Shown: positions 1 through 41,750 of the stretch, piece after piece | Numbering within the stretch: the first letter of the stretch is position 1 | Layout: each line of letters begins with the position of its first letter | Source: an uncultured Neomegalonema sp. | GTDB taxonomy: Bacteria; Pseudomonadota; Alphaproteobacteria; Rhodobacterales; Rhodobacteraceae | DNA length: 41,750 bases | Direction of reading: 5' to 3' | Assembly: GCA_937995735.1 (NCBI GenBank) | Contig: CALKIZ010000054.1 | Span: forward strand, 1 to 41,750 | The notes under the pieces: generated by a model | The model's input: the letters and a program-made list of their open reading frames with translations, nothing else | Databases searched by the model: none | What the model was told of the DNA's origin: nothing | Translations under genes and position numbers: made by a program

Positions 1-113
1 AGTTCATCGAAGGCTGGTACAACCCCTCGCGTCGTCACTCGGCTTTGGGGTACAAGTCGCCAATCAACTACGAAAGGACCGTCACTGAGGGGCTAGAATC
101 TCTAAGCCCATAA
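1..113 (+). CDS. IS3-family transposase (OrfB), C-terminal fragment
   Basis: The frame starting at base 3 is open from the window edge to TAA at 111-113 and encodes 36 residues. It contains WYNPSRRHSALGYKSP, the hallmark C-terminal signature of IS3-family DDE integrases (usually WYNxxRxHSxLGYxSP). This is the end of the retroviral-integrase-type catalytic domain that cuts and joins the element during transposition. The catalytic D, D and E residues lie upstream of the window, so activity cannot be judged. The gene is cut by the window edge, not visibly broken. Confidence 0.9.
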   Translation, partial: FIEGWYNPSRRHSALGYKSPINYERTVTEGLESLSP

Positions 114-139
114 CCGTCCACCAAACCGGGGGAACTCCA
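1..139 (+). mobile_element. Right end of an IS3-family insertion sequence
   Basis: The window opens inside an insertion sequence. The last part of an orfB-type transposase (stop at 111-113) is followed by about 26 bases ending in 5'-CA (137-139), as expected for IS3-family termini that begin TG and end CA. Read inward from the end, the candidate terminal repeat starts TGGAGTTCCCCCGGTTT. The left end, and so the inverted-repeat pairing and target duplication, lie outside the window. The exact boundary is therefore inferred. It falls 6 bases from the stop codon of the neighbouring AbiC-like gene. Confidence 0.8.
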
Positions 140-145
140 TAAATT

Positions 146-1009
146 CTATTGGAAGGCTTCCTCGGCATATCGCTCAGTTACAGTTGGGAAAGCCTCCCCG
201 AAACCGTCGGGAAGATGCTTGAGTATTGAATATCTATTCACCAAAGGTAGAAATTCGTCTTCGCCCAAGTCAGTTGTGCAATTCACAGCAAGAAGTACAA
301 GTTCGCTAGTTGATAGCCTTGCTCGGACAATATTAGTGTAAAACTTTTTTTCCAGTGTGCTAGATCTGTCTATATATTTAATCAAATTATATAGAGTTCG
401 GAAATATACGCCAAGATCGTTTTCATTTTTCAAGTATATTCGGTATCTGTATATATACGAGGGTGTTTTGTTTTTTAATTGATTTGATAGGCTGACGAAA
501 TCCGCCGCCGCTTTTTCCAACATCTCCCTGCCTGTCATGTTAGTGGGGACTGCGTTTTTGTCCGTTACCATCTCGAATTTTGATTCCGAAAATGAATCGA
601 CCGCACGGGACAAATCGGCGAGCATATTAAAAAAGGTACTTTCAAAGTTCTGTTTTTCGATGAATTGATTTTGCTGTTCCATCTGCTCTTTTTGTCCTGC
701 AAGTTCTTCCCGCGTCGCTTTTAGTTCCTCGTATTGCGCTTCAAGCATTTCGCGTTGAAGCTGAAGGTCGCCTCTTTGAAGATAAAGCGTGATCACTATC
801 CCAGCGAAAGCGAGACCTGAGAAAAGCGCGGTGATACCGCCGAACCCGTCTCCGAATTGACCTGTTTTGTTGAAATCGCCGATAGCGAAAATGGTAGCAA
901 ACGCTACGATCCAGATACCTATAACAAACGTGATCGTAGCAATGGAAATACACCACTCCGAATATTTGGAAGAGGTGTCGTGTTCTTCTGTCGGCGGTTT
1001 ATCGTCCAT
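146..1009 (-). CDS. Putative phage abortive-infection membrane protein (putAbiC-like)
   Basis: Encodes 287 residues. Two hydrophobic segments (about 21-43 and 57-79) precede a Gln/Glu-rich coiled coil (about 80-122) ending in QNQFIEKQNFESTFFNML, the most recognisable motif of the putative AbiC family (membrane-anchored proteins linked to lactococcal AbiC). The soluble C-terminal half is predicted cytoplasmic and ends YAEEAFQ, similar to the usual end of the family, so the protein looks full length. In that family the role is proposed to be growth arrest of phage-infected cells; the mechanism is unknown and nothing here shows it directly. The gene is clearly richer in A+T than thrS next to it and abuts an IS end, which suggests recent transfer. 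The ATG is preceded by a weak GAGATGTA ribosome site. No partner toxin or restriction gene is visible. Confidence 0.72.
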   Translation of the reverse strand: MDDKPPTEEHDTSSKYSEWCISIATITFVIGIWIVAFATIFAIGDFNKTGQFGDGFGGITALFSGLAFAGIVITLYLQRGDLQLQREMLEAQYEELKATREELAGQKEQMEQQNQFIEKQNFESTFFNMLADLSRAVDSFSESKFEMVTDKNAVPTNMTGREMLEKAAADFVSLSNQLKNKTPSYIYRYRIYLKNENDLGVYFRTLYNLIKYIDRSSTLEKKFYTNIVRARLSTSELVLLAVNCTTDLGEDEFLPLVNRYSILKHLPDGFGEAFPTVTERYAEEAFQ

Positions 1010-1052
1010 TACATCTCATAATTTTGTGTTCGCTTTTTTCGTATGTTTTATG

Positions 1053-1061
1053 AGTATACCA
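1053..1061 (-). promoter_or_regulatory. Extended -10 promoter candidate for the AbiC-like gene
   Basis: On the minus strand TGGTATACT, an extended -10 (TGnTATAxT type), lies about 44 bases before the ATG at 1009. The -35 region is weak, which an extended -10 can tolerate. This is inferred from consensus match only. Confidence 0.35.
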
Positions 1062-1110
1062 CTGAGAAGATTGATTGCGAGGCTATAACAACGATTACTG
1101 AATGACAGCG

Positions 1111-1194
1111 CAGGCTCTCAGTGCCTGCTGCGCAGCCACTTGCCGCGCGAGACTGCGCTAACGTCACCGATGGTCGCGTTTGCTTTGCAAACGC
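1111..1194 (-). repeat. Two-hairpin dispersed repeat, copy 1 (3' of thrS)
   Basis: Reading on the minus strand from the last base of the thrS stop codon, hairpin 1 is GCGTTTGC-AAA-GCAAACGC (1176-1194), followed by a linker with TTAGCGCAGTC and hairpin 2 AGTGGCTGC-GCA-GCAGGCACT. A homologous 86-base copy sits in the same position after uvrD (21585-21670). Hairpin 2 keeps its pairing although both arms differ between copies. It could act as a transcript end or mRNA stabiliser; no long T-run follows it, so a classical intrinsic terminator is not evident. Confidence 0.75.
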
Positions 1195-3143
1195 TAGCCC
1201 GGCATCTCCGCTTCTTCCGTCAGCATCTCGATGCACTCATCAAGGCGCATGACTTTCTGGCCTTTTTCACCGAGTTTGCGCACCGAGACGGTGTGTTCTT
1301 CCACTTCGTTCCGGCCCACGGCCAGGATATACGGCACGGCTTGGCCTGAATGTTCGCGGACTTTGTAGTTGATCTTCTCGTTACGCAAATCCGCTTCGGC
1401 TCGGATGCCCACGGTGCGCAGGGCTTTGACGACGCTTTCGGCATACTCATCCGCATCCGAGACAATCGTGGTCACGACCACTTGGCGCGGGGAGAGCCAG
1501 AGCGGGAAGCGGCCTCCGGTATTCTCGATCAAGATACCGATGAAACGCTCGAACGATCCCAAAATCGCGCGGTGCATCATCACCGGGCGCACTTTCTCGC
1601 CGCTTTCGGCGACGTATTCCGCCTCTAATCGTTCCGGCAGATTAAAGTCGGCTTGCAGCGTGCCGCATTGCCATTCGCGGCCAATCGCATCGGTTAGTTT
1701 AAAGTCGAGCTTCGGGCCATAGAACGCGCCTTCACCGGGGTCGATTTCATAATCATCGGTGACTTGTTTGACGGCGGCTTCGAGCGCGGCCTCTGCCTTA
1801 TCCCAGACCTCATCTGATCCCACACGGGTTTCAGGGCGGGTAGAAAATTTGATGTCGAATTTCTCGAACCCGAGGTCTTTATAGATGCTGGAGAGCAATT
1901 CGATAAAGGCCGCCGTTTCGGACTCGATTTGATCTTCGGTACAGAAAATATGTGCGTCGTCTTGCACAAACCCGCGCACCCGCATCAGGCCCGACAATGA
2001 TCCTGACGGCTCATAACGGTGACACGACCCGAACTCGGCAAGGCGCAGCGGTAAATCGCGATACGACTTCAGCCCTTGATTGTAGACCTGCACGTGACAG
2101 GGACAGTTCATGGGCTTCAGCGCATTGACGCGCTTTTCATTCGCATGTTCTTCGTCAATCTCGGTGATAAACATGTTCTCGCGGTATTTGTCCCAGTGGC
2201 CGGACTTTTCCCACAGCTTGCGGTCCACGACTTGCGGCGTGCGGATTTCTTTATAATCGGCGGCGGTGAGGCGCTTGCGCATGTAATCTTCCAGCGCGCG
2301 ATAGATGGTCCAGCCATTCGGATGCCAAAACACCATGCCGGGGGCTTCGTCCTGAAAGTGGAACAGCTCCAGCGCTTTACCGAGTTTACGGTGGTCGCGT
2401 TTTTCCGCTTCGGCGCGTTGATGCAGATAAGCATCGAGGTCTTTCTTGCTGCGAAACGCCACACCGTAAATGCGTTGCAGCATCTTATTATTGCTATCGC
2501 CGCGCCAATACGCGCCCGCCACGCCGGTGAGTTTGAAGCAATCCTGAGGGACTTGGCCGGTATGGGCGAGGTGCGGCCCGCGACATAAATCCTGCCAATA
2601 GCCGTGCCAGTACATGCGCAGCGGTTCATCGCCGGGGATGGCGTCAATCAGCTCGACTTTATACGGCTCGTTGTTGTCTTTGTAATGCTGGATAGCGCGC
2701 GGACGATCCCAGACCTCGGTGCGAACCGGGTCTTTCGTCGCGATGATCTCACGCATTTTATGTTCGATCTTCTCGAGGTCTTCGGTCGAAAAAGCCTCTT
2801 CACGGTCAAAGTCGTAGTAAAAACCGTTTTCGATTACCGGACCGATGGTGACTTTGGTATCCGGCCAGATTTCCTGCACCGCGCGGGCCATGATATGCGC
2901 GCAGTCATGCCGGATGAGTTCCAGCGTTTTATCCGCCATCTTGTCGTCTTTGGCGGTGACAATGCCCAAGTTAACGTCTTCGGTCAGCGGACGCGACAGG
3001 TCATCAAGCTGACCATTCACAGTCACAGCCAGCGCGACTTTCGATAGGGATTTAGAAATATCCGCCGCGACCTCTCCGCCTGTTGTTCCGGACGGATAGC
3101 TTCTGGTGGCTCCGTCGGGCAGGGTGATGGTAATATCGGTCAT
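1194..3143 (-). CDS. thrS: Threonine-tRNA ligase
   Basis: Cytoplasmic class II aminoacyl-tRNA synthetase that activates threonine with ATP and charges tRNA-Thr. The 649 residues show the standard order: TGS domain (1-62), editing/second additional domain with [11 protein letters not shown] near residue 75, the class II catalytic core with MNCPCH (first Zn-ligand cysteine) near residue 340, and the anticodon-binding domain from about 550 (SPRQVVV). The ATG at 3143 was chosen because [11 protein letters not shown] starts the TGS domain exactly; the frame stays open upstream, but those 37 codons have no family counterpart. A perfect 9-bp hairpin lies 13 bases before the start, and a dispersed repeat overlaps the stop codon. 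The molybdoenzyme gene lies upstream on the same strand with a 144-bp gap. Confidence 0.97.
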
Positions 3144-3156
3144 AGCTGGATTTCCC

Positions 3157-3181
3157 AAAAGGCTGAATTGAACAGCCTTTT
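3157..3181 (-). promoter_or_regulatory. Hairpin in the thrS leader
   Basis: AAAAGGCTG / CAGCCTTTT form a perfect 9-bp stem with a 7-base loop. On the minus strand the 3' arm runs straight into the GGGA ribosome site (3152-3156) and the ATG at 3143. It could be the terminator of the upstream molybdoenzyme gene (its 3' arm ends in TTTT) or a cis-element controlling thrS. Sequence alone does not decide between them. Confidence 0.5.
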
Positions 3182-3287
3182 CGCGCCATCGGCCCTTGCG
3201 GTCAAGGGAGTGTAGGCTTGGTGGGTTCGAAACATGGGCCGACCTGATCGGCACCGCGTTTGCCCATACCCTGTATGGCGCGCACGG

Positions 3288-3974
3288 CTATGTCTTTTTC
3301 AACCGTTCTTCTCTGATCCGTTTCGCGAGGCCATCCGAAGGCGTTTTTGTTGCTACGCTGTCGTCAATGCCGCGATAGCGCTGTTCACGCCAGGGATCAC
3401 CGTAATTGTGATAGCCAAGACGCTCCCAAAAGCCTTTCACGTCCCATTCGGCTAAGGTCAACCCCCGCAACCATTTCGCGCTCTTCCAGAAATAGAGCTT
3501 CGGCACAACTAGGCGCGCGGGGCCGCCATGTTCCTGGGTTAAGGGTTTGCCGTCAAAGTCGAGGGCGACAAAGGCTTTTCCGCCGGTCAAATCTTCCAGT
3601 TTGAGGTTGGAGGAATACTCACCATCCGCATGGGCTTGCAGGTATTTGGCCCGTGGCTGAACCCCTGCGGCCTCGAATAACGTATCGAGCGAGACTCCAC
3701 GCCAGACGGTGTCCAGCTTTGACCAGCGCGTAACGCAATGAATATCAACGGTAAACTCCTGCATGGGCAGGGCATTGAACGAGGCCCAGTCGAAGGACAG
3801 CGGCGTTTCAACCAGCCCGTCCACGGTGAACGTCCACTCTTCTTTCGGCGTAATGCGCGGTGTCCCGGCGGTAAGGACCGGGAATTTTTCCGTCACACGT
3901 TGCCCCGGCGGAATACGTCCCGAGGGGTCGGCAGGGCGCGCATGGGCGGGGCGGGGGTCAAAGTCTTTAGTCAT
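3288..3974 (-). CDS. Sulfite-oxidase-fold molybdopterin oxidoreductase
   Basis: Encodes 228 residues of the sulfite oxidase / YedY (MsrP) molybdoenzyme fold. HCVTRWSKLDTVWRGV carries the cysteine expected to ligate molybdenum, and the C-terminal half has the family motifs GGPARLVVPKLYFWKSAKW and GFWERLGYHNYGDPW. Unlike periplasmic MsrP (about 330 residues with a twin-arginine signal), this protein has no signal peptide or membrane segment, so it belongs to the short cytosolic group whose substrate is unsettled. No heme subunit (MsrQ-like) is adjacent. ATG 3974 (MTKDFDPRP) was preferred over upstream starts, whose extra 55 codons overlap the rpmI promoter region and look non-coding. The gene diverges from rpmI-rplT. 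Confidence 0.85.
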   Translation of the reverse strand: MTKDFDPRPAHARPADPSGRIPPGQRVTEKFPVLTAGTPRITPKEEWTFTVDGLVETPLSFDWASFNALPMQEFTVDIHCVTRWSKLDTVWRGVSLDTLFEAAGVQPRAKYLQAHADGEYSSNLKLEDLTGGKAFVALDFDGKPLTQEHGGPARLVVPKLYFWKSAKWLRGLTLAEWDVKGFWERLGYHNYGDPWREQRYRGIDDSVATKTPSDGLAKRIREERLKKT

Positions 3975-3989
3975 AACGGTTTCCAAGGG

Positions 3990-4018
3990 TTGCGCAGGGG
4001 TATTGCACCGAGTATACA
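3990..4018 (+). promoter_or_regulatory. Promoter candidate for rpmI-rplT
   Basis: TTGCGC (3990-3995), a 17-base spacer and TATACA (4013-4018) resemble a sigma-70 promoter and leave a leader of about 65 bases before rpmI. Consensus match only. The infC gene that often precedes rpmI is absent, so a promoter here is required. Confidence 0.45.
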
Positions 4019-4089
4019 CTGCGCTCTTGACGATGATCCGGCCAGTGTGGGCTGCCGAGGTCGTCTGAATACGCACTAAGGAGAGCGAA

Positions 4090-4287
4090 ATGCCCAAGAT
4101 GAAGACCAAGTCTGGCGTTAAAAAGCGCTTTAAGATCACGGCCAGTGGTAAGATTAAATCGGCTCAAGCTGGTAAACGCCATGGTATGATTAAAAGAACC
4201 CGTAAGTTTATTCGTGACGCGCGTGGTACAACGGTTCTGTCAGAGCCGGATACCAAGATCGTCAAACAATTCATGCCATACGGCTAA
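4090..4287 (+). CDS. rpmI: 50S ribosomal protein L35
   Basis: A 65-residue, strongly basic protein beginning [21 protein letters not shown], the typical L35 N-terminus, and ending YG. L35 is a structural component of the large ribosomal subunit. A good ribosome site (AAGGAGAG) lies 6 bases before the ATG. rplT follows after 12 bases, the normal co-transcribed pair. infC is not upstream; a divergent molybdoenzyme gene is there instead. Confidence 0.98.
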
Positions 4288-4299
4288 GGGAGGTTTTGC

Positions 4300-4665
4300 A
4301 TGTCACGAGTAAAACGCGGGACCGTCCAAAAAGCCCGTCACAAAAAAGTAATTGAACAGGCCAAAGGTTACTATGGCCGTCGCAAGAACGTCTTTCGTGT
4401 TGCTAAGCAGGCTGTTGAAAAGTCGCTTCAATACCAATATCGCGACCGTAAAGCCCGCAAACGGAATTTCCGTGCTTTGTGGATTCAGCGAATCAATGCC
4501 GGTGCGCGCGAGCACGGCATGAAATACTCCGAAGTCATCGACGGTCTGAACAAAGCCGGGATCGAGGTTGACCGTAAGGTATTGTCAGATTTGGCAATTA
4601 ACGAGCCGGAAGCATTCGGTGTGATCATCGAACAAGCTAAATCGGCCCGTGCCGCAGCAGCATAA
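4300..4665 (+). CDS. rplT: 50S ribosomal protein L20
   Basis: A 121-residue basic protein with the L20 pattern: the extended N-terminal tail that threads into 23S rRNA ([16 protein letters not shown]), then [16 protein letters not shown] and [15 protein letters not shown]20 is needed early in assembly of the large subunit and in many bacteria represses its own operon. The GGGAGG ribosome site is 6 bases before the ATG. A strong intrinsic terminator follows, and pheST, a common downstream neighbour, is replaced by dusA. Confidence 0.98.
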
Positions 4666-4690
4666 ATTGAGCTGTCTGAACGATTTGAAA

Positions 4691-4721
4691 CGCTCGAAGG
4701 GTCTTCCTTCGGGCGTTTTTT
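4691..4721 (+). terminator. Intrinsic terminator after rplT
   Basis: CGCTCGAAGG / CCTTCGGGCG form a 10-bp stem (one G-U pair) with a 5-base loop, followed directly by a run of six T (4716-4721). It is a textbook rho-independent terminator 25 bases after the rplT stop. Confidence 0.92.
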
Positions 4722-4736
4722 ATTGTGGATTTTCAG

Positions 4737-5723
4737 ATGCTTGACCGCCGCATTTCCGTCGCGCCAATGATGGACTGGACGGACCGGCATTGCCGCGTAT
4801 TCCACCGGATGCTCTCCAGACGTGTGCTCCTTTATACCGAGATGGTGACGGCCGCGGCGGTTGTGCATGGGGACCGGGAAAAGCTAATCGGATTTTCTGA
4901 TGTAGAACAACAGATTGCGCTGCAACTTGGTGGTTCTGATCCCGAGATGCTGGCCGAGGCGGTGAAGATTGCCGAAGGCTTTGGTTATCCTGAGATCAAC
5001 CTGAACGTGGGCTGTCCGTCGGATCGTGTGCAATCTGGCTCTTTCGGAGCATGTCTGATGCGCGATCCCGATCTGGTGGCGCGCTGTGTTGACGCGATGC
5101 AAAATGCAGCGCAACATGCTGAAATTACTGTGAAATGTCGTATCGGTGTGGACGAGCAAGACCCAGAAATTGCCTTGCGCGCGTTCATCCGCACCGTATC
5201 CGGGGCCGGCATCCGCAGTTTTACCATTCACGCGCGCAAAGCGTGGCTTGACGGGTTATCGCCGAAAGAAAATCGGACGATCCCGCCACTCAATTATCCG
5301 CTGGTGCGAGAAATAAAAGAAGAAAATCAAAAGCTTGAGATCGTCCTGAATGGCGGCGTCGAGACAATAGACCAAGTGCGCCAGCATCTTGCTGATGGTT
5401 TTGACGGCGTGATGATCGGGCGGGCGGCCTATCATGATCCGGGCAATGTGGTCGCTGAAATGGACACGCTTTTTGGTGGAGAACCCTCGAAAAACCCCGG
5501 TAAAATCGTGAAACAGATGGCGGAGTATGTTGAAATCCAGAAAAGCCACGGCGTGCGCTTGAACTCGATTTCCCGCCATATGCTCGGACTTTTCAGTGGG
5601 TTAAGGGGCGCAAAAGCGTGGCGGCGCTATATTGCGGAACATGCGCATTTGCCGGAGGCCGGGCCGGAAACTTTGTTAAAAGCCCTCGAATGCGTTGAAA
5701 TTCCTGAAACCATCGATGCCTGA
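4737..5723 (+). CDS. dusA: tRNA-dihydrouridine synthase A
   Basis: Flavin-dependent reductase that makes dihydrouridine in the tRNA D-loop (positions 20/20a for DusA). A TIM-barrel protein of 328 residues with SVAPMMDWTDRHCR at the N-terminus (FMN phosphate site and the DusA-specific MDWTDRHCR), LQLGG, EINLNVGCPSDRV with the catalytic cysteine in the V-G-C-P motif, and VKCRIGVD. ATG 4737 has a weak TGGA ribosome site 7 bases upstream; a GTG at 4725 in the same frame would add four residues. Either start lies within 16 bases of the rplT terminator, leaving no room for a separate promoter, so expression probably depends on read-through. Its stop overlaps the ATG of the next gene. Confidence 0.94.
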   Translation: MLDRRISVAPMMDWTDRHCRVFHRMLSRRVLLYTEMVTAAAVVHGDREKLIGFSDVEQQIALQLGGSDPEMLAEAVKIAEGFGYPEINLNVGCPSDRVQSGSFGACLMRDPDLVARCVDAMQNAAQHAEITVKCRIGVDEQDPEIALRAFIRTVSGAGIRSFTIHARKAWLDGLSPKENRTIPPLNYPLVREIKEENQKLEIVLNGGVETIDQVRQHLADGFDGVMIGRAAYHDPGNVVAEMDTLFGGEPSKNPGKIVKQMAEYVEIQKSHGVRLNSISRHMLGLFSGLRGAKAWRRYIAEHAHLPEAGPETLLKALECVEIPETIDA

Positions 5724-6513
5724 TCCTCTATCTGACTATACCGTCCGGGGCTGGACCGTTTTTGAGCCGGAACCGGCGATGCTGACTTGGGCGCAGGCTT
5801 GCGCGCCCGTCGCGGCACAGCTTTCGGGTGATCCAGAACACGCGCATTGGTGGCGTTGTGACGGAACGTGGTTCGCGGGTGTCAATGTGCTGCCCAATGC
5901 CGCCGATGGATCGGTGATCGAGTCGCGCGTCCCGATTCTCTCCGGTGCGGCCATATCATTTGTTCGCGACTCGCTTGGCTATGGCGCGTTCGCTTTTGAT
6001 GCCGCCCAGATTTCCATCGTCACATCGGGCTATCCCCGCCAAGGCATTGAGGAAACCGATGCCGCTTTTCGCTATCGGGTGAAACGGTTTGCCGCGCATG
6101 TTGACGGGTTAGAGCGGATCATGCCGGATCGCCGCCGCAAGCTGTCCGAGACACATGGGTTTTTGCTCGGCATACCGCTCGGAGATACGACGGCGGAAGA
6201 GGGCGCATTTGTCGTTTGGGAAGGCTCGCACGAAGTCATGCGCTCGGCATTTCGCGCGCGTTTCAAGGGCATCCCGTCATCCGATTGGCGCAGTCTCGAC
6301 ATCACGGATGCCTATACCGAAGCCCGTCGCCATGTGTTTGAAACCTGCACACCGGTCGAACTGGCCCCCGGTTTAGGCAGCGCATATGTCATGCATCCGC
6401 TTGCTGTGCATGGCGTTGCCCCGTGGCGCGGGCCGGATAATGCGCCGCGCGCCATTGCGTATTTTCGCCCCGATACATTTGAGAGCGACCCGCAAAAATG
6501 GCTGGACCAATAA
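5716..6513 (+). CDS. Phytanoyl-CoA dioxygenase-like (2OG/Fe(II)) protein
   Basis: Encodes 265 residues. The C-terminal half matches the PhyH-type double-stranded beta-helix: ETHGFLLGIPLGD, EEGAFVVWEGSHEVM and a distal HPLAVHGVAPW followed by RAIAYFRP, consistent with a late iron-binding histidine and the arginine that holds 2-oxoglutarate. Such enzymes hydroxylate small molecules using oxygen and 2-oxoglutarate; the substrate here is unknown. ATG 5716 overlaps the dusA stop (ATGCCTGA), so the two genes are translationally linked. A start seven codons upstream at 5695 is possible. The last codons overlap the terminator of the convergent liv operon. Confidence 0.72.
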   Translation: MPDPLSDYTVRGWTVFEPEPAMLTWAQACAPVAAQLSGDPEHAHWWRCDGTWFAGVNVLPNAADGSVIESRVPILSGAAISFVRDSLGYGAFAFDAAQISIVTSGYPRQGIEETDAAFRYRVKRFAAHVDGLERIMPDRRRKLSETHGFLLGIPLGDTTAEEGAFVVWEGSHEVMRSAFRARFKGIPSSDWRSLDITDAYTEARRHVFETCTPVELAPGLGSAYVMHPLAVHGVAPWRGPDNAPRAIAYFRPDTFESDPQKWLDQ

Positions 6514-6524
6514 CGCCCCAGCCA
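6494..6524 (-). terminator. Intrinsic terminator of the liv operon
   Basis: On the minus strand, just beyond the livF stop (6528), TGGCTGG / CCAGCCA form a 7-bp stem with a 12-base loop followed by TTTTT. It lies over the last codons of the convergent PhyH-like gene. Confidence 0.7.
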
Positions 6525-6527
6525 AAT

Positions 6528-7394
6528 CTAACCACCCAAAAACAGTTGCCCGACTTTCGGATTGGCGAGCAGTTCATCGCCTTTGCCCGCGATGGCCACT
6601 TCGCCGGAAACGAGCACATAGCCAATATCGGCAAACTCGAGTCCCTTTTTCGCGTTCTGCTCGACCATGATAATGGTTTTCCCGTCGCGCCGTTGCAGGT
6701 CATCGAGGATTTCAAACACCATATCAATGAAGCGCGGCTCCAACCCGATGGACGGCTCGTCCACCAACAGCACCTCCGGGTTCATCACCAGCGCCCGCGA
6801 GATTTCAAGCAAGCGACGCTCGCCGCCCGACAGAACTTTCGCCTGATGCTTACGGCGCGCGGCAAGGCGTGGGTATTTGTCGAAAACCATCTCAGCGGAT
6901 TGTTTCGCCTCGGCGGGCTGGTCTTTCAGAAAGCCCCCCATCCAGAGATTCTCTTCCACGGTCATGCCGGGAAAGACGGACTTATCCTGAAGGATATAGG
7001 CGATACCCGCATTCGCCAGTTTTTCGCTCGGCGTCAATTTCGTGACGTCTTCGCCATTCACCACGATCTTGCCACCGAAGATATTCGTGAATCCGAAAAT
7101 AGAATGAAGGATTGTCGATTTACCCGCACCATTCGGCCCGATCAGGCACAGCGATTGCCCTTTGCCAACGCGCAAATCAATGTCGTGCAGAATCTCCATT
7201 TTTCCATACCCGGCGCGCAGGTTTTGGATCGAGACATGCGCCTCGCCATTGGAGAGTTCTTCAAGACGGGAGACGGGGATTTCTTCGGCAATCGCCGCGA
7301 CTTGCCGCGTGACATCTTCGACGGAAATGACGGTATCGACACCGCCCGCACCATATCCGCTGACTGGTTTTTTCTGTTCGTTAGGCTCGCTCAT
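6528..7394 (-). CDS. livF: ABC transporter ATP-binding protein, LivF type
   Basis: ATPase subunit of a branched-chain-amino-acid-type (HAAT) importer, on the cytoplasmic face. Visible are Walker A GPNGAGKST, ABC signature LSGGERRLLEISRAL and Walker B VLLVDEPSIGLEP. At 288 residues it is about 50 longer than ordinary LivF because of an N-terminal extension (about 1-48, with GYGAGGVDTVISVEDVTRQV) before the first strand SIQNLRAGYGKMEIL. ATG 7394 overlaps the livG stop (TAATG), which supports this start. It is the last gene of the liv set and is followed by an intrinsic terminator. The true substrate may not be an amino acid, because HAAT importers also carry diacids, amides and urea. Confidence 0.92.
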   Translation of the reverse strand: MSEPNEQKKPVSGYGAGGVDTVISVEDVTRQVAAIAEEIPVSRLEELSNGEAHVSIQNLRAGYGKMEILHDIDLRVGKGQSLCLIGPNGAGKSTILHSIFGFTNIFGGKIVVNGEDVTKLTPSEKLANAGIAYILQDKSVFPGMTVEENLWMGGFLKDQPAEAKQSAEMVFDKYPRLAARRKHQAKVLSGGERRLLEISRALVMNPEVLLVDEPSIGLEPRFIDMVFEILDDLQRRDGKTIIMVEQNAKKGLEFADIGYVLVSGEVAIAGKGDELLANPKVGQLFLGG

Positions 7395-8137
7395 TAGTGC
7401 GCTCCCAAATAAGCATCGATCACGGTTTGATCGTTCTGAATGTCTTCGGGACCGCCACTGGCCAACATCTCGCCATGGGCCAGACAATAGATGTGATCGG
7501 CCATGTTCATAATGACGCGCATATTATGCTCGATCACGAACAGGGTAATGCCGAACTCAGAATTTGCGCGCTTGAGCCTGTCGATCAAGCCGTTGATCAG
7601 CGTTGGATTGATCCCCGCCGTTGGCTCGTCCAGCAACAGCACGGTCGGTTCGTTCATCAATGCCATTGCGAATTCGAGCAGCTTTTGCTGGCCGAAAGAC
7701 AACGAACCACCCCGCAAATAACGCTTTTCATAAAGGCCGACGAAATCAAGCAACCCTTCGGCCCGTTCGATTTGTTCGGCGTCGTTGCGCGAGAACGCAT
7801 CCCAAAACGTCATCTTCCGGTGCGGCATTGAGATCAGCATATTCTCAACGCAGTTCATCGCGCCGTAAATGCGGGTTTGTTGAAACGTGCGCAGCAAGCC
7901 GAGCCGCGCAATAGCAGGGACTTGCAGCTTGGATATTTCCGATCCTTCGAACTTGATCGACCCTTTATCAATCGGGTGATAGCCGACGATGGAGTTAAAC
8001 AGCGTGGTTTTCCCCGATCCATTCGGACCGATCAGGCCGGTGATGCCGCCCTTTTGCACCTGCATCGAAATATCACTGTTCGCTTTGACACCGCCATAAG
8101 ATTTGGAGACGCCGCTGACTTCGATAATCGCATTCAT
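7394..8137 (-). CDS. livG: ABC transporter ATP-binding protein, LivG type
   Basis: Second ATPase of the HAAT importer, 247 residues. It has Walker A GPNGSGKTT, signature LSFGQQKLLEFAMAL and Walker B VLLLDEPTAGINPTLI, plus the LivG-typical VCRTFQ-like segment LLRTFQQTRIYG. The start ATG overlaps the livM stop in an ATGA arrangement, and its stop overlaps livF, so livM-G-F are translationally coupled. Confidence 0.93.
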   Translation of the reverse strand: MNAIIEVSGVSKSYGGVKANSDISMQVQKGGITGLIGPNGSGKTTLFNSIVGYHPIDKGSIKFEGSEISKLQVPAIARLGLLRTFQQTRIYGAMNCVENMLISMPHRKMTFWDAFSRNDAEQIERAEGLLDFVGLYEKRYLRGGSLSFGQQKLLEFAMALMNEPTVLLLDEPTAGINPTLINGLIDRLKRANSEFGITLFVIEHNMRVIMNMADHIYCLAHGEMLASGGPEDIQNDQTVIDAYLGAH

Positions 8138-9174
8138 TCTGCGGCCTCCGCAGTCGAGGTGTCGCGGGTCTCAACGCGAATGCCGAACCATTCCGGTTTT
8201 TTCGACATCAGCCACCCCATCAATCCGTCTTGGAAATAAACGACGGTCACAACGATCAACGCGCCGAGCGCAACCCATTGCCACCCGAGGAAATAATTCC
8301 ATGTGATTTCTTTGAAGACATGGAACATGATCGCCCCAATGATTGGTCCCCAAAGCGTACCTTTCCCGCCAAGCAGCACGCAGACGACCATAAAGATGCC
8401 GAGGTTGATCGTTTGATACGCTGTTTCCAATGGCTCAAAGTGGAGGGCTTGAAAGGCTTCGATTGCGCCAACGATACCGACAAAAAATGCGGCGATGGCC
8501 CATGCGACCAGTTTATAGCGCAGGGTATGGATGCCCATTGCTTCGGCTTTTTCCTCATCATCGCGGATCGCATTCATCGCGGCGGCAAAGCGCGTCGTGT
8601 ATAGCCAGCGCAAAAAGATATAGAGGACGACACCAACTGTCGCGAAGCTGTAATAGGTGAACAGGCGTTCTTGTTCGCCCGGATAATTCGGCATCGAGAT
8701 GCCTTGCCCGCCGCCAACCCATTCCCAGTTCGACACCAACTCACCGGCGGCAATCGCGACACCGAGCGTCCCTATGGCAAAGTAAGGCCCGCGCAGACTA
8801 AACGTGACTGAGCCGATAATGATGGCGCAAGCGGCGCAAAAAAGACCCGCTCCGATCAGGCCGAACCCGAACCCCATGAAATACTGTGTCGGGGTAAAGG
8901 CGAAAATTCCACCGCCCGCAGCATCGGTATATTCGCCGACGTCATAGGCTATTCCGATTGTGATAATCGCCGCGACATACATTCCTGTGCCGTAGAAAAA
9001 GATATTGCCGAGCGAGTTATATCCCATCTGGCCGCCGGTCAGATCCCAGGTCAAGGCGACAATAATCAAAATCCAAAGCGCCGACAGGGACGAGCGATAA
9101 TCCGGCAACAGAAAAGGCGCTGTAATAACGAGAGTGAGCAGCAAGACATGGATGACAGGCATAAAACGGGTCAT
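8134..9174 (-). CDS. livM: ABC transporter permease, LivM type
   Basis: Inner-membrane permease of 346 residues with eight to ten hydrophobic segments. The N-terminal part has ALTWDLTGGQMGYNSLGN, matching the LivM family pattern (ALxxNLxxGxxGxxSLGH). The C-terminal cytoplasmic loop has the coupling-helix motif AMNAIRDDEEKAEAMGI. A strong ribosome site (AAAGGAGG) precedes the ATG. LivH is 14 bases upstream. Confidence 0.93.
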   Translation of the reverse strand: MTRFMPVIHVLLLTLVITAPFLLPDYRSSLSALWILIIVALTWDLTGGQMGYNSLGNIFFYGTGMYVAAIITIGIAYDVGEYTDAAGGGIFAFTPTQYFMGFGFGLIGAGLFCAACAIIIGSVTFSLRGPYFAIGTLGVAIAAGELVSNWEWVGGGQGISMPNYPGEQERLFTYYSFATVGVVLYIFLRWLYTTRFAAAMNAIRDDEEKAEAMGIHTLRYKLVAWAIAAFFVGIVGAIEAFQALHFEPLETAYQTINLGIFMVVCVLLGGKGTLWGPIIGAIMFHVFKEITWNYFLGWQWVALGALIVVTVVYFQDGLMGWLMSKKPEWFGIRVETRDTSTAEAAE

Positions 9175-9188
9175 TGTGCGCTCCTCCT

Positions 9189-10100
9189 TTATTGCAAGAC
9201 TTGGCGCTTACGCCGTTGAATGAGCAAGCGCACGACCAACACCAACAGCAAGAGCAGAACCGCAATCGCCTGTTGATAGCCAATCCCGAAAATATGACTG
9301 CCATATTGTTCAGCGGCTCCGATCCCCAGACCCGCCGCGATAACCCCCGGCAGGTTGCCTAGCCCTGCGGCGGTCACAATGACGAAGGCTCGAATAGAAT
9401 AAGTGATGCCGTAGAAGGGCTGAATCACCCATGCCATCACGATAATCGCGCCTGCGGCTCCGCAAATTGCCGAATTGAGCGAGAAGGTGAAAGCGTAGAC
9501 TTTTTCCGTGTCGATGCCGAGCACCCTTGCGGCGCGGGCATCTTGCGCGGTGGCGCGAATGGCTTGCCCCATCCGGCTGCGCTTCATAAAGATAATCACA
9601 CCGGCGGCCAGCGACAGTGCCATGCAAACGCCGATCAGTTTCGAGATGGGAACGTCGATTAAACCATCCGCGAAGTGCAGTGTGTCATACCCGAGATCAA
9701 TACTCTGGGTGTCCGATCCGAACATCAGGTTGAGGATTTGCGCCATCATAATGGCCAACCCGAATGTTGCGAGCAGCGATGTAAAAAGGTCGCGCTCAAT
9801 CACACGAGAGATCACCAGTTTATAGATCACCCATCCGATGCCCCACATGATGATGAAAGCAGCCGGAACGCCCAAGAGCGGGTGTATGCCTTTTTGCGTC
9901 ATCCACCACGCGACATACCCACCGGCAATGACGAAATCCCCTTGGGCGAGGTTTTTGACATTCATCACCCCCCAAACAAGGGCAAGGCCATAAGCGGCGA
10001 GGGCGAAAAGCGCTCCAATCATGACACCATCAATAATGATCTTTAAATTGACGATAGGAAATTGAATTAGGAGATCAATGTTGCCGAGGATCTGGTCCAT
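9189..10100 (-). CDS. livH: ABC transporter permease, LivH type
   Basis: Second permease of the importer, 303 residues, strongly hydrophobic. It contains the LivH signatures DGVMIGALFALAAYGLALVWGVMNVKNLAQGDF near the N-terminus and RAIRATAQDARAARVLGID before the last membrane segments. ATG 10098-10100 (MDQILGNID) was chosen; 18 upstream codons in frame run into the intergenic hairpin and look non-coding. Separated from livK by 86 bases containing a strong stem-loop. Confidence 0.93.
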   Translation of the reverse strand: MDQILGNIDLLIQFPIVNLKIIIDGVMIGALFALAAYGLALVWGVMNVKNLAQGDFVIAGGYVAWWMTQKGIHPLLGVPAAFIIMWGIGWVIYKLVISRVIERDLFTSLLATFGLAIMMAQILNLMFGSDTQSIDLGYDTLHFADGLIDVPISKLIGVCMALSLAAGVIIFMKRSRMGQAIRATAQDARAARVLGIDTEKVYAFTFSLNSAICGAAGAIIVMAWVIQPFYGITYSIRAFVIVTAAGLGNLPGVIAAGLGIGAAEQYGSHIFGIGYQQAIAVLLLLLVLVVRLLIQRRKRQVLQ

Positions 10101-10141
10101 ACAACCTCTCGAGCGCGCTGCGTTGCGCGACAAATATGGAA

Positions 10142-10169
10142 AAACCGGGCACACTATAATGCCCGGTTT
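10142..10169 (-). terminator. Hairpin between livK and livH
   Basis: AAACCGGGCA / TGCCCGGTTT form a perfect 10-bp stem with an 8-base loop, followed on the minus strand by TTCC. The T-run is short, so it is best read as a partial terminator or 3'-end stabiliser that leaves more livK than livH-F message, common for binding-protein operons. Confidence 0.6.
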
Positions 10170-10186
10170 CGATAAGGTTCAGGCTG

Positions 10187-11416
10187 TTACTTACGCGGCC
10201 AGTCAAGGCCGTGGGAAGCAAATGCCGATGGAGCAACCACGTTATATTCGCCGTTCTGAATTTGGCGCAGCACCATCGGTTTCGCGATGTTATTACCCGC
10301 ATCCGAGAACTTGATACGACCGTAGAAGGTTGTCATATCCGTCGCGCTGATCGCTTCACGAACCGCGTCCTTATCCAGCGTGCCGGCCCGTTCGAAAGCC
10401 GACATGAACACCATCACAGCCGCGGATGCCTGTGCGGTTTGGTAAGGAACTTTCTTCTCTTTGTACTCTGGGTACGCGCTTTTGAACTCTTGTTCGTAGT
10501 TCGCAGCGGTTCCGAAAACCGGGTCCCAATAGCTGAGCGTTTCAGCCCATTGTGTCGAGCACAAGATACCATCTGCAGCATCGCCAAAGTTACCCGTCAC
10601 GTCTGCTGCCTCGCAGTGAGTCAGCGCAATCATTGGAACTTTGATGTTCTGCTCTTTAATCTGACGAACCGCAGTCGCCGCGCCTTTGGAGTGGCCGGAA
10701 ACAACCAGCAGATCAGGCTTGAGCAGCTTTACCTTTGTCAGGATTGCCGACATATCGGAGAGGTCGCGCGGCAGTTTTTCGTCAATGACGACATTCATCC
10801 CGACACGCCCCGCATCTTCGAGAACACCCGCACGGATGTCGAGAGAGAACGGATCGTTTTCAACCGCAATAGCAACCTTGATGTCGCCTGCGTCTTTGCC
10901 GTCTTTCTTCGCCATTTCTTCAGCGAGAGTTACCGCCGACGCGAGGTATTGCTCGGATGTTGAAAGCACGGCGAAGAGGTATTTGTATCCTTTGTTAAAC
11001 AGCGAACGCGAGGCGCCTTCTGCCTCAACCATCGGAATTTTGTAACGCTCAGTGACAGGCGCGATTGCCTTGGTCAGACCGGACGAATACGGCCCGAGCA
11101 TGTATTGAACTTTATCCTGCGAGATCAGGCGTTCGGCCAATGTCGCACCACGGTCGCCTTTGGACTCGTCGTCGTAATAGATGACATTGAAGTTGTAACA
11201 TTTGCCGTCGACTTTAATGCCGCCGTTTTCCTTGATCTTTTTGATCGCGAACTCATAACCGTTTTTAGCGTGAACGCCGTTCGTAGCGTATTTGCCGGTC
11301 AGTGAGATTGCCGATCCAAGTACAATTTCCTCACACTCCGCAGCATATGCTGATGAAGGTGCGGTAGTCGCCAGTGCTACAAGAGCAGGCGCAAATATAG
11401 CGCTCCATTTCTTCAT
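10187..11416 (-). CDS. livK: Periplasmic binding protein, Leu/Ile/Val-BP (HAAT) family
   Basis: Solute receptor of the importer, 409 residues. An N-terminal signal peptide (MKKWSAIFAPALVALATTAPSSAYAA, cleavage near residue 26) has no lipobox, so a soluble periplasmic protein is expected. The mature part begins with the family pattern IVLGSAISLTGKYATNG and shows YYDDESKGDRGATLAERLI and LGPYSSGLTKAIAPVTERY. It forms the type I periplasmic binding fold. Cysteines in CEEIV and CYNF may form a disulfide. It has its own promoter candidate and a GGGAGAG ribosome site. The ligand cannot be read from sequence; the neighbouring diacid enzymes suggest an organic acid. Confidence 0.92.
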   Translation of the reverse strand: MKKWSAIFAPALVALATTAPSSAYAAECEEIVLGSAISLTGKYATNGVHAKNGYEFAIKKIKENGGIKVDGKCYNFNVIYYDDESKGDRGATLAERLISQDKVQYMLGPYSSGLTKAIAPVTERYKIPMVEAEGASRSLFNKGYKYLFAVLSTSEQYLASAVTLAEEMAKKDGKDAGDIKVAIAVENDPFSLDIRAGVLEDAGRVGMNVVIDEKLPRDLSDMSAILTKVKLLKPDLLVVSGHSKGAATAVRQIKEQNIKVPMIALTHCEAADVTGNFGDAADGILCSTQWAETLSYWDPVFGTAANYEQEFKSAYPEYKEKKVPYQTAQASAAVMVFMSAFERAGTLDKDAVREAISATDMTTFYGRIKFSDAGNNIAKPMVLRQIQNGEYNVVAPSAFASHGLDWPRK

Positions 11417-11498
11417 GGATTCTTCTCTCCCTAATGTGAAGCTCGTTGCGAGTCTTATTATCGCCGGAGATCATTCGCCTCCGTACTTTATACCCTTG

Positions 11499-11526
11499 AC
11501 TATAGACTCAACATTTCAAGACGCAA
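11499..11526 (-). promoter_or_regulatory. Promoter candidate for livKHMGF
   Basis: On the minus strand TTGCGT (11521-11526), a 16-base spacer and TATAGT (11499-11504) precede livK by about 82 bases. The site lies in the only sizeable gap between the hydroxyacid dehydrogenase and livK. Consensus match only. Confidence 0.45.
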
Positions 11527-11538
11527 TATCTCAGAGGT

Positions 11539-12471
11539 TTATTTATGATTGAGCGCTTTCAGCACATTTGCGGCGGTCATTCGGCTGACACGTTCGTTGG
11601 ATTCTTCTGTGACACCGGCGATATGCGGCGTCAGAATGACATTGCTCAATCCATTGTAAAGCCTGCCTGAATCTGCCGTCAGTGGTTCTTCTGCAAAGAC
11701 ATCTATAGCCGCCCCGCCGAGGTGACCGGAGCGGAGAGCCTCCGCCACTGCGCGGTCATCTGCCACACCCCCGCGCGCGGCATTGATCAGCATCGTGCCC
11801 GGTTTCATTCTCGCGATTGTGTTCTTTGAGATGATGTGAGCGGTTTCTTCGGTCAGTGGCGTATGCAGCGTCAGAACATCCGCCGTCGCCAATACAGCAT
11901 CGAGGTCGGCTTTGTCCGCCAGCGACCAAACAGGATCATCGGCGGGGATATAAGGATCATACCCGACGACCTTCATTCCCATCGCTTTTGCGCGCGAGGC
12001 CGCGTTACGTCCCGTTTGCCCCAACCCGATAACCCCGAGGGTTTTGCCGGACATTTCCCGACCGATATACGCCTCTCGGGGCCAAGCCCCTGCCGCCACT
12101 GCGCCCGTCGCTTGATACCCGCCAATGCGAAGCAAAGCTGCTGTCATTGCCACGACATATTCACCGACCGATTGCGCATTGGCTCCGTCGGCTTTGACCA
12201 CGCTCACACCGCGCGCGGCACAAGCGGGAAGGTCGAACTTTTCAAGACCCACCCCGAGGCGTCCAATCACCTCTAATTTTGGCCCCGCATCCAATACCCT
12301 CTGATCGACCTGTGCACTGGACCGGACGATCAATCCCCGCACTGACGCGATCTCAGAAAAAAAGCGCGGTTCATCGAAAACAAGCTGCGGATCATACAGC
12401 ACCTCGGCTTTTGTTTTCAGCCACTCAACCGCTGTTTCATCCATAAATTCGCAGATAACGATTTTTGTCAT
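11539..12471 (-). CDS. D-isomer-type 2-hydroxyacid dehydrogenase (SlcC-like)
   Basis: NAD(P)-dependent oxidation of a 2-hydroxyacid to a 2-oxoacid. The 310 residues have the family layout: catalytic domain halves around a Rossmann domain with GVIGLGQTGRNAA, the active-site arginine in NAARGGV, the glutamate in DVFAEEPL and the histidine in LTPHIAGVTEES. The N-terminus ICEFMDETAVEWL...YDPQLV resembles, from memory, the (S)-sulfolactate dehydrogenase SlcC and its relatives more than SerA; there is no ACT domain. It is the last gene of the sdh-fum-TSUP row (31 bases after the second permease gene), so its substrate is probably the hydroxyacid made by the fumarase. D-lactate, malate-like acids or sulfonated hydroxyacids are all possible. 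Confidence 0.82.
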   Translation of the reverse strand: MTKIVICEFMDETAVEWLKTKAEVLYDPQLVFDEPRFFSEIASVRGLIVRSSAQVDQRVLDAGPKLEVIGRLGVGLEKFDLPACAARGVSVVKADGANAQSVGEYVVAMTAALLRIGGYQATGAVAAGAWPREAYIGREMSGKTLGVIGLGQTGRNAASRAKAMGMKVVGYDPYIPADDPVWSLADKADLDAVLATADVLTLHTPLTEETAHIISKNTIARMKPGTMLINAARGGVADDRAVAEALRSGHLGGAAIDVFAEEPLTADSGRLYNGLSNVILTPHIAGVTEESNERVSRMTAANVLKALNHK

Positions 12472-12502
12472 GGCTTAAATCTTTCGCTCAAAAGGACGCG
12501 GT

Positions 12503-13249
12503 TTAGACCAGCGCCCGCCGGATAATATTCAGCCCCATCAACAGAAAGACAATGAGCACGGCACTTTGAAACCGTTCAACCGGCAACCGCTTGCGCAGCA
12601 TTTCGCCGAGCTGAAATCCGATTAAAGCGGGGATCACGAGCGAAATCGACAGGACCATGCGCGATTGATCAAACAGCCCATGATACCAAAACCCCACCAC
12701 AAGCGGGATGGCTCCGAGCGTAATCAACAGACCCGTCGCGCGAATAAACTCGTCCGGTGCAACGCGGCGACCGAGCAAATAAATCACGATAGGCGCGGCC
12801 CATACCGATGTCAGCCCGCCAATAATACCGGCGATTGCGCCGCATATAAATTGCGCAGGGGTATCCCATTTTTTCGGCAAAGGCGGCGGCTTGAACAACA
12901 GGCTGATAAGCGAGAAAGCCACGACGACTCCGCCGATGATGAGCAGCAACCCTTGCTGTGAAACCGAAGCGGTCAGCGATGTGGTGAACCAAAGCACCAC
13001 CATCAACGATCCGGCGAAATAACGATAGTCTTTGAGCGCGCGCAGTAAATCTCCTGCGCGAACCATCTGCCACGCATTCGAGATAAAGGTCGGAAAGACA
13101 ACAAGCGCGACCGCTGTTTTCGCATCAATAACTTGCGACAACAGGCCAATGGCTGCGGTGGGCATCCCGATCCCAATCGTCCCTTTCACCAAGCCCGCAA
13201 TCAGAAAAGTGACGACGGAAAAGACGATGAGAAAGTCATGCTCCGTCAC
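12503..13249 (-). CDS. TSUP (TauE/SafE) family permease 2
   Basis: An integral membrane protein of 248 residues with seven to eight hydrophobic segments arranged in two similar halves. GLVKGTIGIGMP at the N-terminus and GIIGGLTSVWAAPIVIYLL in the middle match the repeated TSUP motif. Family members move small organic anions or sulfur oxoanions (sulfite, sulfoacetate, taurine-derived sulfite), mostly outward. The GTG start overlaps the stop of the preceding permease gene (GTGA). The pair may form a heteromer or serve two substrates. Confidence 0.85.
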   Translation of the reverse strand: MTEHDFLIVFSVVTFLIAGLVKGTIGIGMPTAAIGLLSQVIDAKTAVALVVFPTFISNAWQMVRAGDLLRALKDYRYFAGSLMVVLWFTTSLTASVSQQGLLLIIGGVVVAFSLISLLFKPPPLPKKWDTPAQFICGAIAGIIGGLTSVWAAPIVIYLLGRRVAPDEFIRATGLLITLGAIPLVVGFWYHGLFDQSRMVLSISLVIPALIGFQLGEMLRKRLPVERFQSAVLIVFLLMGLNIIRRALV

Positions 13250-13986
13250 GCGAATGCCTCTCGTGCCAGTAAAATAATACCGGACAAGAGTAGCATGGCG
13301 ATCAGCAAACGGCGGAATTGATTGTCGCTCAATCTGTTAAACGCTGCAATCCCAAGCTGTGCCACGATCATGGTTGCTGGCAAGGCCACGAGGATGATTA
13401 TCAAAGTCTCGCGGTCATAAGCCCCGTCAAACGCAAGCGCGATTGCCGACACCCCGAGGATCGAAATGTTATAGGGTTGAAGAACAGCGCGCGTTGTCTC
13501 TTTCGCCCAATCCCGCATCGACAGCCACATCGTTGGCAAAGCCCCGGACAGCCCCGCAATCGCTCCGAGTATTCCCCCGGCGAACCCGATGGCTTTATCA
13601 ATGATCGGTGTTGGTTTCGTGAGGTTCGGCAAGTCTTTGCGCAGTGTGAAAAACCCGCCATAGGCCAGCATGAATAACGCCACAACGAGTTTCAGATGAT
13701 CCGCATTAATCCGCTCTAAAATCTGCAAGCCGATGGGAATCCCGAGCAATCCAGGTAACAGGAACGGCGATAACCGGGACCATTCGATAGATTTGCGCAC
13801 ATGGATCACGCCCTGAAAACTGCTCACAACGGACATCACCAGAATAACCGCGACCGCTTGCTGAGGCGGCATCACCTGTAACCACCAGCCGAGCGCAAAC
13901 AGAGCCGTGCCGAATCCGGCGAGGCCACTGATAAACCCGCCCGCCGCTGCGCCAATCATCAGAAAGGCGATGAATTCGACTGTCAC
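13246..13986 (-). CDS. TSUP (TauE/SafE) family permease 1
   Basis: An integral membrane protein of 246 residues. GGFISGLAGFGTALFALGWW near the N-terminus and AGGILGAIAGLSGALPTMWL in the middle are the two TSUP repeat motifs. It starts with GTG 6 bases after the fumarase beta-subunit stop, so it belongs to the same transcript. It is only distantly similar to the adjacent TSUP protein, so the pair does not look like a recent duplication. Confidence 0.85.
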   Translation of the reverse strand: MTVEFIAFLMIGAAAGGFISGLAGFGTALFALGWWLQVMPPQQAVAVILVMSVVSSFQGVIHVRKSIEWSRLSPFLLPGLLGIPIGLQILERINADHLKLVVALFMLAYGGFFTLRKDLPNLTKPTPIIDKAIGFAGGILGAIAGLSGALPTMWLSMRDWAKETTRAVLQPYNISILGVSAIALAFDGAYDRETLIIILVALPATMIVAQLGIAAFNRLSDNQFRRLLIAMLLLSGIILLAREAFA

Positions 13987-13992
13987 GCGGCC

Positions 13993-14664
13993 CTATCCGA
14001 TCACTTCGTCAGAGCGGTCGTCGGTTTCGCCATAGCGTTTCAGGACGGCGGGCTTTGTGCCTTCATAGGCTTTGGCGAGGTTGGCGGCGATTTTCTCATT
14101 CTCGCGCTCGAACAGGCAATTTCCCTGATTGTCTGACGCGACAATGAACGGTCCCATCTTATTGCAGCGTAGAACCCACATGGCTTGCGCGATCCCGAGT
14201 TCCTCGTTCCAGTGGACAGCCTCGACATTCTCCACCCCGCGCCCGAGCAACGCGCCCGTGCCATATCCAACCGTGGAGAGATAAATCGCCCCGCGCGGCA
14301 CGAAATGCTCTTTATAAGTCTTCGAGTTCATACCGCCTTTACCGACGATCAGTTTTGCGCCGGATTTGTCCATCCATTCGGGCAACCATTTCTCGAAACG
14401 AAAAGACGCCGTTGCCGTCACCGCGCCCATCTCGAACGAGCCATCAGGATTAATCCGTGCCGCAGGCGAGCAATGAAAATTCGCGGCACTGTCGCGGGGC
14501 AGCTCCATCGGGATATTGGCTTTATCTTCAAGCGCCCGCATGTAAACGCCCTCGCGCGCGGTGTACATCAGGCCATCAAGATAAACGACATCCCCAAGCC
14601 GCAAATCCGCAAGGGCTTCCGGTGTTGGCGTGGTAGAGAGGCGGATTTCGCGAGGCTTACTCAT
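13993..14664 (-). CDS. Class I fumarase-type hydro-lyase, beta subunit
   Basis: A 223-residue protein equal to the C-terminal part of class I fumarase (FumA) or to TtdB. It starts with the strand IRLSTTPTPEALADLRLGDVVYLDGLMYTAREG and contains IVGKGGMNSKTYKEHFVPRGAIYL and WVLRCNKMGPFIVASDNQGN, the family's swivelling-domain motifs. With the alpha subunit it adds water to (or removes it from) a dicarboxylate: fumarate/malate, mesaconate/citramalate or tartrate/oxaloacetate are known for the family. The start ATG overlaps the alpha-subunit stop (ATGA). A longer frame upstream is an antisense-like shadow of the alpha gene. Confidence 0.88.
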   Translation of the reverse strand: MSKPREIRLSTTPTPEALADLRLGDVVYLDGLMYTAREGVYMRALEDKANIPMELPRDSAANFHCSPAARINPDGSFEMGAVTATASFRFEKWLPEWMDKSGAKLIVGKGGMNSKTYKEHFVPRGAIYLSTVGYGTGALLGRGVENVEAVHWNEELGIAQAMWVLRCNKMGPFIVASDNQGNCLFERENEKIAANLAKAYEGTKPAVLKRYGETDDRSDEVIG

Positions 14665-15617
14665 TCCGCCGCCTCCGCCATAGGAGGCCAGTCGACTGTT
14701 TCCCGGCGTTGGTAGTCGGTGAACCAATCGGGGTCTGTGCGGTGTTCTACGCGGCCATCGGGAAAGACGCGGGCGACGGCACGGCGGGAGGAGAGGCAAA
14801 AGGCGTGGACGCTCATTTGCATTCCGCCGGTGTGGCAATAGCCGACCTCGATATTGCAATCGACCACCATCGACTTACCGACAAAGCCCATCGCCCCCAT
14901 GCCGATGGAATTGCCAAGCTCTTTAAATTCATCTTCCAATTCGGCAATACGCGGATCAGAGTTCTTACTCCCGACCGTGCGCAAACACGCCGCGCGCTTG
15001 CCGAGGACCATGCAGGTATCTTTGCACCCACCCAACCCGATGCCGATGATTGCCGGCTGACAGGCAAGGCCGCGTTTGCCGAAGGCGACAAGACTATCGA
15101 GGTAAAACCGCTTGATTCCTTGGATACCATCCGACGGAAACAGCATCCGATAATCCGTGCCGAACAACCCGCCTTTATGGACGGTTATGAGGTCAATCCA
15201 CTCGCCGCCCGGCTCATAGCCGTATTCGATCTCGGGCGCGCCGATGCCGACATTGTTGTCATGGTCCGTCCGCCACAAAGGATGCACGCGGTTAGGGCGC
15301 AGCGGCACACCGTTGGTCGCATTGGCGGTCGCGCGCCGGAGCGCGGTTTCAAGCGCAATCGGCCCACCCTCGATTTGTGTCTCGTTGCCCATCTTCACAT
15401 ACCAGCGCGGCGTGCCGGTATCCCCGCACATGGCGCGGCGATCTTCTTTCGCGGCCTTATAGTTCTCCAGCATCGCTTGCAGGACAAAAGACGACAGGTC
15501 GCCATCCTCGACCTTGGCAGCGGCTTTCAGCCCATCAAGATAATCCTGCGGAATCTCAATCGCCGCCTTGTCCATCAGCGTTTCAGCAGTGGATTGGATG
15601 AGGTCTATGGGGATCAA
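14661..15617 (-). CDS. Class I fumarase-type hydro-lyase, alpha subunit
   Basis: A 318-residue protein equal to the N-terminal part of class I fumarase / TtdA, which binds an oxygen-sensitive [4Fe-4S] cluster that activates water. Motifs are AMCGDTGTP (first cluster cysteine), GIGLGGCKDTCMVLGKRA and the NSIGMGAMGF segment. I chose a TTG start at 15617 (MIPIDLIQST): GGAGG lies 8 bases upstream and the protein then begins where family members do. A GTG at 15650 in frame would add 11 residues without a ribosome site. The 203-bp gap to the flavoprotein gene holds two repeats, so this may be a separate mRNA segment. Confidence 0.88.
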   Translation of the reverse strand: MIPIDLIQSTAETLMDKAAIEIPQDYLDGLKAAAKVEDGDLSSFVLQAMLENYKAAKEDRRAMCGDTGTPRWYVKMGNETQIEGGPIALETALRRATANATNGVPLRPNRVHPLWRTDHDNNVGIGAPEIEYGYEPGGEWIDLITVHKGGLFGTDYRMLFPSDGIQGIKRFYLDSLVAFGKRGLACQPAIIGIGLGGCKDTCMVLGKRAACLRTVGSKNSDPRIAELEDEFKELGNSIGMGAMGFVGKSMVVDCNIEVGYCHTGGMQMSVHAFCLSSRRAVARVFPDGRVEHRTDPDWFTDYQRRETVDWPPMAEAAE

Positions 15618-15680
15618 TGGGCTGGCCTCCGACGTAATGTACCTGCTCACCTCTCAGTGGAGCGAACCTTTCAGCTAGTC

Positions 15681-15703
15681 ATACTCGGACTTGTTCCGAG
15701 TAT
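15681..15703. repeat. Short palindrome, ATACTCGGA type
   Basis: ATACTCGGA / TCCGAGTAT form a perfect 9-bp stem with loop CTTGT, flanked by GTC on the left and CCAG on the right. The pattern GTCAT-arm-loop-arm-ATCC is shared with the palindrome at 34427-34448, so both probably belong to one family of dispersed palindromes of the sort common in alphaproteobacteria. Confidence 0.6.
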
Positions 15704-15714
15704 CCAGATTTCTT

Positions 15715-15778
15715 GAAAAATGGGAGAAGCGCAGCTTCGACACGCGACGACCGCCCCCCGGGCGGCGCGTGCCGCACC
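15715..15778 (+). repeat. 64-bp structured dispersed repeat, copy 1
   Basis: Starts GAAAAATGGGAG, has hairpin GAAGC-GCA-GCTTC, then CGACACGCG, then a GC-rich hairpin (CCGCCC / GGGCGG), and ends CCGCACC. A second copy lies at 21729-21794 on the other strand. Both hairpins are kept with paired changes between the copies. Confidence 0.75.
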
Positions 15779-15820
15779 GCCCGCGCTCGTCGCTTATCTT
15801 TTGATAATAGAGACCTGCCA

Positions 15821-17575
15821 TCATTCCTCCGCCACCAATGTTTCCGGTTCGCTGTCGGGTAAGATCGTCTCACCCGGTTTGACGATGGTGAATTGAACCG
15901 GCTCGCGGGTCACGTCCAGCCCGTCGCCTGCTTGCTTCGCCACGGTAAAGTAAGACGTCTCAAGTGCGCCTTCCTCGGGGAAGTCTTCACGGAAATGCGC
16001 GCCGCGTGAGTTCTCGCGCGCTAAGGCAGCTTCGGTAATCACCGTCGAGACATCGCACAGGCTGCGCATGTTCAGCCAATCATGCCAAGTCAGATTAAAA
16101 GCCCGCGTCGTGCCATCGACGCCGAGGCCCATCAACTCGGCCCCGATCTCTTGCACACGTTTTAAGCCGCGCTGCATCCCCGTCGCCGTGCGCATCACGC
16201 CAACATCTTCCCACATCGCGTCCATCAGCTCTTTGCGCAGAGGATGGATATGCGCAGGCATTTGCGCAAACGGAACCAGTGCCCGTGCAATTTCCGCCTC
16301 CAGCACAGCCTCGTCTGGATCGCGCAAAGCGCTGATGCCGGCAATGTCTTTGCCCATCACATCACCGGCAACACCGCCATAAACCGTCGAGTTCGCAACA
16401 CCATTCCCGCCGAGGCGGTTAGAGCCATGCGCGCCGCCCGCATCTTCGCCCGCAACATATAGCCCTTCCATCGCCGTGCGCGTCTCCGCATCAACGACCA
16501 CACCGCCCATAAAGTAATGCGCGGTGGGCACGACTTCGACTTTACCGCCCGCCAGATCGAACCCGCTATCGGCACAGCGTTTGACCATGCCTTTGAACTT
16601 TTTGGCGACATTCTCGGGGCCAAGATGCGCCATCGAGATATAAACCCCGCCATTGGGGGAGGCGTTGTTCTTGCGCATCTCGGCAAAGATACCCCGGCTG
16701 ACCACATCGCGGGTGGCGCGCTCGCCTTTGGCATCATAGTCGAACATAAAGCGGTTATCAGCGCCATTGAGAAGCTGTCCGCCCGCACCGCGCAAGCCCT
16801 CCTCAAGTACCGTGCCGGTCATCTTGGTGTGATCTCCTGCCAGCAATCCGGTGGGGTGAAACTGCACCATCTCCATATCGCGCAAAGGCAACCCCGCGCG
16901 CAGCGCCATCGCGAGGCCATCCATTGTCTTATCACCGGAGGGCGTGTGGTATTTATACATGGTCGGGCCGCCGCCCGTCGCCATCAACACCGCCTTGGCC
17001 CGCACAAACCGGAAATCACCCGTGCGCATGTCGATGAATAACACCCCCGACAGAGCCGCGCCGTCTTTTGTCGGGATCAACCCAATCGCGCGGTGTTCTT
17101 GCAGGCGTTCGACAGGGCGCGACAGCACTTGTTCCATCAAGCGATTGATAATCTCGATGCCCGTCAGGTCGCCCTTATGAACGGTACGGTCTGCGGTTTG
17201 ACCGGCGAAGGCTTTGTGGTGCAAAGACCCATCGGCATTGCGATCGAAGAAACACCCGACCTCGTTTTCAAGTTCGCGCACCCGCACCACGGCTTGCTCG
17301 CACAGCTTCCACGCCATGTCCTGATCAGGCAACCATTTACCGCCCTTGATCGTATCCATGAAGTGCCGCTCGACCGTATCCCCTGTGCCGAGCGCCACGT
17401 TATACCCGCCTTGCACCATGCGCGTGCAGCCGCATTTGCCGAGCAAGCCCTTCACCGCAATCGTGATCTTTGCATCCGGTGCGCTTTGCTGTGCATGAAG
17501 CGCGGCAAAAAGACCCGCACCCCCTGTGCCGAGGATCAAAATATCCGTGTCATGGCGCTCGATTTTCATGATCAT
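15821..17575 (-). CDS. sdhA: Succinate dehydrogenase/fumarate reductase-like flavoprotein
   Basis: FAD-binding catalytic subunit, 584 residues, of a membrane complex that exchanges electrons between a succinate-like acid and quinone. It has the dinucleotide site GTGGAG (about 16-21) and all substrate-site motifs: QFHPTG, LEEGLRGAGG, ATRDVVSRG, HYFMGGV and GSNRLGGNG. The segment that normally carries the FAD-linking histidine (SHTVAAQGG) reads CGCTRMVQGGYN at about 48-59, so FAD is probably not covalently bound. The C-terminal domain contains HDWLNMRSLCDVS. ATG 17575 overlaps the stop of the preceding anchor gene; ATG 17569 is an alternative. Gene order B-anchor-anchor-A differs from the canonical sdhCDAB, so this is probably a specialised paralog rather than the TCA-cycle enzyme. 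Confidence 0.9.
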   Translation of the reverse strand: MIMKIERHDTDILILGTGGAGLFAALHAQQSAPDAKITIAVKGLLGKCGCTRMVQGGYNVALGTGDTVERHFMDTIKGGKWLPDQDMAWKLCEQAVVRVRELENEVGCFFDRNADGSLHHKAFAGQTADRTVHKGDLTGIEIINRLMEQVLSRPVERLQEHRAIGLIPTKDGAALSGVLFIDMRTGDFRFVRAKAVLMATGGGPTMYKYHTPSGDKTMDGLAMALRAGLPLRDMEMVQFHPTGLLAGDHTKMTGTVLEEGLRGAGGQLLNGADNRFMFDYDAKGERATRDVVSRGIFAEMRKNNASPNGGVYISMAHLGPENVAKKFKGMVKRCADSGFDLAGGKVEVVPTAHYFMGGVVVDAETRTAMEGLYVAGEDAGGAHGSNRLGGNGVANSTVYGGVAGDVMGKDIAGISALRDPDEAVLEAEIARALVPFAQMPAHIHPLRKELMDAMWEDVGVMRTATGMQRGLKRVQEIGAELMGLGVDGTTRAFNLTWHDWLNMRSLCDVSTVITEAALARENSRGAHFREDFPEEGALETSYFTVAKQAGDGLDVTREPVQFTIVKPGETILPDSEPETLVAEE

Positions 17576-17913
17576 ATCGCCTGTAAAAAGAACGTGCCGG
17601 AGATAAGCACCGACACGCCAACCGCGCCTGCCGCCAGTGTCTTTTGCCTCGGCGACCATGGCAACCATTCCAGTGCCATCAGGCGCAATCCCCCGAACAG
17701 ATGCACAGCCAGCAGAAACACTAACCCGAACTCCGCAATCTTAACGGCGGTTATGTCCGTCCAGTGCAAAAATTCGTCAAGGCGTTCCGGCGATGTCAGA
17801 GCGAGCGACAACACCCAAAAATGAACCGGCAAAAACAAAGCCAGTGCCACGCCTGAAATCCGGTGCAGGATAAACGCAAACCACAGCGGATGAGAGCGAT
17901 GCGGGCGGATCAT
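17572..17913 (-). CDS. Cytochrome b-type membrane anchor of the SDH-like complex
   Basis: 113 residues with three hydrophobic segments. The N-terminus RPHRSHPLWFAFILHRISG matches the SdhC pattern (RPxSPHLxIY ... HRxSG), and VHLFGGLRLMALEW matches the late H-x2-GG-x-R motif, including candidate heme-ligand histidines. It should anchor the A and B subunits and help form the quinone site. The ATG overlaps the previous stop, and its own stop overlaps the flavoprotein start. Confidence 0.82.
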   Translation of the reverse strand: MIRPHRSHPLWFAFILHRISGVALALFLPVHFWVLSLALTSPERLDEFLHWTDITAVKIAEFGLVFLLAVHLFGGLRLMALEWLPWSPRQKTLAAGAVGVSVLISGTFFLQAI

Positions 17914-18242
17914 AATGCCGTCACCGCGTAAACCGCCTGCGCACCCATCGCGAAAAGCACCAAAAAGACAGCCCAAGCGAACACGTTGAGCGCGCTTCCC
18001 TTCAGGCCAACGACCTCAAAGGCTATGGTCCGCAACCCAATCGCGGCATGAACCGAAACCGCGACAACGAATGTGCCATAGAACAGCGCCCAACCGAAAC
18101 TGCCTTGTGTGCGGCCAAGGATTTCTCCGGCGGATAACCCGCCTTGGATCGCGTAGATCATCACCGCGATATGGCCCAGCACAAGCGGGGCCATGACAAA
18201 CGCGCTAATCCGTTGCGCCATATAAAGCCGCAGGTCGGTCAT
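17910..18242 (-). CDS. Second membrane anchor of the SDH-like complex
   Basis: 110 residues with three hydrophobic segments. RLYMAQRISAFVMAPLVLGHIAVM and a later VHAAIGLRTIAFE give histidines in membrane segments 1 and 2, as in small anchor subunits of SDH/fumarate reductase. Sequence similarity within this family is low, so the call rests largely on position and topology. The ATG overlaps the sdhB stop (ATGA). Confidence 0.75.
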   Translation of the reverse strand: MTDLRLYMAQRISAFVMAPLVLGHIAVMIYAIQGGLSAGEILGRTQGSFGWALFYGTFVVAVSVHAAIGLRTIAFEVVGLKGSALNVFAWAVFLVLFAMGAQAVYAVTAL

Positions 18243-18970
18243 GCCTTTCTCCGGGTGAAAAACGCCTTCGCCGTCTCGCGCTTCAACCCCGCGATAGAGG
18301 CCATCGGGTTCAACTCGTTCGGGCAAGCCTCGGCGCAACTGCCCATGCTGTGACAGGAATGACAGCCTCCATTGGCAGACACCGCATCAAGGATGGTCTG
18401 CTTCCCGCCGTCTTTGGCATCATTAAACAGCGTCCAGGCGCGGTTCAGCGCTGCTGGTCCCAGATAGTCAGAGTTGCTTGAAACCGCATCGCACGCCGCA
18501 TAACAAATCGAGCAATTAATGCATTCAATGCCGATATCCGCTTCCGTGCGTTCATGGCTGGTCGGGTCGATCTGTTCAATCGCATCATTGCGGGTTTTAG
18601 AGGGATGAAACACCCCCTCCGCCTTGATCCATTTGTCAAAGAAAGGGTCCATATCGGTGGCGAGGTCTTTGATAACGGGCAGGTTGCGCAGCGGTGCAAT
18701 CTCTATCTTATTGCCGCTGATGACCTTTTGAACATGAGTGCGGCAGGTCCAGCGTGGCTTGCCATTGACCATCATCGCGCAAGAGCCGCACATCCCGACA
18801 CGGCAGGCAAAACGATACGCCAGCGTGGGGTCTTCGTTTTGTTGAATCCACGCGACAACATCAAGGATCGTCTGGCTTTCCTGAGCAGGCACGGCAAAAG
18901 CCTGATATGCTCCGCCAGTGTCGTTGGACCGCCAGACCGAAACATCAAGAGTTTTAGTAGTGCTTGTCAC
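18239..18970 (-). CDS. sdhB: Succinate dehydrogenase/fumarate reductase-like iron-sulfur protein
   Basis: Electron-transfer subunit, 243 residues. The [2Fe-2S] site is CRVGMCGSCAMMVNGKPRW plus a following cysteine. The second domain has CINCSICYAAC for [4Fe-4S] and CHSCHSMGSCAEACP for the remaining cluster or clusters. In the latter an extra cysteine pair (CHSC) precedes the usual pattern, so cluster content could differ from standard SdhB. It starts with GTG, with AAGG six bases before. It is the first gene of a 12-kb minus-strand block and diverges from uvrD. No regulator gene is adjacent. Confidence 0.9.
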   Translation of the reverse strand: MTSTTKTLDVSVWRSNDTGGAYQAFAVPAQESQTILDVVAWIQQNEDPTLAYRFACRVGMCGSCAMMVNGKPRWTCRTHVQKVISGNKIEIAPLRNLPVIKDLATDMDPFFDKWIKAEGVFHPSKTRNDAIEQIDPTSHERTEADIGIECINCSICYAACDAVSSNSDYLGPAALNRAWTLFNDAKDGGKQTILDAVSANGGCHSCHSMGSCAEACPNELNPMASIAGLKRETAKAFFTRRKA

Positions 18971-19107
18971 AGCGTACCTTATGATCGCGGCCCCGGTATC
19001 ATGTCTGGCGCGTGCGTTTGAAACATCCGATGGTGAGCTTCGAGCGTAGTCTCAATCCGGCGAAGAGTGCAAGCACACCGCCGTCATGGGCCAAGTTTCG
19101 AAATTTT

Positions 19108-19122
19108 GAACAATTTGGGAAC
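19108..19122. promoter_or_regulatory. LexA (SOS) box upstream of uvrD
   Basis: GAAC-AATTTGG-GAAC is an exact match to the direct-repeat LexA operator of alphaproteobacteria (GTTC-N7-GTTC on the other strand). It lies 43 bases before the uvrD ATG and overlaps a possible -35 (TTGAAC, 19106-19111), where LexA binding would block transcription. Confidence 0.75.
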
Positions 19123-19164
19123 TTCGGGGTTTTCACTGATCCGTGCGGGCGTTAGAACAATGCT

Positions 19165-21582
19165 ATGTCTGATCCTTTTGCCGATGAGAGTTTCGCCGCA
19201 CCGTCCGGCGATGTGCCCCTAAGCCAGCGCGCCGCCGCCGCGCCGCCGCAGGCCGCCACGCCGTATCTTGATGCGCTGAATCCTGCGCAACGCGAAGCGA
19301 CCGAGGCGCTGGACGGTCCTGTGCTCGTCTTGGCAGGGGCAGGGACAGGCAAAACCCGTGTGCTGACAACCCGCACCGCCCATTTGCTCAACACCCGCAA
19401 GGCCCGTCCGAACGAGTTGCTTTGCGTGACCTTCACCAACAAAGCCGCACGGGAGATGCGCGAGCGGATCGGCTCGCTGATCGGATACGCGGTTGAGGGG
19501 ATGCCGTGGCTTGGCACGTTCCACTCGGTCAGCGCAAAGATGCTGCGCCGTCATGCGGAACTCGTCGGACTGCAATCGAACTTTACGATCCTTGATACCG
19601 ACGATCAAATCCGCCTGTTGAAACAGCTTATTCGAGCGGAAAATATCGACGAAAAACGCTGGCCTGCGCGGATGCTGGCGGGGTTTATTGACAGTTGGAA
19701 GAACCGGGGCTGGACGCCGGATAAAGTGCCGGAGATCGAGGCCGCGCAATATGGCAACGGACAGGGCGGCGCGCTTTACCGCGAGTATCAAGCGCGGTTG
19801 ATCACGCTCAATGCGGCGGATTTCGGTGATTTGTTGCTGCACACGCTGACGATCCTGCAAAAGCACGAAGACATTCTTGCGCAGTATCAACGGTATTTCC
19901 GGTACATTCTTGTGGACGAGTATCAGGATACCAATGTCGCGCAGTACCTTTGGCTGCGGTTGCTCGCGCAGGGGCATAAAAACATCTGCTGTGTCGGGGA
20001 TGACGACCAATCAATCTATGGCTGGCGCGGGGCCGAGGTCGGCAACATTCTCAAATTCGAGAAGGATTTCCCCGGCGCGACCGTGGTGCGGTTGGAGCAA
20101 AACTATCGCTCAACCCCGCATATCCTCGCCGCTGCTTCCGGTGTCATCAAAGGCAATGAAGACCGGCTCGGCAAGACGCTTTGGACCGATATGGAAGAGG
20201 GCGAAAAAGTCCGTCTTATGGGTGTTTGGGACGGCGATGAAGAGGCGCGCTGGATTGGCGAAGAGGCCGAAAGCCTGCAACGGGGTCCGCGCGATCTGAA
20301 CCCGCTCAGTCTCGATCAAATGGCGGTGCTGGTGCGCGCATCGCATCAAATGCGCAGCTTTGAGGATCGTTTCCTCTCCATCGGGATGCCGTATCGCGTG
20401 ATTGGCGGGCCTCGGTTTTATGAGCGTCAGGAAATCCGCGATGCCATCGCCTATATCCGCTGTGTCGTGCAGCCCGATGATGCTCTTGCCTTCGAGCGGA
20501 TCGTCAACACCCCGCGCCGGGGGCTTGGTGATAAAGCTGTCGCCACCATCAACGATGCGGCACGTGCGGCGAATATCTCATTGCCCCGTGCGGCGGCGAT
20601 GCTGTCCGAAGGCGAGGGACTGTCGGCACGGGCGCGCAATTCTCTGCGCGGGTTGGTCGAGAATTTCGAACGCTGGCGCGCCATCCTTTCGGATCAGAAC
20701 TCCGACCTTGCGCATCACGAATTGGTGGAAACCATTCTGGACGAGAGTGGCTACACCGAGATGTGGAAGAACGACAAATCGGCGGATGCGCCGGGGCGTC
20801 TGGAAAACCTCAAAGAACTCGTGCGCTCGATTTCTGAGTTTGAAAATCTCGGCGGGTTTTTAGAGCATGTTTCCCTCGTGATGGACAACGCGCAGGAAAA
20901 GGGCGCGGAGTGCATTTCGATCATGACGCTCCATGCCGCGAAAGGGCTGGAGTTTGATGCCGTGTTCCTGCCCGGATGGGAAGATGGCCTCTTTCCCTCG
21001 CAACGCTCGATGGATGAGAGCGGGAAGAAAGGCTTGGAAGAAGAACGCCGCCTTGCCTATGTCGGCATTACCCGCGCACGGGCGCTCTGCACGATTACGT
21101 TTGCCGCGAACCGGCGCATCTATAATCAATGGCAAAGCTCGATGCCCTCGCGCTTTGTCGATGAGTTGCCCGAAGCCCATGTCGAGGTAATGACCCCGCC
21201 CGGATTATACGGCGGCGCTTATGGCGGCGCGTCGAATTACGGCAATGGCGGCATGGCCGATGTCGGTGGGGGGTATTCCTCGAACATCGAAAAGCGGGCG
21301 GGCGAGGCCAATGTCTACAACTCGCCGGGGTGGAAGCGGATGCAAGCCAACGCCGCCAAAACCGCCCGCCGCGATCCCGTAATCATCGACGCCAAAGCCA
21401 TCCCCGATTTCAATATCGGCGACCGCGTATTTCACCAGAAATTCGGCTACGGCGCAGTCGAGCAGATTGATGACGATAAGCTGTCAGTGGCTTTCGAGAA
21501 GGCGGGGACGAAAAAGGTCGTCGCGAGCTATGTCTCCAAGGCTGAGAAAGCTGGTGGGATGGATGACGAGGTTCCTTTTTAA
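19165..21582 (+). CDS. uvrD: ATP-dependent DNA helicase, UvrD/PcrA family
   Basis: Superfamily 1A 3'-5' helicase for nucleotide-excision and mismatch repair and for displacing RecA and stalled RNA polymerase. The 805 residues carry motif I AGAGTGKT (57-64), motif II DEYQDT (near 249), motif III GDDDQSIYGWRGA (near 278), NYRST, and the late motif ITRARAL. A glycine-rich linker (about 675-710) leads to a C-terminal Tudor-like domain (RVFHQKFGYGAVEQI), as in PcrA/UvrD proteins that bind RNA polymerase. The ATG has no clear ribosome site. A LexA box upstream predicts induction by DNA damage. A dispersed repeat begins two bases after the stop. Confidence 0.95.
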   Translation: MSDPFADESFAAPSGDVPLSQRAAAAPPQAATPYLDALNPAQREATEALDGPVLVLAGAGTGKTRVLTTRTAHLLNTRKARPNELLCVTFTNKAAREMRERIGSLIGYAVEGMPWLGTFHSVSAKMLRRHAELVGLQSNFTILDTDDQIRLLKQLIRAENIDEKRWPARMLAGFIDSWKNRGWTPDKVPEIEAAQYGNGQGGALYREYQARLITLNAADFGDLLLHTLTILQKHEDILAQYQRYFRYILVDEYQDTNVAQYLWLRLLAQGHKNICCVGDDDQSIYGWRGAEVGNILKFEKDFPGATVVRLEQNYRSTPHILAAASGVIKGNEDRLGKTLWTDMEEGEKVRLMGVWDGDEEARWIGEEAESLQRGPRDLNPLSLDQMAVLVRASHQMRSFEDRFLSIGMPYRVIGGPRFYERQEIRDAIAYIRCVVQPDDALAFERIVNTPRRGLGDKAVATINDAARAANISLPRAAAMLSEGEGLSARARNSLRGLVENFERWRAILSDQNSDLAHHELVETILDESGYTEMWKNDKSADAPGRLENLKELVRSISEFENLGGFLEHVSLVMDNAQEKGAECISIMTLHAAKGLEFDAVFLPGWEDGLFPSQRSMDESGKKGLEEERRLAYVGITRARALCTITFAANRRIYNQWQSSMPSRFVDELPEAHVEVMTPPGLYGGAYGGASNYGNGGMADVGGGYSSNIEKRAGEANVYNSPGWKRMQANAAKTARRDPVIIDAKAIPDFNIGDRVFHQKFGYGAVEQIDDDKLSVAFEKAGTKKVVASYVSKAEKAGGMDDEVPF

Positions 21583-21584
21583 AA

Positions 21585-21670
21585 GCGTTTGCGCAGCAAA
21601 CGCGGCTGACGTGGGTTTTTAGCGAAGTCCTATCGCGGCAGGTTTTTGCGCAGCAAATACCGAGAGCTTG
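21585..21670 (+). repeat. Two-hairpin dispersed repeat, copy 2 (3' of uvrD)
   Basis: Hairpin 1 is GCGTTTGC-GCA-GCAAACGC (21585-21603); hairpin 2 is GGTTTTTGC-GCA-GCAAATACC. The linker has TTTTTAGCGAAGTC. It aligns end to end with 1111-1194, in the same orientation and position relative to the upstream gene. Confidence 0.75.
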
Positions 21671-21728
21671 AGTAGTCTTTTGTATTGAGCAACTCATCCC
21701 ATCAAGAACTAAGCGCCTGACCGAGAGG

Positions 21729-21794
21729 GGTGCGGAACGCGCCCGCCGTGGGGCGGGCAGGCGCGTGTCGCCGCTGGCGCGGCTCCCATTTTTC
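21729..21794 (-). repeat. 66-bp structured dispersed repeat, copy 2
   Basis: Read on the minus strand it starts GAAAAATGGGAG, has hairpin GCCGC-GCCA-GCGGC, CGACACGCG, hairpin CCCGCC / GGCGGG, and ends CCGCACC. It matches 15715-15778 with compensating changes in both stems. It lies between the convergent uvrD and DUF6505 genes, so it could end either transcript. Confidence 0.75.
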
Positions 21795-21810
21795 TTTCGC
21801 TCCGCGAAAA

Positions 21811-22323
21811 TCAATCCTTCAAATTAGGAACCTGACTCATCTCAATCGCATGGTCCGCCATCGGGCCGAGGACATCGACGACACCGGCATCGGCGACTTC
21901 GATCACGCGGAAGGCTTCGCGCACACCGGCTTCGGTCAGTTCGCGCTCAACCACCAACAGCGTATTGGCGCGGTGTTCTTCGCAGAGGTCCAGCATATGC
22001 TGTACTTCGTTTTCCGCGACCGGCAGAGCATCCTCAATCGACGGCGCGCCATATTCCTGCATGAAATGTGCGGCGAGTTTCATCACCAGTGCATCAACTT
22101 CGTTTTGGTCAATCTCCGCCGTCGCAACAAAAGTTGCGCGCCCGAAACCTTCGAGAGACAGCCAGCCATTGCGGAACTCTTGTCTCGGTTTTCCTTTCAG
22201 ATCGTCTTCCACGAAATCCGAAAACGCAAACGCGCCGGAGATCGCCCATTCCCCTGCATCAGCAGAGCGGCGAAAGACATTCTCATCGCTTTCGTCAAAT
22301 CGGATTGTGCGGGCCAGCTTCAT
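21811..22323 (-). CDS. DUF6505-like protein
   Basis: 170 residues, acidic, with no signal peptide or membrane segment and no catalytic motif that I recognise. It begins MKLARTIRFDESDENVFRRSA and contains GEWAISGAFAFSDF, which I associate with the uncharacterised DUF6505 family. It is the last gene of a minus-strand row with DUF6494, Mrp and a DUF4444 lipoate/biotin-ligase-like protein, 9 bases after the last of these. In other proteobacteria, from memory, this set travels with formate dehydrogenase accessory genes; none is visible here. Function unknown. Confidence 0.7.
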   Translation of the reverse strand: MKLARTIRFDESDENVFRRSADAGEWAISGAFAFSDFVEDDLKGKPRQEFRNGWLSLEGFGRATFVATAEIDQNEVDALVMKLAAHFMQEYGAPSIEDALPVAENEVQHMLDLCEEHRANTLLVVERELTEAGVREAFRVIEVADAGVVDVLGPMADHAIEMSQVPNLKD

Positions 22324-22332
22324 AAGATTACC

Positions 22333-23121
22333 TTACCCAATAACTTGCGGGGGCCAGACGCGCGGCGTGTCCAGAATGGGCAGCAAGGGCAGGGCACTGC
22401 TGCCGCTTTCGGTCTTCAGGATCATGCCGCCGCCCTCATCCAAACCGAGAAACTCCCCGCGCTGCGTCGTGCCATCATGCTCGAAGGCAACCGTCTCACC
22501 GCGCCCATCGGCCCGGCTTAACCAACCATCGGTGATCGCGCGCAGCTCGCCTTCTTCCCATGTGTTCACCCAAGTCAGCGTATGCCGCGCCCAGCTTTCC
22601 AGCAAGCGCACCGCACTGAGATGGCCGCAGCCTTCTTCACTGAGAGCGGTCAGGTCCGGAGCTTCGCCGGGATTGGGACCGTTCTCATCCCAGCGCATCG
22701 CGAGCGAAATACCAACAACAAGCCACTCCGGTATCGCCGCCGCATCCCGTGTCGAGGCATCCACACGCAGCGCCCCGCACCACGCGCCATTGACCTTGAT
22801 CCCGTCGGGCCAGACATGCTGTACGCCTACTTCGGGTGGGGCCAGAGCGCCGATGCAATCGTTCAAGCCATTCGCCACCGCGAATAATATCGGCAGCGCT
22901 TCGGCCAAGGGTTCTTCCGGCGCGAAGACAATAGCGGCTTGCATTATTGTTTTATCTGGCGACCAGTAAAGATCGCCAACATCCGCAACCCCGCGCCCCG
23001 CATCCGAGATGGCCTTGGCAAAGGGGTCCATGCCCGCCTTTACCCCGATACCGCGCAACAAAGGCGGGAAGGTCGGAGCCTCCCCGTCGCCCGGCATGGT
23101 TGGATCATACGCGATTGTCAT
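22333..23121 (-). CDS. Biotin/lipoate A/B ligase-like protein with DUF4444
   Basis: 262 residues. The N-terminal about 190 residues follow the biotin/lipoate ligase fold: a strand-rich core with VQHVWPDGIKVNGAWCGALRVD, where the conserved K-V-N-G lysine sits, and a segment WLVVGISLAMRW. The C-terminal about 70 residues (RGEFLGLDEGGGMILKTESG) resemble the small DUF4444 / BirA-like domain. The usual RGGG motif of acyl-adenylate-forming ligases is not evident, so classic lipoylation or biotinylation is uncertain. It could transfer or bind a carboxylate cofactor for an Fe-S enzyme, given the adjacent mrp gene. Confidence 0.72.
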   Translation of the reverse strand: MTIAYDPTMPGDGEAPTFPPLLRGIGVKAGMDPFAKAISDAGRGVADVGDLYWSPDKTIMQAAIVFAPEEPLAEALPILFAVANGLNDCIGALAPPEVGVQHVWPDGIKVNGAWCGALRVDASTRDAAAIPEWLVVGISLAMRWDENGPNPGEAPDLTALSEEGCGHLSAVRLLESWARHTLTWVNTWEEGELRAITDGWLSRADGRGETVAFEHDGTTQRGEFLGLDEGGGMILKTESGSSALPLLPILDTPRVWPPQVIG

Positions 23122-23152
23122 CGGTTCAGGTCAGGGTGTCCGCCCCCGAAAG

Positions 23153-24304
23153 TCAAGAGGCGTCTCCTTTAGGGGCCAGTTGTGCTGCGATTTCTTTGAA
23201 CCGCTTGGCCTGCGGACTTTGCGGTTTCGAGACGACAATCGGCGCGCCGCCATCGGACGATGTACGAATGTCTATATCGAGCGGAATCTCGCCAAGGAAC
23301 GGCAGGTCAAGCCGTTCCGCCTCTGCCCGTGCGCCGCCATGCCCGAATATATGGGCTTCGTGATCACAGTTCGGGCAAACATAGGTGCTCATATTCTCGA
23401 TCATGCCCAAGATTGGCACGTCCATCTTGCTGAACATATCCAAGGCTTTTTTGGCATCGAGCAGCGCAATATCCTGAGGCGTTGAAACGATAACCGCACC
23501 ATGTACGTCGGTCTTTTGGCTGAGTGTTAATTGCACGTCACCCGTGCCGGGGGGCAGATCGACAATCAAAATATCGAGCTTACCCCATTGAACTTGCCGC
23601 AACATCTGTTGCAAAGCACTCATGAGCATGGGGCCGCGCCAGACGACCGATTGGTCCTCTTCGAGCATAAAACCCATAGACATTACCGTTACGCCGTAGT
23701 TGCGCAGAGGTAGAATTGTCTGCCCATCCGGAGTCGATGGCCGCCCCGAGACGCCAAGCATCCGGGGCTGCGACGGTCCATAAACATCCGCATCCAGGAG
23801 TCCAATTTTTAACCCCTGCGCGGCTAATGCTAATGCAAGATTCGATGCAACTGTCGATTTTCCGACTCCGCCCTTGCCGGAACCAACCGCAATAATGCGG
23901 TCAATCCCTTCGATCGGGCCGGTGTCTTTTGACGTAGGGATAGGTTTATCGCCGGATTTTGCCATTCCAAGGCTCGGGGGCGGACCTTTTCCGCCGACAG
24001 GCTTATCAAAGGGCGAATTTGCCGGTGGTGGTGGCGGTGCACTACCCGGTTCAGTAGAATGCGCGGTCAAGACGACAGACGCAGAAGAGACGCCTTCGAC
24101 TGATTTAGCGGCTTCTTCAGCGGCTTTTCGCAGAGGTTCCAGCGCCGCGCCGCGTTGCGGGTCAACCTCAAGGGCAAAACCAACCGCGCCGCCCTTTATG
24201 ACAAGGCCCTGCACCATTCCGGCAGAGACAATATCTTTCCCTTTAGCGGGGTCAGAAACTTGAGATAACGCTGCTAAAACGGCGTCTTTTACAGCGTCAC
24301 TCAT
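23153..24304 (-). CDS. mrp: Mrp/NBP35-family Fe-S cluster carrier ATPase
   Basis: Cytoplasmic P-loop ATPase (also called ApbC) that carries and delivers Fe-S clusters, 383 residues. Order: N-terminal DUF59/MIP18 domain (about 1-80), a Pro/Gly-rich linker (about 85-130), deviant Walker A GSGKGGVGKST (about 141-151), LLDADVYGPSQPRML, and CPNC near residue 315, whose two cysteines bridge a cluster in the dimer. The ATG overlaps the DUF6494 stop (ATGA). The context suggests cluster delivery to, or together with, the two downstream proteins. Confidence 0.94.
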   Translation of the reverse strand: MSDAVKDAVLAALSQVSDPAKGKDIVSAGMVQGLVIKGGAVGFALEVDPQRGAALEPLRKAAEEAAKSVEGVSSASVVLTAHSTEPGSAPPPPPANSPFDKPVGGKGPPPSLGMAKSGDKPIPTSKDTGPIEGIDRIIAVGSGKGGVGKSTVASNLALALAAQGLKIGLLDADVYGPSQPRMLGVSGRPSTPDGQTILPLRNYGVTVMSMGFMLEEDQSVVWRGPMLMSALQQMLRQVQWGKLDILIVDLPPGTGDVQLTLSQKTDVHGAVIVSTPQDIALLDAKKALDMFSKMDVPILGMIENMSTYVCPNCDHEAHIFGHGGARAEAERLDLPFLGEIPLDIDIRTSSDGGAPIVVSKPQSPQAKRFKEIAAQLAPKGDAS

Positions 24305-24525
24305 TCGGACAACCTAATCGCGCCATCGACAGTATGGTTAACGTCTAGCCCTTCAATCGTAAGCGTGACTTTGGCTGAAACAGCGTTTTTGCCTTGCAAT
24401 TGTCCTGCGTCATGCGCTTTTCGAATCGCATTTTCAATTTCCTGTTGCGAGGTCACGCCGACCTGTTTCAGGAACTTACGCATACTCATATTGAAGGCTT
24501 CAGTGCCTACCGGATTGTCGCTCAT
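24301..24525 (-). CDS. DUF6494-like small protein
   Basis: 74 residues, no membrane segment. It contains FNMSMRKFLKQVGVTSQQEIE followed by AKVTLTIEGLDVNHTVDGAIRL, a helix-then-strands arrangement I recognise as the DUF6494 family. Function unknown. It leads the row with mrp and overlaps it by 4 bases, so the two products are probably made in step and may act together. It diverges from the aminopeptidase gene across a 167-bp gap in which I see only a small GCTCC-GGGTC-GGAGC hairpin. Confidence 0.75.
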   Translation of the reverse strand: MSDNPVGTEAFNMSMRKFLKQVGVTSQQEIENAIRKAHDAGQLQGKNAVSAKVTLTIEGLDVNHTVDGAIRLSE

Positions 24526-24692
24526 TTTTCAAAATCCCCGTCTGCTCCGGGTCGGAGCATCAATTTTCACTCCCCAGATAGCGGGGAAGCGGTATAATTT
24601 CCAGTAGTGTGTCAGATTGAGTGTTTTGGCCAACCCGGTTCCTGCTTGCATGAGAGACTGGCGCGGGGCGAAAACCCGTGCCATGAGGGCGT

Positions 24693-26483
24693 ATGTATCA
24701 GTCATTTGAAACTCCCTCCCACGATCTTGGTGCGGAGCGTTTAGCGGCCCTGCGTTCCGAATTGGATCGTCTGGGGCTTGATGGATTTATCGTACCGCGT
24801 TCCGACGCGCATCAGGGCGAGTATGTTCCGGCGCGCGATGAACGCTTGCGTTGGCTGACCGGGTTTACAGGCTCTGCGGGTCTTTGCATTGTCATGCGAG
24901 ACAAAGCGGCGGTCTTTATCGACGGGCGTTATACGCTACAGGCGCAGGAACAGCTTGATTTGGATGCCTTCACGCCTGTTCAGATCGAAGATCAAAAACC
25001 GGAAGACTGGCTCGCTGAAGTTGCGGGTGAGGGTGTTGTCGGGTTTGATCAATGGCTTTTGACCGAAGCACAAAAGCGCCGTTTTGAAGCCGGGGCAACC
25101 TTGCGCGCTTTGCACGAGAATCCGATTGATGCGGTTTGGCCCGATCAGCCCTCGCCGCCAATGGGGGTTGCGTCGGTTCATCCAAAATCTTTTGCCGGTG
25201 TTTCGTCTGAAGAAAAACGTAGTGATGCGGCCAAGAAACTTGATGCAGAAAACCTTGATGCGTTTGTTCTGACTTTGCCGGACTCGATCAATTGGCTTTT
25301 GAATATTCGGGGCGGTGATCTCTCTCATACGCCTGTCGCGCTGGGCTTTGCCATTCTCCATCGGAAGGGCAGTGTCGATTTGTTTTTCGACAAGGATAAA
25401 ATAGAAGCGCCATTGCGTGCGCATCTGGGCGACGACATCCGGATCGTGCCACCCTCAGATTTTACGGATGCTTTGCAAGGGTTCTCCGGCAAGCGGATCG
25501 GCGTTGAGTTGATGACCGCGCCTTGTGCCGTCTCCTCCTTGCTGACCGAAGGTGAGGCGAATGTCATTTGGGCGAGTGACCCATGCACATTGCCGAAAGC
25601 GCGAAAAAACAGGACTGAAAAAGAAGGCACGCGAAAGGCTCACCTGCGCGATGGCGCGGCAATGGCGCGTTTTCTGTGCTGGTTTGATGGTGCTGTCAGT
25701 ACGGGCGCGTTGACCGAGATTTCCGTGGCGCAAAAGCTCGAAAAATTCCGCGAAGAAACAGGTAAGCTGGAAGACATCAGTTTCGATACGATCTCCGGTT
25801 TTGGCGAACATGGAGCCTTGCCGCATTACCGTGTGAGCCGTGAGAGCGATCTTACGATTTCCGGCAACTCGCTCTATTTGGTCGATTCCGGCGGGCAGTA
25901 TCGTGATGGCACAACGGACATCACGCGGACGATTGCTGTTGGTGAACCGACTCCAGAATACCGCAAAGCGTTTACGCTGGTCTTGCGCGGTATGATCGAG
26001 GTCACTTTGGCGCGCTTTCCAAAGGGCACAACCGGCGTACAACTCGATGTTATGGCGCGGATGGCGTTGTGGCGCGCGGGCATGGATTTCGATCATGGAA
26101 CGGGACACGGGGTCGGCTCGTACCTTGGGGTGCATGAAGGACCATGCGGTATTTCGAAACGCAGTACGGTTGCCTTGGAACCCGGTATGATCCTGTCGAA
26201 TGAACCGGGATATTACAAAGAGGGCGCGTTCGGTATCCGCATTGAAAATCTCGTCATCGTCGATGAGCCGGCTATGCCGGAAGGCGGCGATCGGGAGATG
26301 CTGGGATTTGAGACGATCACACTCGCGCCGATAGATCTGCGCTTGGTGGAGCCGTCATTGCTTGGCCCTGAGCATATCGGGTGGCTGAACGCCTATCATA
26401 CGCATGTCTATGAGGCGCTTTATCCATTGCTAGACGACGAAACCCGCGAATGGCTTGAGGAAGCCACCGCAGGAATATCGTAG
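24693..26483 (+). CDS. pepP: Xaa-Pro aminopeptidase (M24B family)
   Basis: Dinuclear-metal peptidase that removes an N-terminal residue preceding proline; the absence of a signal peptide indicates a cytoplasmic enzyme. It has 596 residues, the long form with two creatinase-like N-terminal domains (about 10-310) before the pita-bread catalytic domain. All five metal ligands are visible: the two aspartates in VDSGGQYRDGTTDITRTI (near 398 and 409), the histidine in HGTGHGVGSYLGVHEGP (near 470), and the glutamates in LSNEPGYY (near 504) and GIRIENLV (near 518). It appears monocistronic and converges on the tadG-like gene. Confidence 0.94.
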   Translation: MYQSFETPSHDLGAERLAALRSELDRLGLDGFIVPRSDAHQGEYVPARDERLRWLTGFTGSAGLCIVMRDKAAVFIDGRYTLQAQEQLDLDAFTPVQIEDQKPEDWLAEVAGEGVVGFDQWLLTEAQKRRFEAGATLRALHENPIDAVWPDQPSPPMGVASVHPKSFAGVSSEEKRSDAAKKLDAENLDAFVLTLPDSINWLLNIRGGDLSHTPVALGFAILHRKGSVDLFFDKDKIEAPLRAHLGDDIRIVPPSDFTDALQGFSGKRIGVELMTAPCAVSSLLTEGEANVIWASDPCTLPKARKNRTEKEGTRKAHLRDGAAMARFLCWFDGAVSTGALTEISVAQKLEKFREETGKLEDISFDTISGFGEHGALPHYRVSRESDLTISGNSLYLVDSGGQYRDGTTDITRTIAVGEPTPEYRKAFTLVLRGMIEVTLARFPKGTTGVQLDVMARMALWRAGMDFDHGTGHGVGSYLGVHEGPCGISKRSTVALEPGMILSNEPGYYKEGAFGIRIENLVIVDEPAMPEGGDREMLGFETITLAPIDLRLVEPSLLGPEHIGWLNAYHTHVYEALYPLLDDETREWLEEATAGIS

Positions 26484-26487
26484 GTGT

Positions 26488-26541
26488 AATCCAGTGACAG
26501 AGTACGGCTGACTTTTTGTCGTTGTCCTCTGACTCTGGATT
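26488..26541. terminator. Stem-loop between convergent pepP and tadG-like genes
   Basis: AATCCAG...CAGAG (26488-26502) pairs with CTCTG...CTGGATT (26527-26541), interrupted by a 3-base internal mismatch, with a 24-base loop. It sits 5 bases after the pepP stop and 33 beyond the convergent stop. It could serve as a bidirectional transcript end, although no T-run follows. Confidence 0.45.
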
Positions 26542-26573
26542 TCGTTTCATTGTTGGCCTTTTAGGACTTGCCT

Positions 26574-27896
26574 TTAACTGTCGAGACGGCGCTCACCAAT
26601 CGCGCGTGCTATGGACTCGAAGGCATTTTTCAGGTCGCTTGCTGAACTAGCAGAAAACAGCTTGCCCGTCGGTTCTGCGCAATTTCTCATCTTTGCTTCC
26701 GAAACGGGGCTGAGGTTAAGAGCGACAGTAAAAATTGTGATACCTTCGTCTCGTGAAAACTCACATACATCCTGAAAATAGGCGTCTGCTTCCAGCCCGT
26801 TGTTAGTTTGATGGTGCAATCGGTCAAATTTTCTTATGCTTAAATCTTCGTTCACAAATGAATCGAGACTGTCGCCGATGTTAAAAGTTGTATTTAACTG
26901 GCCATCACTCAGCATGACGATGATTTTCTTGGCATCATTATGCTTAGCGGGTGGTTGCGGCCAGAAATTTTTCCATTTTGGGGAAAGGGTGTAGAGGCCC
27001 CAAGCCATCCCGATATGACCGGCGGTCCATCCGTCAGCGACAAGCGAATTAACTTTACTGCGTACCGTGTCGATATCGTCATCTAAAGGTGCAAGACGAG
27101 CGTAAGGTCGTGATTTGCGCATTTCATCTTCAACGAGAAGTGGTATTCTTCTCCCTTGAGGACCACTGTCATTAATGATGTAGCTATTTCCATTTGATGC
27201 AACCAAACGCTCAGCAGCCCAAACATCATCAGTGGCTGGTTTCGGGGTTCCTCGACCTATAGAGAAATTCTCGAGCGCATTTCGATAATCACTCAGGTTT
27301 ACAGAACTGGAATAAGGTACAACCGCGACTGATAATTCGGTTCCCATCTCAAGTGACTCTTCGAGTGTATCAAACATGCCATTCACTGAAGAGATCATCT
27401 CTGCGATCCGTGTAGACCCGTTGAGATCGTTACCCATGGAGCCACTAACATCTAGCACCAACGCAATCTCAATTTTAGAAGTTCCCGGGGGGACAGCCGC
27501 TGCGGACACTGTGCTGTCCAGCATATCCACGCCAATCATCCTTAAGAACGTGGTTTCATGTCCTATAGTCGCTGAGCCTTCGATGCGCATTCTCGTGAAG
27601 CGAAACCTTACATCACTTCGGCCCACCCGCAGGCCGCTATTCCTAATAGCTCTGGCAAACAGTCTTCTGCCTTCTTGCCCTAAATTGACCTCATCAGGGT
27701 CCAATTTTGTCAAAGTGAGAACAACAGAGTCCAAAACTTTTTGAGCTTGCTGATTGTCGGTAATCGTTCTTGCGTAATCCACCGCGCCACCGGCTGCGAG
27801 GAAAATAACTGGAAAAGTTAAACCCGTCATCAAAGCAATGCCGCCGCGCACGTCACGACGAAAACGGGACACGAGGTTTTGGAAGCGGTTTTTCAT
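26574..27896 (-). CDS. TadG-like pilus-assembly protein with VWA domain
   Basis: 440 residues. A basic N-terminus (FRRDVRGGIALMTGLTFPVIFLAAGGAVDYAR) is the TadE/TadG-type signal anchor followed by one membrane helix; the rest is expected in the periplasm. From about residue 140 there is a von Willebrand A domain with the metal-binding motif DVSGSM (near 150) and IVMLSDGQLNT. TadG proteins take part in Flp/Tad pilus secretion or anchoring. No other tad, cpa or flp gene is in the window, so this is an orphan copy. The ribosome site AAGGA is good. The upstream gap is unusually AT-rich. Confidence 0.85.
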   Translation of the reverse strand: MKNRFQNLVSRFRRDVRGGIALMTGLTFPVIFLAAGGAVDYARTITDNQQAQKVLDSVVLTLTKLDPDEVNLGQEGRRLFARAIRNSGLRVGRSDVRFRFTRMRIEGSATIGHETTFLRMIGVDMLDSTVSAAAVPPGTSKIEIALVLDVSGSMGNDLNGSTRIAEMISSVNGMFDTLEESLEMGTELSVAVVPYSSSVNLSDYRNALENFSIGRGTPKPATDDVWAAERLVASNGNSYIINDSGPQGRRIPLLVEDEMRKSRPYARLAPLDDDIDTVRSKVNSLVADGWTAGHIGMAWGLYTLSPKWKNFWPQPPAKHNDAKKIIVMLSDGQLNTTFNIGDSLDSFVNEDLSIRKFDRLHHQTNNGLEADAYFQDVCEFSRDEGITIFTVALNLSPVSEAKMRNCAEPTGKLFSASSASDLKNAFESIARAIGERRLDS

Positions 27897-28198
27897 CCGA
27901 TGTTCCTTACAGGTCTGTTGTCACAATAGGCGTGGTATGATGTCTGCAAGGTCTCACCAAATTTGTAATTATTTGATAACCCGCCGCGCGAAATACACGC
28001 GAGCGGAGGTTTTTCGCGTTAACTACCACTACAAGAAACCACTGATTTCTATGAAAATTTCCTCAACAAAAAAGTTAAATTTTGCCGCTTATTTTTTGGA
28101 AAAAAATTGATATTTCTGCATGAATGCTGGAAAAGTCATATAGTTTTACATTGAAAATCTTAAATGTACTATGTATTTATAAAATATTATTATACGGC
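27897..28198. other. AT-rich intergenic region
   Basis: 302 bases without a convincing gene, between the tadG-like start and the PNPOx stop. The right-hand half (about 28040-28198) is very rich in A and T, with runs such as TTTTTTGGAAAAAAATTG, unlike its neighbours. It presumably holds the tadG promoter, but no clear -35/-10 pair stands out. Curved DNA or a binding site for a silencer is possible. Confidence 0.5.
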
Positions 28199-29134
28199 TT
28201 ACGCTTTTACTTTTGGGTTGAGTTGCGAGGTTTCATTGTAATTCCATCGTAGGGAGATTGTCGCATTTTTGCGCTCAACTGTTTCAATATCAATACGCAG
28301 CAACCGCAATGCGCCGGGGTAAGCGCTGACTTCGGATGCTTCTTTAACGAGCGAGGTTTGTCCGGTGAGGTGAAGCTGGTCGCCGGTTTCAAACCCGATA
28401 AACAGCAGCGCGGCTGTCGGGTTCAACAGCAGGTTGCCGAAGGTGTTGAACAGGTTGTTGCCCTTATAATCGGGAATGATAAGCGTATTTGTGCCTTCGA
28501 GTGTTACGAAGCCCGCCTGTCCGCCGCGATGACTGATATCAGCGCCTTCATAGGCCGCACCTGATCCGTCGCGAATGTATGAGGAAATAAAAACCGTATC
28601 GGCGGCTTTGATGAGGGCGGCATCGCTTGAATTAAGCGTTTCGCTGTGATGGATGCTTTGATCTACGACAGGATCAAGGCGTTCTGATATTTCCCGTGTG
28701 TTTATGTATTTCGGACAATTGCCATAGCTTTGCGTGACTTTGATGTCGATTTTCCCGGCGGAAATTGCTGAAACGCGGCCATGCATCCGGTTCCTGCGGC
28801 GGTTCGAGAGATCAAGACCCAAGACACCAACAGCGTCGCCAACGCCAAGATCGGTCAGTTCTGACATTTGGTTGGCGTGACCGGGGTGGATGCTCAGGAT
28901 CGTTGGATCAGCCGAAGACACAAAACCCTTCGGTCCCGTCAGAAGGGACGCGCGGGGGGTGTCGTCTTTCGTCGCGGTTCCGAGAAAAATATATTCCAAG
29001 CCTTCAAAGAACTTCCGATGCTCGTCGATCATAAAATCGCGCATGAGATGTTTTGCCGCAACCTCCATCTGCGCACGAACGCCGACTTCATTTTGCAGCA
29101 GGATTTCGCCGTCATGGAAATGTTCATTGGTCAT
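28199..29134 (-). CDS. Pyridoxamine 5'-phosphate oxidase-like flavin-binding protein
   Basis: 311 residues with two split-barrel halves of the PNPOx/FMN-binding fold: FEGLEYIFLGTATKDDTPRASLLTGPKGFV in the first and DTVFISSYIRD...RGGQAGFVTLEG...NLLLNPTAALLFIGF in the second. The latter contains the family pattern for contact with the FMN phosphate. Members reduce or oxidise small molecules using FMN, or bind other cofactors. It is the last gene of a five-gene row headed by an ABM-like protein. The substrate is unknown. Confidence 0.82.
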   Translation of the reverse strand: MTNEHFHDGEILLQNEVGVRAQMEVAAKHLMRDFMIDEHRKFFEGLEYIFLGTATKDDTPRASLLTGPKGFVSSADPTILSIHPGHANQMSELTDLGVGDAVGVLGLDLSNRRRNRMHGRVSAISAGKIDIKVTQSYGNCPKYINTREISERLDPVVDQSIHHSETLNSSDAALIKAADTVFISSYIRDGSGAAYEGADISHRGGQAGFVTLEGTNTLIIPDYKGNNLFNTFGNLLLNPTAALLFIGFETGDQLHLTGQTSLVKEASEVSAYPGALRLLRIDIETVERKNATISLRWNYNETSQLNPKVKA

Positions 29135-29155
29135 TATGCCCTCGCGACTATCTGT

Positions 29156-29548
29156 TTATGTTTGGATCGGCGGCGGGCCAAGGGGACAATCAATCAGATA
29201 ACCCCAGCCGCCGTTATCAAGTTTTTTGGCAACTTCTGTCGATACGCCTTCGCCAATGACAGAACCGTCCGGTGCGATAGCGGTCCATTTCGCGCTCATC
29301 AAGGCGGTGTCGCCCACGATGACTTCGGTGACGAAATCGCTTTTGATTTCCGGCTTTGCGCCGATAAAATCTTTGAACGCAGCACGCGCGCCCTCAATCC
29401 CAACCAGGGGAGGCTGATCGGGCGGAAAGAAAATGTGGCAATCGGGGTGAAACAGCGAGACGACACCTTCGAGATCGCCTTGTTGCAAATAGGCGCTGAC
29501 GCAATCGGCAATATCGCGGGGACGTTTGGCAATCAGAGGAGCTGTCAT
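29156..29548 (-). CDS. NTF2/SnoaL-like protein 1
   Basis: 130 residues of the cone-shaped alpha+beta-barrel fold: N-terminal helices (DIADCVSAYLQQGDLEGVVSLFHPDC) then strands ending in a GGWGYLID strand. The pattern DLEGVVSLFHPDCHIFFP is typical of SnoaL/DUF4440 proteins, which act as isomerases, cyclases, hydrolases or ligand binders. It is third of three such genes in the row and differs strongly from the other two, so they are not recent duplicates. Confidence 0.75.
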   Translation of the reverse strand: MTAPLIAKRPRDIADCVSAYLQQGDLEGVVSLFHPDCHIFFPPDQPPLVGIEGARAAFKDFIGAKPEIKSDFVTEVIVGDTALMSAKWTAIAPDGSVIGEGVSTEVAKKLDNGGWGYLIDCPLGPPPIQT

Positions 29549-29593
29549 GATGCGTGTTGCTTTCGTCTAATGGGTTAATTGGTGCGCACAAGT

Positions 29594-30031
29594 TTAGAAA
29601 TCAAAATTACCGGCGGCGCGAATATCTTCCGGCAACCACGTTTCCTGAAGATGGAGCCACGTCACCGTGTCCCCAAGTTCCATAAGAACAGTTGAGAACC
29701 GTGCATTATCGGCTTTGGCGGATTGACGCGCGCCGGTTTGCCATTCCGTATAAGTGGCCAGAACGCGATTGCCAATTTCATGGCGCACAACAACATCGCG
29801 GATTTGGATGCGGAAGCCGGAATTTGAGCCATGCGCTTGACGCAAACCAGCGGCGAGGTGGTCGCGTGTCATCAATACGCCTTCGGGGGGCACAAAAGTA
29901 AAATCAGGGTGCAATCGGGGTAGCACTTGGGCATCGAGTCGATCCTTTGCTGCGCTTCCATTGAACCAATCCGTGAAGAAGTCATGCAGGTCCACAATTT
30001 CGCGTCGAATATCATCAAGTAGCGTAGACAT
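29594..30031 (-). CDS. NTF2/SnoaL-like protein 2
   Basis: 145 residues: helices (LLDDIRREIVDLHDFFTDWFNG), LHPDFTFVPPEGVLMTRDHLAAGL, then curved strands with VLATYTEWQTG and TWLHLQETWLP, the standard DUF4440-like pattern. The ATG at 30031 was preferred to one seven codons upstream because GGGGAA lies 6 bases before it. Function unknown; the cavity residues offer no clear catalytic pair. Confidence 0.75.
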   Translation of the reverse strand: MSTLLDDIRREIVDLHDFFTDWFNGSAAKDRLDAQVLPRLHPDFTFVPPEGVLMTRDHLAAGLRQAHGSNSGFRIQIRDVVVRHEIGNRVLATYTEWQTGARQSAKADNARFSTVLMELGDTVTWLHLQETWLPEDIRAAGNFDF

Positions 30032-30075
30032 CGGTATTCCCCGCTTTGGCAATTTTCCGGTTGATTGCGGTTAAG

Positions 30076-30105
30076 GGCGCTGCTTCGTTGTGGCGAAGAA
30101 GCGCC
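30076..30105 (-). promoter_or_regulatory. Hairpin between two SnoaL-like genes
   Basis: GGCGCTGCTTCG / CGAAGAAGCGCC form a 12-bp stem with a single mismatch and a 6-base loop, in the 83-bp gap between the genes ending at 30115 and starting at 30031. There is no T-run, so an RNA-processing or message-stabilising role fits better than full termination. Confidence 0.55.
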
Positions 30106-30114
30106 GTTAAATCA

Positions 30115-30495
30115 TCAGGCGTTGTTATCGACGTCTAACGCCATTTTCCATGCACCGTTTTCGTCCCGGACATATCCAATGACGAGGCGGCCCGCGCCGC
30201 CACCTTCCTGGCCTGTGGCCTTGTCGGTCACTTTAACATCGAAGTTAGTGACCATGACCGCAAAGTCGCCAAACACTTTGATCTCGAGAACTTCGACGGT
30301 TGATTTAAATGTCGCGGCCTCCATGCGCGGGGCGTATTTATCACGCAGAGCCTGCACACCAACGGTTGATGGTTGGCGTTCGTTACAGATGATGACATCC
30401 GGATGACAGGTCGCAACGAGCCTCTCGATATCCCCTGCATCGAGGGCGGCGTTCCATTCGTCGAGAGCTGCGTGAAGTTCTTCTGTAACGCTCAT
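30115..30495 (-). CDS. NTF2/SnoaL-like protein 3
   Basis: 126 residues: LHAALDEWNAALDAGDIERLVATCHPDVIICN is the helix-helix-strand start of the DUF4440 fold, and VMVTNFDVKVTD and GRLVIGYVRDENGAWKMALD are the curved strands. Its start overlaps the stop of the ABM-like gene (ATGA), so they are coupled. The product could bind or isomerise the product of that enzyme. Function unknown. Confidence 0.78.
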   Translation of the reverse strand: MSVTEELHAALDEWNAALDAGDIERLVATCHPDVIICNERQPSTVGVQALRDKYAPRMEAATFKSTVEVLEIKVFGDFAVMVTNFDVKVTDKATGQEGGGAGRLVIGYVRDENGAWKMALDVDNNA

Positions 30496-30806
30496 TTTAC
30501 CTCTCCTGTTTTAGATTCATATTCAGTGAAGTATTGGCCAACAAGCATCTCATCCACTTCCGCAAGAAAGGCTTTGGTCGCGTCGCGCGTTGCGAATTGA
30601 GGGGTGACGTTCTTAGCCGTTTCATAGTCCGGGAAGGTGTAGATCTCGGCGAACAATGTTGGCCGGTTTAAGTCCGTCGTGACGTATGTTTTCCAGGACG
30701 TGACCCCTTCAAGGTTGGTGAAATCAGCGCGCGCCGCCTCTCGGATCGCATCAGCGCGGGCAGGGTCTTTCATGGTCATAACAAAGATTTCTGTAATTTC
30801 AGCCAT
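30492..30806 (-). CDS. Antibiotic-biosynthesis-monooxygenase-like (ABM) protein
   Basis: 104 residues of the ferredoxin-like dimeric alpha/beta-barrel fold: strand ITEIFVMTMKDPARADAIREAARADF, then GVTSWKTYVTTDLNRPTLFAEIYTFPDYETAKN, and a last helix with AFLAEVDEMLVGQYFTEY. ABM-type proteins are cofactor-free monooxygenases, heme degraders or dehalogenating or stress enzymes; none can be singled out. It is the first gene of the row, divergent from a LysR gene. ATG 30806 was chosen over upstream ATGs because the fold begins here. Confidence 0.72.
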   Translation of the reverse strand: MAEITEIFVMTMKDPARADAIREAARADFTNLEGVTSWKTYVTTDLNRPTLFAEIYTFPDYETAKNVTPQFATRDATKAFLAEVDEMLVGQYFTEYESKTGEVK

Positions 30807-30867
30807 GTGCTTGTCACTCTTCTGGTTGGCCATAACGCTGGCGGGTTTGAGCTTGTGCAATTAGATA

Positions 30868-30899
30868 TAAGCTGATTTATTGTTCTGTAAAATCGCTTA
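30868..30899. promoter_or_regulatory. Inverted repeat, candidate LysR-family operator
   Basis: TAAGC-T-GATTT (30868-30878) and its mirror AAAATC-GCTTA (30889-30899) form an imperfect dyad about 31 bases before the LysR ATG and 62 before the divergent ABM gene. Size and place suit a LysR-type activator site that also represses its own gene. Confidence 0.5.
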
Positions 30900-30930
30900 A
30901 ATTGAAACACAGTGATCGGATATAGAAACA

Positions 30931-31827
30931 ATGCAAAGTGCAAACCTGAACGATATTTCAATTTTTGTAGAGGTTGCCAGAGCGAACGGGTTTCGGGCCG
31001 CAGCAGAAAACCTCAATATCGGGGCGGGGTCGGTGAGTGAGACGATCCAACGCATAGAGGGCCGGTTGGGGGTGCGCCTGATAGAACGGACGACGCGCAA
31101 AATATCCCTGACGAATGCGGGACAGAAACTTTTTGAAAGAAGCGTTCCCGCCTTAACCGACCTCGCCAGCGCACTGAATGATTTAGGTGAAGATAGGCAG
31201 ACAATATCCGGCGTATTACGGTTGTCTGCACCGCGTAGTAGTTCGCCGTTTTTTCTGGATGATGTGATTGCCGCGTTTTGTTCGGCCTATCCTGATGTCG
31301 GTGTCGAGGTGCTGTATGATGACAGTAAAGTTGATCTCGTTACATCCGGTATTGATGCCGCCATTCGCTCGCAAACCCTGCTGGAAAAAGAAACTCATGC
31401 GGTCGAGGTTGGCCCAAAGTTGGAGATGGTTCTGGTCGCTGCGCCGGATTATCTTGAACGCAATGGCACGCCGAAAAAACCTGCGCAGCTTATCGAGCAT
31501 GACGGTATTCGTTTTGCCTTTGGCCGCGCGGACCGGCTTGCACCCTGGTCTTTCGCAGAAGGAAAGAAGGCACCTTACAATGTGTCACCAAAGCCGCGTA
31601 TGGTTGTCAATGATCTTGTCTCCATGATCAATTTTGCCAAAGCAGGGCTGGGGTTAGCTTATGTTTATCGGAAGCCTGCCGAGCCTTTTATTGCGTCCGG
31701 TGAATTGGTCACGCTATTTGATAAATCCGTTCCGCCCTTGCCGCGTTACACAATCAACTATCTGACAAAGCGGCACATGCCAGCGCGATTGCGGGCGTTC
31801 ATAGATCTCGCAAAAAAAAGCGGATAA
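30931..31827 (+). CDS. LysR-family transcriptional regulator
   Basis: 298 residues. The winged helix-turn-helix (1-60) has FVEVARANGFRAAAENLNIGAGSVSETIQRIEGRLGVRLIERTTRKISLT, the LysR signature; the effector domain (about 92-295) contains LRLSAPRSSSPFFLDDVIAAFCSAYPDVGVEVLYDD and a GLGLAYVYR segment. The subfamily with RTTR and S-A-P resembles the CrgA/AaeR-like group that responds to small aromatic or electrophilic compounds. It diverges from the ABM/SnoaL/PNPOx row, which it probably controls. A terminator hairpin follows three bases after the stop. Confidence 0.93.
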   Translation: MQSANLNDISIFVEVARANGFRAAAENLNIGAGSVSETIQRIEGRLGVRLIERTTRKISLTNAGQKLFERSVPALTDLASALNDLGEDRQTISGVLRLSAPRSSSPFFLDDVIAAFCSAYPDVGVEVLYDDSKVDLVTSGIDAAIRSQTLLEKETHAVEVGPKLEMVLVAAPDYLERNGTPKKPAQLIEHDGIRFAFGRADRLAPWSFAEGKKAPYNVSPKPRMVVNDLVSMINFAKAGLGLAYVYRKPAEPFIASGELVTLFDKSVPPLPRYTINYLTKRHMPARLRAFIDLAKKSG

Positions 31828-31829
31828 AG

Positions 31830-31856
31830 AACGCTGGGCATTGACGGCCCGGCGTT
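31830..31856 (+). terminator. Terminator hairpin after the LysR gene
   Basis: AACGCTGGGC / GCCCGGCGTT pair over 10 bp (one G-U) with a 7-base loop and end in TTT on the plus strand. The minus strand also ends the stem in CTTT, so it can serve the convergent cupin gene too. Confidence 0.65.
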
Positions 31857-31879
31857 TCCCTGACGATGACGAGCTTATA

Positions 31880-32317
31880 CTACTCGAAGGAGAGTACGCC
31901 TTGTCTGCGGATGCTGTTTAAGCCCTCGTCTGGATAGGAAATCTTATCCTCATCACATTTCTGTGATATTTCGAGGAAGAATGCAGGCGAAGCCGAACGA
32001 TTTACAAGATGGTGAGCATTGCTGATGCCACCGGGGAAGCTCGCTGCATCGCCGGACGTTAAGTGAGTTTCGCCATTATCATCAATTAAGACCAACTCAC
32101 CATCCAGAAGAAAGATAAACTCGTCTTCTACTTCGTGCCAATGACGCATGGTGGATTGAGCGCCCGGCGCAAGGCGCGTGAGGTTGACCTCAAGATGGTT
32201 CAACGCACCTGCATCGCCCAATCGTTTAGCGTGTCGTCCTTTGAGGCGCGAGGCAAGCGGCTCGGGATATTTTGATGAATCATCCCATTGCAGATCGCCA
32301 ATATCAATCTTGGGCAT
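31880..32317 (-). CDS. Cupin-domain protein
   Basis: 145 residues with one conserved cupin barrel. The first metal motif is HWHEVEDEFIFLLDGEL (H-x-H-x5-E) and the second is PGGISNAHHLVNRS, supplying a fourth histidine. Such proteins bind Fe, Mn or Zn and act as dioxygenases, isomerases or sugar/acid binders. The N-terminus (KIDIGDLQWDDSSKYPEP) and C-terminus (YPDEGLNSIRRQGVLSFE) flank the barrel. It converges with the LysR gene and appears monocistronic. Substrate unknown. Confidence 0.85.
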   Translation of the reverse strand: MPKIDIGDLQWDDSSKYPEPLASRLKGRHAKRLGDAGALNHLEVNLTRLAPGAQSTMRHWHEVEDEFIFLLDGELVLIDDNGETHLTSGDAASFPGGISNAHHLVNRSASPAFFLEISQKCDEDKISYPDEGLNSIRRQGVLSFE

Positions 32318-32648
32318 TGCAAAATAATTCCTGCTAAATCAGCCAAAAATTGCCGCTTAATTCATGAAGCGATGGATCGTTACTTACACAGGAATTAATC
32401 TATGACTTTGAAGTCAAACGCCAGAAACCGTGAGTTGCCTTGCAATTAAGCGCTTATATTAAAAAGAAAATTACAATTTTGAATTGCCGTCGATGTCACC
32501 ATTAACCCGAGTGGGTTTATTAAATATCGAGTTTGTTAAGTCTGCTGATGGTTGTGAACTGTGCTGTGCGATCGGCGGTGATGTTCCGCCGGATCATTGG
32601 ATTTATTAGGGAGCTCCTACTAAGATTATACAAACGGTATATCGCATT
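32318..32648. other. Intergenic region with two hairpins
   Basis: 331 bases without a convincing gene, fairly AT-rich on the left. AACCC-GAGT-GGGTT (near 32505-32518) is a weak hairpin. A stronger one, GATCGGCGG / CCGCCGGATC (32570-32578 with 32586-32595, one bulged G), lies about 55 bases before the GNAT-like gene and could be part of its leader. A 15-codon ATG frame at 32402-32449 is noted but not supported as a gene. Confidence 0.5.
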
Positions 32649-33101
32649 ATGGAGCGCATCATGCGGCCACATCCGGCTTTTGTTAACAAGACGATCCCGC
32701 AAGAACATCCGCTTGGGGCTTTTGTCCTCAAGATGCTGACGGTTGATGATCTCGACCGCGACTTTCAGGCCGTGACCATGAGTGCGGCGGATATTCGCAA
32801 GAAATACCCGAACAATTCCTGGCCGGAGGGTTTGACGCGGGACGGGAACCTGATTGACCTCGCGTGGCATCAAAGAGAGTTCCAAGCGCGCCGCAGCTTT
32901 GCCTGGGTTATCGAGGACGGCTCGGGCACATATCTGGGATGCGTCTATGTCTTTCCGTCAATCGCCGGAGAGCAAACGGCGGATATTATGCAATGGTGGA
33001 AAACTGGTGTTGTCGCGGACCATGACGATTTTGAAGACAGGTTTTCCGATTGGCTCGCAGGCCCGGACTGGCCGGACTTGGAGTATAGACCGATGGTCTG
33101 A
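32649..33101 (+). CDS. GNAT-like acetyltransferase-fold protein
   Basis: 150 residues. DLAWHQREFQARRSFAWVIEDGSGTYLGCVYVFPS corresponds to the central strands of a GNAT (acetyl-CoA N-acyltransferase) fold in a subgroup I recall as having RRSFAY/W ... GCVY. However, the R/Q-x-x-G-x-G/A pyrophosphate-binding loop is not seen, so acetyl-CoA binding is not assured. ATG 32661 (MRPHPAF) is an alternative start. Neighbours give no clue to the substrate. Confidence 0.6.
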   Translation: MERIMRPHPAFVNKTIPQEHPLGAFVLKMLTVDDLDRDFQAVTMSAADIRKKYPNNSWPEGLTRDGNLIDLAWHQREFQARRSFAWVIEDGSGTYLGCVYVFPSIAGEQTADIMQWWKTGVVADHDDFEDRFSDWLAGPDWPDLEYRPMV

Positions 33102-33189
33102 TGGTTGTGGGCCGTTAAGAAAATATCAACGCAGTTTTTCAAGCGGATTGTAATCTCGGATAGGTACTCTCTCAGATGGGGGGAGTTAT

Positions 33190-34359
33190 ATGCGACTGAT
33201 TTTTCTGATAATATTTACAGTAGGTATCGCGTTCGCTGGGGCGGCTATGCTCGGGCCGACTGTTAAAATCGTTGCTCAGTCTGCCGTCGGAATAATGTAT
33301 GCCAATGGCTTTGCTGTGACGGAGAACCATACGGAAGCTATGCGCTGGTTCAGGAAAGCGGCTGAGCAAGGCAGCGCTGAAGCGCAGCACACTCTTAGCG
33401 TTATGTATAGCAATGGCATGGGTGTTCGGAAGAATGACGACGCCGCCGTGCATTGGTCTCGAAAGGCTGCGGAGCAAGGACACGTCGAAGCTCAAACGGC
33501 TATTGGCTCGATGTATGACATCGGAAAAGGCGTATCAGAGAACGATGTGGAGGCCGTGCGTTGGTATCGGAAGGCTGCGGAGCAGGGTTATGCCAAAGCC
33601 CAAAACAATTTGGGTGCGATGTATGACCACGGGGAAGGCGTGCCGGAAAATGATCAGGAAGCTGTACGTTGGTTTCGGAAAGCGGCGGAGCAGAATTACG
33701 CTTTGGCACAATACAATCTCGGGGCTTCATATGCCAAAGGGGTGGGCGTGCCTAAAAATCATGAGGAAGCCGTGCGTTGGTTTCGGAAAGCGGCGGAGCA
33801 GGACCAAGCCGAAGCCCAGAACAGCCTTGGTTTGATGTATGCTCATGGAAAGGGTGTGTCCAAGAACTACAAGGAAGCTGTGCATTGGTTTGGGAAAGCG
33901 GCAAATCAAGGTTATGCCGCAGCACAAAACCATCTTGGGGTGATGTATGGCGAAGGCAACGGCGTTCCAGAAAACGACGAGGAGGCCGTGCGTTGGTTTC
34001 GGAAAGCGGCGGAGCAGGACCATGCTGCTGCGCAAAGCCATCTTGGTTTGAACTACTACAAAGGCGAGGGTGTATCGAAGAATGACGAAGAGGCTGTGCG
34101 TTGGTTACGGAGAGCAGCAGAGCATGGTAATGCTAGAGCACAGAACGATCTTGGCATGATGTACGCTAAGGGATTTGGTGTTCCTCAAAACCCTTTTGAC
34201 GCTTATGCATGGATTAACTTAGCTGCAGAAGCGGGTTTTGAAATTTCGCAAGAAACCATCACGATCTATAATGCAAAATTTCCGCCGGCCGTACTTGCGA
34301 AAGCTCAGGCGCGGAGTGCTGAACTGTCTGCTAAGATTGCGCCAGCGCAGGCGGATTGA
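33190..34359 (+). CDS. Exported Sel1-repeat protein
   Basis: 389 residues. An N-terminal hydrophobic segment (RLIFLIIFTVGIAFAGAAML) acts as a signal peptide or anchor. Then about nine Sel1-like repeats of 36 residues each follow, with the pattern EAVRWFRKAAEQG-x-A-x-AQ-x-x-LG-x-MY-x-x-G-x-GV, forming an alpha-solenoid for protein binding. The last repeat (FDAYAWINLAAEAG) and a charged C-terminal helix cap the solenoid. Sel1 proteins often act as adaptors in envelope stress, secretion or host contact. GGGGGAG precedes the ATG. Several DNA repeat units are almost identical, a sign of recent unit duplication. Confidence 0.92.
   Translation: MRLIFLIIFTVGIAFAGAAMLGPTVKIVAQSAVGIMYANGFAVTENHTEAMRWFRKAAEQGSAEAQHTLSVMYSNGMGVRKNDDAAVHWSRKAAEQGHVEAQTAIGSMYDIGKGVSENDVEAVRWYRKAAEQGYAKAQNNLGAMYDHGEGVPENDQEAVRWFRKAAEQNYALAQYNLGASYAKGVGVPKNHEEAVRWFRKAAEQDQAEAQNSLGLMYAHGKGVSKNYKEAVHWFGKAANQGYAAAQNHLGVMYGEGNGVPENDEEAVRWFRKAAEQDHAAAQSHLGLNYYKGEGVSKNDEEAVRWLRRAAEHGNARAQNDLGMMYAKGFGVPQNPFDAYAWINLAAEAGFEISQETITIYNAKFPPAVLAKAQARSAELSAKIAPAQAD
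33335..34185 (+). repeat. Tandem 108-bp units inside the Sel1 gene
   Basis: The 36-residue repeats are encoded by 108-bp units. The blocks around 33770-33812 and 33986-34027 (encoding EAVRWFRKAAEQDxA) are nearly identical at DNA level, and the one at about 33662-33700 is close. Unit gain or loss by recombination is likely. Confidence 0.7.
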
Positions 34360-34426
34360 TGTGACCGGGAGGGGCGGGGGTGCGGCGCTATGCTTGCGTA
34401 GAACTGCGCTCACCCAGCCGCAGGAG

Positions 34427-34499
34427 ATCCCCGGTCGTTGCCGGGGATGACGCGAAAGGTGGTGTTGGTTTTGGCGGGGATGATACGAAAGGCGGCGTG
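34427..34499. repeat. CCCCGG palindrome plus 26-bp direct repeat
   Basis: ATCCCCGG / CCGGGGAT (34427-34434 with 34441-34448, 6-base loop) is followed by a direct repeat: GGGGATGACGCGAAAGGTGG (from 34443) and GGGGATGATACGAAAGGCGG (from 34476). The second copy lacks the left arm. The array ends 3 bases from the rnr stop codon. The arm is close to the one inside rnr at 35598-35619. Confidence 0.7.
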
Positions 34500-34502
34500 T
34501 CG

Positions 34503-36791
34503 CTACCGCCGTCCCTTGCCACCTTTGCGGCCTTTGCCGGCGCGTCTTCCTTTGGGGATGGAGGGGCGGCGTTTGGTGTTTTTGCCTTTGCGGGTGGCTT
34601 TGCCTTGCTCGCCGCCTTCGATCAGTTTAAAGCGTAATCCGCCCGTGAGCGGCGCAGCTTCTTCGAGGCGAACGAGGACAGGCATTCCCATGCGGAACAG
34701 CGTGCCGCTGCGTTCGCCGCGCAAGGTGCGCGCGTCGTCGTCATAGGTGTAGTATTCAGTGCCGATGGTCGAGACGGGAACAAGGCCGTCTGCACCTGTC
34801 TCGTTCAGCTTGATGAATAGCCCGAAGCGTGCCACGCCGGAGACGATGCCATCGAATTCCGCGCCAATGCGGTTCTCCATAAAGGCGGCGAGATACCGGT
34901 CGGAGGAGTCCCGTTCGGCCAGCATTGCGCGGCGCTCGGTCTGCGAAATATGGGTGGCGGTGTCGCGCATGTCGGAGATGTCTTCCATGCTCAACCCGTC
35001 TTTTTTGGGGTCTTCGCCCAAACCCAACGCAGAGATCAGCGCGCGGTGTACCAGCAGATCAGCATAGCGGCGGATCGGCGAGGTAAAGTGCGCATAGCGG
35101 GCGAGGTTCAGCCCGAAATGTCCGAGATTATCGGGACCGTAATAGGCTTGGGTTTGAGCGCGCAGCACCGACATGCTGACGGTTTCCGAAGACTCGGTTT
35201 TCTGTGCCGCGCGCAGGGCCGTGTTGAGGTTGCCCGGCGTCATACGCTGGCCTTTGGCGAGTGGGATGCCGATGGTCTCCAGCGTCTCGCGCAGGCTTTC
35301 GATGCGTTCTTCCACCGGGGGTTCGTGAACGCGGTAGACCAATTCGGTGCGTTTGAGTTCCAGCGTCTCGGCGGCGCAGACATTAGCGAGGACCATACAT
35401 TCCTCGACCAGTTTATGCGCGTCGAAGCGCTCGCGGAACCGGACGGAGGTGACTTTGCCCTCTTTGCTCATCACGATGCGGCGTTCGGGGAGATCGAGGT
35501 CGAGAGGCTGGCGGCGCTCGCGGGCTTTGACAAGGGAGTCGTAGCATCTGAAGAGCGGGTCGATGATATTTGCTTTCATCGCGTCCGGCACATCGGGGTC
35601 CCCGGTCTTCGCCGGGGACGATTGCCCGAAAGCAATCGCCTGCGCTGTCTCATAGCTGAGGCTGGCCGCCGAGCGCATCATGGCGCGGAAAAAGCTGTGG
35701 CTCTTTTTCGTGCCGTCCTCCGCCAGAATGATGCGAACGCCGAGGCAGGGACGCTCTACGCCCTCGTGGAGCGAGCAGAGATCGCCCGAGAGCTTGTCCG
35801 GCAGCATCGGCACAACGCGGTCAGGGAAATAGCACGAGTTGCCGCGCTTGCGGGCCTCACGGTCGAGGGGCGAGCCGGGGCGCACGTAATGCGCCACATC
35901 CGCAATCGCGATCCAGAGAATATGACCGCCCTCATTGGTCGGGTCAGGATCGGCTTCGGCGAAGATGGCATCGTCATGGTCGCGGGCATCTTCGGGGTCG
36001 ATGGTGATCAAGGGCAGGTCGCGCAAATCATCGCGGCCTTTGAGCGTGGTGACTTCGCGGGCTTTCTCAGCGTCTTCCAGAGTTTTGCCAGAGAATTCCA
36101 CGGGAATTCCATGCTCGTGAATGGCGATAAGAGAAATGGAGCGGGGGGCGCCGATATCACCAAGCCGCTCCACGACTTTCGCCGGTGGCAGGCCGTGGCG
36201 CGGGCCGCGAAGTGTTTCTATTTCAACAAGTTCGCCGTCTTCTGCACCGTGGCGGTTGACATTGTCTACACGGAATTCTTTGTCCGCTTTTTTATCGACC
36301 GGCACAACCCGACCGCCTTCCGAGCCTTGGCGATAGACCCCGAGAACGCGCTTTGTCGCGCCTAACTTTTTGATAACACGGGCTTCGTAGTCGTAAACGT
36401 CCCCTTTGGGCAGGGCTTGCAGCTTGGCCAGAACCCGATCTCCGATACCGACGCTGGTGTCGCCTTTGCGCTGCGGGGCGAGGATAATCTTTGGCTCGTC
36501 CGCTTCATATTCCCACGATTGCGGGCGTGCAACGGGTTCGCCATCCTCATTAATGCGCGAGACTTCGATAACTGCTACGGGCGGCATGTGCGCGCCGCTG
36601 GGCCGGAAGCTCTTGCGGGTTCCGCGCTCGATCAGGCCCTCACGCCGCATCCCGGCAATCATGTCTTTTAGCACGACCCGCGCAGCGCCTTTGACTTTAA
36701 AGGCTTTTGCGATGTCGCGTTTCGTTGTCTTGTCAGGATTCTCATCAATATGGCGGAGGATGTCGTCCTGCGTGGGCAATCGTGTGTTCAT
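34503..36791 (-). CDS. rnr: Ribonuclease R
   Basis: Processive 3'-5' exoribonuclease that degrades structured RNA and takes part in rRNA and tmRNA-linked quality control. The 762 residues have a winged-helix N-terminal domain (about 1-65), cold-shock domains (about 70-225), the RNB catalytic domain with ITIDPEDARDHDDAIF near residue 262-277 (Mg-binding aspartates), YAHFTSPIRRYADLLVH, an S1 domain (about 640-725), and a very basic Lys/Arg/Gly tail. A palindromic repeat within the frame encodes about residues 391-398 (PAKTGDPD). The gene lies downstream of topA on the same strand with one small gene between. The last codons abut a tandem repeat. Confidence 0.95.
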   Translation of the reverse strand: MNTRLPTQDDILRHIDENPDKTTKRDIAKAFKVKGAARVVLKDMIAGMRREGLIERGTRKSFRPSGAHMPPVAVIEVSRINEDGEPVARPQSWEYEADEPKIILAPQRKGDTSVGIGDRVLAKLQALPKGDVYDYEARVIKKLGATKRVLGVYRQGSEGGRVVPVDKKADKEFRVDNVNRHGAEDGELVEIETLRGPRHGLPPAKVVERLGDIGAPRSISLIAIHEHGIPVEFSGKTLEDAEKAREVTTLKGRDDLRDLPLITIDPEDARDHDDAIFAEADPDPTNEGGHILWIAIADVAHYVRPGSPLDREARKRGNSCYFPDRVVPMLPDKLSGDLCSLHEGVERPCLGVRIILAEDGTKKSHSFFRAMMRSAASLSYETAQAIAFGQSSPAKTGDPDVPDAMKANIIDPLFRCYDSLVKARERRQPLDLDLPERRIVMSKEGKVTSVRFRERFDAHKLVEECMVLANVCAAETLELKRTELVYRVHEPPVEERIESLRETLETIGIPLAKGQRMTPGNLNTALRAAQKTESSETVSMSVLRAQTQAYYGPDNLGHFGLNLARYAHFTSPIRRYADLLVHRALISALGLGEDPKKDGLSMEDISDMRDTATHISQTERRAMLAERDSSDRYLAAFMENRIGAEFDGIVSGVARFGLFIKLNETGADGLVPVSTIGTEYYTYDDDARTLRGERSGTLFRMGMPVLVRLEEAAPLTGGLRFKLIEGGEQGKATRKGKNTKRRPSIPKGRRAGKGRKGGKGRR
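35598..35619. repeat. Palindromic repeat inside the rnr coding sequence
   Basis: GTCCCCGG / CCGGGGAC form a perfect 8-bp stem with loop TCTTCG. The unit is in frame with rnr and encodes part of a short Pro/Asp-rich insertion (QSSPAKTGDPDVPD) in the RNB domain. The same arm occurs in the intergenic palindrome at 34427-34448. Confidence 0.75.
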
Positions 36792-36848
36792 GAAGAGGGG
36801 GCTACACGATCCCTGTTACGCTGTCACGTTGTGCATCATCAAGCGTGA

Positions 36849-37229
36849 TTAGTAAAAAGTCGGAATATCCCGGTCGCCGGAAAAACTTTCGAGACTCTCG
36901 ATATCGGCTGGAAGAGAAGGAGCGGATGTATCGTCAACGACGTTCAAGTCGTGATGCAGGTCCCGTTGGCTTTCATCCGGCGTGTCTGAATTCCGGCGCT
37001 TCAGTTTTTCAATTTTTGCCAAAGCCGTGCGGCGCTGTGTTTTTTGCACCGTTTGATTGTCAATCTTGTTTTGTTCAACCTTAGAGTCTGCGGCGGTCGG
37101 CGCATTGGTCTGTGCAGGGATAGCAGCTTGAGAAGGTCGCGATGTAACCCCGGCAGGGGTTATAATAACCCAAAAAAGCGTGAGGGTGACAAAGACTGCC
37201 CCCAAGGCGATTTTGTCAAAATTATTCAT
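36849..37229 (-). CDS. Small single-span membrane protein of unknown function
   Basis: 126 residues. One membrane segment (about 8-27, ALGAVFVTLTLFWVIITPAG) is followed by a polar, low-complexity periplasmic or cytoplasmic tail with a short basic helix (TQRRTALAKIEKLKRRN) and an acidic Ser-rich end. No family recognised. Support for coding: AAGG seven bases before the ATG, a plausible membrane topology, and a position exactly between topA and rnr with only 57 bases to rnr. It may be translated from the topA-rnr transcript or from its own promoter near the dyad at 37248-37280. Confidence 0.6.
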   Translation of the reverse strand: MNNFDKIALGAVFVTLTLFWVIITPAGVTSRPSQAAIPAQTNAPTAADSKVEQNKIDNQTVQKTQRRTALAKIEKLKRRNSDTPDESQRDLHHDLNVVDDTSAPSLPADIESLESFSGDRDIPTFY

Positions 37230-37247
37230 GATCTGCCTTAATCCGGA

Positions 37248-37280
37248 TTGAACGAATAGCGTAACACATTACGCGTTCAA
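37248..37280. promoter_or_regulatory. Compound inverted repeat upstream of the small membrane gene
   Basis: TTGAAC ... GTTCAA encloses GCGTAA-CACA-TTACGC, giving a stacked stem with a 5-base bulge (GAATA). It lies 19 bases before the ATG at 37229 and about 109 after the topA stop. No T-run is present on either strand, so an operator or mRNA structure is as likely as a terminator. Confidence 0.45.
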
Positions 37281-37388
37281 AAACCGTTAGCAGCGTGCAC
37301 TTTAACCAACAATCAGGGAGTCAAACCTAAGGAGAACCAGTCTTCAAACCAAATCTTGGCCCGAAAACCGGCTCGCTTGTTATTGGTG

Positions 37389-40028
37389 CTATTTCGCGAG
37401 TTTCTTCGCGATCAATTCAACAGCCATTTCAGCAGTGACATCTTCGGGTTTTACGGTTTTCGGGATCGTCGCATTGACTTTACCCCATTTCACATAAGGA
37501 CCGTAGCGCCCGTCGAGGATGTTCATTGGTCCGCCTTCCTCCGGATGCTCTCCGAGTTCTTTGAGAGGCGGTTTGGCGGCGGCGCGCCCCCGGCCTGCTT
37601 TCGGATTGGCGCGTTTTTCGGCAATCAATTCGACGGCACGGTTCATGCCGACCTCAAACACCTCACGCCATTCGCCCAAATTCGCATAGGTCTTTCCGCA
37701 TTTCACGAAGGGTCCATAGCGACCAATGGCTGCGGTGATCTCTTCGCCGTCTTCGGGGTGTGTACCGATAACACGGGGCAAGTTAATGAGTTTTAAGGCG
37801 AGGTCAAAATCGACATCATCGACATCGACGCCTTTCGGGATCGAGCCGCGCGGCGGTTTGGTTTTTTCTTTGCCTTCCCCCTCCGGCTCGCCGAGTTGCA
37901 CATAAGGACCGAAGCGCCCGGATTTAAGCGTGACCGGCTTGCCGGTTTCTGGATCAATGCCCAGTTCCTTGCCGTCACCGGCTGCGGCCTGTGCTGCGGC
38001 TTCTTCCTCGCTGACGCCGAAGGCGCGGGTGTAGCGGCATTCGGGATAATTCGTGCAACCGATGAAAGCGCCGAATTTCGACGAGGTTTTGATTGAGAGC
38101 ATCCCGCCCTCGCGCATTTCCTTACCGCAGATCGGGCAGGATTTGGGGTCCATGCCGTCGCCGCGATCTTTGAAGACGTGATCGCCGAGCTTCTCATTGA
38201 TAACGTCGAGAACTTCCGAAACGCGGAGTTCTTTTGTCTCGCCGATATCCGCTGAAAACTGTGTCCAGAAGTCTTTCAGAAGAACTTTCCAGTCCATCTT
38301 TCCCGCAGAGACGGTGTCGAGTTTTTCTTCGAGGTCTGCTGTGAAATCGTATTCGACATAGCGCTTAAAATAATTTTCGAGGAATGCGGTGACGAGGCGA
38401 CCTTTATCCTCGGCGATCAGACGGTTCTTGTCTTTGGTGACATAGCCGCGATCCTGAATGACGGTGACAATCGACGCATAGGTGGAGGGTCGGCCAATGC
38501 CGAGTTCTTCCATGCGTTTGACGAGGCTGGCCTCGGTGTAACGCGGCGGCGGCTGTGTGTGGTGTTGCAGGGCAAGCGCGCTGGCGTCTTTTGAGAGGAT
38601 CGCTGCGGCGGAGTCGCCGTCTTTCTCCACGACGGTATCGTTGTCACCCGATTTCATCGCCTTGGTGAAAGCGGCTTTTAATGATCCGTCGGCTTTGGCG
38701 AGCGCATCGCCCTGAGACATTGCCGGCAGCAATGCGCCGTCTTCGTCGTCGGAAGACGTTTCGTCTTTGCCCTCTTCATAGACCTTAAGAAAACCATCGA
38801 ATTTGATGACCTGTCCGGTGGCACGAAGGCCGACTTTGCCGTCTTTGCTCTCGATTTCTGCGACTGTCCGTTCCAGACGGGCGCTTTCCATTTGCGAGGA
38901 GACAGCGCGTTTCCAGATCAGATCGTAGAGTTTTTTCTCTTCACCGTCGATGTTGAGATCATTAGCCGCCTTGGTGAAATCGGTCGGGCGGATGGCCTCG
39001 TGCGCTTCCTGAGCGTTTTTAGCTTTGACTTTATATTCGCGCGGTTTGCCCGGCACGTAGTCTTTTGAATACCGTTCGCCTATGGCTTCGCGCACAGCGG
39101 TGATGGCTTCAGGAGCCATGTCGATGCCGTCGGTCCGCATATAGGTGATAAGACCTTGCTCATAGAGTTTTTGTGCGGCGCGCATGGCTTGTTGCGCGCC
39201 CATGCCGAGTTTGCGGCTTGCCTCTTGTTGCAGCGTTGATGTCATGAATGGAGGCGAAGGGTTGCGGGTTGCGGGTTTTGCCTCGACCGATTTCACTGTG
39301 AAATCGCGCGCCTCAATCATGTCAATGGCGTGAGCGGCGTCTTTTTCATTCGCGAGGTCAAATCGCTCAAGCCTTTTACCGTCGAGTGAGGTCAGGCGGC
39401 TTTCAAATTCGGCTTTTCCCGGCGTCAGAAAGTTTGAGCGAACGGACCAGTATTCGCGCGGATCGAAAGCGTCGATCTCCATTTCGCGCTCGACCACCAG
39501 CCGCAAACACACGGATTGAACGCGGCCTGCCGAGCGAGAACCGGGCAGCTTGCGCCAGAGGACCGGCGAGAGGTTAAAGCCCACGAGATAATCGAGAGCG
39601 CGGCGGGCGAGATACGCCTCCACCAACTCCATATCGACTTCGCGGGGTTGCTTCATTGCTTCGGTAACGGCGTTCTTCGTGATCGCGTTAAAGACGACGC
39701 GCTCGACCGGAACTGTCTTTTTAAGGGCGCGCCGCTTATAGAGAGCTTCCAGCAAATGCCACGAGATCGCTTCCCCCTCACGGTCCGGGTCCGTCGCGAG
39801 GATCAATTTATCCGTGCCTTTGCAGGCCGCAGCAATATCAGCGAGTTGTTTTTTTGACTTTGTGTCAACTTCCCACGTCATGGCGAAGTCTTCATCCGGT
39901 TTCACCGAACCATCCTTTGACGGCAGGTCACGGACATGGCCGTAGGAAGCCAAGACTTTGAAGTCTTTGCCTAAATACTTGTTGATGGTCTTCGCTTTTG
40001 CTGGCGATTCGACAATCACAACGGCCAT
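37389..40028 (-). CDS. topA: DNA topoisomerase I (type IA)
   Basis: Relaxes negative supercoils through a transient 5'-phosphotyrosyl break. The 879 residues start with the Toprim domain MAVVIVESPAKAKTINKYL, with metal-site LATDPDREGEAISWH, followed by the catalytic Tyr near residue 296 in TYMRTD, then one zinc ribbon (CPICGKEM ... CTNYPECRY) and C-terminal repeats of the G-R-Y/F-G-P-Y/F-V type (SGRFGPYVQLGE, GRYGPFVKCGKTYANL, DGRYGPYVKWG), as is usual in alphaproteobacteria. ATG 40028 starts exactly at the Toprim strand; the 78 codons open upstream run into the degP promoter region. It is divergent from degP, with rnr downstream. Confidence 0.96.
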   Translation of the reverse strand: MAVVIVESPAKAKTINKYLGKDFKVLASYGHVRDLPSKDGSVKPDEDFAMTWEVDTKSKKQLADIAAACKGTDKLILATDPDREGEAISWHLLEALYKRRALKKTVPVERVVFNAITKNAVTEAMKQPREVDMELVEAYLARRALDYLVGFNLSPVLWRKLPGSRSAGRVQSVCLRLVVEREMEIDAFDPREYWSVRSNFLTPGKAEFESRLTSLDGKRLERFDLANEKDAAHAIDMIEARDFTVKSVEAKPATRNPSPPFMTSTLQQEASRKLGMGAQQAMRAAQKLYEQGLITYMRTDGIDMAPEAITAVREAIGERYSKDYVPGKPREYKVKAKNAQEAHEAIRPTDFTKAANDLNIDGEEKKLYDLIWKRAVSSQMESARLERTVAEIESKDGKVGLRATGQVIKFDGFLKVYEEGKDETSSDDEDGALLPAMSQGDALAKADGSLKAAFTKAMKSGDNDTVVEKDGDSAAAILSKDASALALQHHTQPPPRYTEASLVKRMEELGIGRPSTYASIVTVIQDRGYVTKDKNRLIAEDKGRLVTAFLENYFKRYVEYDFTADLEEKLDTVSAGKMDWKVLLKDFWTQFSADIGETKELRVSEVLDVINEKLGDHVFKDRGDGMDPKSCPICGKEMREGGMLSIKTSSKFGAFIGCTNYPECRYTRAFGVSEEEAAAQAAAGDGKELGIDPETGKPVTLKSGRFGPYVQLGEPEGEGKEKTKPPRGSIPKGVDVDDVDFDLALKLINLPRVIGTHPEDGEEITAAIGRYGPFVKCGKTYANLGEWREVFEVGMNRAVELIAEKRANPKAGRGRAAAKPPLKELGEHPEEGGPMNILDGRYGPYVKWGKVNATIPKTVKPEDVTAEMAVELIAKKLAK

Positions 40029-40149
40029 AAAGAACGGTCCTTTCGAGGATAGTAGACGGCGCGGTACATGGGCCAAGCCGTGCGCGGTGTCAACGCGGCT
40101 CGCTCGCGAAGGGTTGAACCGACATGATCGCCGCTGTGGATGCCGGACA

Positions 40150-40178
40150 CTTGAATGCCAGTAAAACTCTCGTATTTT
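40150..40178 (+). promoter_or_regulatory. Promoter candidate for the HtrA gene
   Basis: TTGAAT (40151-40156), 16 bases, TATTTT (40173-40178). Including the preceding C, CTTGAA and CGTATTT also resemble a heat-shock sigma-32-type promoter, which would suit a DegP-type protease. Consensus resemblance only. Confidence 0.4.
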
Positions 40179-40225
40179 GATCAGGTCAGAGGTGACGACA
40201 TATCCTAATATGGAGTTTAATTTTG

Positions 40226-41593
40226 ATGAATCGTTTAGCCACAATCGCGGCATCAGCGACATTTGGTGCTATTGCAACGCTGCCAGCGGCGGCGCACCAA
40301 GTGGATTATGCTGCGCTCGCGGAGCAGGTAACTCCCGCAGTCGTCAACATTTTCACGACTCAAAATTTGCCGGAGTTTAAGGGTGTCCGGGGCTTGCCCG
40401 AGGGACATCCGCTGGAGAAGTTTTTCGAAAGATTCGGCGGCGGGAACGGGTTTTCCGGGCGCGGTGATCCTTCGGAGGCTCTGGGGTCGGGATTTATCAT
40501 TGAGGGCAGCGGATATGTGATCACCAACAATCATGTTGTCGAAAATACCGATAGCGTGAAAGTGAAGCTCGCGGACGAGCGCGAATTTACCGCAAGGATC
40601 ATCGGGACGGATGAACGCACCGATGTTGCGCTGTTGAAGATTGACGGCTCTGCGGGGCTGCCTGCTGTGCGGTTTGGCGATTCTGACGCTGTGCGGGTTG
40701 GCGAAGACGTTATGGCCGTTGGCAATCCTTTTGGGTTTGGCGGGACCGTGACGACGGGAATCGTTTCGGGCAAGGGCCGTTCGATTGGATCAGGCGGGCC
40801 TTATGTCGACTTTATCCAGACCGATGCGGCGATTAACCGGGGCAGTTCGGGCGGGCCGCTCTTTAATCTGCGCGGTGAAGTGATCGGGGTGAATACGGCT
40901 ATATTTTCGCCGACGGGCGGCTCGGTGGGGCTTGGCTTTGCGGTTCCGTCGAATGTTGTCTCGCGAATTGTGGCGGACCTGCGCGATGATGGCCGCGTTG
41001 ATCGGGGCTGGCTCGGGGTTCGGATTCAGCCGATTACAGACTCGCTTGCTGCGGCGCTGGGCTTGGGAGGAAAAAGCGGCGCGTTGATCGCCAGCGTATC
41101 GCAGGATGCGCCGGCTGCGGCGACATTGCGCTCAGGCGATGTGATCTTGTCTTTCAACGGCGAGCGGGTAAAGCGCAGCCGCGATTTGCCGCGCATTGTG
41201 GGCCAGACAACGCCTCTGACATCGGTTCCTGCGATTATCCTGCGGGATGGTGTGCAACAAACGATCTTTGTGACCGTCGGGCTGTTGGAGACTCAGCAAG
41301 GGGCGCGGTTTATTCCAACCCGCGCTGAACCCGTGGCAACCAAGGGGCGCCTTGGCGCGGGGCTGCGCCCGTCTCAGGAAGGGGTGGCGATTACCTCGCT
41401 TGAACCGTCCGGCATTGCCCGCAGAGGCGGCCTGCAAGTCGATGATGTTATTTTGGAGATCGAGAATAGGCCGGTTTCGACGCCCGAAGATGTGGCCTCG
41501 GCCCTGAACGCGGCGCGCGGAAATGCGACCCTTGCGTTGGTAAAGCGCGGCGATGCGCGGATTTACATCGGGCTGGATCTTTCCACGTCTTAG
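40226..41593 (+). CDS. Periplasmic serine protease, Do/DegP (HtrA) family
   Basis: 455 residues. A signal peptide (about 1-23, ending PAAAH) exports it to the periplasm, where it degrades or refolds damaged envelope proteins. The chymotrypsin-like domain carries the triad His103 (TNNHVVEN), Asp133 (RTDVALLKI) and Ser208 (RGSSGGPL). Two PDZ domains follow: about 250-340 (RGWLGVRIQPIT) and about 365-452 (SLEPSGIARRGGLQVDDVILEIEN). ATG 40226 has GGAG ten bases upstream. It is divergent from topA with a 197-bp gap. Which paralog (DegP, DegQ or DegS-like) cannot be fixed. Confidence 0.94.
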   Translation: MNRLATIAASATFGAIATLPAAAHQVDYAALAEQVTPAVVNIFTTQNLPEFKGVRGLPEGHPLEKFFERFGGGNGFSGRGDPSEALGSGFIIEGSGYVITNNHVVENTDSVKVKLADEREFTARIIGTDERTDVALLKIDGSAGLPAVRFGDSDAVRVGEDVMAVGNPFGFGGTVTTGIVSGKGRSIGSGGPYVDFIQTDAAINRGSSGGPLFNLRGEVIGVNTAIFSPTGGSVGLGFAVPSNVVSRIVADLRDDGRVDRGWLGVRIQPITDSLAAALGLGGKSGALIASVSQDAPAAATLRSGDVILSFNGERVKRSRDLPRIVGQTTPLTSVPAIILRDGVQQTIFVTVGLLETQQGARFIPTRAEPVATKGRLGAGLRPSQEGVAITSLEPSGIARRGGLQVDDVILEIENRPVSTPEDVASALNAARGNATLALVKRGDARIYIGLDLSTS

Positions 41594-41661
41594 CGGTGGG
41601 GGGATAGGACAGGGCGGAATCATAAATTGTTAATGCGCTGAGTGGCGAATTGGATTCTTTA

Positions 41662-41684
41662 GTCGGTTCCACAGGAGGACCGAC
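41662..41684 (+). promoter_or_regulatory. Hairpin holding the ribosome site of the last gene
   Basis: GTCGGT / ACCGAC form a 6-bp stem whose loop contains AGGAGG, and the ATG follows one base after the stem. The arrangement could modulate translation, though the ribosome site stays in the loop and may be accessible. Confidence 0.45.
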
Positions 41685-41685
41685 A

Positions 41686-41750
41686 ATGACGCAAAGTTTT
41701 CTCGAGTGTATCAGGCTGATTGACGATCCCCGCATTGCGGGAATGATTAT
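41686..41750 (+). CDS. Start of an unidentified gene (partial)
   Basis: ATG 41686 is preceded by a perfect AGGAGG seven bases upstream and opens a frame of 21 codons (MTQSFLECIRLIDDPRIAGM...) that runs off the window. It follows the HtrA gene by 92 bases on the same strand. Too little is visible to name it. Confidence 0.6.
   Translation, partial: MTQSFLECIRLIDDPRIAGMI

Follow-up and report, generated by a model that had tools for sequence, protein, structure and literature searches.

Related Systems

3-Sulfopropionate is succinate with one carboxylate swapped for a sulfonate, and 3-sulfoacrylate is likewise an isostere of fumarate. Sources of 3-sulfopropionate include homotaurine and the fermentation of sulfoquinovose and DHPS.

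One bacterial route through these compounds, cited in PMC11489063 from a thesis, is that of Roseovarius nubinhibens on homotaurine, with 3-sulfopropionate, sulfoacrylate, and sulfolactate as intermediates. The passage on this route gives no enzyme names for the dehydrogenation or the hydration, and describes bacterial degradation of 3-sulfopropionate as previously unreported, the thesis aside. The passage on Bilophila in a 2026 review calls the 3-sulfopropionate mechanism there unclear (PMC12890257). Enzymes for a route from 3-sulfopropionate to sulfite were not found named in the literature searched.

An example for the formation of 3-sulfopropionate can be found in Cupriavidus necator H16, where homotaurine is converted to 3-sulfopropanoate by an aminotransferase and a semialdehyde-type dehydrogenase. 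Such a route would deliver the substrate proposed below. In the passage of PMC11489063 on this organism 3-sulfopropionate is a by-product, whereas the module described here would consume it. The same paper, where it treats Enterococcus gilvus, names a TauE as probable 3-sulfopropionate exporter.

Another related system is the 11-gene “fumarate and tartrate” cluster of Paracoccus strain Merri. Its seventh gene is a TauE homologue, and nine of its proteins were raised on sulfofucose (PMC12421959, sections on this cluster). Locus L070 of the present set, titled Merri, has 11 genes in matching order with TauE seventh; the match is by gene order. The sulfofucose route as given in those sections contains no 3-sulfopropionate, and the induction may therefore reflect sulfolactate or sulfite.

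Organization of the Locus

The window is a stretch of 41,750 nucleotides from an uncultured Neomegalonema sp. It contains a block of 14 genes, all on the minus strand, running from 18970 to 6528 (Table 1). Its Krebs-cycle lookalike genes most likely form a module that degrades a three-carbon sulfonate by a route ending in sulfite.

A sequence-only reading of this DNA had named the families, and all of them hold, as does the strand: a succinate dehydrogenase (SDH) iron-sulfur subunit, two Sdh_cyt anchors, an SDH/FRD-type flavoprotein, fumarase alpha and beta subunits, two TauE/TSUP proteins, one D-isomer 2-hydroxyacid dehydrogenase, and a complete five-gene HAAT importer (binding protein, two permeases, two ATPases).

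Table 1. Features of the 14-gene block, in order of transcription.
Feature	Position	Strand	Evidence
SdhB-like iron-sulfur subunit	18239..18970	-	PF13085 and 4Fe-4S models; TIGR00384 194 bits, above cut-off 88
SdhD-like membrane anchor	17910..18242	-	PF01127 35 bits, above cut-off 25.8; TIGR02968 26.6, below cut-off 41.8; start from translation
SdhC-like cytochrome b556 anchor	17572..17913	-	PF01127; TIGR02970 57.1, above cut-off 52.3
SdhA-like flavoprotein, proposed 3-sulfopropionate dehydrogenase	15821..17569	-	PF00890 228.5 bits; PF02910 101.7 bits
9-bp perfect hairpin, sdhA-fumA gap	15681..15703	-	arm without exact match in L006
Class I fumarase-type alpha subunit, proposed sulfoacrylate hydratase	14661..15650	-	PF05681 219 bits; TIGR00722 201.6, above cut-off 100.65
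Class I fumarase-type beta subunit	13993..14664	-	PF05683 73 bits; TIGR00723 116.5, below cut-off 145.15
TauE/TSUP exporter 1 (core-associated)	13246..13986	-	PF01925 118 bits
TauE/TSUP exporter 2	12503..13249	-	PF01925 77 bits
D-isomer 2-hydroxyacid dehydrogenase, probable SlcC ((S)-sulfolactate dehydrogenase)	11539..12471	-	PF02826/PF00389
LivK-like HAAT substrate-binding protein	10187..11416	-	PF13458
LivH-like permease	9189..10154	-	PF02653
LivM-like permease	8134..9174	-	PF02653
LivG-like ATPase	7394..8137	-	PF00005 and PF12399
LivF-like ATPase	6528..7487	-	PF00005; NCBIfam LivF model matches from residue 84 onward

Translations and homologues place several true starts downstream of the listed ORF starts: sdhD at about 18242, sdhC at about 17913, sdhA at about 17569, and fumB at about 14664. 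The real start of the LivF-like ATPase probably also lies inside its listed ORF. Wider gaps occur where the sequence-only reading had placed them, between sdhA and fumA (170 bp, counted to the GTG start listed at 15650) and between the dehydrogenase and livK (122 bp). The repeats it mentioned come down to the hairpin in Table 1 and, by visual inspection, an inverted repeat rich in GC, both in the sdhA-fumA gap; a repeat search found no array.

A Conserved Core and a Local Addition

The 14-gene block is real, but it is a conserved core joined to a local addition. The core consists of sdhB-sdhD-sdhC-sdhA-fumA-fumB, in most cases accompanied by a TauE-type exporter. Among 80 fetched loci, 60 are well flanked, with roughly 5 kb or more of sequence to either side of fumA. 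Because none of these 60 lacks sdhB, sdhD, sdhC, sdhA, or fumB, the gene order is not due to chance, and the homologues travel as a unit rather than as scattered single genes.

By record titles, the core is found in Rhodobacterales and Hyphomicrobiales. It is also plasmid-borne, including in Pseudomonas and Cupriavidus, and is complete in seven of the eight plasmid loci fetched. The plasmid records label its genes succinate dehydrogenase and fumarate hydratase. A TauE/TSUP exporter 1 homologue is present in 65 of the 80 loci, there mostly on the opposite strand, and one of exporter 2 in 8.

The 2-hydroxyacid dehydrogenase and the HAAT importer are the local addition. The whole block was sought in 97 loci (80 from genome contigs, 8 from plasmids, 9 from whole genomes). 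Among them, L006 alone, whose genome is near-identical to that of the window, has the dehydrogenase together with the full set of five HAAT genes at high identity. Near the core of two other loci, L056 and L120, the HAAT-type genes are distant (23–41% identity) and include no livK match. The block is thus not conserved as a whole, and the earlier picture of one import-to-oxidation unit is not supported.

Altered Active Sites

The core shares with complex II (SdhABCD) its four subunits, the FAD domain, the iron-sulfur subunit, and the two Sdh_cyt anchors; it differs in its gene order, B-D-C-A followed by fumAB. The flavoprotein has the FAD-binding and C-terminal domains (PF00890, PF02910). It nevertheless falls short of the cut-off for each of the 25 NCBIfam models listed, of 29; its best scores are 473.7 against a cut-off of 718 (NF004900) and 405.8 against 567.3 (TIGR01812).

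The window genome has a canonical sdhCDA on a separate contig (C111), and the flavoprotein is 35% identical to the SdhA encoded there. In the alignment, all 88 SdhA-like rows have Cys in place of the FAD-anchoring His, which the canonical copy keeps. Likewise, all 88 have Glu at the equivalent of FrdA Thr244, and all 88 have an inserted loop with Lys or Arg. What we take to be the dicarboxylate-binding and catalytic set is, in FrdA numbering, His232, Thr244, Arg287, His355, and Arg390; four of the five are retained, Thr244 being the exception. Because a canonical sdhCDA exists elsewhere, and because of the Cys and Glu substitutions and the inserted loop, the SDH-like complex is not the TCA-cycle SDH. 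One counterpoint to 3-sulfopropionate is this Glu, an odd residue to find where the carboxylate of an anionic substrate would bind.

The hydratase is changed in a similar family-wide manner. Like the two-subunit class I fumarase/L-tartrate dehydratase MjFH (7xky), it has alpha and beta subunits and keeps the Cys, Asp, Arg, and Lys columns; the fumarase active-site columns are assumed here from Leishmania enzyme numbering. Cys is found in CGDTG and in ACQP in all 98 alpha rows, and at a third column in 94; the other four, which are the most distant rows, have Thr. These Cys columns are presumably the Fe-S cluster ligands. Where MjFH has Gln after the first cluster Cys, 94 of the 98 rows have Gly and 4 have Ala. 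In the beta subunit, a Thr column of MjFH has become Ala and a His column Tyr in all 96 rows.

These genes could also be a spare TCA branch, a paralogous succinate dehydrogenase with the genome's working fumarase. In its favor, fumA is the sole match in the window genome in a search that covered PF05681. The active-site changes are family-wide, however, and the core sits with sulfite-handling genes and on plasmids, so this is the least probable of the explanations considered. As a caution, such sdh and fum genes should not be counted as TCA enzymes. The sequence-only proposal of a dehydrogenate-then-hydrate route parallel to the TCA cycle appears to be right; the finding that would have refuted it, this sdh set as the genome's only SDH, does not apply, since a second, canonical one exists.

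Neighbors of the Core

No sulfo-lyase or sulfite oxidase had been noticed in the block, and sulfonate markers are indeed absent from it. In relatives, sulfite-handling genes adjoin the core, in keeping with the earlier suggestion of a sulfonated substrate. A sulfite dehydrogenase-like gene is present in 8 of the 80 loci and a PF03601 “sulfate exporter” in 9 (together 14), just downstream of fumB on the same strand. There are 29 PF03601 genes over the cut-off in 38 core-bearing genomes. Seven lie within 4 kb of the core, where about 0.05 would be expected by random placement, and nine others lie within 3.5 kb of an Xsc or SuyB-like gene. Around the core in M. nodulans, as in Pseudomonas MPC6, there are genes for a sulfite dehydrogenase, a cytochrome c, a sulfate exporter, and a TauE. 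SlcC/ComC homologues adjoin it in some relatives, and the window genome's suyAB-like pair lies elsewhere.

Mesaconase and tartrate dehydratase belong to the class I fumarases, and not every TSUP protein exports sulfite. Both facts would fit a substrate without sulfur, be it tartrate, methylsuccinate, or some other substituted succinate, and a TSUP that exports an organic anion. Such a substrate is nonetheless very unlikely, given the sulfite dehydrogenase and PF03601 genes linked to the core, the co-occurrence of SlcC- and SuyB-like genes (below), and, in the sections of PMC12421959 cited above, the greater abundance of the matching cluster during sulfonate growth.

Other neighbors bear on the carbon skeleton. 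Succinate-semialdehyde-type dehydrogenase homologues occur in NT-26 and in 8 of the 80 loci, in 7 of them at no less than 47% identity; of two scanned with TIGR01780 (cut-off 646.35), that of NT-26 passes at 690.7 and that of L083 falls just short at 628.2. Alcohol dehydrogenase homologues occur in 13 loci (10 at 75% or more, 3 near 30%) and a class III aminotransferase in 6. Homologues of 3-sulfinopropanoyl-CoA desulfinase occur in 6 loci and in THAF37; the two scanned both exceed the model cut-off. Feeder genes adjoin only a minority of core loci. The semialdehyde, alcohol, and malonate-semialdehyde dehydrogenases and the aminotransferases favor the C3 succinate isostere 3-sulfopropionate over sulfosuccinate; aminotransferase, alcohol dehydrogenase, and semialdehyde dehydrogenase would supply it from 3-hydroxypropanesulfonate or homotaurine.

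Sulfosuccinate would instead be oxidized to sulfofumarate and hydrated to an unstable 2-hydroxy-2-sulfosuccinate, which would yield oxaloacetate and sulfite. Both enzymes have four-carbon diacid folds, the sulfite-handling neighbors fit equally well, and a tripartite tricarboxylate transporter permease is present in 38 of the 80 loci. The accessory enzymes just listed, desulfinases included, would be left unexplained, and a link between sulfosuccinate and such enzymes was not found in the literature searched. Sulfosuccinate is thus an improbable substrate, and the C4 skeletons first suggested (sulfosuccinate, methylsuccinate, tartrate) have less support than a C3 sulfonate.

TPP-enzyme, nitroreductase, GST, NIPSNAP, and mandelate-racemase-like genes also recur near the core and have no role in the scheme proposed below.

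A Proposed Route from 3-Sulfopropionate to Sulfite

The favored explanation is that the core, with TauE, is an aerobic catabolic module whose substrate is probably 3-sulfopropionate. The full scheme, including the sulfolactate branch, has a probability of about 0.53. The membrane-bound SDH-like complex would oxidize 3-sulfopropionate to 3-sulfoacrylate and pass the electrons to quinone. The fumarase-like enzyme would then add water to sulfoacrylate, in the window organism probably giving 3-sulfolactate. The SlcC-like dehydrogenase in the operon, a ComC-like dehydrogenase, and a SuyAB-like pair would convert sulfolactate to pyruvate and sulfite.

The window 2-hydroxyacid dehydrogenase is probably SlcC. 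Homologues at 50% identity or more occur in 8 of 8 core-bearing genomes with a SuyB-like gene and in 3 of the 30 without one (hypergeometric P 3.4e-6, uncorrected for kinship and with SuyB assigned by inference). The window genome resembles the SlcC/ComC-SuyAB sulfolactate route in having a suyAB-like pair as well as a ComC-like gene. Both lie away from the block, and the slcC-like gene, in contrast to that route, sits in an SDH/fumarase operon. The ComC-like gene scores below its model's cut-off (190 against 500). NCBIfam has no SuyA or SuyB match for the pair, both halves matching only galactarate dehydratase, far below cut-off; the assignment therefore depends on the size of the genes, their pairing, and their linkage to SlcC.

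Alternately, water may be added to the same substrate at the sulfonate-bearing carbon. This would give 3-hydroxy-3-sulfopropionate, the adduct of bisulfite to malonate semialdehyde, which would split into the semialdehyde and sulfite. The core would therefore cleave the C-S bond by itself, independent of SuyAB, Xsc, and CuyA. An analogous hydration with loss of chloride is catalyzed by 3-chloroacrylate dehalogenase. A system of this kind, pairing a complex II relative with an Fe-S hydratase, was not found in the literature searched.

Several relatives suit this chemistry. In Pseudomonas MPC6 a CoA-acylating (methyl)malonate-semialdehyde dehydrogenase gene (mmsA) overlaps fumB by one base, and in Cupriavidus P-10 mmsA lies near the core; both exceed the TIGR01722 cut-off. 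A 64% homologue, by identity only, is near the core in genome G143, and mmsA fragments occur in M. nodulans and L038. Two of the 38 core-bearing genomes (L038 and L073) have no SuyB-like, Xsc, ComD-alpha, or CuyA-like gene over the cut-off, and a sulfolactate product would therefore be a dead end there; both have a sulfate exporter directly after fumB. The SuyB-like gene is missing from 30 of the 38.

Several observations argue the other way. The window genome has no such dehydrogenase over the cut-off, yet it has SlcC-, ComC-, and SuyAB-like genes; the thesis route, as cited in PMC11489063, names sulfolactate. Few core loci adjoin mmsA, and matches near 30% identity are other aldehyde dehydrogenases. 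MmsA exceeds the cut-off in 9 of 10 core genomes searched, so its mere presence says little. Cleavage by the core itself is accordingly a tentative alternative to the sulfolactate branch.

In the favored scheme, sulfite would be exported by TauE-type proteins. As with TauE/SafE sulfite exporters, PF01925 proteins here adjoin sulfonate genes, and both window TSUP proteins carry this domain; they are putative exporters. The HAAT importer probably takes up the sulfonate. The core thus offers candidate genes for an aerobic 3-sulfopropionate route, present in many Rhodobacterales and also plasmid-borne, and a possible function for the “fumarate and tartrate” proteins that PMC12421959, in the sections cited, reports as raised in sulfofucose-grown Paracoccus.

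Block and conserved core

The fourteen-gene minus-strand block described from the sequence alone is present in the window. Genes resembling sdhB, sdhD, sdhC and sdhA are followed by those for the alpha and beta subunits of fumarase, a pair of TauE-type transporters, a D-isomer 2-hydroxyacid dehydrogenase and the five components of a HAAT importer. Its sdh set is not the only one available for the TCA cycle: the genome, 3.69 Mb in 113 contigs at a completeness of 99.52, has a separate canonical sdhCDA on contig C111, whose SdhA is 35% identical to that of the window. A PF05681 search of the same genome found no further gene of this family besides fumA.

The sequence-only reading joined the whole block into one route of import, dehydrogenation, hydration and oxidation. 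Comparison across genomes preserves one part of this unit. A fumA scan of genome contigs gave 306 relatives, from which 80 loci were taken. Sixty of these are flanked on either side by at least about 5 kb, and all 60 carry the four sdh-like genes and fumB; a homologue of the first TauE-type gene (tsup1) is present in 54 and a LysR gene in 56. Likewise, seven of eight plasmid loci have all five other core genes. The dehydrogenase and HAAT genes, however, recur at high identity in only one of 97 loci examined, L006, which is 93-100% identical to the window gene by gene. Distant HAAT-type genes (23-41%) lie close to the core in L056 and L120, and homologues of the window dehydrogenase at 47-50% occur in L033, L042 and L102. 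Importers at other loci include a tripartite tricarboxylate transporter (tctA in 38/80), a TauABC-like ABC system (TauA homologue in 5/80) and TRAP transporters (2/80).

Counting the window's own genome, fumA was found at E 1e-60 or better in 10 of 398 genomes drawn from the phylum. A plasmid collection yielded 18 matching records. The 12 at 65% identity or more are from Paracoccus, Sulfitobacter, Pseudorhizobium and its relative NT-25, Methylobacterium, Cupriavidus and Pseudomonas. On plasmid pPAN3 of Paracoccus pantotrophus DSM 11072 (L100), only a partial sdhA and fumAB of the core were found; large ORFs upstream look by eye like a transposase and a resolvase.

Altered active sites

The core enzymes differ from their canonical relatives at the active site. 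Rows with stops or low coverage were removed from the SdhA and both fumarase alignments before counting and near-duplicates were retained. SdhA positions are given in FrdA residue numbers, by alignment to FrdA. In the window SdhA and 87 relatives, the FAD-anchoring His position is Cys and the Thr244 position is Glu in all 88 rows, and an inserted loop carries Lys (32) or Arg (56). The equivalents of His232, Arg287, His355 and Arg390, in contrast, are invariant. Because of this division, the site looks as if one carboxylate-binding half was kept and the other changed.

The hydratase, aligned to 7xky, is altered as well. In its alpha subunit, all 98 rows lack the Gln that follows the first cluster Cys and have Gly (94) or Ala (4) there. 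In the beta subunit, all 96 rows carry Ala and Tyr where Thr and His are expected, a count that takes the window's own genome twice. At a third candidate cluster position, the four most distant rows have Thr instead of Cys.

Sulfite-handling neighbours

Genes for handling sulfite accompany the core at some loci. Downstream of fumB, a sulfite dehydrogenase-like gene is found in 8/80 loci, a PF03601 "sulfate exporter" in 9/80, and either one in 14/80. In Methylobacterium nodulans and Pseudomonas MPC6, the core is flanked by sulfite dehydrogenase, cytochrome c, sulfate exporter and TauE.

Further searches (PF03601, Xsc, PF04295, SuyB-like, window dehydrogenase, ComD-alpha, CuyA-like) used 38 genomes, the window's own and the genomes behind 37 of the 80 loci; the set was hand-chosen, mostly from isolates, and is not a random sample. 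It holds 29 PF03601 genes over cut-off. An exporter lies within 4 kb of fumA in seven genomes, against about 0.05 for random placement if kinship between genomes is ignored. By coordinate, nine other PF03601 genes are within 3.5 kb of an Xsc or SuyB-like gene.

In Paracoccus versutus (L033/L102), the core and a sulfate exporter share a stretch of about 25 kb with slcC-comC-like genes, which have a tripartite transporter to themselves, and with a suyB-like gene placed there by its coordinates. A TPP enzyme of acetolactate-synthase type recurs near the core in 24/80 loci. Two copies were scanned and are not Xsc, since they score 151.7 and 148.1 bits, far below the cut-off of 676.4.

Substrate

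A sulfonated acid, suggested from the sequence alone, is supported as the substrate by these neighbours, by the link between SlcC and SuyB-like genes and by a Paracoccus cluster raised on a sulfonate (both below). The C4 acid sulfosuccinate was the initial reading, and is not the best fit. It was ranked down because feeder and malonate-semialdehyde genes were seen near cores, in a minority of loci only; these fit better with a C3 acid, 3-sulfopropionate, an isostere of succinate.

Succinate-semialdehyde-type dehydrogenases are near the core in 8/80 loci (one only 35-36% identical) and in NT-26, zinc alcohol dehydrogenase homologues in 13/80 (10 at 75% identity or more), and class III aminotransferases in 6/80. 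Pseudomonas MPC6 and Cupriavidus P-10 each have a malonate-semialdehyde dehydrogenase gene, over cut-off, next to the core; genome G143 has a homologue (64%) in this place, and M. nodulans and L038 have fragments.

Homologues of 3-sulfinopropanoyl-CoA desulfinase are near the core in 6/80 loci and in THAF37, both of two scanned being over the model cut-off. Within about 11 kb they are seen in L008-L011, L039, L060 and L103. A family III CoA-transferase ORF stands between fumA and fumB in nine clustered loci (one scanned). Perhaps these genes serve a sister route for 3-sulfinopropionate.

Mercaptosuccinate was considered and set aside. Its route, in the available text of PMC5373536, is a dioxygenase step followed by spontaneous sulfite release, and requires neither SDH nor fumarase.

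Fate of the product

The preferred reading, with a probability slightly above one half (about 0.53), is that the core is a 3-sulfopropionate dehydrogenase/sulfoacrylate hydratase module leading to sulfolactate in the window's organism. The SDH-like complex would act as the dehydrogenase and the fumarase-like enzyme as the hydratase, with sulfolactate as the hydration product.

The window genome has a pair of 95-aa and 391-aa genes, assigned as putative suyAB from the size split, the SlcC link and the order SuyA-SuyB-SlcC-ComC in Paracoccus strain Merri (available text of PMC12421959). No NCBIfam model names the larger protein SuyB; the pair matches only galactarate dehydratase, far below cut-off. 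A nearby Ldh_2 gene has L-sulfolactate dehydrogenase as its best model (190 bits against a cut-off of 500). The HNH-type and methyltransferase genes found here (see table) look like a restriction-modification pair that was inserted into a locus for sulfolactate.

The PF04295 scan gave no separation between SuyB and larger dehydratases, so the next search took as its query the SuyB-like protein of the window genome. A window-dehydrogenase homologue at 50% identity or more is present in 8/8 genomes with a SuyB-like gene against 3/30 without (P 3.4e-6). In the seven such genomes besides the window's, the two are on the same contig within 14 kb.

Alternatively, the hydratase may desulfonate the same substrate directly, by hydrolysis, giving malonate semialdehyde and sulfite. 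This is the less likely reading by our estimate, at well under even odds. It predicted a malonate-semialdehyde dehydrogenase (MmsA, searched in 10 of the 38 genomes) in the window genome, and the absence of one over cut-off there counts against it. Xsc is present (953 bits), ComD-alpha has no match, and the best CuyA-like protein is just below cut-off (276.8 against 289.4). The SlcC-like, SuyAB-like and ComC-like genes, together with Xsc and the missing MmsA, thus favour sulfolactate as the predicted product in this organism.

The absence of a SuyB-like gene from 30/38 genomes speaks against sulfolactate as a general product, though Xsc is over cut-off in 31/38. Pseudorhodobacter aquimaris (L038) and Celeribacter halophilus (L073) have no Xsc, SuyB-like, ComD-alpha or CuyA-like protein over cut-off (both are draft records, in which absence is not proof), yet carry a sulfate exporter directly after fumB, which speaks for direct desulfonation. 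Orthologous enzymes are expected to have common regiochemistry. Thus, either an unknown lyase acts in these two species or the hydratase itself frees sulfite.

Literature and expression

In the available text of PMC11489063, both DHPS and homotaurine metabolism yield 3-sulfopropionate, and a cited thesis has Roseovarius nubinhibens degrading it via sulfoacrylate and sulfolactate. These are the steps proposed for the SDH-like and fumarase-like enzymes. The literature on 3-sulfopropionate and sulfoacrylate found by search names, in its available text, no such dehydrogenase or hydratase.

An example of induction is found in strain Merri grown on sulfofucose. According to the available text of PMC12421959, nine proteins were raised from cluster 3, which has 11 locus numbers, includes a TauE homologue (MDP0926757) and is described as fumarate/tartrate metabolism with a possible Krebs cycle link. 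Locus L070, from a record titled Merri, has sdhB, sdhD, sdhC, sdhA, fumA, fumB, TauE (seventh of eleven), LysR and three ABC genes; from gene order and content we infer that it is cluster 3. Because sulfofucose breakdown as described there lacks a 3-sulfopropionate step, sulfolactate or sulfite may be what induces the cluster. The induction is evidence for a role in sulfonate metabolism but does not single out the substrate.

Other features

The PF00174 protein was dropped as a sulfite oxidase because its best model is below cut-off. The promoter count of 10 is close to the 8.0 expected from shuffling, and terminator-like sites show a modest excess (25 against 15.4).

Coordinates of features in the window and at related loci
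Sequence	Positions	Strand	Feature
Window	146-1009		Protein matching PF16872 (putative phage abortive-infection) over cut-off
Window	3288-4139		PF00174 molybdopterin oxidoreductase beside thrS; nearest models MsrP (best) and SoxC, both below cut-off
Window	6528-18970	-	Fourteen-gene block
Window	11539-12471	-	D-isomer 2-hydroxyacid dehydrogenase, probable SlcC
Window	15681-15703		Perfect 9-bp hairpin in the sdhA-fumA gap; arm without exact match in near-identical L006
Window	33190-34359		Long protein with Sel1-like repeats (by eye)
L103	22718-23890		3-sulfinopropanoyl-CoA desulfinase homologue
L112 (window-genome contig C51)	8094-10142		HNH-type protein and DNA cytosine methyltransferase (by eye), between suyB-like and ComC-like genes
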